Shown here one piece after another: positions 1-64,000 of a DNA stretch of 64,000 nucleotides. The number at the start of each line of letters is the position of its first letter. The stretch's first letter is position 1. The notes beneath the pieces are model-generated. The model saw only the letters and a program-made list of their open reading frames with translations, did not search any database and had not been told where the DNA came from. The stretch spans positions 60,431 to 124,430 of the forward strand of contig CAMCGB010000007.1 of NCBI GenBank assembly GCA_945874355.1. The letters are read 5' to 3'. The stretch is from an uncultured Bacteroides sp. (lineage in GTDB: Bacteria; Bacteroidota; Bacteroidia; Bacteroidales; UBA932). A program made the translations under genes and the position numbers.

Positions 1-189
1 GGCTGTGGTGACGAAGGAGTCGAAGCGAGAGCCGTTGGAGGCGTAGCTGCGGTCGAAGGCAGACCTTCCCTGGGGGAAGTATATCGACAGGGTGTCGGAA
101 TAGACTTGGGCGCGGGCGGCCGAAGAAAAAAGAAGAAAGGCGGCGAGAGCCAGAACGACTCTATGGGCGCATATCCTTCCAAATCTCAC
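1..189 (-). CDS. Partial secreted protein, N-terminus only (possible OmpA-family/DUF3575-like)
   Basis: The gene runs off the left edge; only about 63 N-terminal residues are visible. The reading frame, absent from the ORF track, opens with GTG at 189, and an in-frame TGA lies just upstream at 199-201. It encodes a clear signal peptide (basic MRFGRICAHR, hydrophobic VVLALAAFLLFSS, cleavage near ARA-Q). The mature start, VYSDTLSIYFPQGRSAFD, resembles the N-terminus of Bacteroidales OmpA-like proteins that begin with a strand of the type IYFRQG followed by Asp/Ser-rich sequence. That family guess is from memory and weak. The oddity is a run of nine C on the plus strand (G on the coding strand) ending in the start codon, so the Shine-Dalgarno-like AAGGGG and the start share a homopolymer. 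Confidence 0.6.
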   Translation of the reverse strand, partial: MRFGRICAHRVVLALAAFLLFSSAARAQVYSDTLSIYFPQGRSAFDRSYASNGSRFDSFVTTA

Positions 190-197
190 CCCCCCCC
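189..197 (-). repeat. G9 homopolymer tract at a start codon
   Basis: Nine consecutive C on the plus strand read as G9 on the coding strand, directly before and including the first base of the GTG start of the left-edge gene. A change in tract length would alter the distance between the purine-rich ribosome-binding sequence and the start codon without changing the frame of the protein. Confidence 0.7.
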
Positions 198-315
198 TTC
201 AGGCAGTCGCACACAGCGCTGCCAAGGGAGCCGAATCGGCTTCTGAGGGCATTGGGAAAGGTATTATGGCTAGTTTCTGCTTCCATTTTTTAAGTTTCGG
301 GCAGTTGTCCAAATA

Positions 316-349
316 CAAATATAGTGGATTTTTTCTTTTGATTATCAAT
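316..349 (-). promoter_or_regulatory. Predicted promoter of the left-edge gene
   Basis: On the minus strand a perfect Bacteroidetes -7 box TATATTTG (323 to 316) is preceded, 22 bases upstream, by ATTG (349 to 346), a 3/4 match to the -33 TTTG with spacing one base above the usual 19-21. Transcription from here would leave a leader of about 120 nt before the GTG start at 189. The 193 bases between the two genes hold nothing else I can name. Confidence 0.5.
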
Positions 350-364
350 ATTTTTTGACAAATC

Positions 365-383
365 GTTTGAAAATTTTTCAAAC
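365..383 (-). other. AT-rich perfect inverted repeat at the stop codon of the barrel protein gene
   Basis: GTTTGAAAA and TTTTCAAAC face each other across one base immediately after the TAG stop of the minus-strand barrel gene. It could be a weak terminator or a protein-binding palindrome. It lacks a GC-rich stem and a clear U tract. Confidence 0.3.
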
Positions 384-3295
384 TAAAATTCCATGGAGAA
401 TAGAATGCCGAAATTGTGCAGCGAAGAGTCGTAACCGAGGGCCTGGAGCTCGGGATAAAGGCTTCCGCCCTTGTAGTTGTAGCTGACGCCGAGCCTTGTC
501 GTGAACGGCAACCAGAGAAAATTTCCAAGTTTGACGCAAAAATCAGCTCCGATGCTCCAAAGTCCAGCCCTCTCGCCGCTGCGTGAAAGCAGGGTATAGT
601 CGGCGTGGGGAGTGAGTTCGAGATTGCGGATATAGGCGACGGGACCCAAAAGGGAACAATCGAGGGGAGCAAAGGGTATGGCCCAGTCCAGGCTCAGGCG
701 CAGCTTGCTGTCGTAGCGGGACAGGAAGTTTGACACGGACGAATCGAAGCCGCGGGGAGCAACAGAGGCGTAAGCCTCCCTGAGAAGGGGTCCGTCAAAG
801 GCGAACTCGCCGAGAGCCTTGAAGCGGAAGCCGTCGCACTCTCCAAAGCCGGGAGTATAGGCATATACTTGAGCGAGCATCAGCGGGGAGATGTAGCTCG
901 CGGCAAAGGGCCTGAGGGCGCAGAGCAGCTCGGCACCGGCACCCCAACGGGGATAGATGCGCGAAGAAGGAATCCTCTGCATCACATAAGCCCTCACTCC
1001 GGCGTTCAGGTGAGCCATATTGAAAACCTCTCCCCCGCGGGTGTCGTCGCGGAAAGAGTCGTTGGTAAATTGCAGATTGACAGACGGAATCACTCCCCTG
1101 CTCAGCCCTCCGGAAGAGAGGTTCAGAGGCACATAGAGTTTGATATTTCCGTTCAGCAGAGGAGCGGAAGAGAGGCCCGAGCTGAGCTGGAGGTTCCCTT
1201 TGGAGTCAGTTCCCAGCACAAGGGCCTGGGCCTGGCGGGTGTTGACATTCAAGGAAGTCTCTATGACGGGATATAAACCTGTATACGTATATTTAAGGTG
1301 AGCGGAGTGCCTCCATCCTCCGGAGACGCTGCGGGCGTTGTAGGCAATGGAGCCATAGGAGTCGGAGAGCGAACTCTGGAAAAACAGGCTGGCACCGAGC
1401 CCGAGGGACGAAGTGATGGAAAGGCCGCTGAGATTGTCTATGGCATCGTAGTCCAGGTAGAATGGAAGCCAGGAGTGCAGCTTGATCAGGTGAGCGAGCC
1501 TTCCGTACGGGGAGACTTCGGCATCAGGACTGCCTTCCTGCTGGGGCTGCACCGGTTCGGGTTCGGAGCTCTGGGAAACAAAAGGATAAACGGCTGTGCG
1601 CACAAAGGGTAGCTCTTCGTATTTAAGCGAGTCGGCAGGCGTACGGTGAAGAAGACGGCCCTGAGGGTGCAGGGAGGTATAATATAAGGTATCTGAAATG
1701 AATATATGGTCCGAGGAGCCGAAGCGGGTCGAAGTCAGGCGGGTCAGAGTGCGGCTTTCAGGGTCCAGGACATAGAATTCGTCCGTGCCGTCAAGGTCGC
1801 TCACAAAACTAAGAAGACTCCCCTCCAGAACTCTCAACTGCTTGATTTTCACTTTCTGAGGCTCAATCAGACGGCTGTTGTCAGATAGCCTTACGATGCT
1901 GAAGCCGTCCTCTCCCAGCTCGCTTGCGTACATTAGAGAGTCGGCTGTGCGCACGCACTCAATCCAGGTGCATCCCGGCCGGGAAGGATATGAGGCGAGC
2001 ACAGCTCCGTCCCCGGCAGAGAGTAGCACGGCGTTGCTCCCTCCCGTAGTGGGCAGTTCGACTGCGCAAAGCTGTCCCATACCGTCGGGCCGGGGGTTGA
2101 ACAGGCGGCTGCGGCGGGTAAGGGCGTGGCGCTTGTTGTCGGGGGTGAGGTAATGGATTTCGGACCATGAGCGGTACTCCCATCTCGGGTCGGGACGGGG
2201 CTCGCTCCAATAGACTATTCCGCTGGAAGGGTCCGTTTCGAGGGTGCTGGACTCGGAATTGAAAGGCATAAGGGGCCTTGAAGCACCGCCGGCAGAAAGC
2301 TGCACCAGCTCGCTCGGCCGGGTAAGAGAGCTTCTCAGGGCAAGGAATGAGGAGCCTTGATGTGAAAGCGTAAGACTATGATAATCTGTATAATACTTTG
2401 GATCAGGGGAAATCTGCCGGGACGGGGTATAGCCTTTTTCGAGCCTTCGGAGATGGTCCTGCTCCCAGAAAGCGGAGAGCGAGTCACAGATTTCTGTGAA
2501 AGTGTGCTTGAGATTCTTGCCGCTGACTGCCTTCACCGTGCCCGAGAGGGTCGAGAAGCCCTTGCGCTCCGCTGTCCTTTGGTACATATAGCCGAGGAAG
2601 TCACTCTGGGAGTAGAGGGCTCTGATGCCGCTCATGGCTACATATCCAGCCCTGTAATAATCAGGGGTGTAGTACTTCTGCGAGCCGTAGCGCCAGCGGT
2701 ACCAGTTGCGCGTGAGGGAATCGGCAAAGCATACCTTATAATATTCAAGGAAGTCGGCGCTCCGTCCCCTGCCGCTTCCTGTAAGAAGGGTCTCTGAAAG
2801 GACGGCATCGCCTTCCATAAAGGCCTGCTCGTTGTACAGGGCGCTCACAAGGGCTTCGCTTATGCCTCCGGTCAGAACTCCCATCCAGCGGAAAGGACGG
2901 CGGAAGCCGAAGTTGATCTGCTCCACGTGGCGCGACTCATGGATGATGAGATGGTCCCTCCAGGGCACGGCCACGGGGTTATACATATCCGGGCTGGTGT
3001 AAAGGTCCATCCTCAGGGGCGGATAGGCCACCATTCCGTTCGAAGTGCTGAGCGAGGTATGCAGCACCACCGGGAGACGGACTGAAGTCGGGGGTACATA
3101 CTTCAGAAGGGTCTGCTTCCAGTCCAGGGCAAGGGAGTCGTGCCCCTCGGGATAAATCAGTTCCAGACTGGAGTCTTTGATGGAGTTGAACCTTATCGAA
3201 GCGCTCTCGCTCCCCGTTGTATAAAATTGTGCCTGCGCCGAAAATCCTATAAATAATAGTATAAGGCAGGCCAGAAAAGGTCTCATTTTTGCCAT
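383..3295 (-). CDS. Large outer-membrane protein with N-terminal HExxH peptidase-like domain, propeller-like middle and C-terminal barrel
   Basis: I do not recognise a named family member. The ORF-track start is a TTG; I prefer the ATG at 3295 (MAKMRPF) or the one at 3286, either giving a good signal peptide ending SAQAQ. About 115 residues in, IIHESRHVEQ contains HExxH, and a Glu-rich helix (NEQAFMEGDAVLSE) about 40 residues later could supply the third zinc ligand as in gluzincins. The middle (roughly 290-570) has repeated short beta-strand units with SGxxY/DGxxEF signatures, suggesting a TolB-like propeller. The last 350 residues alternate hydrophobic and polar strands and end in an aromatic residue (FSMEF), as in outer-membrane barrels. 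Minus strand, upstream of the left-edge gene. Enzyme activity is inferred from the motif alone. Confidence 0.75.
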   Translation of the reverse strand: MAKMRPFLACLILLFIGFSAQAQFYTTGSESASIRFNSIKDSSLELIYPEGHDSLALDWKQTLLKYVPPTSVRLPVVLHTSLSTSNGMVAYPPLRMDLYTSPDMYNPVAVPWRDHLIIHESRHVEQINFGFRRPFRWMGVLTGGISEALVSALYNEQAFMEGDAVLSETLLTGSGRGRSADFLEYYKVCFADSLTRNWYRWRYGSQKYYTPDYYRAGYVAMSGIRALYSQSDFLGYMYQRTAERKGFSTLSGTVKAVSGKNLKHTFTEICDSLSAFWEQDHLRRLEKGYTPSRQISPDPKYYTDYHSLTLSHQGSSFLALRSSLTRPSELVQLSAGGASRPLMPFNSESSTLETDPSSGIVYWSEPRPDPRWEYRSWSEIHYLTPDNKRHALTRRSRLFNPRPDGMGQLCAVELPTTGGSNAVLLSAGDGAVLASYPSRPGCTWIECVRTADSLMYASELGEDGFSIVRLSDNSRLIEPQKVKIKQLRVLEGSLLSFVSDLDGTDEFYVLDPESRTLTRLTSTRFGSSDHIFISDTLYYTSLHPQGRLLHRTPADSLKYEELPFVRTAVYPFVSQSSEPEPVQPQQEGSPDAEVSPYGRLAHLIKLHSWLPFYLDYDAIDNLSGLSITSSLGLGASLFFQSSLSDSYGSIAYNARSVSGGWRHSAHLKYTYTGLYPVIETSLNVNTRQAQALVLGTDSKGNLQLSSGLSSAPLLNGNIKLYVPLNLSSGGLSRGVIPSVNLQFTNDSFRDDTRGGEVFNMAHLNAGVRAYVMQRIPSSRIYPRWGAGAELLCALRPFAASYISPLMLAQVYAYTPGFGECDGFRFKALGEFAFDGPLLREAYASVAPRGFDSSVSNFLSRYDSKLRLSLDWAIPFAPLDCSLLGPVAYIRNLELTPHADYTLLSRSGERAGLWSIGADFCVKLGNFLWLPFTTRLGVSYNYKGGSLYPELQALGYDSSLHNFGILFSMEF

Positions 3296-3372
3296 AGGGT
3301 GCAAAGTAATGAAAATTTTTGTTATCTTGCGTTGTTTTGTTCGACAGAAGTCTAACTTTTAAAGTTCAAAAT

Positions 3373-4731
3373 ATGGCTAAAACCAAAATCAACTGGTCCA
3401 AACTCTGGAGGACCGAAGACTGGCTTGCAGTGTGGATAGGCTTTATCGTTATTGCTGTTGCCTGCGTCGCAGTTCTTGGCGGAGCGTTCGATTTCTCCGC
3501 TCTCAAATTCTCCACTTGGACCCTCGGAGAAAACCTTTCAGAGGCACAGGCCGCGAAGGTCGTACCTTTGGGAGTACAGCTTTCAGGCGGAGCTTTCTGG
3601 ATTAAGCTTGCCCTGACTTTCGCAGTTCTGGTCGTTCTGTTCACAGTCGGAGCCAAGTTGCTGGGAGAGAAGATCAAGAATTATGTCCCTGCCTTCGTTG
3701 CCCTGTTCGTGCTGGCAGTGATTGTAAGGCTTATCAGCGCTGAGTTCACCCTCAACCGCTACCTCGAGTGGGCGTTCTGGGCCTTGATTGTAGGCCTTCT
3801 GATATCCAATACTGTAGGAGTTCCGCAGTGGCTGAGACCCGCCATCAAGACTGAGTTCTACATCAAGACCGGTCTGGTGATAATGGGATTTTCAGTACTG
3901 TTCTCAAACATAGCCAAGTTCGGCCTTTACGGCCTCGGAATAGCCTGGGTCGTGACCCCCATAGTTATCCTCTTTATGTGGTGGTTCGGCACCAAGGTAT
4001 TGAAAATCAACAATAAGCCTCTTGTAATCACTATGGCTTCGGCCACCAGCGTGTGCGGTACATCAGCCGCCATCGCTACAGGCGCCGCCAGCGGATGCAA
4101 GAAGACCGACCTTACAATGGCAGTGTCCATCTCCATCATTTTCACGGTTTTGATGATGGTTTTCGAGCCTATGATCATCAAGGCCACAGGAATGAGCGCC
4201 CTGATGGGAGGTGCGCTGATCGGAGGAACTGTGGACAGCACCGGTGCAGTTGTGGTGGCAGGTACCGCCCTCGGCGAGGAGGCCCAGACAGCAGCTGTGC
4301 TCGTGAAGTCCATCCAGAACATCCTGATTGGCTTCATCGCCTTCTTCGTGGCCCTGTTCTTCGCTACCAAGGTTGAGAAGAACGGAACCCGCTCTGTGGG
4401 AGCTTCCGAAATATGGACCCGCTTCCCCAAGTTCATCATCGGTTTCTTCGTGGCTTCGCTTGTGGCCTCGTTCATCATCCAGCCTCTGTGCGGCGCTGAC
4501 GGAGTGTCGGCTGTGAACAAGTGCCTCGACCAGTATAAGAACTGGGCCTTCGTGCTGGCCTTTGTCAGCATAGGTCTGGACACCAATTTCAAGGAAATCG
4601 TCAAGCAGATGCAGGGCGGCAAGGTGCTCTGGCTCTATGTCGTGGGGCAGGTCTTCAATATAGTCCTGACCTTCGGTATGGTTTGGCTTCTGCTTTCCGG
4701 AATCCTCTTCCCCATTCCTGTGCTTGACTAG
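3373..4731 (+). CDS. YeiH/PSE family putative sulfate exporter (Cons_hypoth698)
   Basis: Multi-pass inner-membrane transporter of the putative sulfate exporter (YeiH, UPF0324) family. I start it at the ATG at 3373 (MAKTKINWSKL), not the longer ORF at 3319. About ten hydrophobic segments are visible. The family core is recognisable: FWALIVGLLISNTVG, then IKTGLVIMGFSVLFS, the SATSVCGTSAAIA stretch and GGTVDSTGAVV. The length, 452 residues, is greater than the ~350 of E. coli YeiH, because of an extra N-terminal membrane segment and loop. The substrate is not established for the family, and sulfate export is only a label. It is followed within 3 bases by a small membrane protein gene and then a CpXC gene, probably one transcript. 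Confidence 0.85.
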   Translation: MAKTKINWSKLWRTEDWLAVWIGFIVIAVACVAVLGGAFDFSALKFSTWTLGENLSEAQAAKVVPLGVQLSGGAFWIKLALTFAVLVVLFTVGAKLLGEKIKNYVPAFVALFVLAVIVRLISAEFTLNRYLEWAFWALIVGLLISNTVGVPQWLRPAIKTEFYIKTGLVIMGFSVLFSNIAKFGLYGLGIAWVVTPIVILFMWWFGTKVLKINNKPLVITMASATSVCGTSAAIATGAASGCKKTDLTMAVSISIIFTVLMMVFEPMIIKATGMSALMGGALIGGTVDSTGAVVVAGTALGEEAQTAAVLVKSIQNILIGFIAFFVALFFATKVEKNGTRSVGASEIWTRFPKFIIGFFVASLVASFIIQPLCGADGVSAVNKCLDQYKNWAFVLAFVSIGLDTNFKEIVKQMQGGKVLWLYVVGQVFNIVLTFGMVWLLLSGILFPIPVLD

Positions 4732-4734
4732 CAG

Positions 4735-5019
4735 ATGGACAGTAAGAAGCGGCAAAAGTTTTTCAAAGTGGTCACCCTGGTTTTCGGGGTGGCCGTTTTG
4801 GTTTGTGCTGTCTATCTGATGGTGCGTGGCGCAGGGCTTCAGGATAGCCTGGACTTTGGAGCGGGAGCATATTATTATGCCGATATTCCTGAATTCCAGA
4901 GGTTTACCGAGAAGGCTGGCTTTACTGCCGGGCTTCCTTTCTGGGTGTATGTGCTGCTGTTTCTCGCCTGGGGAGCCCTTATGTACCTGCTTTGGATATG
5001 GATTGACAAAAAGAAATAG
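4735..5019 (+). CDS. Small hypothetical membrane protein with two membrane segments
   Basis: A 94-residue protein of unknown function. A basic N-terminus (MDSKKRQK) precedes a membrane segment at about 11-30 (VVTLVFGVAVLVCAVYLMV). A 35-residue loop rich in Gly, Tyr and Phe follows, then a second segment at about 68-88 (PFWVYVLLFLAWGALMYLLW) and a Lys tail. The topology predicts both ends in the cytoplasm. It starts 3 bases after the YeiH-type gene and ends 2 bases before the CpXC gene, so the three are probably cotranscribed. It could be an accessory subunit of the transporter, which is inference from position only. Confidence 0.7.
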   Translation: MDSKKRQKFFKVVTLVFGVAVLVCAVYLMVRGAGLQDSLDFGAGAYYYADIPEFQRFTEKAGFTAGLPFWVYVLLFLAWGALMYLLWIWIDKKK

Positions 5020-5021
5020 TT

Positions 5022-5615
5022 ATGGCTCAGATGCAAATAAATATGCAGTGCAGAAGCTGCTCAAAGGAATATTCGGTGCCCTTCAACGGGATTATCAATG
5101 TCGGCAGCGACCCCGAGCTGCGGGCCAGGGTTGCAAGCGGCGAGTTTTTCCTGCACGAGTGCCCCTATTGCGGAGCGAAAAACCTGATTCCGGCGCAGAA
5201 CTGCCTGTATCACGACGCCCTTAACAAGATTATGATAGTCTTCTCGCCCCTGAGCCTGAAGATGGAGGATGTACCCCAGGACTATACCTGCCGCCTGGTG
5301 GGAAGTATAGGCGAGCTGATAGAGAAGGTGAAGATATTCTCCGCTTCGCTGGACGATGTGGTGATAGAGATGTGCAAGTATGTGCTGCGCGGGGAGCTGA
5401 AAAAGGATGTGGAGCTGAAGTTCGTGGGCATTTCGGGGGCTGATTCGGAGATGACTTTCACCTATCCGCAGAACTCCCGGATGGAGATGATTGCGGTGGG
5501 CTTCAATGTATATGAGGATTGCGCGGGGATAGTAAGACGCAACCCCGAGCTGCATGAGGCCGCACGGGGTTGTGTAACTGTAGATAAGGACTGGCTTAAG
5601 AAATTCTTCGCCTAG
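5022..5615 (+). CDS. CpXC-domain zinc-ribbon protein
   Basis: A 197-residue soluble protein with an N-terminal CpXC-type zinc ribbon: CRSC near residues 10-13 and CPYC near 48-51 (HECPYCGAKN), separated by about 35 residues. The remainder is a mixed alpha/beta domain without recognised motifs. The CpXC family is widespread and of unknown biochemical role. It is last in the three-gene plus-strand set after the YeiH-type transporter. Its stop overlaps the convergent galK stop by 4 bases, leaving no room for a terminator between them. Confidence 0.75.
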   Translation: MAQMQINMQCRSCSKEYSVPFNGIINVGSDPELRARVASGEFFLHECPYCGAKNLIPAQNCLYHDALNKIMIVFSPLSLKMEDVPQDYTCRLVGSIGELIEKVKIFSASLDDVVIEMCKYVLRGELKKDVELKFVGISGADSEMTFTYPQNSRMEMIAVGFNVYEDCAGIVRRNPELHEAARGCVTVDKDWLKKFFA

Positions 5616-6760
5616 AGTTTCCTTGCTCCGTCGGAGATGACCACGTCGTAAATCTTGGGCTCGTGGCCGAACTTGGCCGCGAAGCTTGAACGGGCCTCGG
5701 ATACGAAGGCGTCATAGAGGGAGTCCTTGACGAGGTTGATGGTGCATCCTCCGAAGCCTCCTCCCATAACTCGCGATCCGGTGACTTCCATCTTGCGGGC
5801 AATCTTATTGAGGAAGTCCAGCTCCTCGCAGCTTACTTCGTAGAGCCTGCTGAGCCCGAAGTGGGTCTGGTACATAAGCTCTCCGACAGTCTCATAATCA
5901 CCTCTTTCAAGGGCGTCGCACACATCCAGCACCCTCTGCACTTCACCGATCACGTACTCTGCCCTGAGGAAGTCCTCCTGAGGGATCTCTCCCCTTACCT
6001 CATCGAGCCACAAGCGGTTGCAGTCGCTGAGGAACTCTATCTCGGGGTGATTCTTCTTGATGGCAGCGGCGGCATTCTCGCAGCTCTGGCGGCGCTTGTT
6101 GTAGGCTGAAGATGCAAGTTCGTGCTTGACGCAGGAGTCGATCAGCACAAGGCGGTATCCTTCGGGGTTGAAGGGGAAGTACTTATACTCCATAGTCTTG
6201 CAGTTCAGGCGGATAAGGCTGCCCTTCTTGCCGAAGCAGGAAGCGAACTGGTCCATAATTCCGCACTTGACTCCGCAGTAGTTGTGCTCGGTGCTCTGGC
6301 CTATACGGGCGAGCTCGAACTTGTCGATGCCGTTGCCGAAAATGTCGTTCAGCGCGAAGGCGAAGCAGCTCTCGAGGGCAGCCGAAGAAGAGAGACCTGC
6401 TCCCAGAGGCACGTCACCTGCAAATACGGCGTCAAAGCCCTTTACCACTCCTCCCCTCTTGATGGTTTCGCGGCACACTCCGAAGATGTATCTTGCCCAC
6501 TGCTCCGAAGGTGCGTCTGACTCCTCCAGTCCGAATGAGCAAGATGCCTGATAATCAAGCGAATATAGATTGACTTTATCTGTTCCGTTTACCCTGATCT
6601 CGGCTACGATGCCCTTGTCTATGGCTCCGGGGAACACATATCCTCCATTGTAATCGGTGTGCTCTCCGATAAGATTGATTCTTCCGGCAGAAGCATACTG
6701 AACTCCTGACTCTGAGAAGAGGGATACGAATTTCTCGTGGATTTTTGCTGTCATTTCCAT
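5612..6760 (-). CDS. galK: Galactokinase
   Basis: Phosphorylates alpha-D-galactose at C1 with ATP (Leloir pathway, cytoplasm). All GHMP-kinase galactokinase signatures are present: the sugar-binding GRINLIGEHTDYNGGYVFP near residue 27, the ATP loop VPLGAGLSSSAALE near 117, the CGIMDQFAS region near 165 with the catalytic Asp, and GGGFGGCTINLV near 340. The length of 382 residues is normal. The gene stands without galT or galE next to it. A perfect -7 box lies 38-45 bases upstream of the start, so it is likely its own transcription unit. It converges on the CpXC gene with a 4-base overlap. Confidence 0.95.
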   Translation of the reverse strand: MEMTAKIHEKFVSLFSESGVQYASAGRINLIGEHTDYNGGYVFPGAIDKGIVAEIRVNGTDKVNLYSLDYQASCSFGLEESDAPSEQWARYIFGVCRETIKRGGVVKGFDAVFAGDVPLGAGLSSSAALESCFAFALNDIFGNGIDKFELARIGQSTEHNYCGVKCGIMDQFASCFGKKGSLIRLNCKTMEYKYFPFNPEGYRLVLIDSCVKHELASSAYNKRRQSCENAAAAIKKNHPEIEFLSDCNRLWLDEVRGEIPQEDFLRAEYVIGEVQRVLDVCDALERGDYETVGELMYQTHFGLSRLYEVSCEELDFLNKIARKMEVTGSRVMGGGFGGCTINLVKDSLYDAFVSEARSSFAAKFGHEPKIYDVVISDGARKL

Positions 6761-6797
6761 TGTTTATGTGGTTTAATAGTTTTTCTATCGAATCGTG

Positions 6798-6805
6798 CAA
6801 AAATA
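6798..6805 (-). promoter_or_regulatory. -7 promoter box of galK
   Basis: TATTTTTG on the minus strand (6805 to 6798) matches TAnnTTTG exactly and lies in the 52-base gap between galK and the upstream minus-strand gene. No convincing -33 TTTG is seen at 19-21 bases. Confidence 0.45.
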
Positions 6806-6812
6806 ACAATTT

Positions 6813-7721
6813 TTACTGACTCTTCACACTGCCTTTTACCTCAGGAAGATAAACTTTCAGGACTATGGGCAGATGGTCGCTTACCCCGGCGTTGTAGCGG
6901 GGTCCGATGAAGGTGCGGCGGGGTTTCAATCCTCCCCATTTTTTGTCTTTTTCCAATAAATAAGGGGCGTCGAACACTTTTTCCTGCACTTCGATCTGCC
7001 CGTAGCAGAAGAAGCCGTCTATCTTTTCCCACTTGGAATTGAATTTGATAGTTCCTTGATTATCAGGGAGTTTATCCCTTTTAGTCCAGAGGTCGTCGTT
7101 AAAATCCCCTATGCACAAGACTCCCCCGCTCCCCTGCTTAAGAAGGGAGTCCGCGAGGTTTTCCATCCTTTGGAAAGCAAGGCGCCTAAGGTCGTCCTTA
7201 CCCGAGCCAAGCTTTGAAGGGTGGTGGTTTACAAGAACGCTCAGATTCTCGAAACGGGACAGGAGTATGTCCCGGGTGGAGATGACCGAGCCGAGGGAGT
7301 CGCAAAGGTGTTTTGGTTCGCTGGAGAGCAGTTTAAGACGGTCCTTGCGGTAGAGAAGGGCGCAGTCTATGCCTCTGTGGTCGGGGCTTTCGTAGTGGAC
7401 GATGCTGTATCCCGCCTTGCGAAGAAGGGTGCGGGAGAGAAGCGAAGAGAGGACGTAGCGGTTCTCCACTTCGGCAAAGCCTACTATGTCGGGAAGGGAG
7501 CCTGAGGCCCCGGAGATGTCCAGAAGGGTCTTGCAGATGGAGTTGCACTTCACTTCGAAGCGCCTGCGGTTCCATCCCGCGGGACGCGAAGCGGAGTGGT
7601 AGTCAAAGAAGTTCTCGAGGTTCCAGAAGACAACTGTAAGGGTGTCTGAGGGGGTGGAAGCTCTTGCTCCTGAGCTCAGAAGCAAGAGCAGAAGGGTAAA
7701 GAATGAGGGAAGTTTTGTCAT
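6813..7721 (-). CDS. Secreted endonuclease/exonuclease/phosphatase family protein
   Basis: A 302-residue protein with a signal peptide (MTKLPSFFTLLLLLLSSGARA) followed by an EEP fold (DNase I-like). Visible signatures are FWNLENFFD near residue 31 (metal-site Asn), GFAEVENR near 96 (catalytic Glu), HRGIDCALLYR near 134, NHHPSKLGSG near 185, GDFNDDLW near 225 and the final GVSDHLPI near 280 with the catalytic Asp-His. The signal peptide puts it in the periplasm or outside. Bacteroidales have many such secreted EEP proteins and their substrates (DNA, phosphate esters) are unknown. It lies upstream of galK, which has its own promoter box, and is divergent from ychF. Confidence 0.85.
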   Translation of the reverse strand: MTKLPSFFTLLLLLLSSGARASTPSDTLTVVFWNLENFFDYHSASRPAGWNRRRFEVKCNSICKTLLDISGASGSLPDIVGFAEVENRYVLSSLLSRTLLRKAGYSIVHYESPDHRGIDCALLYRKDRLKLLSSEPKHLCDSLGSVISTRDILLSRFENLSVLVNHHPSKLGSGKDDLRRLAFQRMENLADSLLKQGSGGVLCIGDFNDDLWTKRDKLPDNQGTIKFNSKWEKIDGFFCYGQIEVQEKVFDAPYLLEKDKKWGGLKPRRTFIGPRYNAGVSDHLPIVLKVYLPEVKGSVKSQ

Positions 7722-7761
7722 ACTTTGGCTGTTTGGGTTAATGGCGCAATTTAGGAATTAA

Positions 7762-7793
7762 TTTCAAATTCCATAGTTATTTTCGTAAATTTG
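7762..7793 (+). promoter_or_regulatory. Promoter of ychF
   Basis: TTTC at 7762-7765 and a perfect TAAATTTG at 7786-7793 are separated by 20 bases, matching the Bacteroidetes TTTG-N19/21-TAnnTTTG pattern with one -33 mismatch. Transcription would begin near 7800, about 20 bases before the ychF ATG. Confidence 0.65.
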
Positions 7794-7818
7794 CAGTCTG
7801 TTCTAAACCAAAGAAATT

Positions 7819-8919
7819 ATGTCTTTAAAATGTGGAATTGTAGGTCTTCCGAATGTAGGAAAATCGACTCTTTTCAACTGCATAAGCTCGGGTAAGGCCC
7901 AGAGCGCCAATTTTCCTTTCTGCACCATAGAGCCCAATCTCGGCTCGACCAATGTGCCCGACAAGAGGCTTGAGGTCCTGACGGAGATCTGCAAACCCGA
8001 GAGGACCATCCCGGCCACGGTGGACATTGTGGACATAGCCGGTCTGGTGAAGGGTGCTTCTCACGGGGAAGGTCTTGGTAATCAATTCCTTGCAAATATT
8101 CGCGAGTGCGATGCCATACTTCACGTCCTCAGGTGCTTTGACGACGGGAATGTTATTCACGTGGACGGAAGCGTGGACCCGGTAAGGGATAAGGAAGTGG
8201 TGGATATGGAGCTGCAGCTAAAGGACCTGGAGACGGTTCAATCAAGGCTCGCCAAGGCCGACAAGGCTGCAAGGGTGGGCGACAAGGAGGCGCGCAAGAG
8301 TGTGGAGCTTCTGCAGCGCTACAAGGCCGCCCTGGAGCAGGGTAAGTCGTGCCGCAGCGTGGCTCTGCTCAATGACGACGAAGTAGCCCTCGCCAGGGAT
8401 ATGTTCCTGCTGACCAATAAGCCTGTGATGTATGTGTGCAATGTGGACGACGCCGGGGCCGCTTCGGGCAACGAGTATGTCGAGAGGGTGAGGGAGGCTG
8501 TCAAGGACGAGAATGCGGAGATACTTGTAATCTCGGCCCGCACTGAGGCGGAAATCGCTGAGATTGAGGACTATGACGACCGTCAGATGTTCCTCGAGGA
8601 GATGGGTCTCAAGGAGAGCGGGGTGATAAGGCTGATTCAGAGCGCCTACCGCCTGCTGGGACTTCAGACTTTCTTTACCGCAGGAGCGGACGAGTGCAGG
8701 GCCTGGACTATACACGTGGGCGACAAGGCTCCGAAGGCCGCGGGAGTGATACATTCTGACTTCGAGAAGGGCTTCATCAGGGCTGAGGTCATCAAGTACG
8801 AGGATTTCGTTCATTATAAGACCGAAGCAGCTGTGCGCGCCGCCGGAAAGATGGGTATTGAAGGAAAGGAGTATGTGGTCTGCGACGGCGATATAATGCA
8901 TTTCCTCTTTAATGTTTAA
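7819..8919 (+). CDS. ychF: Redox-regulated ATPase YchF (Obg family)
   Basis: Universal Obg-family P-loop protein that binds ATP in preference to GTP and associates with ribosomes. The G domain starts at residue 1 with GLPNVGKSTLFN. DIAGLVKGASHGEGLGN near 72 is the G3/switch II stretch. The modified G4 and a coiled-coil insertion (125-185, KDLETVQSRLAKADK) follow. A TGS domain occupies the C-terminus (LQTFFTAGADECRAWTI; IHSDFEKGFIRAEVI). The length of 366 residues is typical. It has its own promoter and a shared strong terminator with ppiD. Confidence 0.95.
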   Translation: MSLKCGIVGLPNVGKSTLFNCISSGKAQSANFPFCTIEPNLGSTNVPDKRLEVLTEICKPERTIPATVDIVDIAGLVKGASHGEGLGNQFLANIRECDAILHVLRCFDDGNVIHVDGSVDPVRDKEVVDMELQLKDLETVQSRLAKADKAARVGDKEARKSVELLQRYKAALEQGKSCRSVALLNDDEVALARDMFLLTNKPVMYVCNVDDAGAASGNEYVERVREAVKDENAEILVISARTEAEIAEIEDYDDRQMFLEEMGLKESGVIRLIQSAYRLLGLQTFFTAGADECRAWTIHVGDKAPKAAGVIHSDFEKGFIRAEVIKYEDFVHYKTEAAVRAAGKMGIEGKEYVVCDGDIMHFLFNV

Positions 8920-8956
8920 GGTTATTCTGTTTATGCTCGCCGGATGGGCCGCTATA

Positions 8957-8979
8957 AAGCGTAGCGCGCGGAGAGATCT
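8957..8979. repeat. Fragment of the REP-like intergenic repeat
   Basis: The sequence aagcgtagcgcgcggagagatct matches the right half of the longer copy at 22679-22713 (agcgaagcgagcggagagatct) with a few differences. It lies between ychF and ppiD, immediately beside their shared terminator. Confidence 0.5.
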
Positions 8980-8981
8980 AA

Positions 8982-9013
8982 AAAAGGCTGGATGAGATGT
9001 CATCCAGCCTTTT
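8982..9013. terminator. Bidirectional terminator between ychF and ppiD
   Basis: A perfect 14-bp stem (AAAAGGCTGGATGA / TCATCCAGCCTTTT) with a GATG loop has A-rich and T-rich flanks, so it can end transcription from both the plus-strand ychF and the minus-strand ppiD. Confidence 0.9.
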
Positions 9014-9031
9014 ATGTGATAGAAAAATCTA

Positions 9032-11116
9032 TTAATAGAATCTCTCGCGATTGTCCTTCACGTCGCAGTACTCGCTCATAACAGGGATAATGAGCTGTGA
9101 GGTGTACTGTGCCTTCTGGGCGGCAGTGCTGCGGGCGTCATCCTCGGTGTAGAAAGAGCCTTTCTCGCTGGAGTTGACCTTCACCACATAAACACCCATA
9201 TTGCCTGCTACAGGGCCGTAAACAGTGCCCTGGGGAGCTACGGAAGCTGCTCCTGCGAGTGCAGGGTCAACGCTTGCCGATGCAAGTGAAAGAGCTTCGT
9301 TGTTCTCTACGCTTACAGAGAGAGCCTCTGCAATCTTTTCCATATCATTCAGACCCTCTATCTTCTCGGATACGCTTGCAAGAGTCTTCTGCTGCAGCTT
9401 CTCGGAGTAGAGACGGTTCTTGATGACCTCAGCGACCTCTGAAACGGGAGCATAACCCTCCTTGTGAGCCTCCTTGACGGCTACGATGAAGAAGTAGTTG
9501 TTGTTCACGGTCAGAATCTCGGAAGCCTTGCCGGGTTTGTGGTCGAAGGCCCATCTGGTCACGGTCTTGGCCTGGTCGATGGCGCCGTAGTTGGAAGTGG
9601 CCTCCGTGACGGTCAGGCTGTGGGAGTAAACCTTGGTGGAATCTACAGCCTTCTTGTAGCCTTCGTAAGAGCCTGCGGTGAGGGATGCGAAGGTGTTGGC
9701 CTGTGCGTAGTAGCTGTTGAAGGTCTCCTTGCTTGCGATGGCGGTCTTCTCAAGCACTGCTACCTGCTTCTTGGCAATGGGCTTGCTGGCCCTGGTCACG
9801 AGCACCACGTGGGTTCCGTAGCTGCTTGTAAGAGAGAAAGGCTTGCCTACCTGGGCCTCGAGTACGGACTCCATACCGGGAATCATATAGTTCTGGGTCA
9901 TCCAGCCTATGGTTCCGAGCTCTCCGTCATAAGCGGAATTCTGGTCGAGGGAGTACTGGGCTGCGAGGTTTGAGAATGACACTCCACCCTTTGAAAGCAC
10001 TTTTACAAGGCTGTCGGCGGTATTCTTTGCTCCGCTGCCCTGCAGAAGGATATGCTTTACGAATACTGAGTCGGGGATGTTCTTCTCAGCGACCACGCGT
10101 CCTGCGTAGAAGGTGTTGCCGCTCTTGATGACCTGCGTGAGATTCCTCTTCTGGGCGAAGATCTGGTCGTCAAGCTCGCTGTTGATGGTAGAAAGCTCGC
10201 CCTCCTTGTACCAGTATGAAGAAAGCTGGCTCTCGGAGTTCTTCTGAAGGAAGGACTTCATATTGTCGGTGGTGGCGAACATTTCGTAGGCCTCATCCAT
10301 CTCAAGACTGGTCTTGTTCACATCGTCAGAAGAAGGAACTACCTCAAAGACAACATATTCAACCTCGCGGCTTGCGTTGCGCTTGAAGAAAGACTTGTGG
10401 TCTTTGTAGAACTTCTTTATCTCGGAAGAGCTGACATTGATGGTAGAGTCCTGTCCCATAGGATAGTAGCTCATACAGTAGTCAATGTTCACGGTGGTGT
10501 TGCCTGCTTCGAGGTCTGAAGCGAGCTGCAGAGCGTTCTCAAAGCTGCTGGCGCTGAACAGGGCGCCGTACTTCTGGTAGAACTGCTGGGTGTAGACGGT
10601 GTTCTGCACATAATCCCAGTAGAGACGGAGTCTGCCGGTCTCGTCAGAAGCCATTGCGTCAAGGAATGACTTCAAGGCATCGGGAGAGAAAACACCGCTC
10701 TCGTCCATAAAGACAGGATTCTGGGCGATGATAGGAGAAGGGTTGCTGCCGCTTACAAGCGAAACGAGCTCCTCGTCACCCACGGTGATACCGGCCTTTT
10801 TGGCGTTCTCGACGAACATATATTTGTCGAGATATTCCTGCCAGGCCGCATTTCTGATCTGCTGCTGAATCTGCTCGTTCTGAGCTGACGAACCCTGAAG
10901 GAGTTCGTTGATGGTGGTGTACTTATCGACTGTCTCCTGGAAGTCGGTGTAGGACACTTTCTTTCCGGCAACCTTGCCTACATCATACTTTGACGACATC
11001 GAATTCAGGGCAGACTCGAGAGTGCTCGGATCGATGATGAAAGAAAGAAGCGCCAACGCGATGATAATGGAGATCACGAGGCCGAATTTGACACGTATTT
11101 TTTCAAGAAGTGCCAT
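9032..11116 (-). CDS. ppiD: PpiD-like periplasmic peptidyl-prolyl isomerase/chaperone (SurA-N, parvulin)
   Basis: Membrane-anchored periplasmic folding factor. One N-terminal membrane segment (VKFGLVISIIIALALLSFII, about 8-28) is followed by a SurA/PpiD N-terminal chaperone region. A parvulin-type rotamase domain lies near 350-450, with VFVKHILLQ, GELGTIGWMTQNYMIPGM and SYGTHVVLVT. The C-terminal half is helical with a second degenerate PPIase-like part (TRWAFDHKPGKAS). The length of 694 residues suits Bacteroidetes PpiD. It lies 33 bases behind lptC in an envelope-biogenesis operon and is expected to help outer-membrane protein folding and export. Confidence 0.88.
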   Translation of the reverse strand: MALLEKIRVKFGLVISIIIALALLSFIIDPSTLESALNSMSSKYDVGKVAGKKVSYTDFQETVDKYTTINELLQGSSAQNEQIQQQIRNAAWQEYLDKYMFVENAKKAGITVGDEELVSLVSGSNPSPIIAQNPVFMDESGVFSPDALKSFLDAMASDETGRLRLYWDYVQNTVYTQQFYQKYGALFSASSFENALQLASDLEAGNTTVNIDYCMSYYPMGQDSTINVSSSEIKKFYKDHKSFFKRNASREVEYVVFEVVPSSDDVNKTSLEMDEAYEMFATTDNMKSFLQKNSESQLSSYWYKEGELSTINSELDDQIFAQKRNLTQVIKSGNTFYAGRVVAEKNIPDSVFVKHILLQGSGAKNTADSLVKVLSKGGVSFSNLAAQYSLDQNSAYDGELGTIGWMTQNYMIPGMESVLEAQVGKPFSLTSSYGTHVVLVTRASKPIAKKQVAVLEKTAIASKETFNSYYAQANTFASLTAGSYEGYKKAVDSTKVYSHSLTVTEATSNYGAIDQAKTVTRWAFDHKPGKASEILTVNNNYFFIVAVKEAHKEGYAPVSEVAEVIKNRLYSEKLQQKTLASVSEKIEGLNDMEKIAEALSVSVENNEALSLASASVDPALAGAASVAPQGTVYGPVAGNMGVYVVKVNSSEKGSFYTEDDARSTAAQKAQYTSQLIIPVMSEYCDVKDNRERFY

Positions 11117-11149
11117 TGTATAATTTTTAGTTTTGTTTCCTCTAAAGGT

Positions 11150-11806
11150 TTAGGGTGCGAATTTATTAATTTTTTTTGGAAAAGGACCAATAAAATTCAC
11201 AGAATCAAGAATAACTGCCGTAGTATCCTTCACAACATAGACATAATTGTTGAAACTGCTGTTGAGCTTCCAGTTCTGCATGCGGTCGTCAGAGCGCATT
11301 CCGTAGCCCTGCATGAAGCCGTCGGGAGAGTACACCTTGACATAGCAGTCAGTGTAGATTTCCTTCCGGGTCTGGTCCCAATAGATGGTGTCCGTCTCCA
11401 TAGTTTCTTTATTTATCACATTGTGCAGCACCACGTTACCGTAAGCTTCCCATACTTCGTCAGAAGTCTTGTTCTCCTTCTTGGGGCTCTTGTGGACTGC
11501 TTTGTCGGACACGATTACAGACTCCAGAAGCCCTTCCGCAGTGTATGAATAGACGGAGATGCCTTCGGGAAAGTAGTCGTATTCGAGCGAGTCCGAGTCG
11601 TAGTGCTCCATCCTTGTAGCCTCAAGGCGCATCTCCAGCAGCCCGTTGCGGCTCTGGACGGCAAAGACATCGTCTATGCTCTGGAGCGGAGTTTTGCCCA
11701 AATCCAGCTTTTCCGCCTTCGCTATGCCCTGACGACAAGAAACGAAAGAACTGGCAATCACGGCTGTGATTGCCAGTATCTCTACACTATGTGACAAATG
11801 TTTCAA
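11150..11806 (-). CDS. lptC: LptC, periplasmic LPS-transport component
   Basis: The LptC family (218 residues) links the LptB2FG exporter to LptA. An N-terminal hydrophobic segment ends in a lipobox-like SSFVSC, so it may be a lipoprotein rather than the single-pass form of E. coli. The beta-jellyroll repeats are recognisable: LLEMRLEATRMEHYDSDSLEYDYFPEGISVYSY, then EAYGNVVL, ETDTIYWDQTRKEIYTD and VKVYSPDGFMQGYGMRSD. The only in-frame start is TTG at 11806, one base after the TAG stop of the TPR gene, so translation is probably coupled. ppiD follows. Confidence 0.88.
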   Translation of the reverse strand: MKHLSHSVEILAITAVIASSFVSCRQGIAKAEKLDLGKTPLQSIDDVFAVQSRNGLLEMRLEATRMEHYDSDSLEYDYFPEGISVYSYTAEGLLESVIVSDKAVHKSPKKENKTSDEVWEAYGNVVLHNVINKETMETDTIYWDQTRKEIYTDCYVKVYSPDGFMQGYGMRSDDRMQNWKLNSSFNNYVYVVKDTTAVILDSVNFIGPFPKKINKFAP

Positions 11807-11807
11807 A

Positions 11808-13139
11808 CTATTTGTTGGTGCGCACTGTGGTGTTGGCCCTCATTCCGCCGCATACTACGGTGTATGACTGACCGTTGGTGATGTCGTACATAAAGGCTTC
11901 CTCGCTCTTGGGGAAGTAAGTGCTGTACTGGCTGATGTACTGGTTGGCGGCTTCGGTCAGGGTCTCGTCTGCATTCTTGGCCTTGATCATATAGTCGCAA
12001 GCAACCCAGAAAGGAGCTCTGGCGGCAATCTCGTCTCCACCGCAACGGGTTGCTCCCCAAATGGTTCCGATGAGGAAGTAAGCCTTTCCTGCGAGCTTCT
12101 CGGAAGATGCGGCAACGGTGTTGGCGCACTCGAAAGCCTTGGAGTTCATACCATTCTTGAAGTAGTATGTGGCAAGCTCGTAATTCCAGTCGGCGTCGGT
12201 GTAGGAGTCAGAGTCGTCACTTGCGATAGCCTCCTCCATATATTTGATGGCCTCGTCCACATTGCCTCTTGCAGAGTGCAGCTTGAAGAGGTAGTAAGCG
12301 GAGTTTGCTGAAGGCTCAAGCTTGTACATTGTGGTAACGGCCTTGAGGTAGATGTCGTTGGAGTTGCAGTCATCGGTCATACTCATAGTCTTCACGATGG
12401 TTTGGGCGAGCTTGAGGTTCTCGGGATCGGCCTCGATGCGGGGTCCGTAGAGTTCGATGAGGTGGTCGCAGCTTGCTACCTTGCTGGCTGCAAACACATT
12501 ACCCATATCCTGCTTTACCTTCTGGTTCTGCTCTTTCTCAATCTCGTTGTTTGAAGGAGCCTTCTCGAGAAGGTCGCTGTTCCTCTGGAAGATGTTGATG
12601 ACGGTCTCGGCGTCGAGAGAGCCGCCCTGATACTGGTCGATTGCGGCCTGAAGGTCGTAGAGCAGAATCTGACTCTTTGTCTGCTCGGCATTACGCTCGA
12701 TGATGCCTTCGTATCCTGTATAAAGCTTCTCAGAATCGTTCTTGATATAGTTTGCCATATCGAGTCCCTTGTTGTTGAGGGCGGTCACTGCGTACTTGGG
12801 ATAGTACTGGGCCCTGGTCTCGTGAAGGGTCAGGAGAGTATCTACGAGAGCATTGCGGTAAGCGGCGTCGGAAGCGTTCTTGCTGATGAGTCTTCTCATA
12901 AGTACGGCTCCGTCGATGAGCATGTTCTGGCTGGCTGTGGCGGGACACAGACTGTAAGCCTTTCTCCAGTTGGGAGTTGCCTCATCATAAGCCTTCTGCT
13001 TGTAATACTCTTTGTAGTAGGACATGTACTTGATGCACTCGGCACTGTCCGCACCCCACTTGCCCTGCGCAAACAAATTGCCTGAGACGAACAGGGCTGC
13101 GATGGAAATCAAGATTGAAAGTGATACTGACTTTTTCAT
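11808..13139 (-). CDS. Secreted tetratricopeptide-repeat protein
   Basis: A 443-residue protein with a signal peptide (MKKSVSLSILISIAALFVSGNLFAQ) and helical repeats. Recognisable TPR-like units are AYDEATPNWRKAYSLCP near 55, NSAYYLFKLHSARGNVDEAIKYMEEAIA near 285-315 and NYELATYYFKNGMNSKAFECANTVA near 325-350. Several Cys residues sit at regular places in the repeats. The family occurs next to LptC and a FadL-like barrel in Bacteroidetes genomes. The function is not known; a scaffold in envelope assembly is inference from the neighbours. It follows the barrel gene by 18 bases and is translationally close to lptC. Confidence 0.8.
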   Translation of the reverse strand: MKKSVSLSILISIAALFVSGNLFAQGKWGADSAECIKYMSYYKEYYKQKAYDEATPNWRKAYSLCPATASQNMLIDGAVLMRRLISKNASDAAYRNALVDTLLTLHETRAQYYPKYAVTALNNKGLDMANYIKNDSEKLYTGYEGIIERNAEQTKSQILLYDLQAAIDQYQGGSLDAETVINIFQRNSDLLEKAPSNNEIEKEQNQKVKQDMGNVFAASKVASCDHLIELYGPRIEADPENLKLAQTIVKTMSMTDDCNSNDIYLKAVTTMYKLEPSANSAYYLFKLHSARGNVDEAIKYMEEAIASDDSDSYTDADWNYELATYYFKNGMNSKAFECANTVAASSEKLAGKAYFLIGTIWGATRCGGDEIAARAPFWVACDYMIKAKNADETLTEAANQYISQYSTYFPKSEEAFMYDITNGQSYTVVCGGMRANTTVRTNK

Positions 13140-13157
13140 ATTGTTAATAATGTTTGT

Positions 13158-14459
13158 TTATTCGTATCTCGGTTTCTGGAACCAGATGTCAAATATATTG
13201 ACTCCAATAGAGAAATTGAAATATCTTTCCCTTACAAGCTGCTCGCGGAGGGCTCCCCTCTGTCCCAGTTCAAAGCCCAGGGTCAGACCGTTGTACCACC
13301 TGAACACAGGCAAAGTGACTCCGAAGGTAAGCCCCATCGAATTGATTTGCTGACCGTTACAGGTGAAATAATCCTTTTTGTAGTAGGCTCCGGCGCGGTA
13401 AGCCACACGGTTGAAATAGTAGCGTATATCGTTGCGGTTCGGCACAAATTCCATACCTAAACGGTAGCTTTCCGACAAGCAGGTCTCAAAGGGAGACGAA
13501 GTCTTCGAGAAGCCGCTGATGTTTTCAATCCCGGTGTTTGTCCAGTCGGAGCGGGAGTAGTCGAAGGCTACCATAAGCTTGTCGGCATACTTGAACGAAA
13601 CTCCCACGGCAAGCTCGGAAGCAATCTTCGCTTTACGTGTAAGTCCAAGAGTGTCAGACTTATAGTAAAGAGTATCAGCAGACACGGAACCTACCGAATA
13701 GCGCTCGTCGGTGTAGTAACCCTTGAGGTCGGCGCCGGTGGAATAGGTGGCTCCGAGAGCGAGGGTGACCTTCTGCCCTATGGGCTGCTCGTACTGGAGT
13801 CCGAACTTTCCGCCCAGGGCCGAAGCCTGCAGGGTGGTGGAATTCTGGATTGAATTGTACGATTTGTCGCTTATCGAGGTATTATATGTCTTAGTGACAC
13901 TTCCGAAATAGCAGTCGAACTCGGCTCCGAGCGAGAGCCTTTTGAAAAGGGTCACTCCGGCGGCCGCAAAGCCTTTGTACAAACTTCCGCTTCCGTCTGC
14001 CGAGAATGAAATGGTGCCTATGTTACCGTCGGGGTAGGAGAAGGAAGAGGAGAATCCGGTGCTGCTGTAAGGGGTGATTCCAACCATCATAGCAGAGTGG
14101 TCCCACAGCGGGAATGAAAGGACCAAATCGTTGATGTTGAAGACATTATTCACAGATTTGACACCTCCTTGAGAGAAGACTTTATTGTCCCCGTACATCG
14201 AATAGTCGGCCATAAAGGCGAGGGAATCCCTGGCCGTCACGGAGGCGGGATTGACGATGTTGATGAAACGGTTGCTTCTCAGGGCAACTCCGACACCTGC
14301 CATAGATTGGTTGTACGCACTTCCCTGATGTGCCATATCCCCCACTCCGAAGATAGAATACGGAGAGAAGGAATTGTCGGCCTGGGCCCACGCAGAGCCG
14401 CAGAAGGCAATGGTAAGGCAAATAGAGGCCACCAGCCTACTTAATGTTCTTCCTGACAT
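13158..14459 (-). CDS. FadL/OMPP1-like outer-membrane beta-barrel protein
   Basis: An outer-membrane barrel of about 433 residues. I prefer the ATG at 14459 (MSGRTLSRLV) over the one at 14465; the signal peptide ends GSAWAQ. The mature protein starts with SPYSIFGVGDMAHQGSAYNQSMAGVGVA, then the NPASVTARD element typical of FadL/TodX-like proteins, where early Asn-Pro-Ala motifs mark the hatch region. The rest is alternating amphipathic strands. The start overlaps the end of coaX by about 23 bases, so the two are cotranscribed. In Bacteroidetes this gene sits between coaX and a TPR protein; its cargo is not known. Confidence 0.8.
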   Translation of the reverse strand: MSGRTLSRLVASICLTIAFCGSAWAQADNSFSPYSIFGVGDMAHQGSAYNQSMAGVGVALRSNRFINIVNPASVTARDSLAFMADYSMYGDNKVFSQGGVKSVNNVFNINDLVLSFPLWDHSAMMVGITPYSSTGFSSSFSYPDGNIGTISFSADGSGSLYKGFAAAGVTLFKRLSLGAEFDCYFGSVTKTYNTSISDKSYNSIQNSTTLQASALGGKFGLQYEQPIGQKVTLALGATYSTGADLKGYYTDERYSVGSVSADTLYYKSDTLGLTRKAKIASELAVGVSFKYADKLMVAFDYSRSDWTNTGIENISGFSKTSSPFETCLSESYRLGMEFVPNRNDIRYYFNRVAYRAGAYYKKDYFTCNGQQINSMGLTFGVTLPVFRWYNGLTLGFELGQRGALREQLVRERYFNFSIGVNIFDIWFQKPRYE

Positions 14460-15174
14460 AGTCATCTGTTATTAGAGCCAAACCCATCAGTTCGAGATTG
14501 CAAACTACAAAGATGGAGTTTTTCATTTTCTTGGCAAAATAAATTGCGTCTCCACCCGTAAAAATTACAATATTATCCTTGAAGGCTTTGATGTAGCCGT
14601 CTATTTCAAACATTATACCCAAAATGACTCCGCTCTCGATTGAAGATGCAAGACTGTGGCCCTGGATATCTGTCTGCTCAGGGGTATCCACAAGGGGGAG
14701 AGACTTGGAGTAGCGGTTGAGAGCCTTGAATCTGGTCCTGCATCCCGGGGATATGTTTCCTCCCATATAGCGCCCCTCGGAAGAGAGAAAATCCATAGTA
14801 AGGGTAGTTCCGAAATCGAAGATGCTGCAGGCCTTGCCTTTGAAAAGATGCCGCGCCGCAACCAATCCGGCAGCCCTGTCGCAGGAGAGGTACTCAGGGA
14901 AGTCGTACTTCAGCAGAAGATTGGTGTGGGCCTTGTCAAGTATCAGAAGATGAGAGCATTTGCCCTTAAGCACCGCTTCTTCCTCCGGAAGCACTCCGCT
15001 CACTGAAGCTATGGTTAACACCTCAGGCCTTTCCTTCTCGACTATGGTCAGAAGATAGTCCAGCATCTTCTCCCCCTGATAGCGGAAAGTCTTTCCGAGC
15101 ACACAGGGGTCAAGAGGGTCGCACCAGGCTGCTTTCAGTGCGGTATTTCCTGCAACAACAAGTAGATTCGCCAT
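14437..15174 (-). CDS. coaX: Type III pantothenate kinase (CoaX) with altered N-terminal phosphate motif
   Basis: CoaX phosphorylates pantothenate as the first step of coenzyme A synthesis and belongs to the ASKHA superfamily. The later motifs are present: SCDRAAGLVAARHLF near 98, the FDFGTTLTMDFL phosphate-2 motif near 118-130, and GGNISPGCRTRFKAL near 137. The N-terminal phosphate-1 motif, normally D-x-G-N-T, reads VVAGNTALK, so the conserved Asp is Val here. The length of 245 residues is normal. It heads the operon to ppiD from a good promoter at 15199-15230. Either the enzyme tolerates the change, it is impaired, or another pantothenate kinase exists elsewhere. Confidence 0.85.
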   Translation of the reverse strand: MANLLVVAGNTALKAAWCDPLDPCVLGKTFRYQGEKMLDYLLTIVEKERPEVLTIASVSGVLPEEEAVLKGKCSHLLILDKAHTNLLLKYDFPEYLSCDRAAGLVAARHLFKGKACSIFDFGTTLTMDFLSSEGRYMGGNISPGCRTRFKALNRYSKSLPLVDTPEQTDIQGHSLASSIESGVILGIMFEIDGYIKAFKDNIVIFTGGDAIYFAKKMKNSIFVVCNLELMGLALITDDYVRKNIK

Positions 15175-15198
15175 CCGGCTTTCAGTTTAGCAAGACTG

Positions 15199-15230
15199 CA
15201 AATTTAAGAATTATTTATTTCCGTATCAAG
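15199..15230 (-). promoter_or_regulatory. Promoter of the coaX-to-ppiD operon
   Basis: On the minus strand CTTG (15230 to 15227) and a perfect TAAATTTG (15206 to 15199) are 20 bases apart. This is the only gap in the coaX/OMP/TPR/lptC/ppiD series large enough for a promoter, and it separates them from mfd. Confidence 0.65.
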
Positions 15231-15238
15231 TGATTCGA

Positions 15239-18200
15239 CTACCTGAGTTTACTTATCAGCTTATAGGCAGAAGGCAGGGAAGGGATATTGCGGGCTACTA
15301 TCTTGAGCTTGTTCTCGTTCTGCTTGATTTCCACCTGATTGCCCAGAAGAGCTATGTTTTCCATCACTTTTTCGAAAATTTTGCTCTTATAGTAGGGGCT
15401 CATAGGGTTGGAAACGAAGAATGCTATGAGTATTCCGTTCTTTACGATAATCTTTTCGAATCCGAGCGATGCGCCCAAGTTTCTGAGCCTGAGGACCAGG
15501 AAAAGGTTCTTGAGCTCCTCCGGCAGGGGTCCGAAACGGTCCTCGAGCCTGAGGGTGTAGTTCTGTATTTCCTTTTCCGAAGTCATAGAGTCGATGTCTT
15601 TGTAAATCCTTATCTTCTCGGCGTTTATGTTGATGTAGTCTTCAGGGATGTAGGCGCACTGGTCGGTCTCTATGCTGCATTCCTGCACGAAAGGAGTCCT
15701 CTCGTTGCGGACTGTGATGCCCTGCTCCACACCCAGCTCTTCCATTGCCTCGGAGAGTATCTTCTGGTATGTTTCGAATCCCATTTCGGTTATGAATCCG
15801 CTCTGCTCCGCTCCCAGAAGGTTTCCGGCTCCTCGTATGTCCAGGTCCTGCATCGCTATGTTGAATCCGCTTCCAAGGTCGGAGAACTCCTCTATGGCCT
15901 TGAGTCTGCGGCGGGCATCGTCGCTGATGCTGGCAAGTGGAGGAACTATAAGGTAGCAGAAAGCTTTCTTGTTGCTTCTTCCCACCCTTCCGCGGAGCTG
16001 ATGAAGGTCGCTCAGACCGAAATTCTGAGCCTGGTTGATGATGATGGTGTTGGCGTTGGGGATGTCGAGTCCGTTCTCTATAATGGTGGTACTCAGAAGC
16101 ATATCGTACTCTCCCTTCATAAAGTCGAGCATTTTGGTCTCCAGTGTTTTGGAGTCCATCTGTCCGTGGGCTATGCATATTCTCATATCCGGCACGAGCC
16201 TCTGGAGGATTTCGTATATACTCTGGAGTTCCTCCACTTTGTTGTGCAGGAAGAACACCTGGCCGCCCCTGTTGAGCTCGTAGTTGATGATGCTTCTGAT
16301 TTCCTTCTGGTCGAAAAGTATTATCTCGGTTTGGACAGGAATGCGGTTGGGCGGGGGAGTGTTGATGATGCTCAGGTCCCTGGCGCCGAGCAGGGAGAAC
16401 TGGAGGGTTCTCGGGATGGGAGTTGCGCTCAGGGTGAGTGTGTCGACCGACGATTTGATGCTACGGAGCTTCTCCTTGGCGCTAACTCCGAACTTCTGCT
16501 CCTCGTCTATTATCAGAAGGCCCAAATCCTTGAATTCAAACTCTTTACCCAGTATCTTATGGGTCCCTATTAGTATGTCTATCTGCCCTTTGGAGAGTCT
16601 TTGCTTTATATCTGAAATCTCCTTTGCAGTCCTGAGGCGGCTTACGAATTCTATGCTGCAGGGGAAGTTCTTCAGGCGGGCTGTGAAGGTGTTGTAGTGC
16701 TGCAGGCAGAGTATGGTGGTGGGCACGAGGAGAGCCACCTGCTTGCCGTCCGTAACTGCCTTGAAAGCGGCCCTGACGGCTATTTCGGTCTTTCCGAAGC
16801 CTACATCGCCGCACACCAGACGGTCCATAGGGCAGCTGTCCTCCATATCCCTTTTTACGGCTATCGTGGCGCTCTCCTGGTCCGGAGTGTCCTCGTACAT
16901 AAACGACGACTCGAGCTCTTCCTGCAGGTAGGTGTCGGCCGAGAAGGCGAAGCCCTTGGAAGCGCGTCTTTTGGCATACAGGGCTATGAGTTCCTTTGCT
17001 ATGTCCTTGACCTTCGATTTGGCTCCCGTCTTGAGGTTCTGCCAGGTCTTGCTTCCGAGTTTGTTGATTTTGGGAGGCAGTCCGTCCTTGGAGCGGTATT
17101 TCGAAATCTTGTTCAGAAGGTGAACCGACACGAAGACCACGTCGCCGTCCTTGTAGGTGATTTTTACCACTTCCTGGAGCCTGCCGCGGTCGTCCCTCAT
17201 CTTCACCAGACCTCCGAACACTCCTACACCGTGGTCGATGTGGACTACGTAGTCGCCTATATTGAAGGAGTTCAAGTCATTGACTGTCAGCTGTTCGCTC
17301 TTCTCCACGGAGCGGCGTATGCTGACCCTTTGGAAGCGGTCGAAGATTTCGTGGTCCGAGTAGCAGCAGACCTTGCTGTCGGAGTCGATGAAGCCGTTGT
17401 GGATGACCTTACCCTCGACAAATTCGGGCATCAGGCTGGAATTCTGTATCAGAATGGATTTGAGCCTCTCGGTCTGGGAAGCCTTGTCGGAGAAGATTTT
17501 GACCTTGAATCCTTTCTCGATGTTGGAGCGTATGTCGGAAGCGAGAAGCTCGAAATTCTTATTGAATACAGGCTGGGGAGAGATGTGGAAAGTCACCTGA
17601 TTTTCGCTTTCAACGCCAAGGGGAGTGTCGAGGAATACGGTGCGCAGCTTTTCCATCCCGGAAAGGGCAGGGGAGTGGGAGTACACGTCGAATGAATCGA
17701 GCCAGAGGGTAGTCCCTGAAGGGAGGGCGGAAAGGATGTAGGAGCCTTCGCTCTCTTCGCTTTCTTCGCTTTCGGACGACGAAAGGACGGACGATATTAT
17801 GTTTATGCTCTCTACTTCGCTGATACTCAGCTGGGTGTTGCAGTCGAAGGTGTTGATCTTTTCTATCTCATTGCCCCAGAACGCTATACGGTAGGGATAG
17901 TTGTTCGAGTAGGAGAACACGTCCACCAGCGAGCCCCTGATGGCGAACTGCCCGGGGGCTGAGACGAAGTCAACCCTTTCGAATCCCAGGCTGTTGAGCT
18001 TTCCGCTCAGGGCTTCGTGCGCAATTTCGTCGCCCTTCCGGATGCTGAACGAGCAGGAGGATATGGCTTTTTTTGAGGGGAGTGTTTCTTCGAGGGCGGA
18101 AGGGTAGCTCACTATTATCGTGAGTCCGTCCCCGGATTTGAGTATCCTTTCGAGGGCGGAAGTCCTCTGAACCGATAGGGAAGACTTGTAGTTGCTGCGT

Positions 18201-18442
18201 TCCACGTTTTTGCCGGACTCGGGAAGGAAAAACACAGAATCCGACTCTATGATATTGTAAAGGTCTGAACAGCAGTACTCTGCGGCTTCCTTGTCGGGAA
18301 GGACCACAAGGTGCATCCCGCTTTTTGCCAGCTCACAAAGGACAAACCATCTGGCGGAAAGGTACAAGCCCCGGCAGTAGGTTTTGGAGCTGTTTTCAAG
18401 CGCCGCTCTCAGCTCTTTGCATTTATTTTCAGAAACATACAT
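15239..18442 (-). CDS. mfd: Transcription-repair coupling factor Mfd
   Basis: A 1067-residue DNA translocase that removes stalled RNA polymerase and recruits UvrA. In order there are a UvrB-like N-terminal part (PDKEAAEYCCSDLYN near 50), the RNA-polymerase interaction domain (VVHIDHGVGVFGGL near 395), and the helicase motor with DRLVCGDVGFGKTEIAVRAAF (Walker A) near 535, LLIIDEEQKFGV (Walker B, DEEQ) near 636 and TLSATPIPRTLQ. The second RecA lobe carries ATTIIENGLDIP-like STTIIENGLDIPNANT and QLRGRVGRS. The C-terminal TRCF domain follows. It is transcribed away from the candidate origin at 18.5 kb. No clear promoter box is visible upstream. Confidence 0.96.
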   Translation of the reverse strand: MYVSENKCKELRAALENSSKTYCRGLYLSARWFVLCELAKSGMHLVVLPDKEAAEYCCSDLYNIIESDSVFFLPESGKNVERSNYKSSLSVQRTSALERILKSGDGLTIIVSYPSALEETLPSKKAISSCSFSIRKGDEIAHEALSGKLNSLGFERVDFVSAPGQFAIRGSLVDVFSYSNNYPYRIAFWGNEIEKINTFDCNTQLSISEVESINIISSVLSSSESEESEESEGSYILSALPSGTTLWLDSFDVYSHSPALSGMEKLRTVFLDTPLGVESENQVTFHISPQPVFNKNFELLASDIRSNIEKGFKVKIFSDKASQTERLKSILIQNSSLMPEFVEGKVIHNGFIDSDSKVCCYSDHEIFDRFQRVSIRRSVEKSEQLTVNDLNSFNIGDYVVHIDHGVGVFGGLVKMRDDRGRLQEVVKITYKDGDVVFVSVHLLNKISKYRSKDGLPPKINKLGSKTWQNLKTGAKSKVKDIAKELIALYAKRRASKGFAFSADTYLQEELESSFMYEDTPDQESATIAVKRDMEDSCPMDRLVCGDVGFGKTEIAVRAAFKAVTDGKQVALLVPTTILCLQHYNTFTARLKNFPCSIEFVSRLRTAKEISDIKQRLSKGQIDILIGTHKILGKEFEFKDLGLLIIDEEQKFGVSAKEKLRSIKSSVDTLTLSATPIPRTLQFSLLGARDLSIINTPPPNRIPVQTEIILFDQKEIRSIINYELNRGGQVFFLHNKVEELQSIYEILQRLVPDMRICIAHGQMDSKTLETKMLDFMKGEYDMLLSTTIIENGLDIPNANTIIINQAQNFGLSDLHQLRGRVGRSNKKAFCYLIVPPLASISDDARRRLKAIEEFSDLGSGFNIAMQDLDIRGAGNLLGAEQSGFITEMGFETYQKILSEAMEELGVEQGITVRNERTPFVQECSIETDQCAYIPEDYININAEKIRIYKDIDSMTSEKEIQNYTLRLEDRFGPLPEELKNLFLVLRLRNLGASLGFEKIIVKNGILIAFFVSNPMSPYYKSKIFEKVMENIALLGNQVEIKQNENKLKIVARNIPSLPSAYKLISKLR

Positions 18443-18504
18443 AAGATTATATACCTTATTTCGTAATTTTTGCAGTTTTCAACAACAAGCGTGAAAATCG
18501 GTTG

Positions 18505-18720
18505 AAAAGCTGTTGATAACCCTGTTAATAACCGACTTTTGAATTGTTAATAAAATGGGGCGGAAAGTTTTGAACTGGCGGGAAAATTGAAAATTGAAGA
18601 TAGAAACAAGTTTATCAACAAGCTAAAAAATTGATATATAAACACTTCACACAGTTATCAACATTTCAACAAGCTATAAATAAACAACAAGTAATATAAA
18701 TAAAAGAGTTATATTTGTAA
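18505..18720. other. Candidate replication origin: AT-rich gap with five DnaA-box-like 9-mers
   Basis: The 293-base gap between the divergent mfd and ruvB genes holds TGTTGATAA at 18511-18519 (TTATCAACA on the minus strand), TGTTAATAA at 18523-18531 and 18545-18553 (TTATTAACA on the minus strand), and TTATCAACA on the plus strand at 18612-18620 and 18655-18663. Each is one mismatch from TTATNCACA. The three left boxes face the two right ones. An AT-rich run with TATATAAAC and TATAAATAAAC and almost no G follows (18621-18720), suitable for unwinding. No dnaA gene is in the window, but that is common in Bacteroidetes. Confidence 0.55.
18710..18717 (+). promoter_or_regulatory. -7 promoter box of ruvB
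   Basis: TATATTTG at 18710-18717 is a perfect TAnnTTTG box 18 bases before the ruvB ATG at 18736. No -33 TTTG is evident. Confidence 0.45.
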
Positions 18721-18735
18721 TCTAATTTGTGTCCG

Positions 18736-19767
18736 ATGCAGGATTTCGACCCTCATAACGTAAACGAAGGCAAAGATAAGGATTTGGAAGGAATAATCAG
18801 GCCTCAGGAACTGGAAGATTTTACCGGTCAGAGCGAGATTGTTTCGAACCTGCGCGTATATATCAAAGCCGCCAAGATGAGGGGAGAGGCGCTGGACCAT
18901 ACTCTGTTCAACGGGCCTCCCGGCCTGGGAAAGACTACCCTCGCGCATATCATAGCCAATGAGATGGGAAGCAACATCAAGATTTCTTCCGGCCCTGTGC
19001 TGGACCGTCCCGGAGATCTGGCCGGTCTGCTGACTTCGCTGGACAAGGGGGATGTGCTTTTTATCGATGAGATTCACCGCCTGTCTCCCGAGGTGGAGGA
19101 GTACCTGTACTCTGCTATGGAGGACTATGTGATTGATATAATGATAGATAAGGGGCCCGGTGCCAGGTCTGTCAGGATCAGTCTCAATCCTTTCACCCTG
19201 GTTGGGGCGACTACCCGTTCGGGACTTTTGACGGCGCCTTTGAGGGCGAGGTTCGGCATCAAGTGCGAACTGGAGTACTACGATACTGCTGACCTTGTGA
19301 GAATCATCACGCGCAGCGCTTCGATACTGGGCGTTGAGATTGAGAGCGAAGCGGCAGGGGAGATTGCCCTCCGCAGCCGCGGAACTCCCCGTATTGCAAA
19401 CTCGCTTCTCCGCAGGGTGCGTGATTTCGCGCAGGTGATGGGGGACGGTCATATAGACCTCAAGATAGCCCGCTATGCCCTGGACAAGCTCCGTATCGAC
19501 ACCCGCGGCCTGGATTCGATAGACAATAAGATACTCCGCACAATCATCACTACCTTCAAGGGAGGTCCTGTGGGTGCGAATACCATAGCTACGGCGATAG
19601 GGGAGGACCAGGGTACTTACGAGGAGGTGTACGAGCCTTTCCTGATAAAGGAGGGCTTTATCGTGCGCACCCAGAGGGGAAGGATAGCTACGGACCTGTC
19701 ATACAGCCATTTGGGGATGGATCCGAGCCCCGCGAGGCTGCCTGACGAGAAAACGCTTTTTGACTGA
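18736..19767 (+). CDS. ruvB: Holliday junction branch-migration ATPase RuvB
   Basis: AAA+ motor of the RuvAB complex (about 343 residues). I start it at the ATG at 18736 (MQDFDPHNV), since the longer frame starts with TTG. Motifs are [12 protein letters not shown], Walker [13 protein letters not shown] near 63, Walker [10 protein letters not shown] near 115, sensor 1 [11 protein letters not shown] near 158, arginine-finger region [16 protein letters not shown] near 215, and the winged-helix end RTQRGRIAT. ruvA is 8 kb away, not adjacent. frdA follows 33 bases later without a visible terminator, so read-through is possible. Confidence 0.96.
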
Positions 19768-19800
19768 AATCAACGATAATACTTATTAATACAATTAACA

Positions 19801-21747
19801 ATGTCTGACAAGTTAATTTCCAAAATTCCCGAGGGACCCCTCGAGCAGAAATGGACCAAGAGAAAATCTGAAATCCATCTGGTGAGTCCCAACAACAAAA
19901 GAAAGCTTGAGATTATCGTGGTCGGTACCGGTCTTGGAGGAGCGTCTGCAGCTGCTTCTCTGGGAGAGCTCGGCTACAATGTCAAGATTTTCTGTATCAG
20001 CGATTCTCCCCGAAGGGCCCACTCTATCGCAGCCCAGGGAGGTATCAATGCGGCCAAAAACTATCAGAACGACAACGACTCTGTTTACCGTCTGTTCTAC
20101 GACACCATCAAGGGTGGCGACTACCGCAGCCGCGAGGCTAATGTGTACCGTCTGGCCGAGGTGAGCGCCGCCATCATCGACCAGTGTGTGGCCCAGGGTA
20201 TTCCTTTTGCCCGTGAATACGGCGGATACCTGGCCAACCGCTCATTCGGAGGTGTGCAGGTAAGCCGTACTTTCTATGCCCGCGGACAAACCGGACAGCA
20301 GCTGCTCCTCGGAGCCTATGCTTCTCTGAATAAGGAGATTGCAGCCGGCACAGTGAAGGCATATCCCCGCCACGAGATGCTCGACCTCGTGCTGGTGAAC
20401 GGTCAGGCCAAGGGTATCATCGCCCGTAACCTTGTCACCGGTCAGCTCGAGAGGTTCGGTGCCCACGCAGTTGTAATCGCCACCGGCGGCTACGGCAACA
20501 CCTACTTCCTTTCTACCAACGCTATGAACAGCAACGGTTCTGCCGCTCTTCAGTGCTATAAGAAAGGTGCCTACTTCGCTAATCCCTGCTTTGCCCAGAT
20601 TCACCCTACCTGTATCCCCGTGCACGGTGACCAGCAGTGCAAGCTCACCCTTATGAGCGAGAGTCTGCGTAACGACGGACGTATCTGGGTGCCCAAAAAG
20701 CTCGAGGATGTGGAGAAGCTGCGCAAGCATCAGATCAAGCCTTCGCAGATAGCTGAGGAGGACAGGGATTACTACCTCGAGAGAAGGTATCCTGCTTTCG
20801 GTAACCTGGTTCCCCGTGACGTGGCTTCCAGGGCCGCCAAGGAGAGATGCGACGCCGGATTCGGTGTGAACGAGACCGGCAAGGCTGTGTTCCTTGACTT
20901 TGCAGACGCTATCAACCGCCTGGGTCACAAGAGGGTAGCTGAGCGTTACGGCAACCTCTTCGAGATGTACGAGAAGATTACTGCTTCTTCTCCCTGGGAG
21001 GAGCCTATGATGATTTATCCTGCCATCCACTATACTATGGGCGGTATATGGGTAGATTACGATCTGCAGACCACTATCCCCGGTCTTTACGCTATCGGTG
21101 AGGCTAACTTCTCTGACCACGGCGGAAACCGTCTCGGCGCTTCTGCCCTTATGCAGGGTCTGGCCGACGGATATTTCATCCTGCCTATCACTATCGGCGA
21201 CTATCTTTCAAAGAAGTTCGCAGAGCCCAAGACTGACGTCAATACTAAGGAATTCATTGAGGCTGAGAAGGCTGTGCAGGAAAGAATCGACCGTCTGTTC
21301 GCCATCAACGGAACGAAGACCGTGGATTCCATCCACAAGAAGCTCGGCAACATTATGTGGGATTACGTCGGAATGGCCCGTGACGAGAAGGGTCTGAAGA
21401 AGGCAATCAAGGATATTCAGGAGCTTAAGGAGGACTTCTATAAGAACGTCAAGGTTCCCGGAAGCCAGTATGAATTCAACCAGGAGCTCGAGAAGGCTCT
21501 CAGGCTTGAGGACTTCTTCGAGATTGGTGAACTGATGGCCCGCGACGCTCTCAACAGAGAGGAGTCCTGCGGTGGTCACTTCAGGGTTGAAAGCCAGACT
21601 GAAGAGGGTGAGGCCAAGAGGGACGATGAGCACTTCATGTATGTGGCAGCCTGGGAGTACAAGGGAGAAGGTGTTGAGCCTGAGCTTCATAAGGAGCCTC
21701 TCAAGTACGAGTTTATCGAAGTCAAAACTAGAAACTACAAAGAATAA
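19801..21747 (+). CDS. frdA: Fumarate reductase/succinate dehydrogenase flavoprotein subunit
   Basis: FAD-containing catalytic subunit that interconverts fumarate and succinate (648 residues). [19 protein letters not shown] near 40-58 is the FAD-binding Rossmann loop. His74 in [11 protein letters not shown] is the expected covalent flavin site. HPTCIP near 265 and the EGGHRLGAS-like [13 protein letters not shown] near 440 belong to the capping and substrate site. It matches the B-type enzymes of Bacteroidetes, which work with a five-helix di-haem cytochrome b subunit. No gene for that subunit lies upstream (33-base gap to ruvB) or downstream of frdB. The iron-sulfur subunit gene follows 5 bases later. 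Confidence 0.95.
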
Positions 21748-21752
21748 TCCAG

Positions 21753-22532
21753 ATGGAATTCAATCTTAAGATATGGCGTCAGAAGAACGCCAAAGCAAAA
21801 GGACATTTTGAGACTTATCACATCGAGGGTATTGAAGAGGATGCTTCTTTCCTGGAGATGCTTGATATTCTCAATGAGCAGCTTATCCGCGAGGGTTGCG
21901 ATCCTGTAGCCGTTGAGAGAGGTTGCCAGAGCAGCGGTCCTGTTTCTTTCGACCATGATTGCCGTGAGGGTATTTGCGGTGCCTGCTCGCTTTACATCGA
22001 CGGACGTGCTCACGGTCCCGATGATCATGTGACTACCTGTCAGCTGTTTATGAGGCATTTCAAGAATGGAGCGACTATCACTGTAGAGCCTTTCAGAAGC
22101 GCTGCTTTCCCTGTTATCAAGGATCTTGTAGTTGACCGCAGGGCTTTCGACAAGATTCTGCAGGCAGGTGGTTTCATTTCTGTTCGTACCGGTTCTGCCC
22201 AGGATGCCAATAATATTCTTATTCCTCACGATAAGGCTGAGGAGAGTATGGATGCGGCTGCTTGCGTTGGTTGCGGCGCTTGTGTTGCTACCTGTAAGAA
22301 CGGTTCTGCTATGCTTTTTGTTGCCGCCAGGGTTAGTTCTCTTGCCCTGCTTCCTCAGGGTCGTCCTGAGGCTGCGAGGAGGGCTAAGGCTATGGTTGCG
22401 AAGATGGATGAGCTGGGATTCGGTAACTGTACGAATACCAGGGCTTGCGAGATGGAGTGCCCGAAGGGTATTTCTGTTTCGCATATCGCCCGTCTGAATA
22501 GGGAATTTCTCAAGGCTAAATTCTCTGACTAA
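21753..22532 (+). CDS. frdB: Fumarate reductase/succinate dehydrogenase iron-sulfur subunit
   Basis: A 259-residue electron-transfer subunit. The [2Fe-2S] ferredoxin-type motif [10 protein letters not shown] near 70-79 and a fourth Cys in VTTCQLF near 93 are present. The C-terminal half carries [14 protein letters not shown] near 170 and [14 protein letters not shown] near 230 for the [4Fe-4S] and [3Fe-4S] clusters. It pairs with frdA 5 bases upstream. A strong terminator follows directly, so the transcript ends without a membrane-anchor gene. The anchor must be encoded elsewhere, or the complex is attached in some other way. Confidence 0.94.
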
Positions 22533-22551
22533 CAATTGATTACATATTTAA

Positions 22552-22587
22552 AGAGGGTGATCCGGAAAGGGTCATCCTCTTTTTTTT
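22552..22587 (+). terminator. Rho-independent terminator of frdAB
   Basis: A 12-bp stem (AGAGGGTGATCC / GGGTCATCCTCT, two G-U pairs) with a GGAAA loop is followed by seven more T. It ends the frdA-frdB transcript 20 bases after the stop. Confidence 0.92.
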
Positions 22588-22637
22588 GTCTAACAGTCAG
22601 CGTCAGCAGTTGCTGAAAATTACAATAATTGTATAGT

Positions 22638-22713
22638 TTTCTCGACTCCCTGCGGTCGCTCGAAATGAAAAGAAAGGTGTCATCTCGACCGAGCGAAGCG
22701 AGCGGAGAGATCT
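22638..22713. repeat. REP-like intergenic repeats, two inverted copies
   Basis: Copy one at 22638-22668 reads tttctcgactccctgcggtc then gctcgaaatga. Copy two at 22679-22713 is the same element inverted (gtcatctcgaccgagcgaag then cgagcggagagatct). Each copy is itself partly palindromic around the gaccg/cggtc core. They fill most of the 154 bases between the frdAB terminator and hflX. Related copies are at 23991-24117 and 28001-28073. Confidence 0.75.
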
Positions 22714-22741
22714 AATTTCTCTACTGTTCTCTAAATGACAA

Positions 22742-23926
22742 TTACCAGAGGAAGTTGTTGAAGGGGTAGCGGCCGGCGTGGATTTCGGCTACCATTTTAT
22801 AGATGTCATCCTTCAGTTTGTCTATGCCTTCCTTTTTCAGGGCAGAGATGAAGATGCAGGGTATCTTCCTGTCATTAATCCATTTATACTTCACTTCCTC
22901 CAGAGTGTAGTTGCACTCCTGCTTCGGCTCCAGCGAGAATTCGTCGTACTCCACGTGCTTGTAGGCATCTGTTTTATTGAATACCACGAACAGCGGTTTG
23001 TCGCTGGCTCCTATGTCTTTTAGGGTCTTTTCGACCACTTCCATCTGCTCTTCATAATCGGGATGCGACACGTCCACGACGTGCATCAGTATATCGGCTT
23101 CACGTACCTCGTCCAGGGTGCTTTTAAAGGCCTCTATAAGCTGTGTAGGCAGCTTTCTGATAAATCCTACCGTGTCGCTCAGAAGGAAGGGTACATTGCC
23201 TATTACGACCTTTCTGACGGTGGTGTCGAGGGTGGCGAAGAGTTTGTTCTCGGCGAATACGTCTGACTTGGCCAGCAGGTTCATCAGGGTGGATTTGCCT
23301 ACGTTGGTGTATCCCACGAGTGAAATTCTTACCATCTGTCCCCGGTTGCCGCGCTGGGTGGCCATCTGCTTGTCCACTTTTTTGAGCTGTTCCTTGAGTT
23401 TTGCTATCCTTTCGCGTACTATTCGGCGGTCGATTTCAATCTGGCTTTCACCCATACCGCCTCGCATACCGATTCCGCCCCTTTGCCTTTCGAGGTGGGT
23501 CCACATTCCGGCGAGTCGGGGCAGCATATAGTTGTATTTTGCGAGTTCGACCTGCATCTTGGCGTAGGCTGTTTTTGCCCTCTGCGAGAAGATTTCCAGA
23601 ATGAGGCTGGTGCGGTCTATTACTGCGCTTTTGTTTATGACTTTTTCAATGTTGCGCTGCTGCATTCCGGTCAGCTCGTCGTCGAAAATGACGTAGTCTA
23701 TGCTGTTTTCCTCGCAGTATGCGGCGATTTCCTGAAGTTTTCCGCTTCTTATATAGGTGGCTTTCTCGGGTTTGTCGAGCTTCTGTATGAACTTTTTGTC
23801 GCCTGTAGCACCTGCTGTTTCGGCCAGGAACTCCAGCTCGTCAAGGTATTCGAGCACCTTTCTTTCTTCGTCGTTCTGCTTTATTATACCGACAAATACT
23901 GCTTTATATTCTTTCTTTTCTTCCAT
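22742..23926 (-). CDS. hflX: GTPase HflX
   Basis: Ribosome-associated GTPase that helps split stalled or heat-damaged ribosomes (394 residues). The HflX N-terminal domain (1-180) contains YIRSGKLQEI near 58, IFDDELTGMQQRN near 80 and the signature MWTHLERQRGGIGMRGGMGESQIEIDRR near 140-170. A coiled-coil region KLKEQLKKVDK follows. The G domain begins with SLVGYTNVGKSTLMN near 203, DTVGFIRKLP near 247 and FNKTD near 316. The length is typical. It lies between two repeat clusters, with no other gene in its transcript. Confidence 0.95.
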   Translation of the reverse strand: MEEKKEYKAVFVGIIKQNDEERKVLEYLDELEFLAETAGATGDKKFIQKLDKPEKATYIRSGKLQEIAAYCEENSIDYVIFDDELTGMQQRNIEKVINKSAVIDRTSLILEIFSQRAKTAYAKMQVELAKYNYMLPRLAGMWTHLERQRGGIGMRGGMGESQIEIDRRIVRERIAKLKEQLKKVDKQMATQRGNRGQMVRISLVGYTNVGKSTLMNLLAKSDVFAENKLFATLDTTVRKVVIGNVPFLLSDTVGFIRKLPTQLIEAFKSTLDEVREADILMHVVDVSHPDYEEQMEVVEKTLKDIGASDKPLFVVFNKTDAYKHVEYDEFSLEPKQECNYTLEEVKYKWINDRKIPCIFISALKKEGIDKLKDDIYKMVAEIHAGRYPFNNFLW

Positions 23927-23990
23927 ATTTTTCTGTATATCGTCTATAATAATTTAGTTTCTAAATGATTTATATTCAGACTATTATTTC

Positions 23991-24117
23991 AGATTTCTCG
24001 ACTTCCTTCGGTCGCTCGAAATGACAGAATGGCCCTGAGATTTCTCGACTCCCTGTGGTCGCTCGAAATGACAAGGAATTGTCATTTCGACTAAGCGAAG
24101 CGCACGGAGAAATATCT
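23991..24117. repeat. REP-like intergenic repeats, three copies
   Basis: Two direct copies, at 23991-24025 (agatttctcgacttccttcg gtcgctcgaaatgac) and 24038-24072 (agatttctcgactccctgtg gtcgctcgaaatgac), are followed by an inverted copy at 24081-24117 (gtcatttcgactaagcgaag, ending ggagaaatatct). They occupy the 301-base gap between hflX and tonB, together with the tonB terminator. I see no gene in this gap. Confidence 0.8.
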
Positions 24118-24173
24118 GAATTTAAATTTGATTATATCAGCTTCATGTCGGTAAATGTCAATCTAATTCATTC

Positions 24174-24208
24174 AAAAAAGCGCTGGCCGAGGTAATGTCG
24201 GTCAGCGC
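24174..24208 (-). terminator. Rho-independent terminator of the TonB gene
   Basis: On the minus strand GCGCTGACCGA and TCGGCCAGCGC form an 11-bp stem with one mismatch and a CATTACC loop, followed by six T (aaaaaa at 24174-24179 on the plus strand). It lies 20 bases after the tonB stop. Confidence 0.85.
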
Positions 24209-24227
24209 CTGTATTGCTAAATGATGC

Positions 24228-24917
24228 TTACCTGAGCTGGAAGATAACAGGGAAGGTGTATGATACCTTTACTGCGCGGTCTCTCTGGCGGCCCGGCTCC
24301 CACTTGGGTGAGCTCTTCACTACTCTGACTGCTTCATTGTCAAGTGCGGGATCGACTCCACGGAGCACCTTCACGTCTGAAACGCTTCCGTCGGGGTTAA
24401 CGGTGAACTGGAGCATAACTCTTCCTGAAACTCCGTTCTCCCTTGCAACCTCAGGATACTCAAGGTGCTTGTTCACCCAGGCTGAGAATGCGTTGGGGTC
24501 GCCTCCCTGGAACTTGGGCTTGGTTTCAACCAACTGGAAAGGAATAGCTTCCTCTTCAACTACTTCTTCAGCTACTTCGTTAACGTAGTCGATGATTTCA
24601 ACTCCGATGTTGGCGTCATCCTCAAGGTTGAGAATGTTGTCTTCTACCAGAATGTCATCCTCTACGATATCGATGATATCGGAAAGAACGGGAACCTTGG
24701 CAACCTCTGGGGGAGGAGGAGTGTTCTCCTGGGTGATAGGGATGATTTCCTCTTCGATGATTTCGGTAGTCTCAGCTTCAAGAGTAGCTTCCTTTTTCTC
24801 GCTCTGCTTGAACTCGAAAGCGCCCCATACGACAAGAAGTGCAACTACGAATCCTATCTCAGCAAACAGCATCCTGCTGTTATTGAGATCGGCCTTAGGT
24901 GATTTCTTTACTTCCAT
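24228..24917 (-). CDS. tonB: TonB family energy transducer
   Basis: A 229-residue TonB that passes proton-motive-force energy from ExbBD to outer-membrane receptors such as SusC. There is a short cytoplasmic N-terminus (MEVKKSPKADLNNSR), one membrane helix at about 20-40 (MLFAEIGFVVALLVVWGAFEF), and a Glu/Pro-rich periplasmic spacer including ENTPPPPEVAKVP. The C-terminal TonB domain (about 150-229) has YPEVARENGVSGRVMLQFTV and KVLRGVDPALDNEAVRVV. No exbB or exbD is adjacent. The gene has its own promoter and terminator. Confidence 0.9.
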   Translation of the reverse strand: MEVKKSPKADLNNSRMLFAEIGFVVALLVVWGAFEFKQSEKKEATLEAETTEIIEEEIIPITQENTPPPPEVAKVPVLSDIIDIVEDDILVEDNILNLEDDANIGVEIIDYVNEVAEEVVEEEAIPFQLVETKPKFQGGDPNAFSAWVNKHLEYPEVARENGVSGRVMLQFTVNPDGSVSDVKVLRGVDPALDNEAVRVVKSSPKWEPGRQRDRAVKVSYTFPVIFQLR

Positions 24918-24948
24918 ATTTGGTTATTTTAATTTCCGTTCTAGTCCC

Positions 24949-24980
24949 CAAAGATAGAAATATTTCATTTCAAATCCAAT
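24949..24980 (-). promoter_or_regulatory. Promoter of tonB
   Basis: On the minus strand ATTG (24980 to 24977) and a perfect TATCTTTG (24956 to 24949) are 20 bases apart. The start codon is 31 bases downstream of the -7 box. It is back to back with the ybeY promoter. Confidence 0.6.
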
Positions 24981-24984
24981 AATG

Positions 24985-25015
24985 TTTCAAAAATCTTCGA
25001 TTAGTTGTAGATTTG
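24985..25015 (+). promoter_or_regulatory. Promoter of ybeY-mnmG
   Basis: TTTC at 24985-24988 and a perfect TAGATTTG at 25008-25015 are 19 bases apart. Transcription would start near 25022, leaving a leader of about 50 nt before ybeY. Confidence 0.6.
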
Positions 25016-25071
25016 CATTGTCAAATTTTAGTGTTTTTTAAGTTTTTCAACTGCAAATTCTATCTCCTATC

Positions 25072-25497
25072 ATGGTAAGGTATTTTTTCGAGGATACAAG
25101 TTTCAAATTCAAGCCCAAGGCTCTTACTAAGCTCTGGCTGCGCACAGTAGCCGGAAGTGAGAGCAGGAAACTGGGCGATGTCAACATTATTTTCTGTTCC
25201 GACAATTATATTCTTGACATTAATATGAAGTACCTCCAGCACGACTACTTTACCGATATCATCACTTTCGACTATTGCGAGAAGAATACTCTGAGCGGAG
25301 ACCTTTTCATCAGTGTCGATTCTGTGCGGGAGAATGCCCTGCTTTATGGTGCCCCGTCCTTTGAAGACGAGCTCAACAGAGTTATTGTACACGGACTTCT
25401 TCATCTGATTGGTTATGATGACCACAGCGATGAGCAAGTTGCCGTGATGCGTCAGAAGGAGAACTATTACCTGGAACTTAGAAAGAGTCTGCAGTAA
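25072..25497 (+). CDS. ybeY: Endoribonuclease YbeY (rRNA maturation)
   Basis: A 141-residue zinc-dependent RNase needed for 16S rRNA 3-prime maturation and ribosome quality control. The metal motif H-x3-H-x5-H is seen in [15 protein letters not shown] near residues 102-116, and the preceding DIITFDY and GDLFISVD strands fit the family. The length is slightly short but complete. The mnmG start codon follows one base after the stop, so both are cotranscribed from the promoter at 24985-25015. Confidence 0.93.
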
Positions 25498-25498
25498 T

Positions 25499-27373
25499 AT
25501 GGGCTTTGAGAATTACGATATAATTGTGGTCGGAGGAGGTCACGCCGGCTGTGAAGCCGCAATGGCCGCCGCAAATCTCGGATGCAAGACTCTTCTTGTG
25601 AGCGCGGATATGCTCTCTTTTGCCAAAATGAGTTGTAATCCGGCTATGGGAGGAATTGCTAAAGGACAGATAATCAGAGAAATAGACGCTTTAGGCGGAT
25701 ATTCAGGACTCGTTACTGACGCTTCTACACTGCAGTTTCGTATGCTCAACCGCTCCAAAGGTCCCGCGATGTGGAGCCCGCGCGCGCAGTGCGATAAACG
25801 CAAGTTTTCGGCGGTATGGCGGAAATTTCTCGAAAGTAATTGTAAATTAGATATTTACGCGGATTTTGTGACTTCTTTTCTCTTTGAGAATTCAAAAATC
25901 TGCGGAGTCAAGACAAATACCGGGGCAATTTTCAATTCTCAAGCGATTGTTCTGACCGCCGGAACCTTCCTGAATGGCAGTCTTTTCATCGGAAAGACGA
26001 AGATGAGCGGAGGCAGGATAGGGGAGTTGTCGTCTTACGGACTGACCGAGCAGCTCAATCTTCTCGGAATAGCGTCTGACAGGATGAAGACAGGAACTCC
26101 TCCAAGAATAGACATTTCGTCGGTCGATGTGTCTTCGCTTACTGTTCAGAGAGGGGATGAGAATCCCAGCAGGTTTTCTTACCTCGATGTTGCTTCTTCA
26201 ATTCAAAGCAGCGGAAGCCAGATGCCCTGCTATATTCTGCATACCAATTCTGAGGTGCACGAGATACTGCGCTCGGGTTTCAAGGATTCGCCGATGTTCT
26301 CCGGAATGATTCACGGTAAGGGTCCACGCTACTGTCCGAGCATAGAAGATAAGCTCCGCGTCTTTCCCGACAACGATTCGCATCAGCTTTTCCTCGAGCC
26401 GGAAGGGGAGGATACCAACGAATACTATCTGCAGGGCTTCTCTTCGTCCCTGCCTCTGGATGTGCAACTGGAGGCCCTTCACCATATCAAAGGTTTGGAG
26501 AATGCCAAGATATATAAACCGGCATACGCGGTGGAGTATGACTACTTCGATCCTACCCAGCTCAAGGCTACTCTTGAGTCCAAAGTAGTGGAGAATCTGT
26601 ATCTCGCCGGGCAGGTGAACGGAACAACAGGCTATGAGGAAGCGGCCGCCCAGGGTCTTGTAGCAGGCATCAATGCTGCTCTGAAGATTCAGGGTAAGGG
26701 AGAATTCATCCTTCGAAGGGATGAGTCTTATATAGGTGTTCTGATAGATGATCTGATTACAAAGGGAGTCGATGAACCATACAGGATGTTTACTTCCAGG
26801 GCAGAGTACAGAATACTCCTGAGGCAGGATAATGCCGATCTGAGATTGACTCCGAGAGCTTACGAAATTGGGCTCGCTTCGCAGCATCGCTACGATTTGA
26901 TGCGTGAGAAGTATGCGAAAATCGATAGTCTGAAAGAGTTCTGTCAGAATACTAATATCACTACTTCCCAGGCGAATCCTTTACTCGCGTCGAAGAATTC
27001 TTCACCCTTAACAGAGTCCAAGAAGATATTTGATATTGCCCAAAGGCCGGAACTGAATCTCCGGGAAATTCTTAATTGTGTTCCACGTGGAACATTTAAT
27101 AAAGATTATTCCGACGATATTTTGGAAAGCGTAGAGATATCCCTGAAGTATAGCGGATATATCGACAGGGAGATTCAGATGGCAGAGAAACTGCACAGGC
27201 TCGAGAATCTAAAAATTCCTGAGAACTTTGATTTCGACAAAGTCTCAGGATTATCGATTGAGTGCCGCCAGAAGCTGAAGAAATACTCTCCGAAAACTAT
27301 AGCCCAGGCATCACGTATTTCCGGTGTATCGCCTTCCGATATCTCAGTTCTGCTTCTGTATTTCGGAAGATGA
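25499..27373 (+). CDS. mnmG: tRNA uridine-5-carboxymethylaminomethyl modification enzyme MnmG (GidA)
   Basis: FAD-dependent enzyme that, with MnmE, modifies the wobble uridine of tRNAs (624 residues). [19 protein letters not shown] near 8-26 binds [15 protein letters not shown] near 44 and [15 protein letters not shown] follow, and [20 protein letters not shown] near 425 is the C-terminal family signature. The last 70 residues are the MnmE/tRNA-interacting helices. A perfect 16-bp parS-like palindrome is embedded in the coding sequence at 27079-27094, encoding NCVPRGTF. Its end is 12 bases from the convergent ruvA stop. Confidence 0.96.
27079..27094. promoter_or_regulatory. Candidate parS centromere site (ParB-binding palindrome)
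   Basis: TGTTCCACGTGGAACA is a perfect 16-bp inverted repeat. It matches the bacterial parS consensus TGTTNCACGTGAAACA at all but one base of the right arm, and agrees with the palindromic TGTTCCACGTGGAAC core of Pseudomonas parS sites. It lies inside mnmG, 8.5 kb from the candidate origin at 18.5 kb. Other CACGTG sites I noted in the window lack the flanking arms. Confidence 0.8.
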
Positions 27374-27385
27374 TAGGGGTGCTGT

Positions 27386-27979
27386 CTAGAGCATCCTCAG
27401 TGCTTTCTTGATTATATCTTCCACGCTCGCTGAAGGGTCGGCTTTGAGTATGCTCTGGATGGCCTTGCTGATGTTCGGCTTCGAAAAACCAAGGTTCAGA
27501 AGAGCTGCGGCCGCCTCGTCCGCATTGGCGCTCTTATTGTTGTTGACAAGAGAAGAGAAGTCTTCGCTTCCTCCTTTGACTATCTTGTCTTTCAGTTCCA
27601 GAACGAGTCTCTGGGCGCTCTTGAGTCCAATTCCCTTGACAGATTTGAGTCTGTTTACGTCTTCAGACAGGATGGTCTGCTTCAATTCTTCGGGACTCAT
27701 TGACGAGAGTATCATTCTCGCAGAAGCTGCTCCCATACCGGAGACTGAGGTGATGTCCCTGAACAGATTCCTTTCTTCTTTGCTTGAGAATCCGTAATCC
27801 ACTTCGCTTCCGTCCCTTTGGTTTACCTGCTTCTGGATATAGATGACGGCTTCGCTTTTGCCTGAAATGCTGTCGTAGGTCTGGAGCGAAATTTCCATCA
27901 AGTATCCGATTCCTGCGTTGTCGATGACGCAGTAAGTGGGGGACAGTTCAACAATTTTTCCGCTGATGTAGTCTATCAT
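27386..27979 (-). CDS. ruvA: Holliday junction DNA-binding protein RuvA
   Basis: Tetrameric junction-recognition subunit of RuvAB (197 residues). I start it at MIDYISGKIVEL (ATG at 27979), since RuvA proteins begin with this OB-fold strand; the track start 33 bases upstream adds a non-conserved tail. An OB domain (1-65), two helix-hairpin-helix motifs (LFRDITSVSGMGAASARMIL near 70-90 and LKSVKGIGLKSAQRLVLEL near 108-126) and the C-terminal RuvB-binding helices (AAAALLNLGFSKPNISKAI near 150-168) are visible. Confidence 0.94.
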   Translation of the reverse strand: MIDYISGKIVELSPTYCVIDNAGIGYLMEISLQTYDSISGKSEAVIYIQKQVNQRDGSEVDYGFSSKEERNLFRDITSVSGMGAASARMILSSMSPEELKQTILSEDVNRLKSVKGIGLKSAQRLVLELKDKIVKGGSEDFSSLVNNNKSANADEAAAALLNLGFSKPNISKAIQSILKADPSASVEDIIKKALRML

Positions 27980-28000
27980 ATCAGTATAGTTTTTTATTAT

Positions 28001-28073
28001 AGATTTCTCCACTCGGCCTTCGGCCTCGGTCGAAATGACAAAGGAACGCCTCGCTTGGTCGAAATGACAAAGG
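28001..28073. repeat. REP-like intergenic repeats upstream of ruvA
   Basis: Two direct partial copies lie in the gap between ruvA and sufS: 28001-28040 (agatttctccactcggcctt then cggcctcggtcgaaatgaca) and 28045-28073 (aacgcctcgcttggtcgaaa then tgacaaagg). They match the family at 22.6 and 24.0 kb in the outer agatttctc and cgaaatgac ends. The inner palindrome differs (ggccttcggcc). Confidence 0.7.
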
Positions 28074-28131
28074 AATAACAGTGAAGCATCGCAAATGTAC
28101 TTTAAAGTTATGACTTTTCGAAACAGTTTAG

Positions 28132-28139
28132 TAATTTTG
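28132..28139 (+). promoter_or_regulatory. -7 promoter box of sufS
   Basis: TAATTTTG at 28132-28139 is a perfect TAnnTTTG box 7 bases before the sufS ATG at 28147, implying a very short leader. No -33 match is seen at the right distance. Confidence 0.45.
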
Positions 28140-28146
28140 TAGGATT

Positions 28147-29373
28147 ATGGATATAGATTCTCTCAGACAGTTGTTTCCTCAACTTCAGGACAAGGTGTAC
28201 GGCAAAACGCTCGTGTACCTTGATAATGCAGCTACGTCCCTGAGGCCTTCCGGCGTGGTTGAGTGCTGGAGGAATTCCGCAGAGCATTGCACGGCCAACC
28301 TGCATCGCGCGGTGCATCATATAGCCGACCTTGCGACCCGCAGCTACGAAGATGCCAGGGCCAAGGTTGCTTCATATATCGGCGCAGGCTCTCCTTCCGA
28401 GATTGTTTTCACTTCCGGCGCCACCGCTTCGATCAACCTGGTTTGCTACTCTTTCGGCCGTAAATTCATCCAGTCCGGCGATGAAATCATAGTTGCCGAA
28501 AGCGAGCACCATTCCAATATCGTTCCCTGGCAGATGCTCTGCGAAGAAAAGGGAGCAAAGCTCAGGGTGTGGGGAGTTGATGAGAACGGACATCTTTCGC
28601 TTGATGATCTGAAGAGCCTTCTGAACCCCAGGACTAAACTGGTCTGCCTTGCCCATATTTCCAATGTGCTTGGGCTGGTAAACCCGGTAAAGGAAGTTGT
28701 AAAACTTTGTCATTCAATAGGTTGTAAAGTTTTAACTGATGGGGCGCAGGGTATAGTCCACACTAAAGTGGATGTGCAGGATCTGGATTGCGATTTTTAC
28801 GTCTTCTCCGGCCATAAAATCTTCGCCGCTCCTTCCACAGGGGTGCTATACGCAAAGAAGGAGATACTGGACTCTATGCCTCCGTTTATGGGTGGTGGGG
28901 AGATGATTTCGGAGGTCAAATGGAGCGGAACTACTTATGCCGAGCCTCCTTACCGTTTTGAAGCCGGGACCCAGAATATCTCAGGAACTCCCACTCTTAA
29001 GCCCGCTCTCGAGCTGATGGAAGAAATCCAAAATTCGGCTCAATTATCTGATAATCTTAAGGATATAACTGATTATATACTGTCCGGACTCTCGTCTGAC
29101 CCAAGAATCAGGCTGTATGGCATTCCTGGCGCGGGGTATGAAAAAGTTCCCGTGTTTTCGTTCTCCGTGGAACAATTGCATCACGAAGACCTGGCTCTGA
29201 TACTCGACAAGATGGGAGTGGCAGTACGCTCGGGACAGATGTGCGCCGAGCCTCTTATGGACCGTTACGGGGTCACAGGCATGCTGCGCGCCTCGTTCGC
29301 TCCCTATAATACCATGCAGGAAGCAAGATATTTTATCTCTTCCCTGCATAAGGCAATGGATATGTTACGATAA
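28147..29373 (+). CDS. sufS: SufS-type cysteine desulfurase
   Basis: PLP enzyme that takes sulfur from cysteine for Fe-S cluster assembly (408 residues, group II). YLDNAATSLRP near 24 opens the fold, AESEHHSNIVPWQ near 117 follows, Lys224 in VFSGHKIFAAPS is the PLP Schiff-base lysine, and Cys366 in VRSGQMCAEPL is the persulfide-carrying Cys of the short SufS loop. sufE and a DUF59 gene follow within 5 and 1 bases, so the three form an operon for sulfur mobilisation and delivery. sufBCD are not in the window. Confidence 0.94.
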   Translation: MDIDSLRQLFPQLQDKVYGKTLVYLDNAATSLRPSGVVECWRNSAEHCTANLHRAVHHIADLATRSYEDARAKVASYIGAGSPSEIVFTSGATASINLVCYSFGRKFIQSGDEIIVAESEHHSNIVPWQMLCEEKGAKLRVWGVDENGHLSLDDLKSLLNPRTKLVCLAHISNVLGLVNPVKEVVKLCHSIGCKVLTDGAQGIVHTKVDVQDLDCDFYVFSGHKIFAAPSTGVLYAKKEILDSMPPFMGGGEMISEVKWSGTTYAEPPYRFEAGTQNISGTPTLKPALELMEEIQNSAQLSDNLKDITDYILSGLSSDPRIRLYGIPGAGYEKVPVFSFSVEQLHHEDLALILDKMGVAVRSGQMCAEPLMDRYGVTGMLRASFAPYNTMQEARYFISSLHKAMDMLR

Positions 29374-29378
29374 AAGAA

Positions 29379-29783
29379 ATGAAAACACTGAAAGAAGCTC
29401 AGGAAGAAGTAGTTGAAGAGATGTCGATGTTCGATGACTGGCTCGACAAGTACTCTTATCTGATAGACCTGGGCGCTACTCTTGAAACCCTTCCCGAAAG
29501 CGCCCGAACCGAAGATAATCTTATAAAAGGTTGTCAGTCAAGAGTTTGGTTGGAATGTAACAAGGAAGGTAATATCATTTATTTCAAGGCCGACAGCGAT
29601 GCCTTGATAACAAAAGGCATAATAGCCCTGCTGGTCAGGGTATATTCAGGAAGGACTCTCGAAGAAATCCGGGACGATGATTTCAGTTTCCTCGATTCCA
29701 TAGGCCTGAAGGAAAACCTCAGTCCCACGAGGGCAGGCGGGCTTAATGCAATGATAGCAAAAATAAAATCCTACGCACTTTGA
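29379..29783 (+). CDS. sufE: SufE-type sulfur acceptor
   Basis: A 134-residue partner that accepts persulfide sulfur from SufS. Cys52 in LIKGCQSRVWLE is the acceptor Cys; the preceding EDNLIKGC and the later LTRAGGLNAM-like SPTRAGGLNAMI near 117 are family signatures. It starts 5 bases after sufS and is followed by the DUF59 gene after 1 base. Confidence 0.94.
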   Translation: MKTLKEAQEEVVEEMSMFDDWLDKYSYLIDLGATLETLPESARTEDNLIKGCQSRVWLECNKEGNIIYFKADSDALITKGIIALLVRVYSGRTLEEIRDDDFSFLDSIGLKENLSPTRAGGLNAMIAKIKSYAL

Positions 29784-29784
29784 T

Positions 29785-30150
29785 ATGTCAGAAATAATTG
29801 AAGATGAAGTACTTACACCGCAGGATGTGAAGGACCTCGCGCCTTTGTACGAGAATGTGGTGCTGTCGCTCAAGCAGGTTTATGACCCTGAAATACCGGT
29901 GAACATATACGACCTTGGTCTTATTTACGAGTTGAATATCAATAAGAAAAAGGAAGTGTACATAAAGATGACTTTCACCGCCCCCAACTGTCCTATGGCA
30001 GACGAGGTGATTGCGGATGTCAAGCATAATGTGGAGAACACTCCCGGTGTGAGCAAATGCGATATTGAACTGGTGTTCGAGCCTGCCTGGGACCAGAGTC
30101 TGCTCTCCGATGAGGCAAGGATAGAACTCGGTATGGATCCGGAAATGTAA
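29785..30150 (+). CDS. MIP18/DUF59 family Fe-S assembly factor (SufT/PaaD-like)
   Basis: A 121-residue protein of the DUF59 family that helps mature Fe-S proteins. The core motifs are VYDPEIPVNIYDLGLIYEL near 32-50 and TFTAPNCPMADEV near 63-75 with the conserved Cys, followed by VELVFEPAWDQSLLSDEAR-type sequence near 95-112. It is third in the sufS-sufE operon, which supports a SufT-like role. folK starts 14 bases later. Confidence 0.9.
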   Translation: MSEIIEDEVLTPQDVKDLAPLYENVVLSLKQVYDPEIPVNIYDLGLIYELNINKKKEVYIKMTFTAPNCPMADEVIADVKHNVENTPGVSKCDIELVFEPAWDQSLLSDEARIELGMDPEM

Positions 30151-30164
30151 TCTGCAACCGCGGG

Positions 30165-30593
30165 ATGGATGTATATTTTTCACTTGGGTCGAACCTTGGC
30201 GACAGGGGAGGCAATCTAAGAAAGGCTCTTTCCCTTATGGAAGAGAGACTTGGAACGAAGGTCAAAAGGCTGTCTTCTTTTTATGTAAATCCTTCTCAAG
30301 GATTTGATGGACAGGAGTTTATAAATTGCGCTGCGCTTTTTGACACAGACGAGGAGTGCGAGAGTATTCTGAAAATCTGCAAGGAGATTGAATCAGAAAT
30401 GGGCCGGAAGGAGATTATAGAATACGACTCTGAGGGGAAAAGGATATATCACGACAGGATAATAGATATAGATATTCTCCTGTACGGGGACAGGACTATA
30501 AACCAGAGTAATTTGATTGTGCCTCATCCGAGGATGGAAGAAAGGGAGTTCGTGATGAAGCCTTTGAGCGAAATCAAATCAAAAGTTTTTTAA
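30165..30593 (+). CDS. folK: 6-hydroxymethyl-7,8-dihydropterin pyrophosphokinase
   Basis: Transfers pyrophosphate from ATP to 6-hydroxymethyl-dihydropterin in folate synthesis (142 residues). YFSLGSNLGDRGGNL at the N-terminus, the NPSQGFDGQEFINCA substrate loop near 43-57, RIIDIDILLYG near 103 with the two metal-binding Asp, and PHPRMEEREFVMKPLSEI near 120 are all present. It is probably read from the suf promoter. A second folate/pterin gene, folE, is at the far end of the window and not linked. Confidence 0.94.
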   Translation: MDVYFSLGSNLGDRGGNLRKALSLMEERLGTKVKRLSSFYVNPSQGFDGQEFINCAALFDTDEECESILKICKEIESEMGRKEIIEYDSEGKRIYHDRIIDIDILLYGDRTINQSNLIVPHPRMEEREFVMKPLSEIKSKVF

Positions 30594-30635
30594 TAAGGCG
30601 CAAAATCATTAACTTCGCGGCTTGTTATAATACCT

Positions 30636-30643
30636 TAATTTTG
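30636..30643 (+). promoter_or_regulatory. -7 promoter box of glyS
   Basis: TAATTTTG at 30636-30643 is a perfect TAnnTTTG match 23 bases upstream of the glyS ATG. The -33 region is weak. Confidence 0.45.
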
Positions 30644-30666
30644 AATAGAATCTAAAGAACTGTAAT

Positions 30667-32205
30667 ATGACTCAAGAAGAATTGTTTAAGGTGCTTGTGG
30701 CCCACTGCAAAGAGTACGGCTACATTTTCCCTTCCAGCGAGATTTATGACGGACTTGCAGCAGTGTATGACTACGGTCAGCTGGGAGTTGAGTTGAAGAA
30801 CAATATCAAGCAGTACTGGTGGCAGGCAATGACCAGGCTCAACGAGAACATAGTAGGAATAGATGCAGCCATCTTCATGCATCCCAAGACCTGGGTGGCA
30901 TCGGGTCACGTGGCAGCCTTCAACGATCCTCTGATAGACAATAAGGACTCCAAGAAGCGCTACAGGGCAGATGTTCTGATTGAGGATTATCTCTCAAAGA
31001 TTGAAGACAAAATCAATAAAGAAGTAGAGAAGGGAAGGAAGAAGTTCGGCGAGAGTTTCGACGAGCAGAAATTCCGCGAAACCAATCCCAACGTACTTCG
31101 CGAAAAGGCTCATTATGAGCAGGTTCACAATAGATATGTGGCTGCCGAGCAGGCCAATGACCTCGCTGAGTACAAGCAGATTATTCTGGACTGCGGCATC
31201 GTCTGCCCTCTGAGCGGAACCAAAAACTGGACCGATGTAAGGCAGTTCAACCTTATGTTCTCCACCCAGTTCGGCTCTACCGGAGACGACACCAGCACCG
31301 TATATCTGCGTCCTGAGACTGCCCAGGGTATATTCGTGGACTATATCAATGTCCAGAAGACCGGCAGAATGAAGATTCCTTTCGGTATAGCCCAGATAGG
31401 AAAGGCCTTCCGCAACGAGGTGGTTGCACGTCAGTTCATCTTCCGTATGAGGGAGTTCGAGCAGATGGAGATGGAGTTCTTCGTAAGGCCCGGAACCGAG
31501 ATGGAGTGGTTCAGAAATTGGAAGGAGAACCGTATGAAGTGGCACGTGAACCTCGGAATGGGAGAGGAGAACTACCGTTTCCACGATCACGAGAAGCTTG
31601 CCCACTATGCCAATGCGGCAACCGATATCGAGTTCCGTTTCCCCTTCGGTTTCAAGGAGTTGGAAGGTATTCACAGCCGTACTGACTTCGACCTCGGCAA
31701 CCATCAGAAACTCTCCGGAAAGAAGCTTCAGTACTTCGATCCCGAGACTAACGACAGTTATGTTCCCTACTGCGTGGAGACCTCCATCGGAGTGGACCGT
31801 ATGTTCCTTGCCGTGCTGAGCAATTCCTACAAGGTTGAGACTCTCGAGAACGGGGAGACCCGCACCCTGCTGAGCCTGCCCGCTCCTCTCGCTCCTGTAA
31901 AGGCCGCCGTGCTGCCTCTGGTTAAGAAGGACGGACTTCCCGAATTCGCCCAGAAGGTGATGAATGAACTCAAGTACGACTTCAACTGCCAGTACGACGA
32001 GAAGGACAGTATAGGAAAGAGATACCGTCGTCAGGATGCCATCGGAACTCCTTTCTGCATCACCATCGACCACGAGTCGCTCAACGACAACTGCGTCACC
32101 GTGCGCGAGAGGGACACTATGGCCCAGACCAGGGTTCCTGTGGCTGAACTGCGCGCCCTGATTGACAGCAAGGTCAACCTCACCAACCTCCTCAGAAACC
32201 TTTAA
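30667..32205 (+). CDS. glyS: Glycine-tRNA ligase, single-chain (alpha2 type)
   Basis: Charges tRNA-Gly (512 residues, class II synthetase of the homodimeric type). SSEIYDGLAAVYDYGQLG near 16-35, the motif 2 region IGKAFRNEVVARQFIFRMREFEQMEMEFF near 240-268, ETSIGVDRMFLAVL (motif 3) near 370 and the anticodon-binding domain after about 400 are recognisable. The stop codon shares one base with the next start (TAATG), indicating coupling to the ThiL-like gene. Confidence 0.96.
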   Translation: MTQEELFKVLVAHCKEYGYIFPSSEIYDGLAAVYDYGQLGVELKNNIKQYWWQAMTRLNENIVGIDAAIFMHPKTWVASGHVAAFNDPLIDNKDSKKRYRADVLIEDYLSKIEDKINKEVEKGRKKFGESFDEQKFRETNPNVLREKAHYEQVHNRYVAAEQANDLAEYKQIILDCGIVCPLSGTKNWTDVRQFNLMFSTQFGSTGDDTSTVYLRPETAQGIFVDYINVQKTGRMKIPFGIAQIGKAFRNEVVARQFIFRMREFEQMEMEFFVRPGTEMEWFRNWKENRMKWHVNLGMGEENYRFHDHEKLAHYANAATDIEFRFPFGFKELEGIHSRTDFDLGNHQKLSGKKLQYFDPETNDSYVPYCVETSIGVDRMFLAVLSNSYKVETLENGETRTLLSLPAPLAPVKAAVLPLVKKDGLPEFAQKVMNELKYDFNCQYDEKDSIGKRYRRQDAIGTPFCITIDHESLNDNCVTVRERDTMAQTRVPVAELRALIDSKVNLTNLLRNL

Positions 32206-33170
32206 TGGAAGAGAGTTTTTCTTCTATCGGAAGGGTTGAAGCCATCAGGCGCCTTTTCGAAAACAGTGGATATGAGCCTTTCGCCGAGCCTTTGGACTTC
32301 GTGTCTTCGAGCGGCGGAAGGCCTTGTTCTGCGAGCCGTCTTCTGCTTGAAGGGACCGACTTCAATCTGGAGTATTTCCCTCTCAAACACCTGGGTTACA
32401 AGGCTGTAGTGGCTGTCACCGGGGAGCTTTTCGCCTCTCTTGCCCGTCCCAAGTGCCTGAGTGTGGTGCTTGGAGTGTCGTCGAAGCTGGATTATCCGCA
32501 GATTTCTGAGCTTTGGCAGGGAGTGGTGTATGCCGCAAAGGAGTTCAGCTACCAGTCCTTGAGCCTTTCGCTGGAGCCTTCGCGCAACGGTCTTGCAATA
32601 AGCGTCAGCGCTGTCGGCGAGAAGGGTGCAGTGGATGAGCTGATCCGCCCCGCGGCGAAAAGCAAGGACCTTATCTGCGTGAGTGGAAGGCTTGGAGCGG
32701 CGTATCTCGGAGAGCAGGTGCTTGAACGGAAAAGGGACAGCCTGGAGCAGTACAAGATGCTTGTGGGAGCCTATATCAAGCCGGAGCTGGACCCTTGCGC
32801 AGTGGACAATATACTCAACTCTACAATCAGGCCTTCCTGCGGCTATTTTGTGACCCGTGGCCTTGCAGATGCCGTTCTGAGACTCACCCGAGACACTTCT
32901 CTCGGCGCCAAGATTTATGCCGACAAGATTCCCTTTGAGGGAGGCAGTTTCACTCTTGGTAAAGAATTGGATATAGACCCTATTTCTGCGGCTATGAACG
33001 GGGGCGACGATATGTGCCTGCTCTACACTGTTCCAATCGAGAAATACGAGCTTTTCCGCCGCGATTTCCAGACTTTTTCAGTCATCGGGCATCTGGCCCA
33101 GAGTGATGTCGGCGCAGTTCTGGTGACTCCTGACTCTCTGGAGCACAGCCTCTCGGCCCAGGGCTGGTAG
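32205..33170 (+). CDS. Degenerate ThiL/AIR-synthase-related protein
   Basis: A 321-residue protein of the AIR synthase-related fold, closest in layout to thiamine-monophosphate kinase ThiL. LLEGTDFNLEYFPLKHLGYKAVVAV near 45-69 corresponds to the VEGVHFD...LGWKA stretch, and AAMNGGDDMCLLYTVP near 263-278 to the GGEDYELL motif. The metal-binding acidic motifs are altered. The N-terminal GDDAA is absent (VSSSGGRPCSAS in its place), the DLAAMGA stretch reads ELFASLARP, and DISDGL reads VTRGLAD. Kinase activity is therefore doubtful. It may be a regulatory or binding paralogue. It overlaps glyS by one base and converges on dnaE 4 bases away. Confidence 0.65.
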   Translation: MEESFSSIGRVEAIRRLFENSGYEPFAEPLDFVSSSGGRPCSASRLLLEGTDFNLEYFPLKHLGYKAVVAVTGELFASLARPKCLSVVLGVSSKLDYPQISELWQGVVYAAKEFSYQSLSLSLEPSRNGLAISVSAVGEKGAVDELIRPAAKSKDLICVSGRLGAAYLGEQVLERKRDSLEQYKMLVGAYIKPELDPCAVDNILNSTIRPSCGYFVTRGLADAVLRLTRDTSLGAKIYADKIPFEGGSFTLGKELDIDPISAAMNGGDDMCLLYTVPIEKYELFRRDFQTFSVIGHLAQSDVGAVLVTPDSLEHSLSAQGW

Positions 33171-33174
33171 AGGC

Positions 33175-36100
33175 TTATTTAATAACCCTGCAGAGCATTC
33201 CCAGCCTTTGGGCTGCGTCTATCAGTTCCTGGCATACCCTGACGCTGAACTTCTTTGAGAAGAAGCCCAGATTATAGCCTGTGCTTTTGTCTATTAGTCT
33301 GATTTCCAGCCTGGTGTTGCCTTTGAAATGCTTTATCAGTTCGACCAGGGACTTTCTGAAAGAAGCGTCCAGCCTCTGGGTGTCTATCGTGAATTCAATA
33401 GACTTGACGAACTTTTCGGAAATCAGTCCCAATAGGCACATATCCTTGAGTTTGAGCGAATAAGGTGCTTTCTTTCCGGCCCTTCTCTCCTCCTCGCTGA
33501 CTCTGTAGCGGGGGGCTATCTCCGCTTCGATATACAGACTGGCGTGCATCTGGGTCATCGGGAGGTAAGACTGGTAGTCGTTGCCGAAAAGGGCGAGCTC
33601 GTAGTTGCCGCTGAAGTCTTCCAGCATGACTCTCGCTCCAGGGGTGCCGCTCTTGGTGGTGAGGGTCTTGAGGTCCGAAACTATGCCGCAGAAGCTGATT
33701 TTTTCCACTTTCTCCCTGCTCTCACACTCGTCTATCCTTTCCTGCAGCATCTTCAGGGGGCAGGAGGCAAAGTTGTCTATTTCAAATCTGTATCTATCCA
33801 GGGGATGCGATGAGAGGTACATTCCTACATACTCCTTTTCCTTCTGGAGCAGGAACATGGTGTCTTCGGCCGCTGTGAATACCGGCACTTCCGGCCTTAC
33901 GGGCTTGAGCTCTTCAATGTCTCCGAACAGGGAAGCGGCGCTGTCCAGGGTGTCATTGCGGTAAAGCTCGGCATAGCGCAGGAGTTCGTCTATAAAAAGG
34001 TTCCCGCCCTTCATCTCCAGGAAGTACTGGCTCCTTTTGATGTTGAATGAGTCCAGGGCTCCCGAATAGACCAGGGTCTCGAAACTTCTGCGGTTCACGA
34101 CTGAGGACATCCTCTCGGCGAAGTCGAACACGTCCTCGAACAGTCCGTGATCCTCCCTTTCTTTGATAATTGCGGCCACTACATTGTCCCCGAAGCCTTT
34201 GAGACCGCCCAGACCGAAGCGCACGTCTCCGCTCTTGTTCACCGAGAAATGGGCTTCCGACTCGTTCACATCGGGGCTGAGAACTTTGATTCCGGCCTTT
34301 CTGCAGTCGGCCATTATCTCCTTCATCTCCTCCATATTGTCGGAGTTCTGGGTGAGGTTGGAAGCCTGGAACTCAGAAGGATAGTGGGCCTTGAGCCAGG
34401 CTGTCTGGTAGCTTACCCAGGCGTAGCAGGTGGCGTGGGACTTGTTGAACGCGTATTTTGCAAAGGCTTCCCAGTCCTTCCATATTTTTTCGAGAGTGTC
34501 TTCGGGGTAGCCGTTCGCAAGAGCACCTTTCATAAAGTCGCCCTTGAGCGAGTCCAGAACGTCCTTTTTCTTCTTTCCCATAGCCTTGCGGAGCTTGTCC
34601 GCCTTGCCTTTGGAGAATCCGGCTAGCTTCTGGGAGAGTCTCATCACCTGCTCCTGGTACACGGTCACACCATAGGTCTCCTTGAGGAACTCTTCCATTG
34701 CGGGAAGGTCGTAGTGGATTTTGCTGGGGTCGTTTTTACCCGCCACGAAATCGGGAATATAGTCCATAGGACCGGGGCGGTAAAGGGCGTTCATCGCTAT
34801 GAGGTCCTCGAACCTTTCGGGATGCAGCTTGATGAGCCACTCCTTCATTCCGGGAGATTCGAACTGGAATATGCTCTTGGTGTCTCCTCTGGAGTAAAGG
34901 TCGAACACTTTAGGGTCGTCTATGGGAATCTTCTCTATATCAATCACTTCCCCGTGCCTTTTCTTGATCAGGGCAAGGCATCTGTCGATGATTGAAAGAG
35001 TTTTGAGCCCGAGAAAGTCCATCTTGAGCATTCCCACATCCTCGATTTTGGATCCTTCGTACTGGCTCACCCATACCTCCTGGCCTGTAGCTTTGTCCAC
35101 GCCCATCGTGATGGGGATGTAGTCGGTCAGGTTGCCCCTTCCGATTATCATCGCACAGGCGTGGATGCCTGTCTGGCGTATGCATCCTTCCAGTTTGAGG
35201 GCGTAGTCCAGCACTTCCCTTACCAGAGGATCTCCGTTCTCGTACTCGTTGTTGAGCTCCTTGATGTATTTGATGCTGTTTGCCAGGGTGGGCTTGTACT
35301 CCTTGTCCTCGCCGTTTTCCCTTACGACTATAGGCTTGTCGGGAATCATCTTGGTCAGGCGGTTGGACTCCGCGATGGGCAGTTTGGAGATGCGTGCGAC
35401 ATCTTTGACGGACGACTTGGCGGCCATAGTGCCGAAGGTTACCACGTGGGAGATATGGTCGGCCCCGTAGTGCTCCTGGACGTACTGGATGACCCTATAG
35501 CGGCCTTCGTCGTCGAAGTCCACGTCGATATCAGGCATAGAGATGCGCTCGGGGTTGAGGAAACGCTCGAACAGGAGGTCGTACTTGATGGGGTCCAGGT
35601 TTGTGATGCCCAGACAGTAGGCAACGCACGATCCGGCGGCTGAACCTCTTCCCGGGCCGACTGAGACTCCGTTGCGGCGGCCCCAGTTGATGAAGTCCTG
35701 GACTATGAGGAAATAGTCGGGGAAACCCATATATGAGATGGTCATCAGCTCGAAGTGGATTCTCTCCTGCTGCTCGGCTGTGAGAGTGTCGCCGTAGCGT
35801 CCGCGGGCTCCCTGGTAGGTGAGGTGGCAGAGGAAGGCTACGCTGGTGCAGAACTCGTCGCCGCGGTAGGTCTTTTCGATGATGTTGCCGTCGTGGTCCT
35901 TGCGGATTTCGTATTTACCGTTATTTATAATCTCCTCATACTCTTTGAGATGGGCGTCGATATTGTCAAGGAAGCTCTGCTCTATCTGGAACTTGGGGAG
36001 CACGTGGCCGCGGTTGATTTCGTAGCGCTCAATCTTGTCCAGCACTTCCATAGTGTTCTCTATGGCTTCGGGGTGGTCAGGGAAAATGCTAAGCATCTCC

Positions 36101-36870
36101 TCTTCGCTCTTGAGATATTCCTGCTGGGTGTAGCGCAGTCTTTTGGGGTCGTCGATGTCGGCGTTGGTCGTAAGACAGATAAGGCGGTCGTGGGTCGGGC
36201 CGTCCTCCTTGCGCACGAAATGCACGTCGTTGGTAGCTACCACTTTCACCCCGTGCTTCCCGGCGAGTGAGAAGATATGCTCACAATACTCCTTCTGGCG
36301 CTCATAAACATCCGTAGAGAGGCCCGGAACCTCGGTGCGGTGCATCATTACCTCCAGGTAGTAATCCTGCCCGAAAACCCTTTTATGCCACTCTATGGCC
36401 TTGTCTGCGGCGTCGAAATCCCCTGCGAGAATATCGCGCGGCACCTCGCCAGCCATACAGGCCGAGCAGCAGATAAGGTCTTCGTGGTACTGTTCCAGCA
36501 CTTCGTGGCTCACCCTCGGGCGCGTATAGAAACCTTCTATATGCCCCGTCGAGACTATCTTCATCAGGTTCTTGTAGCCGTTGTAGTTCTTGGCCAGAAG
36601 AATCAGGTGGTAGTACTTGTTGTGCTCCTTGTCTTTGATCTTGTGGTCGTAGTGCCGGGTGACGTACACCTCGCAGCCTATGATGGGTTTGACGGAAGGG
36701 AAGCCTGCGGCTATGTCACAGAAATCCTTGACACCGAACATGTTACCGTGGTCGGTGATGGCAAGTCCCCTCTGGCCGAGTTCTTCGGCGCGCTGAAAAA
36801 GGGCTTTGATGTTGCTCAGTCCGTCAAGGATGGAGTATTGGGTATGGACGTGAAGGTGTGCAAAAGACAT
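33175..36870 (-). CDS. dnaE: DNA polymerase III alpha subunit
   Basis: Replicative polymerase (about 1231 residues, DnaE1-like length). I start it at MSFAHLHVHTQYS (ATG at 36870), which puts the PHP domain at the N-terminus; the upstream ATG in the track overlaps the -7 box. The PHP motifs HLHVHTQYS, ITDHGNMFG and the VATNDVHFV strand are present. The polymerase core has GPGRGSAAGS near 385, MPDIDVDFDDEGR with catalytic Asp near 430, and NALYRPGPMDYIPDF near 680. The tandem HhH and OB domains lie in the C-terminal third. It has a box for a near-leaderless promoter. Confidence 0.96.
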   Translation of the reverse strand: MSFAHLHVHTQYSILDGLSNIKALFQRAEELGQRGLAITDHGNMFGVKDFCDIAAGFPSVKPIIGCEVYVTRHYDHKIKDKEHNKYYHLILLAKNYNGYKNLMKIVSTGHIEGFYTRPRVSHEVLEQYHEDLICCSACMAGEVPRDILAGDFDAADKAIEWHKRVFGQDYYLEVMMHRTEVPGLSTDVYERQKEYCEHIFSLAGKHGVKVVATNDVHFVRKEDGPTHDRLICLTTNADIDDPKRLRYTQQEYLKSEEEMLSIFPDHPEAIENTMEVLDKIERYEINRGHVLPKFQIEQSFLDNIDAHLKEYEEIINNGKYEIRKDHDGNIIEKTYRGDEFCTSVAFLCHLTYQGARGRYGDTLTAEQQERIHFELMTISYMGFPDYFLIVQDFINWGRRNGVSVGPGRGSAAGSCVAYCLGITNLDPIKYDLLFERFLNPERISMPDIDVDFDDEGRYRVIQYVQEHYGADHISHVVTFGTMAAKSSVKDVARISKLPIAESNRLTKMIPDKPIVVRENGEDKEYKPTLANSIKYIKELNNEYENGDPLVREVLDYALKLEGCIRQTGIHACAMIIGRGNLTDYIPITMGVDKATGQEVWVSQYEGSKIEDVGMLKMDFLGLKTLSIIDRCLALIKKRHGEVIDIEKIPIDDPKVFDLYSRGDTKSIFQFESPGMKEWLIKLHPERFEDLIAMNALYRPGPMDYIPDFVAGKNDPSKIHYDLPAMEEFLKETYGVTVYQEQVMRLSQKLAGFSKGKADKLRKAMGKKKKDVLDSLKGDFMKGALANGYPEDTLEKIWKDWEAFAKYAFNKSHATCYAWVSYQTAWLKAHYPSEFQASNLTQNSDNMEEMKEIMADCRKAGIKVLSPDVNESEAHFSVNKSGDVRFGLGGLKGFGDNVVAAIIKEREDHGLFEDVFDFAERMSSVVNRRSFETLVYSGALDSFNIKRSQYFLEMKGGNLFIDELLRYAELYRNDTLDSAASLFGDIEELKPVRPEVPVFTAAEDTMFLLQKEKEYVGMYLSSHPLDRYRFEIDNFASCPLKMLQERIDECESREKVEKISFCGIVSDLKTLTTKSGTPGARVMLEDFSGNYELALFGNDYQSYLPMTQMHASLYIEAEIAPRYRVSEEERRAGKKAPYSLKLKDMCLLGLISEKFVKSIEFTIDTQRLDASFRKSLVELIKHFKGNTRLEIRLIDKSTGYNLGFFSKKFSVRVCQELIDAAQRLGMLCRVIK

Positions 36871-36874
36871 AGTG

Positions 36875-36905
36875 CAAAGATACATAAAAACGCCCGACCT
36901 TTAAA
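36875..36905 (-). promoter_or_regulatory. Promoter of dnaE, nested in the secDF terminator
   Basis: On the minus strand TTTA (36905 to 36902) is 19 bases from a perfect TATCTTTG (36882 to 36875). The -33 element sits in the loop of the secDF terminator. Only CACT separates the -7 box from the dnaE ATG, so the mRNA would be leaderless. folE has the identical TTTGCACTATG junction. Confidence 0.55.
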
Positions 36906-36915
36906 GGGCCGGGCG
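36886..36915 (-). terminator. Rho-independent terminator of secDF
   Basis: On the minus strand CGCCCGGCC and GGTCGGGCG pair (one G-U) around a short CTTTAAA region and are followed by five T. It lies 25 bases after the secDF stop and just before dnaE. Confidence 0.9.
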
Positions 36916-36940
36916 AATATATTTGCTTTCCGCGTCAGGA

Positions 36941-39900
36941 TTATTTTCCTGCCTTGAGCTGCTTTTTCTTTCTGGCAGCGGTGAGGGTATCGTACATAAT
37001 CGGGGTACCGATCATGATGGAAGCATAAGTTCCGATGCAGATACCTACGCAAAGGGCAACTGAAAGACCTCTGATGGACTCTCCTCCGAAGATTGCGATT
37101 GCAAGCATAGGGAGCAGGGTTGAAACTGAGGTGTTCACCGTACGGGTGAGGGTGGCGTTCAGGGACTTGTTTACAGTCTGCTCGAAGTCGTCGTTCGGGT
37201 GCAGCTGCAGGTTCTCTCTGATACGGTCGAAAATCACCACGTTATCGTTGATTGCGTATCCGATGATGGTAAGGATTGCGGCGATGAAGGTCTGGTCAAC
37301 ATCAAGGTTGAAAGGAAGGATTCCGCTGAACAGGGAGAAGAATCCGATGATGATGATGGCTGTGTGTGCAAGTGAAACCACACCACCGAGACCCCAGGCC
37401 CAGCCTTTGAATCGCAGGGCTATGTAAGCGAAGATGACGATGAGCGCAAGTATGATGGAAATCACTGCATTACGCTTGATGTCGTTGGCTATGGAAGCTC
37501 CTACCTTGTCGGAAGAAATGATACCGTTGGGGTTGTCGAGGGTAGAAGTGAATTCGCTCAGGGTGATGTCGGTAGAGTAGAATCCCTTGAGGGCCTCGAA
37601 GAGCATTCCTTCAATCTCGGCGTCAACGGTGTTGGACTCGTCCTTGAACTTGTAGGAAGTGGTGATCTTCATCTGGCTGTCTCCACCGAACTGCTTAACC
37701 TCCACTGAAGCGCCCTTGGCGTCCTCGTTGAGGGCTGCGGCTGCGTCGAATACCTTGCCGGTAGCCTCACGTACATCCTCTGCGGTCACGGGCTTGTCGA
37801 AGCGTACTACATAGGTACGGCCTCCGGTGAAGTCAACACCATAGGTGAATCCCTTGATGAAGATAGAGCACAGTGAGATGACGATGAGTGCGCCTGATAC
37901 GATGTATGACCACTTGCGTCCCTTGATGAAGTTGACTTTGGTGTTCTTGAGGAAGTTCTTGGTAAGGTTGCTCTCGAAGCTGATCTTCTTGCCTGCCTTC
38001 ACTCTGTCTTCGAAGATGAGACGGGTGATGAAGATAGAGGTCAGCACTGAGGTGATGATACCGATGATGAGGGTGGTGGCGAAGCCCTTGATGGGGCCTG
38101 AACCGAAGAAGAAGAGCACCAGACCGGTAAGCAGGGTGGTTACCTGACCGTCGATGATGGCTGAGTAAGCGTTGGCGTATCCGTCGTGGATGGCCTTGCT
38201 CATACCCTTGCCTGCCTTAAGCTCCTCTTTCACACGCTCGTAGATGATCACGTTGGCATCCACGGCCATACCCAGAGTCAGCACGAGACCGGCGATACCG
38301 GGCAGGGTGAGCACTGCTCCGAAGGCTGAAAGGGTACCGAAGAGAAGGATGACGTTGGTCAGCAATGCAAGGTCTGCGGCTACACCTGCGCCCTTGTAGA
38401 AGAAGAGCATATAGATGAGCACGAGGCAGAATGCGATGATGAATGAAATCAGACCGGCCCTGATGGAAGCGGCACCTAGTGAAGGTCCTACAACCTGCTC
38501 CTGGACGATGGTGGCAGGGGCGGGGAGCTTACCTGACTTGAGCACGTTGGTAAGGTCAGTTGCCTCCTCGATGGAGAAGTTTCCTGTGATTGAAGAAACA
38601 CCTCCGGTGATCTCGTTGAGGACGTTGGGGTATGAATATACGGTGCCGTCAAGCACGATGGCAATCTGCCTTCCGATGTTCTCCTTGGTGAGGCGTGCCC
38701 AGGTGTTGGCTCCGTCAGCGTTCATAGTCATCGATACGCTGGGCTCTCCGCCCTGGCGGTCGTTGTACTCAACGCGGGCGTCGGTAACTACTCCACCGTC
38801 GAGGGGAGCCTTTCCGTCGCGTGAAGAAGCCTTGATGGCTACGAGTTCATATACGTTTGCGCCCTTGTAGTACTCTGAGGGCTTGACGGTCCACATAGGA
38901 CGGAACTCGGCGGGGAAGAGGGCTGCAACGTCGCTCCTTCTGAGGTACTGGTTGACCAGGGCGGTGTCGGCTGCGGTGGCGAAACCGATGCAGGCGTTGT
39001 CGCGGAAGCCTGAAGGGGTGAGAACTGCGAAGAGAGGATTGGCCTTCTTGTAGGCTTCCAGCTCTGCGTCTTCGCTGCTGGCGGCCTGGGCGTTGATTTC
39101 TCTTTCGACGATATCCTCAGACTCTGCCTCTGCTTCCTTCTCCTCCTCGGCTACGCTCAGGCTCTGGGCGAGCAGGTCGTTTGCCTCCTGGAGATAAGGG
39201 GCGATTTCCTGGTTGTAGTATGTGGTCCAGAACTCGAGTGAAGCGGTACCCTGAAGCAGCTTGCGCACACGCTCAGGCTCCTTTACACCGGGCAGCTCGA
39301 CGAGGATACGGCCTGTGTTGCCGATTTTCTGGATTGAAGGCTGGGTCACACCGAAGCGGTCGATACGGTTGCGGAGCACATTGAATGAGTTTGCAACGGC
39401 GCTCTCGGCTTCCTCCCTGATGACGGCTATAACCTGCTCGTCGGTAGCTTCCGGAGCGATGCGGTCGCGCATCTCATAGGTTCCGAAAATCTGGGCGAGC
39501 CTTGCACCTCCGCTGACTTCCTTCCAGCACTCTGCGAATACGGTGATGAAGTCGGAGTTGGAGCTTACGACCCTTTCTTGGGCGAGGGCGAGAGCCTTGT
39601 TGAACTCGGGGCTCTGGTTGTTCTCGGCGAGGGCCTTCACAAGGTCCTGGAGCTGCACCTGCAGCATCACGTTCATACCGCCCTTGAGGTCAAGACCGAG
39701 GTTAATCTCCTGGTTCTGAACCTGCTTGTAAGTGTAACCGAAATAAATCTTCTCGGAAGAGATTGAATCCGTGTAGCGGCGGGACTCGATCTTTCTGATA
39801 GAATCGAGATAGAAAGCCTGATCCGCTTCAGGGATGTTGGCGAATGCGGCTGAAGCCTTGACGCTCTCGATGACCTTCTCGGCAGCCTTGTCAGCCTTCT

Positions 39901-39997
39901 TGCTGTAAATATTGCTTACGAGCGTGAAGGAGAGCTGCCAAATGCAGGCGAGCACGAAGCAGATAGCCACAAATCTGATAGCACCTTTACTTTGCAT
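36941..39997 (-). CDS. secDF: Fused protein translocase SecDF
   Basis: A single 1018-residue polypeptide joining SecD and SecF, the usual Bacteroidetes form. It drives late steps of Sec export using the proton motive force. The N-terminal membrane helix is followed by the SecD signature LGLDLKGGMNVMLQV near 98 and a large periplasmic part. A set of six helices contains GLVLTLGMAVDANVIIYERVKEEL near 570-590. The SecF half starts near 695, with YGVDFTGGRTYVVRF near 720 and a second helix set with YAINDNVVIFDRIRENL near 945. It has its own promoter and a strong terminator. Confidence 0.96.
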   Translation of the reverse strand: MQSKGAIRFVAICFVLACIWQLSFTLVSNIYSKKADKAAEKVIESVKASAAFANIPEADQAFYLDSIRKIESRRYTDSISSEKIYFGYTYKQVQNQEINLGLDLKGGMNVMLQVQLQDLVKALAENNQSPEFNKALALAQERVVSSNSDFITVFAECWKEVSGGARLAQIFGTYEMRDRIAPEATDEQVIAVIREEAESAVANSFNVLRNRIDRFGVTQPSIQKIGNTGRILVELPGVKEPERVRKLLQGTASLEFWTTYYNQEIAPYLQEANDLLAQSLSVAEEEKEAEAESEDIVEREINAQAASSEDAELEAYKKANPLFAVLTPSGFRDNACIGFATAADTALVNQYLRRSDVAALFPAEFRPMWTVKPSEYYKGANVYELVAIKASSRDGKAPLDGGVVTDARVEYNDRQGGEPSVSMTMNADGANTWARLTKENIGRQIAIVLDGTVYSYPNVLNEITGGVSSITGNFSIEEATDLTNVLKSGKLPAPATIVQEQVVGPSLGAASIRAGLISFIIAFCLVLIYMLFFYKGAGVAADLALLTNVILLFGTLSAFGAVLTLPGIAGLVLTLGMAVDANVIIYERVKEELKAGKGMSKAIHDGYANAYSAIIDGQVTTLLTGLVLFFFGSGPIKGFATTLIIGIITSVLTSIFITRLIFEDRVKAGKKISFESNLTKNFLKNTKVNFIKGRKWSYIVSGALIVISLCSIFIKGFTYGVDFTGGRTYVVRFDKPVTAEDVREATGKVFDAAAALNEDAKGASVEVKQFGGDSQMKITTSYKFKDESNTVDAEIEGMLFEALKGFYSTDITLSEFTSTLDNPNGIISSDKVGASIANDIKRNAVISIILALIVIFAYIALRFKGWAWGLGGVVSLAHTAIIIIGFFSLFSGILPFNLDVDQTFIAAILTIIGYAINDNVVIFDRIRENLQLHPNDDFEQTVNKSLNATLTRTVNTSVSTLLPMLAIAIFGGESIRGLSVALCVGICIGTYASIMIGTPIMYDTLTAARKKKQLKAGK

Positions 39998-40041
39998 AAT
40001 ATAATTTTTAAAATATTTGTCTATTTTCCTAAAATAGTTTG

Positions 40042-40072
40042 CAAAGTTAGTATTTTTCTCATAACAATGAAA
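40042..40072 (-). promoter_or_regulatory. Promoter of secDF
   Basis: On the minus strand TTTC (40072 to 40069) and a perfect TAACTTTG (40049 to 40042) are 19 bases apart. The start of secDF is 44 bases downstream. It is divergent from, and close to, the nfeD promoter boxes. Confidence 0.6.
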
Positions 40073-40082
40073 CTTTGCAGGG

Positions 40083-40098
40083 TATTTTTGTATATTTG
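40083..40098 (+). promoter_or_regulatory. Two adjacent -7 boxes upstream of nfeD-floA
   Basis: TATTTTTG (40083-40090) and TATATTTG (40091-40098) both match TAnnTTTG perfectly and abut each other, 21 bases before the nfeD ATG at 40120. Neither has a clear -33 element. Confidence 0.4.
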
Positions 40099-40119
40099 CG
40101 AAAACAAAACCTATTATTT

Positions 40120-40590
40120 ATGTGGTGGATAGCACTTGCTCTTATAATCGCAGGCATTCTTCTGATGTTTGTCGAGTTCCTCCTTGTTCCCGGAGTTGGC
40201 GTAGCCGGCATTTTCAGTCTGATTTCCCTCGGCGCCGCCTGTTGGTACACTTTTGATTATATCGGCTACAATGCCGGTTGGTGGGTCACCTCTGTCGTTC
40301 TTGCTCTTCTTCTGATTCTCCTTTTTATAATATTGAGGACCAAGACCTGGAAGAAGTTCGAGCTCGACACCGATGTCACTTCACAGGTGAACACTGCTTC
40401 TTCCCAGCTCCACGAGGGCGACAGGGGAGTCACCCTTACCCGTCTTGCCCCCATAGGCACCGGAAGGTTCGGAACCGTCTGCTGCGAAGTCAAATCGTCC
40501 GACAGCACGATGATTGCCTCCGGAACGGAGGTTGAGGTGGTTCAGATATCCGATAACCAAGTTCTTGTAAAACCTATTAACATTCAATAA
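40120..40590 (+). CDS. NfeD-like membrane protein
   Basis: A 156-residue NfeD-family protein starting at [12 protein letters not shown] (ATG at 40120; the track start is upstream). Membrane segments lie at about 2-24, 27-44 and 50-72. The C-terminal soluble OB-fold NfeD domain (about 95-155) contains [22 protein letters not shown] and GTEVEVVQI. The family is coupled with stomatin/flotillin partners, and here floA follows one base after the stop. This is the short form without the serine-protease domain. Confidence 0.88.
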
Positions 40591-40591
40591 A

Positions 40592-41536
40592 ATGCATCCT
40601 ATTATTCTTGTGGTGATAGTCGTAGTTGCACTTATCATCATCCTATGGTTCTTCCCTGTGGCCCTGTGGTTCCAGGCAGTCCTTTCGGGCGTCCATATTT
40701 CTCTTATCCAGCTTCTTCTGATGCGCTGGAGGGGAGTCAATCCCAAAACCATCGTTATGGGTATGATCACCGGAACCAAGGCCGGACTTACCCTCAAGGC
40801 CAATGAGCTCGAGGCACATTATCTGGCAAAGGGTAATGTGAACAAGGTGGTGATGGCGCTGATTTCAGCCAACAAGGCCAACATCTCCCTGAATTTCCAG
40901 ATGGCATCGGCCATAGACCTTGCAGGCCGCGACGTGCTCGAAGCAGTCCAGATGTCTGTAAACCCCAAGGTCATCAATACTCCTCCCGTAACAGCCGTGG
41001 CAAAGGACGGTATCCAGCTGATTGCAAAGGCAAGGGTGACCGTGAGGGCAAATATCAAGCAGCTTGTCGGCGGTGCGGGCGAAGAGACCATACTCGCGCG
41101 TGTAGGTGAGGGTATTGTGAGCAGCATCGGTTCTTCGGAGAGTCACAAGTCAGTGCTCGAGAACCCCGACAGCATCTCCAAACTGGTGCTCGGAAAGGGT
41201 CTGGATGCAGGGACTGCCTATGAGATACTGTCTATCGATATCGCTGATATTGACGTGGGCAAGAACATCGGTGCAGTGCTTCAGATGGACCAGGCAGACG
41301 CCGACAAGAACATCGCACAGGCCCGTGCCGAGGAGCGCAGGGCTATGGCAGTGGCTCTTGAGCAGGAGATGAAGGCCAAGGCCCAGGAAGCCCGCGCAAG
41401 GGTTATCGAGGCAGAGGCTCAGGTACCTCTTGCTATGGCAGAGGCGTTCCGCAGCGGCAATCTGGGTATTATGGACTACTACCGCATCAAAAATATCCAG
41501 GCAGATACCGATATGAGGGAGAATCTCTCCAAGTAA
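40592..41536 (+). CDS. floA: Flotillin-like protein FloA
   Basis: A 314-residue membrane-microdomain scaffold. One N-terminal hydrophobic segment ([20 protein letters not shown], 2-21) with a second hydrophobic patch, then [13 protein letters not shown] and the long SPFH-like region [22 protein letters not shown] Glu/Ala-rich coiled coil ([25 protein letters not shown], about 230-275) follows. The C-terminus is [20 protein letters not shown]. It is in an operon with nfeD and ends at a hairpin shared with malQ. Confidence 0.93.
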
Positions 41537-41563
41537 GGCCGGATGATATTTCAGTATAATGCG

Positions 41564-41592
41564 GCAGGCCGACCCCAAAAAGGTCGGCCTGC
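41564..41592. terminator. Hairpin between floA and malQ
   Basis: A perfect 11-bp stem GCAGGCCGACC / GGTCGGCCTGC with a CCAAAAA loop lies between the converging floA and malQ stops. The T-tracts are weak on both sides, so it may protect 3-prime ends as much as terminate. Confidence 0.65.
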
Positions 41593-41611
41593 AATTGTAT
41601 ATGATCGAATG

Positions 41612-43483
41612 TTACGCTTCCTTGCTGTAGCGGGCGCTGTCTTTTATCAGGCCTTCAATCTCGGCGTTGAGGCCGCTTCTGCCTGAAAGTTCCTCCAGAT
41701 TGAAGTGGATGCGGAATCTCCACTTGTGCTTGGGATCGGCCGGCTGGTTGATTCTCTCCTGTGAGCGGTCGGCGCGGCGGAAAGCGGCGTCCAATGCCAC
41801 CCAGTCCTGGATGGGGAATATGGCAAGCATAGAAGGCGAAGCGAGGAACTCCCAGAGCATATTTCTGACCTGCCAAGGCTCAGGATCCGTCTCGCACTGC
41901 ATTCTGAGCGTCTCCATATCGTGGCTTGAGGTGGCGCATACGCTCAGCTCCTTCCAGCCTCCTTCGCTCTCCATACCCCTCATTTTAAGGGACAGAATCT
42001 TCTCGTGGTCCATCACTCCGCTCACGCAGTCGGGAACCATTCCGAGGTCCTCTCCGCAGGCGAGCATACCCGAAGCGCTGAGCAGCTCGGGAAGCTTCTT
42101 CTCGGCATTGCGCCTCCAGAAATCGTCGTGACGGTGATAGAAGAAGTCGTTGTACATCGCTCCGAACCTCTCCTGCTGCCACTGGGGCAGGGACTGCGAT
42201 GCGGGAGTGATGTAAGGCTGATACATACCGGGATGGCGGGGATCCTCGTGGAACAGGCCTTCGCGGGGCAGCTGGGCGAAATAAATCTCCTCGGCCGAGT
42301 AGGGGAGCGCGGGGTTGAAATGACCGTCAAGACCGCTTCTGCACTCGGCGGGAATCTCCCAGATGCGGAAGAATCCGAGTATATGGTCGATTCTGAAAGC
42401 GTCGAAGTACTCCGACATTTTCTTCAGACGGGCCTTCCACCAGGCGTAATTGTCCTTCTCCATCTCCTCCCAGTTGTAGGTTGGGAAGCCCCAGTTCTGT
42501 CCGTCCTTGCTGAAGAAATCGGGCGGAGCACCGGCTGTGGAGTCCAGGTTGAAGAGCTCGGGGTGCCAGTAGGCGTCGGCGCTGTCGGCGCTCACTCCGA
42601 TGGGAAGGTCTCCCTTGAGGGATACTCCCTTCGAGCGGGCGTAGCGGGCCTCGGCGGCGAACTGCTTGTCCAGATGGTACTGCATCCAGTAGTAATATTC
42701 CTTCTCAAGAGAGTCCCTCTTGGCGCAGAACAGGGCATACTCCTCGAGCCAGAACTCGTTCTCTTTGGCGAATTTCTTGAAGGCCGCGCTTTCCATATCC
42801 TTCTCTCCGCGGCTCTGGAAAGCCTTGCGGATATATTTCATCTTGGCCTTGAATACGGCGGGGTAGTCCACTTCGCTGAGCGAATTGAGGGCTTTCTGCT
42901 CCTTCTTGAAGGCCGCAGTTTCTTTAATTCCGAGGCTCTGCAGGTGCATATACAGCGGGTGCAGGGCGAAGGATGAAATGGGGCTGTAGGGATATGAATC
43001 CAGCCACTCTCCCTTGCGGGTAGTGTCGTTCACGGGCAGGAGCTGGATGATGCACTGGCCGGTGGAAGCGGCCCAGTCAATCAGGGGATGAAGGTCCTGG
43101 AACTCTCCGATTCCGAAATCCCTGGCGCTTCGGAGCGAAAAGACGGGAACTGCTGTGCCCGCTCCGCGGAAATGGGGCTTGTCGAACTTCGCGGCCTGAT
43201 GCTCGCGCGGGAAGGGGCAGCCCTCTATGGGGCACTCATTCCACTTGTCCTCAATCTCTTTGGCGAGCTTGGAAGAGTGGTTCTTCCACTCCATACGCCA
43301 GACAAGACCCTCGCGCATCACCACATAGTCGTAGCTCTTGAGGTCTGCGGCCTTGCAGTCCTTTACAAGCACGCTCCACACGCCGCCTTCGTTCCAGTCC
43401 ATAGGATACCTGCGGCCTCCGAGCCTGAGGCAGAGACTCTCACCCCACTCGGTCCAGTATTGGATTTTGAATATTACCTGCAT
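41612..43483 (-). CDS. malQ: 4-alpha-glucanotransferase (MalQ, GH77) with one N-terminal starch-binding module
   Basis: Cytoplasmic amylomaltase that rearranges maltooligosaccharides (623 residues, no signal peptide). A CBM20-like module occupies about 1-90. The GH77 barrel begins near 108 (GTAVPVFSLRS). Asp366 in FRIDHILGFFRIW is the nucleophile, Glu478 in ACGEDLGMVP the acid/base and Asp522 in SSHDMETLR the third carboxylate. Bacteroides MalQ usually carries two N-terminal modules and is near 890 residues, so this is a shorter form. It is last in the starch operon, and its ATG lies inside the end of the GH97 gene (10-base overlap). Confidence 0.94.
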   Translation of the reverse strand: MQVIFKIQYWTEWGESLCLRLGGRRYPMDWNEGGVWSVLVKDCKAADLKSYDYVVMREGLVWRMEWKNHSSKLAKEIEDKWNECPIEGCPFPREHQAAKFDKPHFRGAGTAVPVFSLRSARDFGIGEFQDLHPLIDWAASTGQCIIQLLPVNDTTRKGEWLDSYPYSPISSFALHPLYMHLQSLGIKETAAFKKEQKALNSLSEVDYPAVFKAKMKYIRKAFQSRGEKDMESAAFKKFAKENEFWLEEYALFCAKRDSLEKEYYYWMQYHLDKQFAAEARYARSKGVSLKGDLPIGVSADSADAYWHPELFNLDSTAGAPPDFFSKDGQNWGFPTYNWEEMEKDNYAWWKARLKKMSEYFDAFRIDHILGFFRIWEIPAECRSGLDGHFNPALPYSAEEIYFAQLPREGLFHEDPRHPGMYQPYITPASQSLPQWQQERFGAMYNDFFYHRHDDFWRRNAEKKLPELLSASGMLACGEDLGMVPDCVSGVMDHEKILSLKMRGMESEGGWKELSVCATSSHDMETLRMQCETDPEPWQVRNMLWEFLASPSMLAIFPIQDWVALDAAFRRADRSQERINQPADPKHKWRFRIHFNLEELSGRSGLNAEIEGLIKDSARYSKEA

Positions 43484-45660
43484 TCTTCAAATGATATTGC
43501 GAATCCGCCGCCCGGAGCCATCTTCACATTGATGCTGTCGGTGGAGGAAACAGTTTGTTCCGTAATCACATAAGCCTGAGGATTAGTCAGATAGTGTGCG
43601 TCCTCTGCGTCGGCGTAAATTCTGGCCTTGAACTGATGACCCTCGGGGAGGAAGTCCATCTTCAGGGTGAATTCCCTTGCGTTCTCGTCGGTCACACCTC
43701 CGCAGAACCACTGTCCGCTGCCCTTGGCTTTGCGCGCCACTATGATATAATCTCCGGGCTCTGCACAAAGATAGCGACTTTCCTGCCAATCTACAGCAAC
43801 ATCCTTGATAAATTGGAAGGCATCCATAAACTTGGAGTAGTGCTCAGGGGTGTCTGCGGCCATCTGCAGGGGCGAATACATAGTCAGATAGAGTCCGAGC
43901 TGGTTGGCTATGGTAGTGTTGACGTGAGAGTCGTTGCCGCACCACTCCTTGAGGTTCTGCTCGAAGATGCCCGGGGTGTAATCCATAGGGCCGCCGTTCA
44001 GACGGGTGAAGGGGAGGATGGTGGTGTGCTTGGGCTGTATGCCACCGAAAGCCTGATACTCAGTGCCCATTGCACTCTCATTGCCGATCAGGTTGGGGTA
44101 GGTCCTGCAAAGTCCTGTAGGCCTTACTGCCTCATGGGCGTTGACCATAATGTGATGGCGGGCGGCCTCGGTCACTGCATACATATAGTGGTTGACCATC
44201 CACTGGCCGTAGTGGTGCTCTCCGCGCGGCAGGATGTCACCCACATAACCGCTCTTGACGGCGTCGTAGCCGTAGCGGTTCATAAGCGAGTAGGCCTGCT
44301 CAAGGTGCCTTTCGTAGTTGCGCACGCTGCTCGAAGTCTCGTGGTGCATCACCAGAGTGATGCCCTTGGAGTGGGCGTAATCGTTCAGCGCGTCGATGTC
44401 GAAATCGGGGTAGGGAGTCACGAAGTCGAACACATAGTCCTTGCTGCAGTTGGCCCAGTCTTCCCAGCCGGTGTTCCATCCTTCGACCAGAAGGGCGTCG
44501 AAACCGTGCTCTGCGGCGAAATCTATGTACTTGCGCACATTCCCGTTGTTCGCGCTGTGTCTTCCGTTGGGAGTGGCCTTCGAGTAGTCGAAGTTGTCAA
44601 TCTTGACCGAAGGCACGTCGGTGTAAGCCCAGCTGCCCGCGCCGGCTATCATTTCCCACCACACACCCATATACTTGACGGGGTGGATCCAGCTCACGTC
44701 TTCCAGAGCGCAGGGCTCGTTGAGGTTCAGCACCAGACGGCTTGCGAGCTGCTCCTCGGCGCTGCGGGCCACTTGGACAGTTCTCCAGGGAGTGGTGCAG
44801 GGAGTCTGCATATAACCCTTCCAGCCTTGCGCGTCGGGGGTCAGGAAGGCCCTCAGGCTGTGCTTCTTGCCGTCCACCAGCAGATGCATGCAGGGATAGT
44901 CGAGCAGGGCGGCCTCGTGGATATTCACATAGTAGCCTTCGTCGCCCTTGAGCTGCAGGGAAGTCTGCACTCCGCTCGTGCTGAAAGGAGTCTGGGAGCT
45001 GTTGCCCCTCATATTGTTATGGAAATTCTTCTCTATTTCGCTCAGGCGGCACACTTCGTACTCATACTCCTGGGTGTCGAAATCGCCGGGAATCCACCAG
45101 GCGGTGTAGTCCGAAGCGAGAGCAAACTCGGTAAGCTCCTCCTTAATCACGAAATACACCAGGTCGCCGCCGGCGGGGAACTCGTAGCGGAGTCCCAGAC
45201 CGTCGTCAAAGAGGCGGAAACGTATGTCCATCAGCCTCGAGGTCCCCTTCTGCTGAAGGTGCACCAGCAGCTCGTTGTAGTGGTTGCGAATCGAAGCCTC
45301 CTCGCCCCATACGGGATTCCACACCTCGTCGAAAGAGCATGTGTCAACTCCGGTGAGGATGAAGTCGCGGTCGAAATCATAGCAGGGGCGGACATCGCTC
45401 TTGCTCACCGTGCCGTCCTTATAGTCAAGCTGTTCCGCCTTGACGGTGCCTCTGAGCTCAAAGCCCAGGCGGCTGTCGTTCAGAATCGGAGTCCCGTCGG
45501 CGCTGAGGCTGTAGAGAGCCACTCCGCGGGAGTCCAGCTTGAAGTTCATCTCCAGGGTGGAGTCGGGACTTTTCAGGGAGTACTGCTCCACAATCGTTGC
45601 TTTGGGTGCGCAGGAAAGGGCGCATACAAGAAGGGAAGAGAGTAAAATATATCTGTTCAT
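43474..45660 (-). CDS. susB: GH97 alpha-glucosidase, SusB-like
   Basis: Exo-acting enzyme releasing glucose from maltooligosaccharides (728 residues). The signal ends with lipobox VCALSC17. No acidic residues follow the Cys, suggesting a periplasmic-facing lipoprotein. It has a beta-sandwich N-domain, a barrel and a C-terminal beta-domain. Glu441 (MHHETSSS), Glu510 (NAHEAVRPTG) and Glu534 (GTEYQAF) align with SusB Glu439, Glu508 and Glu532. VKSGYVGD has Gly where retaining GH97 enzymes have a nucleophile Asp. Both facts point to the inverting, SusB type. Fifth of the downstream genes, 6 bases after the two-headed GH13. Confidence 0.92.
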   Translation of the reverse strand: MNRYILLSSLLVCALSCAPKATIVEQYSLKSPDSTLEMNFKLDSRGVALYSLSADGTPILNDSRLGFELRGTVKAEQLDYKDGTVSKSDVRPCYDFDRDFILTGVDTCSFDEVWNPVWGEEASIRNHYNELLVHLQQKGTSRLMDIRFRLFDDGLGLRYEFPAGGDLVYFVIKEELTEFALASDYTAWWIPGDFDTQEYEYEVCRLSEIEKNFHNNMRGNSSQTPFSTSGVQTSLQLKGDEGYYVNIHEAALLDYPCMHLLVDGKKHSLRAFLTPDAQGWKGYMQTPCTTPWRTVQVARSAEEQLASRLVLNLNEPCALEDVSWIHPVKYMGVWWEMIAGAGSWAYTDVPSVKIDNFDYSKATPNGRHSANNGNVRKYIDFAAEHGFDALLVEGWNTGWEDWANCSKDYVFDFVTPYPDFDIDALNDYAHSKGITLVMHHETSSSVRNYERHLEQAYSLMNRYGYDAVKSGYVGDILPRGEHHYGQWMVNHYMYAVTEAARHHIMVNAHEAVRPTGLCRTYPNLIGNESAMGTEYQAFGGIQPKHTTILPFTRLNGGPMDYTPGIFEQNLKEWCGNDSHVNTTIANQLGLYLTMYSPLQMAADTPEHYSKFMDAFQFIKDVAVDWQESRYLCAEPGDYIIVARKAKGSGQWFCGGVTDENAREFTLKMDFLPEGHQFKARIYADAEDAHYLTNPQAYVITEQTVSSTDSINVKMAPGGGFAISFEECR

Positions 45661-45666
45661 AGTCTT

Positions 45667-48639
45667 TTATTTGAATTCAATTACAAGGCTGCTCTTGCCG
45701 CCTACCACCATTCCTTCGGGATTGAAGGCCTCTCCTGTGAGCACATTGCGGCCCTCACCCTTGAGAACTCCTGTCATCTCGGCGTAGCTCTCCCAAGGCA
45801 GGACTCTCTCGCCGGGGTTATTGTTCACATACACGAATACGGCCTCATTATCGGTGTAGCGGAAGTAGGCGTAGGTGTTGTCGCGGCTGATGAAATGCCT
45901 GGTCTGGCCCTGCTGAACGGCCTCGGAAGTCTTTCTCCACTGGAAAAGGGTGCTGAAATAGTCGTGCAGGTCCTTCTGCGTGGGGTTGCTCTCCCAGTCC
46001 AGGGGCAGCTCGACCCTGAGCCCGCCGTGGCCCTGCGAGAGGTCGCGCGAAGTGACCATCAGCTCGTCGCCCGCGAAAATCTGCGGGAAGCCCCTCAGCG
46101 TGGCCATAAGGGTATAGACCAGCTTCATCTTTGCGGGATCCTTCTGGGCGATGTCTCCGATACGGGCTGTGTCGTGGTTGCCGGGGAATATCATCATATT
46201 CTGCACATCGGTGAAATACAGGTCGTTGGCTATCGAATCATAGACCTTGGTGATGCCCTCGTCCCAGCTCTCGGAGCTTGAGTTGATGCTGGCGGCGATG
46301 GCGCTCATCAGGCAGAAATCCATAATTGAAGGCAGGTTCGAGTTGAAGCCGTCCTTGTTGGGGTTATCCTTCTGCCAGTAAGCCACCTGGGGCACATTGT
46401 TGCTCCAAACCTCGCCTACGATGTTCATATTGGGGTACTCGTCGGTCACGGCCTTGCACCACTGCGACATAGGGTACTTTTCGTTATAGGGGTAGGTGTC
46501 CACCCTCAGGCCGTCCAGTCCGGCCCATTCAATCCACCATACAGCCCACTGCTTGAAATACTGGAGCAGATAGGGGTTGTCCAGATTCATATCGGGCATA
46601 GAGGTGTCGAACCATCCGCCGAGCATATTCTCGCGGTCAATCTCTGCGCAGTAGGGGTCGTTCTGGGCTGAGAATGCGCAGTTGGAGTGGGTGTATGAGG
46701 GCCACTGGTGAATCCAGTCCTGGAAAGGCAGGTCCTCCATCCACCAGTGGGCTGTGCCGCAGTGGTTGGTCACGATGTCCATAATCATCTTTATGCCTCT
46801 TTCGTGGGCCTGCTGCACCAGCTCGCGGTACTTGTAGTTGCTGCCGAAACGGGGGTCGATCTTATAGTAGTTCGAGCAGGCGTAGCCGTGATAAGAAGAA
46901 TTAGGCTCGTTATCCTCCAGCAGAGGGGTGTTCCAGATGGCGGTCATTCCGAGGCCGGCGATATAGTCCAGCTGGTCCTCAATGCCCTGGATGTCTCCTC
47001 CGTGGCGTCCGAAGAAGGCCTGATAGTCGGGCTTTTCGATGGTGCAGGGCGAAGCGTCATTAGTCTTGTCTCCGTTCACAAAACGGTCAGGCATAATCAG
47101 ATACACAGCATCTGCAGTTGAGAAACTCTGTCTCTGCGCGCTTCCTTCCTCCCTGTCGTAAATACGGTAGGGGACGCTGAAGCTCTGCTCTGCTTTGGTG
47201 AAACGCAGCCTCACTTCGCCGCTCTTTGCAGAAGGCGCGAAAGCGAGGTCCACAAACAGGTAGTTGGGGCTCTCGGCCTTGTGTATCTGCTTGATGCTCA
47301 CTCCGTTTCCTCCTTCGAGCGAGAGTTCCCACTCTGAGATGCCCTCGCCCTGGATGAGAAGCTGCAGAGGGGTGTTCATTCCCACCCACCAGCAGGGAGG
47401 CTCGACTCTTGAGACAAGGTCGGAAGAGCTGCTTATCTCCCAGCTCCAGGGAGCCTTGAGGCATACGCTTACCTTTACCCAATCGTCCCCGAGACTTCTT
47501 TTGAAGCAGAACTCGCTGTCTGTGCAGCTCAAAAGCTCAAAAGTGCTTTCGCAAGAGCGCAGCGCAGGATGGTCCCGCCTCAGGGAGTTGAGGTAACGGT
47601 AGAATTCGGTATAGGAATTAGTTTTATAGCTTTCAAGCGGGTCTTTCTCGAAGAAGGCGAAGCGTTTGTCGTTGCCCACTTCCTGTCCGGTGTAGATAAG
47701 GGGCTGGCTCTGGGGAAGGGTCCAGCACAGAACGGTCATAACCTGCCAGGCGTCCCCCATACGCTCGAACTCGGTTCCTGCCCAGGAGTTCTCGTCGTGG
47801 TTGGAGGTGAAGCACAGCCTGTGGGCCGATGCGGGGTACTCCCTGCTGTTCCACTCCAGATATGAAGCCAGGGAGTCGGCGCAGGCCTTGCCCTGGGCTA
47901 TGTCGTTAAGCAGATGGTGCAGCTTCCAGGAGTAGGAAGTGTCAAATCCGGCCTCGTGCAGCCAGGGGGTCTCTCCTTCGGCAAGGAAGTACAGAGGGCC
48001 GTATTCCTTGCGCAGAGCGGGGATGGTCTCCACCCAGAAGTCCTGGGGTACGATGTAGGCCATATCGCAGCGGAAGCCGTCCACTCCGCGGTCGAGCCAG
48101 AAGCGCATACACTCCTGCATCTGTGCGCGCATATCGGCGTTGTCGTAGTTCAGCTTTGCGATGTCCGTCCAGTCATATTCCACAACGGTATTACCGTTCT
48201 CGTCGCGCACGTACCAGTCCGCATCCTTTTCGCTTACCCAGGGATGGTCGGGCGAAGTGTGGTTGGCAACCCAGTCCAGGATAACCTTTAGGCCCAGGGA
48301 GTGGGCTTTTTCAACGAAAGCATCGAAGTCCTCAAGGGTGCCGAACTCGGGGTTGACGTCGCAGTAGTCCTTGATGGCGTAATATGAGCCCAGGGAGCCT
48401 TTTCGGCCCTTTTCTCCTATGGGGTAGATGGGCATAAGCCACACCACATCCACACCTGCGTCCTTGAGGGTGGGGAGGAGCTCTCCGGCAGCCTCAAGGG
48501 TGCCTTCCGGGGTCATCTGACGTGTGTTGAGTTCATATACTACGCCTTCGCAAACGCAGTCGGCGCTAGTCTTGGTAGTCTGGGTGCCGCAGGAAAGGGT
48601 GAGAGCGGCCAGAGCTAAGAACAGGAAAAACCGTTTCAT
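45667..48639 (-). CDS. Two-headed GH13 lipoprotein: amylase-like domain fused to SusA-like neopullulanase
   Basis: A 990-residue lipoprotein (lipobox LTLSC17, no acidic export signal after it, so probably periplasmic). Head 1 (about 30-400) has DWVANH at 122, nucleophile Asp192 in GFRCDMAY, acid/base Glu221 in FLAEGE, and Asp282 in TSNHDEN. A cyclomaltodextrinase-type N-domain (about 408-495, RVEPPCWWVGM) follows. Head 2 (about 505-910) has DIVTNH at 621, Asp714 in GLRVDTYPY, Glu743 in IVGEVW and Asp823 in FPGNHDT. A C-terminal beta-domain ends it. All six catalytic carboxylates are kept. SusA has only the second half of this layout. Operon position is between CotH (1-base gap) and GH97. Confidence 0.92.
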   Translation of the reverse strand: MKRFFLFLALAALTLSCGTQTTKTSADCVCEGVVYELNTRQMTPEGTLEAAGELLPTLKDAGVDVVWLMPIYPIGEKGRKGSLGSYYAIKDYCDVNPEFGTLEDFDAFVEKAHSLGLKVILDWVANHTSPDHPWVSEKDADWYVRDENGNTVVEYDWTDIAKLNYDNADMRAQMQECMRFWLDRGVDGFRCDMAYIVPQDFWVETIPALRKEYGPLYFLAEGETPWLHEAGFDTSYSWKLHHLLNDIAQGKACADSLASYLEWNSREYPASAHRLCFTSNHDENSWAGTEFERMGDAWQVMTVLCWTLPQSQPLIYTGQEVGNDKRFAFFEKDPLESYKTNSYTEFYRYLNSLRRDHPALRSCESTFELLSCTDSEFCFKRSLGDDWVKVSVCLKAPWSWEISSSSDLVSRVEPPCWWVGMNTPLQLLIQGEGISEWELSLEGGNGVSIKQIHKAESPNYLFVDLAFAPSAKSGEVRLRFTKAEQSFSVPYRIYDREEGSAQRQSFSTADAVYLIMPDRFVNGDKTNDASPCTIEKPDYQAFFGRHGGDIQGIEDQLDYIAGLGMTAIWNTPLLEDNEPNSSYHGYACSNYYKIDPRFGSNYKYRELVQQAHERGIKMIMDIVTNHCGTAHWWMEDLPFQDWIHQWPSYTHSNCAFSAQNDPYCAEIDRENMLGGWFDTSMPDMNLDNPYLLQYFKQWAVWWIEWAGLDGLRVDTYPYNEKYPMSQWCKAVTDEYPNMNIVGEVWSNNVPQVAYWQKDNPNKDGFNSNLPSIMDFCLMSAIAASINSSSESWDEGITKVYDSIANDLYFTDVQNMMIFPGNHDTARIGDIAQKDPAKMKLVYTLMATLRGFPQIFAGDELMVTSRDLSQGHGGLRVELPLDWESNPTQKDLHDYFSTLFQWRKTSEAVQQGQTRHFISRDNTYAYFRYTDNEAVFVYVNNNPGERVLPWESYAEMTGVLKGEGRNVLTGEAFNPEGMVVGGKSSLVIEFK

Positions 48640-48640
48640 A

Positions 48641-50077
48641 TTATTTGCAGTATTTATTTATGCTTGATGTCTTGACCTGGAAGTAATTGTTGCCTCCAAG
48701 CTGCAGAAGGCGGTATTCGCCGTGATTGCCCCAGGAAGCGGGCTTGTCTTCGAGCTGGCAGTCTTCCCCCGTGTCGTTGTCGATATACTCCGAAATCAGT
48801 TTGTGCCAGTTCCTGATTCTTTCCATACTGGCGTCATAGTAGAAAAGCCTCTCCGAAGCAGAGCAGAGCTTCAGCAGCTCCTGTTTGTAGATGTCGCGGA
48901 ACTCGCTAATTTGCAATATCTTATAGATGAGAGGGTTCTTATTTGAGTCGCCCCAGTTCAGGGGGTCCTGCCTTCCGGCATCGCTCTGGGCCCCGCACTG
49001 GGCGCTGGTCCCGAGGGTGTTGTCGTAGTCGTAGGGCAGGAGATAGAACTTGTAGGAACTCTTTTCTGTGGAGTCGAAATAGATGTAGTAATTGTTGCAA
49101 TTGTTCCAGTAGTCGTCCCACATTCCGCAGGCCACATTCACGGCGTAGGTTTTCAGCAGCAGGGGCACATCGCAGTGAGCGCCGATCCAATTCTTGAAGT
49201 CATCTCCGGACTTTGAGCGCAGGTTGGTGATGAAGTCCAGCAGCTGGGCCTTTGCCCCGGCCAGGTCGTCAGTATTGGTTTTCAGCTCATAAGTATGCTC
49301 AACCCCGTCGTCAAGGTCGGCTCCTATGTCCGCTCCGGTGTCGTTCAGGGTGGCCCCGTAGCGGCACTTCCAGAGGTTGCCCGCGGTAGAGCTGAACTTG
49401 CTCTTGCGCTCCTTCAGGAAGTCGTTATCTATGGGCTCAATCATATCATAGACTCCGTAATAGGCCTCCTTGCTGTCCCCTTCGACATGAATGAACAGGC
49501 GGCAGTATGAAGCATAGGAAGCGGTCCATACCCCGGCCCTGCGGAAGAGGTCGTAGCAGTACAGCTCCCGTACGTACATAGGGTCGTCCTTAAACCATTT
49601 CAAGGCTATCTTCTTGATTCCCTTGATTTTATGTGCGTCGTCCTTTACGAACTTGCGCAGGTTCAGCTGGAAGTGGCAGTGATGCCAGTCGGTCTGGTCC
49701 TTCTTGTGCATCTGTCCGCCCGAGCCTTCGGGGCGCCTGCGGGAGGTGTTGCCTTTGAGCCTGATGCCGGCGTCGCTGATGTTGAACTCGTCCCCGCCCT
49801 TTATGAAGCGCACGTCACACTTGACCTGCTCGTCAGTATTGGGGTCGCGGTCGTATTTGCTCAGAAGAGAGTTCCATTCGCTCAGCTTGAAGCTCAGATG
49901 AATCTCTGGAAGTACCTCCAGATCATACACATACGCAGTGCCCTCTTTCTGCTCGATGTTTTCTCCTCCGCCTGTCTGAGAGTTGTCCGGAGTGTCGGGC
50001 GAAGAGCCTATCTTCTCGCAGGACAGCACAAACAAGAGGGAACAGAACACCAGAATAAGGGAAGAGAGCCGTCTCAT
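48641..50077 (-). CDS. CotH kinase family lipoprotein
   Basis: A 478-residue lipoprotein (lipobox FVLSC20 followed by EKIGSSPD) with a CotH domain. Recognisable parts are DAGIRLKGNTSRR near 115, FQLNLRKFVKDDAHKIKGIKKIALKW near 150-175, the helix MYVRELYCYDLFRRAGV near 180, YYGVYDMIEPIDNDFL near 225, and LLPYDYDNTLGTSAQ near 350, where CotH kinases carry the metal-binding Asp-x-Asp. Bacterial CotH proteins phosphorylate protein substrates in spores. In this family the targets are unknown. It is inside the starch operon with 5- and 1-base gaps on either side, so it is coexpressed with secreted amylases. The substrate is not predictable from sequence. Confidence 0.85.
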   Translation of the reverse strand: MRRLSSLILVFCSLLFVLSCEKIGSSPDTPDNSQTGGGENIEQKEGTAYVYDLEVLPEIHLSFKLSEWNSLLSKYDRDPNTDEQVKCDVRFIKGGDEFNISDAGIRLKGNTSRRRPEGSGGQMHKKDQTDWHHCHFQLNLRKFVKDDAHKIKGIKKIALKWFKDDPMYVRELYCYDLFRRAGVWTASYASYCRLFIHVEGDSKEAYYGVYDMIEPIDNDFLKERKSKFSSTAGNLWKCRYGATLNDTGADIGADLDDGVEHTYELKTNTDDLAGAKAQLLDFITNLRSKSGDDFKNWIGAHCDVPLLLKTYAVNVACGMWDDYWNNCNNYYIYFDSTEKSSYKFYLLPYDYDNTLGTSAQCGAQSDAGRQDPLNWGDSNKNPLIYKILQISEFRDIYKQELLKLCSASERLFYYDASMERIRNWHKLISEYIDNDTGEDCQLEDKPASWGNHGEYRLLQLGGNNYFQVKTSSINKYCK

Positions 50078-50082
50078 AAGTA

Positions 50083-52644
50083 TTATTGTCTAATGAATAT
50101 CTTCCACTCTGCGGCGCCCATCTCAAGGCTGGCTGAGCTGCCGGTATAGCTCTCCTTCGAGTCCAGATAGTTGGTCCAGGTGCCGTCTGAAGGGAAGCTG
50201 ACGCTGATGCTTGAAGCCGAAGTGCCGAAGTTTCCAACCAGCATGAAGCTCTTTCCTGAGGAAGTGATGCTGATGGTCCTTCCTGCCGCCCAGTTGGCAG
50301 AGCCTATCTTCAAAGACACGCTGGCGTCCTTGGTGAAGAATTCGGGATTGTCCTTCCTGAACTTCAGAAGGGTGCGGTAGTCGTCGTGCAGGGCCTTGCG
50401 CTCGCTCACTTCCAGATACTCCCAGTGCAGAGGCTTGCGTCCTGTCCTTCCGCCGGTCTCAATGCTCTCGTCGTAGCCCAGCTCCTGGAACTGCCAGAGC
50501 ATCTTCGGTCCGGGAACGCAGAGCAGGAAGGCGGCGCACAGAGACTCTCTCTGCATTCTGGCCTTAAGACTGCCCTTTACGGAAGCGTCCCCGTAAGTGA
50601 GTGATTTATAAGCGCTGCGCTCCTCGTCGTGGCTCTCGGAAAAGCCTACCAGTGAGCCGAAAGGCATACTAGTGCCTGTCCACAGGCCGCCGAAGTCGCT
50701 GCCCGAAGACACTCCCATTGCCGCCTGGCAGAAAGCGTAGTTGAGATTTCTCCACACCTTCATCCCGTCCTGGGCCAGAGCATTCTCCTCCTTTGTCTCG
50801 CAGAAGTGCTCGAGTATCACTACGGCATCGGGATTGACCTTTTTGATGGCCGAATTGTAGTCCTTGAGGATGTCAACCCTGCTCTGGTCGTAAGACGAAG
50901 CGTTGCTTTCGTCGCACTTGCGGTTGCTGAATCCCTTGGTAAGGTCGAAGCGGAAACCGTCCACTTTGTATTCCGTCAGAAGATACTCCAGGCTCTCCTT
51001 CACGTGGGCGCGTACAACAGCGTTCTCGTGGTTCCAGTCATGGAACACGTTGTAGGGATGGGGTGCCTCCACGTTGAAGAACGGGTTGTTGGAGGCGGTC
51101 CTGTTGGCCGAAGCGTCCCAGTACATCTTGGCGTAAGGATGGGCTCCGGTGGCCTGATTGTAAACCACATCCACCAGCACACCTATGCCTCTGGAGTGGC
51201 ACTCGTCGATGAACTGCTTGTACTTGTCAGAAAAGCCGTAGGCCTTGTCGAGGGCAAAGTATGAGCAAGGGTTATAGCCCCAGGAGTCGTTGCCGTCGAA
51301 CTCCTGGATGGGCATCAGTTCAATCGCCCCTACGCCCAGGTCGCTCAGATAGTCAAGCTTTTCAAGAGCGCCGTTCAGGTCAGAACTTGAAGAGAAATCC
51401 CTCAAGTGAAGCTCATATATTATTAGGTCATCTTGGTCTTTTATCTTGAAATCCGTGTTCTTCCACTGATACTCCTCGCCGCCGTAGCAGAATGCGCCCA
51501 CAAGCCCGCTTGTGCCCTCAGGATAGCTCCTGAGACCGGGATAGGTGGAAGAAGAGATGTATTTGTCGTTTGAAGAGTCGTACACTATGGTGGTGTACGG
51601 GTCGTGAATCTTTACAGAGCTGTCGCCCTTTCCGAGATAGTACTGGAACAGGTACTCCCTGCCTTTCTCGACAGAAGGGATGGTGTACCACCATACTCCC
51701 AGCTGCTCGTCGCGCTTCATTGCGTACTCCTTTGTGCGCTTGAAGCCGTTGAAATCGCCTATCAGATAGCACCAGTCGTGCCTTTCGCCCTTGGTGTCCT
51801 TGTCGTAAAGCACCAGGGTCACGCTGCCGTCGGCGTTGTAGTTGATGCCCTTCTTTACACCCGCAGGTGCGCTTTCCACCACCACGGGGTCGGGCTCGAA
51901 GCTGTTCTTGCTGTCATTGACCTTGATGAAAAGGTCTTCTGTCTGGGTCTTTCCGTCGGCGCTGCGTACCACAACGCCAATCTTGTTCACGGGCGTGTCG
52001 CCCGAAGCGAAGTATTCTCTTATGGTAGGTTTAAGTTCAAGCTTCCAGAGGTTTTTTTCCTCCATTTCCGTCCAGCGGCATTTGTCGATATTGGTGTTCC
52101 AATCTGCCTGGACATACATCCACTCAGTCTCCACGATTCCGATGTGGGCATAAATGGCCTGGGTATAGCCGTAGAAAGGAGTCCCCTGGGCGGCACGGTA
52201 GTAGAGTGTGCAGCTCTGGTCGGCATCCGGGGTCTCTTCGAGTGTGAACAGCCCCGTCTTGCCCGGCCCGATGACCTCGTTCACCGGCTCCTGGGAGACG
52301 TTTACCGTAACTTTAAGGCAGCCCGGAGCCGAAAACTCCAGCTTTCCGCTGCGTGCATTTGCCCCGCACTCTGTTGCGCTGATCCTCACTTCTCCTCCAG
52401 GAGCAGTTCCGCTCTCGGGCGAAATGGTGAACCAGTCGCCTTCCTTGATGACCGCCTTCCAACTTTCGGCATTGGTGGTCACGGTTATGGTTTGGCTTGA
52501 TGCTCCCTTGGCGAATACTACTTCGCGCGGCTCAATCTTCAGCTGTTTTGCGCCCTGGTTGGGGTCCTGCTCCTTGCAGGATACAGCCATAAGTCCGAGA
52601 CTTACAAGAGCGATGCTCAGAATGCGTACAAATACTTTTCTCAT
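50083..52644 (-). CDS. BACON-domain GH13 alpha-amylase/pullulanase, SusG-like role
   Basis: An 853-residue lipoprotein (lipobox MAVSC23 followed by KEQD; acidic residues near the Cys favour surface export). A BACON domain (about 33-120, TTNAESW..., SPESGTAPGG) is followed by a beta-rich linker domain (about 125-245) and an isoamylase-type N-domain (about 260-370, WCYLIGDFNGFK). The GH13 barrel (about 400-760) has nucleophile Asp567 in GFRFDLTKG, acid/base Glu612 in VILEHF and Asp673 in SHDEE. A C-terminal beta-domain ends it. The N-domain and WGYNP stretch suggest branched or surface starch as substrate. It is the first enzyme gene behind an intra-operon hairpin. Confidence 0.92.
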   Translation of the reverse strand: MRKVFVRILSIALVSLGLMAVSCKEQDPNQGAKQLKIEPREVVFAKGASSQTITVTTNAESWKAVIKEGDWFTISPESGTAPGGEVRISATECGANARSGKLEFSAPGCLKVTVNVSQEPVNEVIGPGKTGLFTLEETPDADQSCTLYYRAAQGTPFYGYTQAIYAHIGIVETEWMYVQADWNTNIDKCRWTEMEEKNLWKLELKPTIREYFASGDTPVNKIGVVVRSADGKTQTEDLFIKVNDSKNSFEPDPVVVESAPAGVKKGINYNADGSVTLVLYDKDTKGERHDWCYLIGDFNGFKRTKEYAMKRDEQLGVWWYTIPSVEKGREYLFQYYLGKGDSSVKIHDPYTTIVYDSSNDKYISSSTYPGLRSYPEGTSGLVGAFCYGGEEYQWKNTDFKIKDQDDLIIYELHLRDFSSSSDLNGALEKLDYLSDLGVGAIELMPIQEFDGNDSWGYNPCSYFALDKAYGFSDKYKQFIDECHSRGIGVLVDVVYNQATGAHPYAKMYWDASANRTASNNPFFNVEAPHPYNVFHDWNHENAVVRAHVKESLEYLLTEYKVDGFRFDLTKGFSNRKCDESNASSYDQSRVDILKDYNSAIKKVNPDAVVILEHFCETKEENALAQDGMKVWRNLNYAFCQAAMGVSSGSDFGGLWTGTSMPFGSLVGFSESHDEERSAYKSLTYGDASVKGSLKARMQRESLCAAFLLCVPGPKMLWQFQELGYDESIETGGRTGRKPLHWEYLEVSERKALHDDYRTLLKFRKDNPEFFTKDASVSLKIGSANWAAGRTISITSSGKSFMLVGNFGTSASSISVSFPSDGTWTNYLDSKESYTGSSASLEMGAAEWKIFIRQ

Positions 52645-52662
52645 TACGGTACTATAAATTAT

Positions 52663-52700
52663 AAAACAGGCTGGCTAAAGCAAGATAGCCAGCCTGTTTT
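52663..52700 (-). terminator. Strong hairpin inside the starch operon
   Basis: A perfect 15-bp stem AAAACAGGCTGGCTA / TAGCCAGCCTGTTTT with an 8-base loop stands in the 64-base gap between the SusE/F-like gene and the BACON-GH13 gene. On the minus strand it ends in TTTT. It should reduce transcription into the enzyme genes and protect the 3-prime end of the binding-protein mRNA. Confidence 0.8.
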
Positions 52701-52708
52701 CAGACTTG

Positions 52709-55105
52709 TTATTGAAGAGTTGCAGTTCCTGCGTTGAAGTCAAGCACAACGGTCTGGCCGGCGCCGGCATTTACTCTCTGCTGGTCGTCACCAGTTCCTC
52801 TGTACTCGATCTTTCCGTCCAGGAAGATGAACTCGCGGGTCCACCAGTCTGAAGTGGCCCTGCCTGAAGCAGCGTACATACGGAGTTCTCCGTCTGCTAC
52901 GAGCGTACACTTCAGGGTCCTGCCGTCTGCGGTGAACAGAGCATTCTCCATTCCCTCATCCCAGCCTCCGAAGCAAGAACCTATTCCGTAGATACGGGCG
53001 GGTTCGACATGGAGGATGTTGTTCTTGAGGTCGATGTGAATCATATAGATTCCGTCCTGTTCAACTGTGCAGTTGCCTCCGGCGATGGTATATCCCTCGT
53101 TGGTCTCAAGGCCGCTGAATTCCTGTCCGTTCCAAGCCTTTGCGGGGCAGAACTTGAAGCCCTTTCCGGCAGATAAGTACCTTACCGTCCAGAACTGACC
53201 GGGAGCTTTGTCTCCGCTGTTGTGAACGGGAACGAGAGAAACTACATCGCTGCTGCTCCAGTCCCAGTTACCGAACTCATCTCCTGTCATATAGAGATTG
53301 TCGGGGAATGCTACAGCATTGATCGTCACTTCTTTAGTCTCAGAGTTGAAGCTTACCTTGTAGTTGCCCTTTTCGGCTACGGTAATGTCTGCTCCGGGCT
53401 GACTGGCTACGAAAGGAGCGCCTATGGTGGGAACGAATCCTGCTTCGGGGGCGCCGTAGCAGTCCTCATCTGCCCAAGAATAGTTGTAACGGATTTTGAA
53501 TCCACCCTCGATCGATACGGTAGGGCTGGTCCATACATTTCCGTTCTGGCTCATCAGCACATCCAACTTCCAAGAGTCTCCGTTAATCATACCGATTAGA
53601 GAGAAAGCCTTAACGTGCTTTTCCACAACAAGAGTCTTGGCTGCATAGTCCAGGGTGATGTCGTACTCGCCTGTCTCAGGAATCTGGATATTGGTTCCTT
53701 TCAATTCGAACTTGACTCCCAGTTCGGGCTTGTAAACGCCATAAGGGTTGCTTGCATCGATGGTTGACTCGGAGTTGGCTTCGGGACCACCGTAATTCTC
53801 ATTGGCCCAGTCGTGGCCGGCGATGATCTTGAATTCATCTCCCTCTGCTAAACTTACTGAGCGGACTACCCAGGTGTCGCCAACCAGGTTGGAAAGGTCG
53901 TAAGCCTCGTCGGCAGCGTTCCAGCTGTTGAAGTTTCCTGCAAGGCTCCAGGCGGTAGGCTTAACGGGCTCGGGAGCTTTCTCGGGAAGACCGGGCTCCG
54001 GCTGACCGTACATAGAGGCACTTATCTGATACTCCATCTTATTGACATCGAAGTAGATACGGTATTGTCCGGCAGCGAGGGGAATATCATTTCCTCCCTT
54101 CTCGAGACCCTTTCCGTTATCACCCCAGTTGGTGTCCCAGCCTCCATTCAGACGGAACTTGAATGCAGTCGATTGCTCTGAGACAACGTCTGCATAGAAG
54201 CGGTTGTAGCCGGGGTTGTAATCCATAACTACGTCGTTGTTCCAGTCGCCGTTTAAGCCGATCAAGCCCATCTGGTTGAAACTGAATTCCTTGGTGAGGG
54301 TGAGGTTGCTCTTGTCGAAAGTGAACATATAGAACCTGTCGCTGTAGCACTTGATGTCCCCGCTACCGCCGTCGTCAATAAGGCTTATGCTGCTTGCCTC
54401 TGCTCCGGGTGCTGCAGCTTCCTTGTTGAGTCCCCAGTTTCCGTTGTTCCAGTCGGCAGCTCCGGTAAGCTTGAATCCATCGGCAGCTTTATCGCCGAAG
54501 TCAATGATACCGCTGTAGGTGTTGCCGTCCTTTGTGTAGTTGAACAGGAACTGAATGGTAGGATCTGTAAAGCCCCAGTTGCAGTAGGTTCCGATCACAT
54601 AGATATACTTGTAGGTGTCCTTGTCGGAAACGAGCATATCGTAAGGCACGAACACACCTGAAGCAATGTTGGAACTGAGTTCGGTGTTGCTGATGGCAGT
54701 GTTCTGATCGTTGGACATATCAGAGTGCAGACGGAAATAAACGGTGCACTCCTGGTCGGGAACTCCTCCCTCGTTGAGGATATAGGAGTTGAGGCTCTTC
54801 TGAGTCATTGTGGCTTTGCCGTCGCTGATGGTAGCGGCCATAACCTCGGCCTTCTCGAAGTCGGAAGTGACTGAAGCATAGAGAGTGTAGCGAACTGCGC
54901 AGCTGATTCCGTAGTCTGCCTTGCCGAAATCGATGACTATGTCTTCTCCGTCGGGAGAGAGGCTCACAGCTGCAATGTCGCTCAAAGTGGGGGCAGTCGT
55001 GTTGGCAGGGTCATAGATTGCCATGGGAGCTCTCTGGTCAACGCAGCCGGCTGCAAGAAAAGCTGCTGCGAGAAGACCCAGACCGCCTTTGATTATCTTA
55101 TTCAT
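52709..55105 (-). CDS. SusE/SusF-like starch-binding lipoprotein with about six tandem modules
   Basis: A 798-residue outer-membrane lipoprotein (lipobox LAAGC21). An N-terminal SusE-type Ig-like domain (about 35-155) is followed by repeated modules that each start with a short strand and a W-containing loop: about 165-272 (YVIGTYCNWGF), 277-363 (GLIGLNGDWNN), 384-495 (SLAGNFNSWN), 498-598 (SLIGMINGDSW), 602-702 (YMTGDEFGNWDW) and 704-798 (YGIGSCFGGWD). Most also have a second aromatic cluster such as KLTGAADWNNGNWG or IIAGHDWANENYGG. SusE has two such starch-binding modules and SusF three, so this protein is larger than either. It follows susD by 21 bases. Confidence 0.88.
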   Translation of the reverse strand: MNKIIKGGLGLLAAAFLAAGCVDQRAPMAIYDPANTTAPTLSDIAAVSLSPDGEDIVIDFGKADYGISCAVRYTLYASVTSDFEKAEVMAATISDGKATMTQKSLNSYILNEGGVPDQECTVYFRLHSDMSNDQNTAISNTELSSNIASGVFVPYDMLVSDKDTYKYIYVIGTYCNWGFTDPTIQFLFNYTKDGNTYSGIIDFGDKAADGFKLTGAADWNNGNWGLNKEAAAPGAEASSISLIDDGGSGDIKCYSDRFYMFTFDKSNLTLTKEFSFNQMGLIGLNGDWNNDVVMDYNPGYNRFYADVVSEQSTAFKFRLNGGWDTNWGDNGKGLEKGGNDIPLAAGQYRIYFDVNKMEYQISASMYGQPEPGLPEKAPEPVKPTAWSLAGNFNSWNAADEAYDLSNLVGDTWVVRSVSLAEGDEFKIIAGHDWANENYGGPEANSESTIDASNPYGVYKPELGVKFELKGTNIQIPETGEYDITLDYAAKTLVVEKHVKAFSLIGMINGDSWKLDVLMSQNGNVWTSPTVSIEGGFKIRYNYSWADEDCYGAPEAGFVPTIGAPFVASQPGADITVAEKGNYKVSFNSETKEVTINAVAFPDNLYMTGDEFGNWDWSSSDVVSLVPVHNSGDKAPGQFWTVRYLSAGKGFKFCPAKAWNGQEFSGLETNEGYTIAGGNCTVEQDGIYMIHIDLKNNILHVEPARIYGIGSCFGGWDEGMENALFTADGRTLKCTLVADGELRMYAASGRATSDWWTREFIFLDGKIEYRGTGDDQQRVNAGAGQTVVLDFNAGTATLQ

Positions 55106-55126
55106 AACTGATTCTGTTTAAGAACT

Positions 55127-56812
55127 TTATTTGGATGATTCATATCCGGGGTTCTGATCGAGCTTCTTGTTTACGCTCAAGTCGCTTGCCACCAGAGGAT
55201 AAATCTTGAGATGATCTGAAAGCTGGGCATTTCCGCTCTCCACGCCTCCCTTGTAAACCCAGGGGAATTCTGAAGAGGTGAACTTGCCGTAACGGATGAG
55301 GTCAACTCTGCGGTGACCCTCCCACATAAACTCGCGGGCCCTCTCTTCGAGAATCCAGTCTGTGGTGATGATTGCGGGAGTGGTGGCGGAAACGCCGGCG
55401 CGATCGCGCAGGGTCTTAATGTAACCCTTTGCAAGACCGTCAGTTACGGTGCCGTTATTCAAGCGAGCATCTGCCTCGGCGTAGTTGAGGTACATCTCGG
55501 CGAGACGGAAAACGGGCATATCGGCGGATGAAAGCTTAAAGTTGCCTGCGGCGCTCTCTTCCTGAGCGAAGGTGTCGTCGTGGTTCAGGCCGTTCCATTT
55601 CCAGCAGAGCCATCCGGTGCTCTGATCTGAAGGGCTGAATGCCTCTGCACATCCGATGTTTGTAAAGAAAGCTCTCTTGTCGGAGGTCTCGCGGTTGTAA
55701 CCGAATGCGTTATCTCCGTTATCCCACTCGACTTCCTGAAGGTCGAAATACTTCACATAGTCAGCGGGAACATGGTAGCCGGCCCAGTTCTCACCATTGA
55801 TCTTGGTTAATCCGAAGGTGGCTCCGATAGCAAGGTTGGCTTTCTCGCTCAGAGCGGCGCTGGTAAGGGTAGTGGTGCCTCCCCAGCTCTGGGTGCTGAC
55901 CCTGTCGTAGGCTATTGCAAATACGAACTCATCCTCGGCGGCTCCGCTCTCGGTATTGTCCTGACGGAACAGGTCTGAGTACGGAGTGTGGATAGAGTAA
56001 CCCATATCGATTACCTTCTTGGAAGCGATCTTGCAGTCCTGCCACCTTGCGGTTCCGGTATAAACCTCGGCATTCAGGTACATACGGCTCAGAAGGGCCC
56101 ATACGCTGCCTTTGGTAGGCCTGGGATAAGGAACGGCACCCTTCTCGGGCATTGCGCTGCTTTCGCTTGCGAGGTCAAGAAGCTCAGTCTCAAGCCAATC
56201 GAAAAGATCAGCTCTCTTGATCTGATCGGGGTTCTCTCCACCGATGTTCTCGGGCATGGGGAAGGGAGGGTTGCCGAACTCATCCATCAGCACATAGAAG
56301 AACATAGCCCTGTGGAAACGGGCCTCTGCCCTGTAGCCGGCGATGGTGGGAAGCAGGCTCTCCTGTCCGCGGGCGATAACCCTCTCGTCTTCTGTCTGGA
56401 GCAGATACTCGTTGACAAGGGCGATGGCCTTCACGGCGCGGGTGTAAACTGCAACGCAGGCATCGTTGCTCGAAGACCAGGAGTTGTTCTGGAGTTCAGA
56501 GAGATATGAGTCGCCCCAGCTACACTTGAGGGCGTCGCAGCTCATCTCGTTGAGGTTGATCCACTGTCTGAAGAACTCTGACTGACCCGCATCGGAGAAT
56601 CCCAGGTCGTTGCTTCCGGCTTCGTCCTGGCCGACAAGCATATAGTAGCCGTTGATATAGGCAAGGGCGTTGAGGTAGCTGGACTCGTTCTCGTAGGCGT
56701 TGTCGGCCGTGAAGTCGGTTTCATTCAGAGGCTTGGTGTTCAGGTCTCCAAGGCAGGAGCAGAACAACAGGGCGCTAGAAATGGCCAGTATGATTTTGTT
56801 TGCAATTTTCAT
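55127..56812 (-). CDS. susD: SusD/RagB family starch-binding lipoprotein
   Basis: A 561-residue surface lipoprotein (lipobox LLFCSC20) that caps the SusC channel and binds maltooligosaccharides through TPR helices. Signatures are NALAYINGYYMLVGQDEAG near 46, YRAEARFHRAMFFYVLMDEFGNPPF near 160, DWLETELLDLASES near 208, PTKGSVWALLSRMYLNAEVYTG near 230, RLAEMYLNYAEADARLNNG near 445, and RAREFMWEGHRRVDLIRYGKF near 495-515. It lies 19 bases behind susC as expected for the pair. Confidence 0.94.
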   Translation of the reverse strand: MKIANKIILAISSALLFCSCLGDLNTKPLNETDFTADNAYENESSYLNALAYINGYYMLVGQDEAGSNDLGFSDAGQSEFFRQWINLNEMSCDALKCSWGDSYLSELQNNSWSSSNDACVAVYTRAVKAIALVNEYLLQTEDERVIARGQESLLPTIAGYRAEARFHRAMFFYVLMDEFGNPPFPMPENIGGENPDQIKRADLFDWLETELLDLASESSAMPEKGAVPYPRPTKGSVWALLSRMYLNAEVYTGTARWQDCKIASKKVIDMGYSIHTPYSDLFRQDNTESGAAEDEFVFAIAYDRVSTQSWGGTTTLTSAALSEKANLAIGATFGLTKINGENWAGYHVPADYVKYFDLQEVEWDNGDNAFGYNRETSDKRAFFTNIGCAEAFSPSDQSTGWLCWKWNGLNHDDTFAQEESAAGNFKLSSADMPVFRLAEMYLNYAEADARLNNGTVTDGLAKGYIKTLRDRAGVSATTPAIITTDWILEERAREFMWEGHRRVDLIRYGKFTSSEFPWVYKGGVESGNAQLSDHLKIYPLVASDLSVNKKLDQNPGYESSK

Positions 56813-56831
56813 TTTTTGTTCCTCCTCTGTT

Positions 56832-59822
56832 TTAGAAAGTTATGTTGAGTCGGAGAGTATAAAGACGAGGACGGGGATAGATTTCAGTATCTACGCCGTC
56901 GCCTTCGGAAATCTCAGGATCGAGTCCGGAGTACTTGGTGAAGGTGCATACGTTCTGTACAGAACCTGCTACGCGGATCTTGAGATTGTTCTTCAGATCG
57001 AAGGTATATCCGAGGTTGATGTCGTCGATCTTCACGAATGAACCGTCTTCGATCCAGACGTCAGAGAACTTCTGAGCCTCGGTGTTGGCAGCGGTCCAGC
57101 CGGGCAGGAGCCAGGTAGCGGACAGGTTGCCGATATAGCCCTTAGTGTAGTCGTCGCTGTAAGAAGTGGCATAACCGCTGGCAGTCTTGTTGATGAACTC
57201 TGCTCCGAGTGAGCCGTGTCCGTTCAGACCGAAGTCCCATCTCTTGTAGCGGATCTGGGTGTTGAATCCGAAGTATCCCCAAGGGGTAGGGCTGCAGCCG
57301 GTCATATAGCGGTCGTCGGCGTTGATCTTACCGTCGTTGTTGCGGTCCACGAGGGCATTCTGTATAGGATTGCCTTCCTTGTCGTAAACCTGCTGGTACA
57401 GATAATAAGTATAAGGAGCGTAGCCGGCCTTGTGCAGGGCGGTAAATCCTACGTTGCTACCCATAGACTTACCTACCTCGACTCCCTTGAAGTCCTCGTC
57501 GCTGTTGGTAAGTTTGGTGATCTTTACGTCCTGGAAGGTGAAGTTTCCGCCGATCTCCCAGTTCCAGTCTCTTGTCTGGACGGGGATGAAGTTGGCAGAA
57601 AGCTCTATACCCTTGTTCACCATACTTCCGATGTTCGAGGTCAACTCCTTGCCGAAGTTCGATCCGAGAGGAATGGAAATCTTGTTCAGCAGATCGAAGG
57701 TGTTGCGGTAGTAAGCCTCGACGCTACCGCTGATGCGGTCGTTCAGGAAGCCGAAGTCCACACCGACGTTGTAGGTCTCGGTGGTCTCCCATTTGATGTT
57801 GGGGTTGTATGCCAGAGGCGACAGCACGTTGAAAGAACCGTTCTCTCCGCTGAGCATAGGGTACTTCATGGTGATTGAAGGGCTCTGGTAGTAGCGGGCG
57901 AGGTAAGGATAGTAGTCGTCGCCGATATCCTGCTGTCCTGTACGACCCCAACCCAGACGGAGCTTGAGGGCAGATACTGTCTCGACTTCCTCCATCCACT
58001 CTTCATTGGCGATGTTCCATGCGAAGGCGGCTGAAGGGAAGAATCCCCAGCGGTTTGCCTTGCTGAAACGGCTTGAAGCGTCACCGCGGGCGGTGAAGGT
58101 GAACAGATAGCGGGAGTCGTAGTTGTAGTTGAATCTTCCGAAGAAGGAGATCAGGTAGTACTCTCTTGAGTTGTTGGGAGCGATGTTGTACTCTTTTTCG
58201 CGGTCGTTGTTATAGTACTGCGAATTGTCGTAGCTCACGAAGTTGTGCTGCCATGAGTAACCTGCCATTGCGTTCACATTGTGCTTTCCGAATGTTTCGT
58301 TGTAGTCCAGATAAGCCTCGAGCAGGGTATTCTTGTTGAAGTTCTCGTACAGCTCATAGAGGTCAGGGGTGCTGCGCAGAGATCCGATTGAACCGGGAGT
58401 GTTGTACTTGGTTCCGTTGGTCTTTGCCATATCCAGACCAAGGTTGATGTTTGCCCTCAAAGCCTCGAATCCGTGTACCTTATAGTCGAGCTGGAGGTTA
58501 CCCACAGCGCGGTAAGTGCTGCCATAGTTGACGTAGTCGTAGGTAGAGGAGAGAGGGTTCACGCTTGCCATAGTGTTGGCGCTTCCTGCGGTCATCCAGT
58601 TCCAATAGCCGTTGCTGATCTGAGACTTGTCGATATTGCCCTCAGCGTCAGTGAAATACACGGGCTTGGTAGGATCGAAGGTAAGGGCGCTGCCCACAGG
58701 GTTGTTGGCCCAATTGGTCTTCTGATATACTCCCTTTGCGTTCAGGTTTACGCTCAGGTGGTCGTCCAGGAACTTGGGAGACATGCTGATGTCGATGTTT
58801 CCTCTCTGGTTGTCACCCACCTTGATGGTAGCCTGGTCGAGGTTGTAGCCCACGCTCACGCGGAAGGGGAGCCTGCCGCCCGAGTAGAGGCTGATATTGT
58901 GGTCGGTATTGATACCTACACGGTATACAAGGCTCTGCCAATCAGTGTTATACAGAGTTCCGTCAACTCCCAGCAGGTGAGCCGATTCAGGACGGTACTC
59001 CTGGATGTATGCGGCGAAAGTCTCTCCGTCCATCATCTTGATGGTGTCCTTGTTCTGCTTTGCGGATACGCTTCCGCTGTAGCTGACGTGCAAACCCTTG
59101 CCCTGGCCCTTCTTGGTGGTGATGATGATCACACCGTTGGATGCCCTGGAACCGTAGATGGCGGTTGCGGAAGCGTCCTTGAGCACGGAGTAGGACTCGA
59201 TGTCGTTGGGGTTGACGGTAGCCAGAGGATCACCCATTCCGGCACCACCTTCCTTGGTCACAGGCACACCGTCGATGACGATGAGAGGGTCGTTGGAAGC
59301 GGTAAGGGAAGCGGCTCCTCTGATTCGGATGGTTGAAGATGCGCCTGGCTGGCCGTTCGCGGGAGTGATGTTAAGACCGGAAACCTTTCCAAGGAGCATT
59401 GAGCTCGGGGAGGTGACGGCTCCACGGTTGACGTCTTCTGCGCGAATTGAAGTCACGGCGCCGGTCATATCACTTTTCTTCACGGTACCGTAACCGATTA
59501 CCACGCTCTCTTCGAGCATTTTGCTGTCTTCTGACAGGGTAATCGACGCAGGCATCTGTGAAGCCGTGAATGTCTGGCTGGTATATCCGATGCAGCTGAC
59601 TTCGACGACAGCGTCTTTCGAAGATACCTTGAGGCTGAAATTACCGTCCAGGTCGGTGGAGACACCATTGCTGGTGCCGGCTTCCATCACGGTGGCCCCG
59701 ATTACGGGTCCGTACTGGTCGATAATCACACCCTTTACTTCATATCCGCTTTGGGCGGACAGATTAGCGGAAACCGCCATTGAGACGATTATTCCAGCTA
59801 AAAGAGTAAGGATTTTTTTCAT
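56832..59822 (-). CDS. susC: SusC family TonB-dependent outer-membrane transporter
   Basis: A 996-residue transporter with signal peptide (ending SANLSAQ), a carboxypeptidase-like regulatory domain (about 26-105, VKGVIIDQYGPVIGATV, STDLDGNFSLKV), a plug with VVIGYGTVKKSDMTGAV near 107-123 (TonB-box-like entry to the plug) and RIRGAASLTASNDPLIVIDGVPV near 165. A 22-strand barrel is predicted, ending LRLNITF. It has no N-terminal STN domain, so it is not expected to signal to an anti-sigma factor. It sits 18 bases behind the MFS gene and uses TonB. Confidence 0.95.
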   Translation of the reverse strand: MKKILTLLAGIIVSMAVSANLSAQSGYEVKGVIIDQYGPVIGATVMEAGTSNGVSTDLDGNFSLKVSSKDAVVEVSCIGYTSQTFTASQMPASITLSEDSKMLEESVVIGYGTVKKSDMTGAVTSIRAEDVNRGAVTSPSSMLLGKVSGLNITPANGQPGASSTIRIRGAASLTASNDPLIVIDGVPVTKEGGAGMGDPLATVNPNDIESYSVLKDASATAIYGSRASNGVIIITTKKGQGKGLHVSYSGSVSAKQNKDTIKMMDGETFAAYIQEYRPESAHLLGVDGTLYNTDWQSLVYRVGINTDHNISLYSGGRLPFRVSVGYNLDQATIKVGDNQRGNIDISMSPKFLDDHLSVNLNAKGVYQKTNWANNPVGSALTFDPTKPVYFTDAEGNIDKSQISNGYWNWMTAGSANTMASVNPLSSTYDYVNYGSTYRAVGNLQLDYKVHGFEALRANINLGLDMAKTNGTKYNTPGSIGSLRSTPDLYELYENFNKNTLLEAYLDYNETFGKHNVNAMAGYSWQHNFVSYDNSQYYNNDREKEYNIAPNNSREYYLISFFGRFNYNYDSRYLFTFTARGDASSRFSKANRWGFFPSAAFAWNIANEEWMEEVETVSALKLRLGWGRTGQQDIGDDYYPYLARYYQSPSITMKYPMLSGENGSFNVLSPLAYNPNIKWETTETYNVGVDFGFLNDRISGSVEAYYRNTFDLLNKISIPLGSNFGKELTSNIGSMVNKGIELSANFIPVQTRDWNWEIGGNFTFQDVKITKLTNSDEDFKGVEVGKSMGSNVGFTALHKAGYAPYTYYLYQQVYDKEGNPIQNALVDRNNDGKINADDRYMTGCSPTPWGYFGFNTQIRYKRWDFGLNGHGSLGAEFINKTASGYATSYSDDYTKGYIGNLSATWLLPGWTAANTEAQKFSDVWIEDGSFVKIDDINLGYTFDLKNNLKIRVAGSVQNVCTFTKYSGLDPEISEGDGVDTEIYPRPRLYTLRLNITF

Positions 59823-59840
59823 TGATTTTAAGGTTAACAG

Positions 59841-61193
59841 TTACTTATTTGTCGTTTTGTGTTCTTTGACAAGGCTAACGGCGGCACAGCCGCACAGAAG
59901 AAGCACCCCGGCAACTGCAAGCATAGCGGCCTGGGACTGGCCCACCAGGCGGAGAACAAAGCCTCCCACCGCGGCGGCCACAATCTGGGGCAGACAGATG
60001 GTGCAGTTGAAAAGACCGAGATAGCTGCCCATATGCTCGCCTGACAGGGAATTGGTCAGGAGAGTGAAAGGCAGCGCGAGCATTGCCGCCCAGGCTGCTC
60101 CGATAAGGAAGAACGAGCCCAGCAGCAGATATTGATTATGGATAAACAGGACTGAGATGAACCCTGCGGCCCCGATTACGAGGCTTACCACATAGGAGAG
60201 TTTGAGGGACTTGAATTTCGGGATGACCAGGGCCCAGAGTATCGAGCCTACGGCCTGGACGGCGAACAGGACTCCCACCCAGTTGCCTGCGGCCTGATAT
60301 CCCTCGCTTGCGGGGTCAGTGGTGCCCCAGCAGTTGGAGGCTACGGCGCCGTTGGTATAGGTCCACATATACATAAAGGCGGCCCAGCAGAAAAACTGCA
60401 CCAGTCCCACGGTCCAGAAAGTCTTCGGCGCGTGGACAAGAAGCTTCAGCAGCCCGGGCTCATTTTTCTTCTCTTCTTCCTGCTTTTTGAGGTCGATGCC
60501 GTGGAAGGCTGCATACTCCTTCGGAGGCATCTCCTTGACTTTCATAAAGGTATAGAGGACGCAGAGGATCAGGATGGCTGCTCCGCAGTAGAAACTCCAT
60601 ACCACAGAAGGGGGAATTACACCCTTGGGGGCAGTGTTTGCAATGCCTATCCAGGTGAAGAAGATGGGGAAGAGGTAGCCCACAAGGGAGCCGGCGTTGC
60701 AGAGCAGGCTCTGGATGGAATAAGCCTGGGCCTTCTGCTTTTCGCTGACCATATCGCCGACCATCATCTTAAAGGGCTGCATGGCCACGTTGATGGAGGT
60801 GTCGAGGAAAATCAGGGAGAAGAGGCCGAACCACATCGCTCCGTTGAGCCCGAGCATCAGGCGGGACGAGAAGTTGAGGCTTCCGGCGTTGGGAAGGAAG
60901 GCCATCACGATGACAGCCACCAGGGCTCCCACCAGAAGGTAGGGCTTGCGTCTGCCCATACGGCACCAGGTCCTGTCAGACCATTTGCCGATTAGAGGCT
61001 GGACTATCATACCCATAAGGGGCGGAAGTATCCAGAAGAAACTGAGCTGATGGGGATCGGCTCCAAGGGTTGCGAATATTCGGCTGATATTTGCGCTCTG
61101 CAGGGCGTAGGCAATCTGGACTCCGAAAAAGCCGAAGCTCAGGTTCCACATCTGCGCGAATGACAGTGGTTTTTGCTTGTTTTCCGTTTGCAT
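59841..61193 (-). CDS. MFS transporter, likely inner-membrane maltose/oligosaccharide symporter
   Basis: A 450-residue permease with about twelve membrane segments and no cleavable signal. Family-like motifs are WNLSFGFFGVQIAYALQSANISRIF near 13-37, the RMGRRKPYLLVGALVA loop near 75, GQPFKMMVGDMV-like MQPFKMMVGDMVSEKQKAQAYS near 135-155, and NSLSGEHMGSYLGLFNC near 385. It resembles the sugar:cation symporters found beside starch loci in Bacteroidetes. The substrate is inferred from context. It is the first gene of the starch operon; a LytTR-type repeat and a -7-like box lie upstream. Confidence 0.88.
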   Translation of the reverse strand: MQTENKQKPLSFAQMWNLSFGFFGVQIAYALQSANISRIFATLGADPHQLSFFWILPPLMGMIVQPLIGKWSDRTWCRMGRRKPYLLVGALVAVIVMAFLPNAGSLNFSSRLMLGLNGAMWFGLFSLIFLDTSINVAMQPFKMMVGDMVSEKQKAQAYSIQSLLCNAGSLVGYLFPIFFTWIGIANTAPKGVIPPSVVWSFYCGAAILILCVLYTFMKVKEMPPKEYAAFHGIDLKKQEEEKKNEPGLLKLLVHAPKTFWTVGLVQFFCWAAFMYMWTYTNGAVASNCWGTTDPASEGYQAAGNWVGVLFAVQAVGSILWALVIPKFKSLKLSYVVSLVIGAAGFISVLFIHNQYLLLGSFFLIGAAWAAMLALPFTLLTNSLSGEHMGSYLGLFNCTICLPQIVAAAVGGFVLRLVGQSQAAMLAVAGVLLLCGCAAVSLVKEHKTTNK

Positions 61194-61220
61194 TTTGTGT
61201 TATATACTTATGTGCATCAG

Positions 61221-61228
61221 CAAATTAA
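61221..61228 (-). promoter_or_regulatory. Possible -7 box of the starch operon
   Basis: TTAATTTG on the minus strand (61228 to 61221) differs from TAnnTTTG at one base and lies 28 bases before the MFS start. A weak TTTT-type -33 is about 19 bases upstream. It lies some 30-70 bases from the 61260-61293 repeats, a plausible distance for activation. Confidence 0.35.
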
Positions 61229-61259
61229 GCCATTGTTACATATTTATAAAACGGAGTTC

Positions 61260-61293
61260 GGATGAATGGTTGATTTTTTAGGATGAACGGTTG
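61260..61293. promoter_or_regulatory. 13-bp direct repeats with 21-bp period, candidate LytTR operator
   Basis: GGATGAATGGTTG (61260-61272) and GGATGAACGGTTG (61281-61293) differ at one base and are exactly two helical turns apart, each followed by A/T-rich ATTTT. LytTR regulators bind direct repeats of about 9-10 bp with this kind of spacing, with a GTT core as here. They stand between the divergent MFS/starch operon and the lytS-lytTR pair. Direct evidence is the repeat; binding by the neighbouring regulator is inference. Confidence 0.6.
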
Positions 61294-61331
61294 GATTTTG
61301 AAGAAATATTATTATATTCACATTGGATTTT

Positions 61332-62477
61332 ATGAATATTTCAAAAAATAGTTGGATAATCCACGGGTTTGCCCTGATGCACGCCGCTGTCTCCCTGGCC
61401 TGTAAGGCTGCGGGGATTGCGGATGATTTGATGCTGACCCTGCTGTCGATGGTCCTGGTTGTCATTCTATGCCTCAGGCTCAAAACCGGCGAACTGTTTA
61501 TGTATCTGTCGGCAGTACTGGTCAATATCATAGGTTTTGCTCTCGGAATGGGCTTTGCCTCCCTGTTCTCCCTCCTGCCGTTAAGACCTCTTTCCGTCCA
61601 TCCTCTTTCCACCTTCCTCTGTACGGAAATAATCGGCTGGATTACCGTTTTAGCCGCCGGCGTCTATAACCGCCACCATACCGGCCGTCAGACGGGAAGC
61701 CTTTCGCCCAAGAGCCTGCGCTGGCTGCTTGTCGCCTTCGTCACCATTATAATATGCCGCCTGTCCATCATCCTTCTCACATCTGAAGGTTCACTCCCTC
61801 GCAGCTTTTTCATAGAGATTATTCTGGATTACACTTTCAGCTGTCTTGTTCTCGTGGGCATAGCGGAGATTGCAATCAAGGCCAGAATCCAAAGCGAGAA
61901 GGCCACCCAGGAGTCCAATCTGTCGCGCTATCGCTACCTTATGCTCAAGCAGCAGGTCAATCCGCACTTTTTGTTCAATTCGCTGAATGTGCTTGATTGT
62001 CTGATACTTGACAATTCCACTGAGCAGGCTAGCGAGTACACCCACCGGCTCGCAGAGATATATCGCTATATGCTCCGTTACGAAGGCGAGAGCCTGGTAC
62101 ACTTGCGGGATGAACTCTCTCTTGTGGAAGATTATGTTAGCCTTCTGAAGGTGCGCTTTACCGAAGGGTTGGAGGTCAACATAGACATCCCGGAAGAGAA
62201 GATGAGCTGCAGCATTGTACCCTGCGCGCTTCAGCTGCTGATAGAGAACGCCACCAAGCACAATATGGTCAGCGCCGCCTCTCCCCTCAAGATTGATGTG
62301 TATATCAAGGACAATAACATTATAGTAACCAATAATATCCAGCCCCGACTTTCGGAAACCGGCTCTACAGGCTTGGGCCTCAAGTATTTGCGTCAGCAGT
62401 ATGCGGATTTGGGAGGCAGCCCGATACAGGCCGGTTCCGAAGGAGGGTGTTACACTGTAATTCTGCCACTCTTATGA
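61332..62477 (+). CDS. LytS-type sensor histidine kinase
   Basis: A 381-residue membrane kinase. I start it at the ATG at 61332; the longer track frame begins with TTG. Membrane segments lie at about 8-25, 35-49, 56-78, 95-112, 128-150 and 160-182, without a large extracellular sensor domain. The His_kinase domain has the phosphoacceptor His212 in LKQQVNPHFLFNSLNVLD and the N-box ENATKHNMV near 305. A short ATP lid GSTGLGLKYLRQQY is near 347. It overlaps its LytTR partner by a few bases. It stands divergent from the starch operon. Confidence 0.92.
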   Translation: MNISKNSWIIHGFALMHAAVSLACKAAGIADDLMLTLLSMVLVVILCLRLKTGELFMYLSAVLVNIIGFALGMGFASLFSLLPLRPLSVHPLSTFLCTEIIGWITVLAAGVYNRHHTGRQTGSLSPKSLRWLLVAFVTIIICRLSIILLTSEGSLPRSFFIEIILDYTFSCLVLVGIAEIAIKARIQSEKATQESNLSRYRYLMLKQQVNPHFLFNSLNVLDCLILDNSTEQASEYTHRLAEIYRYMLRYEGESLVHLRDELSLVEDYVSLLKVRFTEGLEVNIDIPEEKMSCSIVPCALQLLIENATKHNMVSAASPLKIDVYIKDNNIIVTNNIQPRLSETGSTGLGLKYLRQQYADLGGSPIQAGSEGGCYTVILPLL

Positions 62478-63277
62478 TGAAAGCGCTGATTGTTGAGGAT
62501 GAGTCTATGGCCAGAATGAGGTTGGTCAAGATTCTGGAAGCCTCGTTTCCCAATGTGGAGGTGGTAGCCCAGACCGATTCCATTACCGGGACTTTGGATT
62601 ATCTGCGTCGCAGCGGTGATCCTGACATAATATTTATGGACGTGGAACTCTCGGACGGGGATTGTTTCGAGGTCTTCCGTCAGAGGGACGTGCGTTCTAA
62701 AGTGATAATGACCACGGCATACGATTCCTATGCCCTCAAGGCTTTTGAGGCCGGCAGTATAGACTATCTTCTTAAGCCTGTGAGTGTGAGCGCTTTGCAG
62801 AGGGCTTTGGGGCGCTGTGAGACTGCTGTTGCGGCTGCTGGTTCTGCTGTTGGTTCTGCTGACGGTGGTTCTGCCGGTTCTGCTGCTGAAAATAGCACCG
62901 ATGCTGGCCGCATTATGGCTTCGGTGAGCGGCGCGAAGAAGTGGAAGAAGCGTATGCTCGTCAGGGTGGGGGAGCAGTATGTCCCGCTGGAGCTCGCTTC
63001 GATTGCCTGCTTCCTGTCTGAAGACAAGTGCAATTATGTTTATATGACCTCGGGAGGGCGTTATCTGCTTGACCTGACGATGGATAAGATTTGCGAGGGA
63101 CTGGACCCTGAGTCGTTTTTCCGCGTCTCCAGGGGCTGTATCGTGCGTCGGGAGGCGGTGAAGACTGTCCTGCGTCATCTGAACGGCAGGTTGAAGCTCG
63201 AGCTGAGTGTGCGCACTCCGGAAGAGCTGTTTGTGTCGCGCTCCAGGGTTGACGATTTTCTCTCCTGGTTGGAATAG
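62474..63277 (+). CDS. LytTR-family response regulator
   Basis: Partner regulator (about 267 residues). The start is one of two adjacent ATG codons at 62474/62477, overlapping the kinase stop, so translation is coupled. The receiver domain (1-115) has IVEDESMARMRL, phosphoacceptor Asp55 in IIFMDVELSDGD, TTAYDSYALKAFEAGSIDYLLKPV with conserved Thr and Lys. An Ala/Ser/Gly linker (about 120-148) encoded by repeated GGTTCTGCT units follows. The LytTR DNA-binding domain (about 158-265) has IACFLSEDKCNYVYMTSGGRYLLDLTMDKI and FFRVSRGCIVRREAVKTV. It probably binds the repeats at 61260-61293. Confidence 0.92.
   Translation: MMKALIVEDESMARMRLVKILEASFPNVEVVAQTDSITGTLDYLRRSGDPDIIFMDVELSDGDCFEVFRQRDVRSKVIMTTAYDSYALKAFEAGSIDYLLKPVSVSALQRALGRCETAVAAAGSAVGSADGGSAGSAAENSTDAGRIMASVSGAKKWKKRMLVRVGEQYVPLELASIACFLSEDKCNYVYMTSGGRYLLDLTMDKICEGLDPESFFRVSRGCIVRREAVKTVLRHLNGRLKLELSVRTPEELFVSRSRVDDFLSWLE
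62826..62893 (+). repeat. Degenerate GGTTCTGCT repeats in the LytTR-gene linker
   Basis: The stretch gttgcggctgctggttctgc then tgttggttctgctgacggtg, ggttctgccggttctgctgct holds at least four GGTTCTGC(T/C) units and encodes an Ala/Gly/Ser-rich linker between receiver and DNA-binding domains. It is unlike the rest of the gene in base and codon use. Confidence 0.7.
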
Positions 63278-63301
63278 TTCCCGGGAAAATGTGTAAGTTT
63301 G
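63268..63301 (+). promoter_or_regulatory. Promoter of folE, leaderless
   Basis: GTTG at 63268-63271 and a perfect TAAGTTTG at 63294-63301 are 22 bases apart. CACT follows, then the folE ATG at 63306. The start point would fall on or beside the start codon. Confidence 0.55.
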
Positions 63302-63305
63302 CACT

Positions 63306-63884
63306 ATGATTACTGAAGAGCAGGCCAGAGAGCACATCGTAGATTTGCTTGAATACATAGGCGAAGATCCTTCGAGGGAGGGGCTGAAGGAGACTCCGGA
63401 CCGCATTCTGCGGATGTTTTCGGAGATTTTCCGCGGCTACGACCCTGCGCAGGCGCCTCGCATCACGACCTTTCCCAACGGCCAGGACGGCATAGTGTAC
63501 GATAATATGATAGTGGACAGCGGGTCTTTCTATTCGCTGTGCGAGCATCATTGCCGGACGTTTTTCGGGCAGTACTGGTTTGCCTATCTGCCGAATCCCA
63601 AGGGGCGGATACTCGGTCTGTCGAAGGTCGGAAGGGTGGTGGATTATTGTGCGTCCCGCCTGCAGGTTCAGGAGAGGCTGGTGCAGGATGTGGTGCAGAT
63701 GCTTACCGAGGCTCTGGGGCAGGAGAATCCGCCGCTGGGTATGGCGCTCATCCTTAAGGGGCGGCATATGTGCAAGGAAAGCCGCGGGGCCCGCAAAAGC
63801 GGCGAGATGACCACCACTTACCTCACCGGAGCCTTCCGCCGCAACCCCCAGGTCCGCGCCGAATTCCTCTCCTACATCAAATAA
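63306..63884 (+). CDS. folE: GTP cyclohydrolase I
   Basis: Converts GTP to dihydroneopterin triphosphate at the start of folate/pterin synthesis (192 residues). ETPDRILRMFSEIFRGYD near 24-42 is the N-terminal helix. The zinc ligands are in CEHHC near 80-84 and HMCKESRGARKSGEMTTT near 155 (CEHH Cys and His, and the HMC Cys). LSKVGRVVDYCASRLQVQERLVQDV near 106-130 is the core of the tunnel fold. It has its own leaderless-type promoter at 63268-63301 after the two-component system, so functional linkage to it is doubtful. Confidence 0.95.
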   Translation: MITEEQAREHIVDLLEYIGEDPSREGLKETPDRILRMFSEIFRGYDPAQAPRITTFPNGQDGIVYDNMIVDSGSFYSLCEHHCRTFFGQYWFAYLPNPKGRILGLSKVGRVVDYCASRLQVQERLVQDVVQMLTEALGQENPPLGMALILKGRHMCKESRGARKSGEMTTTYLTGAFRRNPQVRAEFLSYIK

Positions 63885-64000
63885 CCTCTCTGCTGTTCAG
63901 CTGCGCCATCTCCGCTGTTCAGCCGCGCCTTCCCTGCCCACGCTCCCAGCCAGCCTGCCCCGCCGCGCCTTCCGTGCTGTCACCCTGACCAAACGCCCCT
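63885..64000. other. Non-coding right edge
   Basis: The last 116 bases hold a short direct repeat (ctgttcagctgcgcc and ctgttcagccgcgcc, 23 bases apart) and a C-rich stretch. I see no start codon with coding character; a following gene or terminator must lie beyond the window. Confidence 0.4.

Follow-up and report, generated by a model that had tools for sequence, protein, structure and literature searches.

Two direct repeats between a starch utilization operon and a kinase-regulator gene pair very probably form a LytTR operator, at which the adjacent response regulator would bind and activate the operon, a reading drawn from sequence comparison across related genomes. The repeats lie in the window, by which we mean the whole 64,000-nucleotide stretch of DNA analyzed here, between two divergent units: the minus-strand MFS-susC operon, from 61193, and a kinase gene and a LytTR regulator gene on the plus strand, from about 61332. 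This divergent arrangement had been proposed in a sequence-only reading of the DNA and was confirmed. The repeats, as read from the window, and the genes around them are as follows:

61260-61272: repeat 1, GGATGAATGGTTG
61281-61293: repeat 2, GGATGAACGGTTG
59841..61193, minus strand: MFS sugar transporter, which opens the starch operon and is the predicted target
43474..59822, minus strand: rest of the starch operon, comprising
56832-59822, minus strand: susC (Pfam)
55127-56812, minus strand: susD (Pfam)
52709-55105, minus strand: susE/F-like (Pfam)
50083-52644, minus strand: first GH13 (Pfam)
48641-50077, minus strand: CotH (Pfam)
45667-48639, minus strand: second GH13 (named from reading of the translation only)
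43474-45660, minus strand: GH97-like (named from reading of the translation only)
61332..62477, plus strand: six-TM histidine kinase, His_kinase PF06580, earlier called lytS
62474..63277, plus strand: response regulator, receiver and LytTR DNA-binding domain, predicted binder

Two of these genes have features of their own. The 990-aa GH13 protein (45667-48639) seemingly holds two GH13 units in one chain, the halves of which match separate stretches about 140 bp apart in a related locus (L130), as if they were separate genes there. The CotH-kinase-like gene (48641-50077), placed within the starch operon, recurs in the starch loci of several relatives.

The repeats are rare in shuffled sequence and occur once in the genome

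The repeats agree exactly with their first description, being 13 bp long, identical at 12 of 13 positions (one mismatch) and set at a period of 21 bp; their likeness reaches 21 nt at 81% identity. Chance does not readily produce such a pair in shuffles: 13-mers with at most one mismatch at a spacing of 21 were found in 0.06% of dinucleotide shuffles of the 138-bp intergenic region (P ~0.0006), rising to 1.7% when every spacing between 13 and 60 is allowed. The sequence-only reading had suggested looking for the same pair across the genome and at orthologous loci. The orthologous intergenic regions show conservation, as described below. In the window's own genome (2.06 Mb, 33 contigs) the pair is present once, even allowing up to 3 mismatches. 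Likewise, the degenerate pair GAYGAAYKG-N12-GAYGAAYKG matched this genome exactly once, and at two mismatches it gave 7 matches compared with 12 for the reversed control, which gives no basis for claiming a wider regulon here.

The repeat pair is conserved upstream of the transporter gene

Scanning the 151 genomes of the genus with the window pair (up to 3 mismatches) gave matches in nine genomes, eight of them located about 1.2-1.4 kb upstream of an orthologue of the LytTR gene, and none with the reversed control. For comparison we took 60 LytTR loci of relatives, most of which retain the divergent order of kinase-regulator and MFS-susC, with a regulator that is mostly only 40-55% identical to that of the window. 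Pairs of the shorter motif GAYGAR in 51 intergenic regions are spaced by 21 bp in 63 cases and by 42 bp in 23, no other spacing being found more than three times; three copies occur in many relatives, and two in the window and those closest to it. The sequence-only reading had staked its proposal on conservation in orthologous intergenic regions, and this is what we found: 92 of 99 distinct regions upstream of the MFS gene hold 2 or 3 GAYGAR copies in the 21-bp register, against 0.15 expected from dinucleotide shuffles and 0 in the reversed control, the loci being related so that these counts are not independent events. In several of the other seven regions the first copy is degenerate.

A chance origin, or a simple-sequence repeat, could appeal to the shuffles in which two-copy 13-mers reached 1.7% over all spacings. 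It now deserves practically no credence, since the conservation extends over more than 90 loci despite the divergence of their regulators, and the excess over shuffled upstream regions already refutes it.

With the exact pattern, the same 151 genomes yielded 53 sites, and its reversed form only 2. Roughly nine of these 53 were dropped because they fall inside coding frames, and the non-coding ones lie mostly beside starch genes. Beyond the genus, most of what a family-wide scan returned was coding sequence or simple repeats; a single further genus (g12: L236, L237) had a convincing site. One contig in the comparison, titled as a Clostridia MAG (L165), carries a Bacteroidales starch locus (MFS 92%, LytTR 54% identity); its label is probably a binning error in the public record.

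The half-sites resemble those of known LytTR operators

Position-wise conservation in relatives delimits two half-sites inside the repeats:

61262..61270, minus strand: operator half-site 1, promoter-proximal, ACCATTCAT, inside repeat 61260-61272
61283..61291, minus strand: operator half-site 2, distal, ACCGTTCAT, inside repeat 61281-61293, separated from half-site 1 by 12 bp

On the minus strand the operator thus reads ACCGTTCAT (61291-61283), 12 bp, ACCATTCAT (61270-61262), and points at the starch operon. A GTT core, GGTTG, had been suggested at first; this has to be revised, as the invariant part of the anchored profiles of relatives is instead G-A-Y-G-A-A-Y-K-G, which on the minus strand gives the LytTR-like half-site ACCRTTCAT. 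The textbook LytTR consensus is [TA][AC][CA]GTTN[AG][TG], which ACCGTTCAT fits fully and ACCATTCAT with one departure. In architecture, too, the site has the marks of its class: where LytTR operators consist of two direct repeats of about 9 bp with a 10-13 bp spacer, the arrangement here is 9-12-9 bp; ACCGTTCA and ACCATTCA, on the minus strand, conform to a half-site like ACC-R-Y-T-Y-A; the predicted promoter lies at the usual distance, with about 10 bp between the operator and the target's -35/-33; and a cognate LytTR gene is nearby and co-occurs. Comparable sites are the YehT oligonucleotide, ACCGCTTA / ACCACTCA with period 21 (PMC4847170), and those of the Streptococcus mutans LRS, which include ACCACTTAT-12 bp-ACCGCTTAT (PMC6193735). 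The operator itself would be a further LytTR-type site, and the grounds for interest are the regulon and the domain-loss series described below.

Predicted promoter geometry points to activation of the starch operon

TAnnTTTG is the Bacteroidetes -7 element, and boxes of this type allow promoters to be predicted on both sides of the operator:

61248..61251, minus strand: TTTT, predicted as the -33 element for the starch operon; it lies downstream of half-site 1 with 10 bp between them, and the same offset is T-rich across 104 relatives
61221..61228, minus strand: TTAATTTG (TAnnTTTG type), predicted as the -7 element for the starch operon, with 19 bp between it and the -33 element
61313..61320, plus strand: possible lytS -7 element TATATTCA, whose -33 (about 61290-61293) would overlap half-site 2

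On the MFS side, 59 of 104 loci have a TAnnTTTG-like box at a distance of 32 +/- 1 from the proximal repeat, compared with about 0.75 expected. This kind of box is listed for Bacteroides, and LytTR promoters are reported to have a 12-bp spacer with a strong bias toward a position 10 bp upstream of -35 (PMC6193735). With its -33 and -7 elements as predicted, the operator would have the geometry of known LytTR-activated promoters. Repression, with bound LytTR protein covering the -35 as in CoxC and the kinase signal relieving it, has a precedent in the repressing three-repeat LytTR operators (CoxC, PMC11347149). We regard it as quite unlikely here, given that the CoxC repeats overlap the -35 and that here 10 bp, a placement typical of activators, separate the end of the proximal half-site from the predicted -33 downstream of it.

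The sequence-only reading had also raised autoregulation, and an operator serving mainly the lytS-lytTR pair, with or without the starch operon, would suit a site placed between divergent genes and would correspond to a defining trait of LRS systems (PMC6193735). Moreover, the window shares with three near relatives a TATNTTCA box at a fixed 31 bp from half-site 2, which would put the lytS -33 over that half-site, so that a side effect on lytS is possible. As a main role, however, autoregulation finds no support and appears unlikely: the possible lytS -7 box keeps its offset in those few closest relatives in which it can be read and is not conserved further out, and distances on the lytS side are scattered in the wider set, none dominating like the fixed one on the MFS side. 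The half-sites point toward MFS, and one genome (G135, locus L148) has the operator at MFS-susC without an adjoining regulator. In L236 and L237, from another genus of the family, and in L272, the kinase and regulator are co-directional with MFS, and the repeats lie between regulator and MFS. Since these three loci keep the repeats directly before MFS with lytS elsewhere, the operator goes with the transporter operon.

The site follows the LytTR neighbor

The MFS gene was detected in 104 of the 151 genomes of the genus, and 40 MFS loci, the majority taken from genomes lacking a strong LytTR match, were added to examine the dependence on the regulator. By position-weight score, the site is present in 113 of 117 loci with a LytTR neighbor compared with 6 of 20 without (Fisher p = 2e-11). 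The other four loci with a LytTR neighbor fall below threshold, and in several loci the first copy is degenerate; where the LytTR neighbor is more distant the pair, or a degenerate form of it, is found in most loci. The six site-positive loci without LytTR comprise one cut by a contig end (L138), three short fragments (L238, L240, L261), one with a threshold-level score (L271) and L148, an orphan site at MFS-susC, whose genome encodes LytTR proteins elsewhere. Among well-covered loci without a LytTR neighbor, this leaves 1 of 15 that clearly has the site. Among the 40 added loci, the strict pair is absent from those without a LytTR or kinase neighbor, including 11 where susC follows MFS. The MFS-susC loci L265, L268, L273, L275, L283, L284, L287, L293 and L296, all of the same genus, have neither a LytTR neighbor nor the repeats.

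Because the motifs of Bacteroides SusR-like and HTCS regulators are likewise direct repeats (PMC3878776), one of these or another regulator might bind here, the LytTR neighbor being incidental. This seems very improbable: the spacing of predicted SusR repeats is 67 or 77 bp (PMC3878776), as opposed to 21 bp here, the site follows the LytTR gene, and LytTR is the sole domain common to the two-component, fused and solo neighbors described below. The first proposal, a LytTR operator serving the starch locus, is borne out as far as conservation upstream of MFS and co-occurrence with the regulator gene can indicate.

A LytS-like kinase and its response regulator

The adjacent regulator had been called a LytTR protein, and the gene product of 62474..63277 indeed has a receiver and, at about residues 150-267, a LytTR domain, forming a two-component pair with the PF06580 kinase. 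The name lytS for the latter is loose: the kinase has PF06580, and 5TMR-LYT is not among the Pfam matches listed for 29 kinase orthologues at E up to 1, a search in which the HMMER filters drop most weak matches. With no 5TMR-LYT detected, the kinase is LytS-like and not LytS proper as PMC10653868 defines it. Its AlphaFold model (mean pLDDT 82, pTM 0.51) has a kinase core preceded by N-terminal helices that fit six membrane spans; a fold search with the model gave kinase-type matches among those listed. For the receiver domain, and for it only, phmmer against the PDB gave matches among those listed. The signal may be a maltodextrin-related cue, a guess that we base on the predicted targets.

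Predicted additional targets are alpha-glucan genes

Copies of the operator precede other genes in relatives. Together with a TAnnTTTG-like box at 31-32 bp, it is found before a pullulanase gene (L130:5107-7071, L135:5119-7071) and before a GH77 4-alpha-glucanotransferase gene (L155:5097-7535, L156:2497-4935, L157:5097-7532), and a GH13 gene follows it in L143:2182-4932, where no such box was recognized. Because these are alpha-glucan genes, they support a starch/maltodextrin regulon. Intergenic pairs before a TauE-type exporter (L139), a DUF3575 protein (L151) and an unknown protein (L154) were not counted as support; they represent either chance or other LytTR targets.

Reduced regulators at the same operator

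At eight loci the neighbor is not a two-component pair but a fused or solo LytTR protein:

L279:3264-4385, L282:3397-4335, L288:3455-4390, L297:3111-4046, L132:4015-4956, L145:2956-3897: TM-LytTR fusions
L291:3652-4350: shorter TM-LytTR fusion, 233 aa
L134:5122-5469: lone LytTR protein, 116 aa

In the first six, a single protein of 312-374 aa aligns to the membrane part of the kinase and continues into a LytTR domain, with no kinase or receiver matches. All eight loci have the 21-bp repeat pair before MFS, and the occurrence of fusions and of a lone LytTR protein at the same operator therefore points to the LytTR domain as the probable binder. In a tree of LytTR domains, built from few columns and with long branches, the fused forms fall into at least two separate supported groups among the two-component forms, and L134 and L291 are placed apart from these groups. 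TM-LytTR proteins as such are already known in Bacteroides (PMC6193735). What we favor, with some reservation, is that one genus has repeatedly reduced the switch at one starch operator from a two-component pair to six-TM or shorter TM-LytTR fusions and to bare LytTR, a natural conversion into a one-component switch that leaves the target site in place.

Discussion

In the model that we propose, two response-regulator subunits would bind the two half-sites, set two helical turns apart, from the same face of the DNA, and would sit just upstream of the -33 of the MFS-susCDE-amylase promoter. The six-TM kinase would signal some alpha-glucan-related cue, upon which the regulator would activate the starch operon. 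Such an operator suggests how a large group of uncultured gut bacteria turns on starch use, and, being defined, opens the model to testing by means of a short DNA probe and a single protein domain. The series of domain losses would be a natural experiment in simplifying a two-component switch while its DNA site stays.

Described regulators of Bacteroides PULs are of the SusR-like, hybrid two-component and ECF sigma types (PMC3878776). Our literature search, with most subscription papers outside its reach, brought up no paper in which a starch locus of Bacteroidota is controlled by LytTR; the present case would add a starch regulon under LytTR control, its operator defined, from a gut/rumen genus that is large and mostly uncultured. 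It shares with SusR/HTCS control that starch or glycan operons stand under direct repeats, and differs from SusR in regulator family and, at 21 bp, in repeat spacing (PMC3878776), which places it outside the SusR regulon.

AgrA pairs are centered near -60 (PMC4227749), as at agr P2/P3, compared with a predicted center at about -58 here if the -7 box is right; unlike here, the target is quorum sensing and the sensor is another one. Closer are the LRS and the Bacteroides "LRS-like" operons (PMC6193735), with 9-bp repeats, a 12-bp spacer, a position about 10 bp upstream of -35/-33, half-sites like ACC[AG]CTTAT that resemble those of the window, and TM-LytTR proteins in Bacteroides. The LRS-like repeats of B. 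thetaiotaomicron, in contrast, are 11 bp with an 11-bp spacer, unlike the 9-12-9 of the window (PMC6193735). An LRS is autoregulatory and kinase-free, with a membrane inhibitor (PMC6193735), whereas the window has a kinase and a receiver, with the operator at the target operon, and so is not an LRS; the fused and solo forms of relatives are kinase-free and in that point like LRS.

The BtsS/BtsR (YehU/YehT)-btsT and YpdA/YpdB-yhjX systems of E. coli likewise combine a membrane kinase with a LytTR response regulator, act on a target that is, or begins with, a transporter gene, and use direct repeats of period 21, the half-site being ACCRCTYA there and ACCRTTCA here. Unlike in these systems, the kinase of the window has six predicted TM helices with 5TMR-LYT not detected, relatives of the window often have three half-sites, and the predicted target is a whole starch utilization operon.
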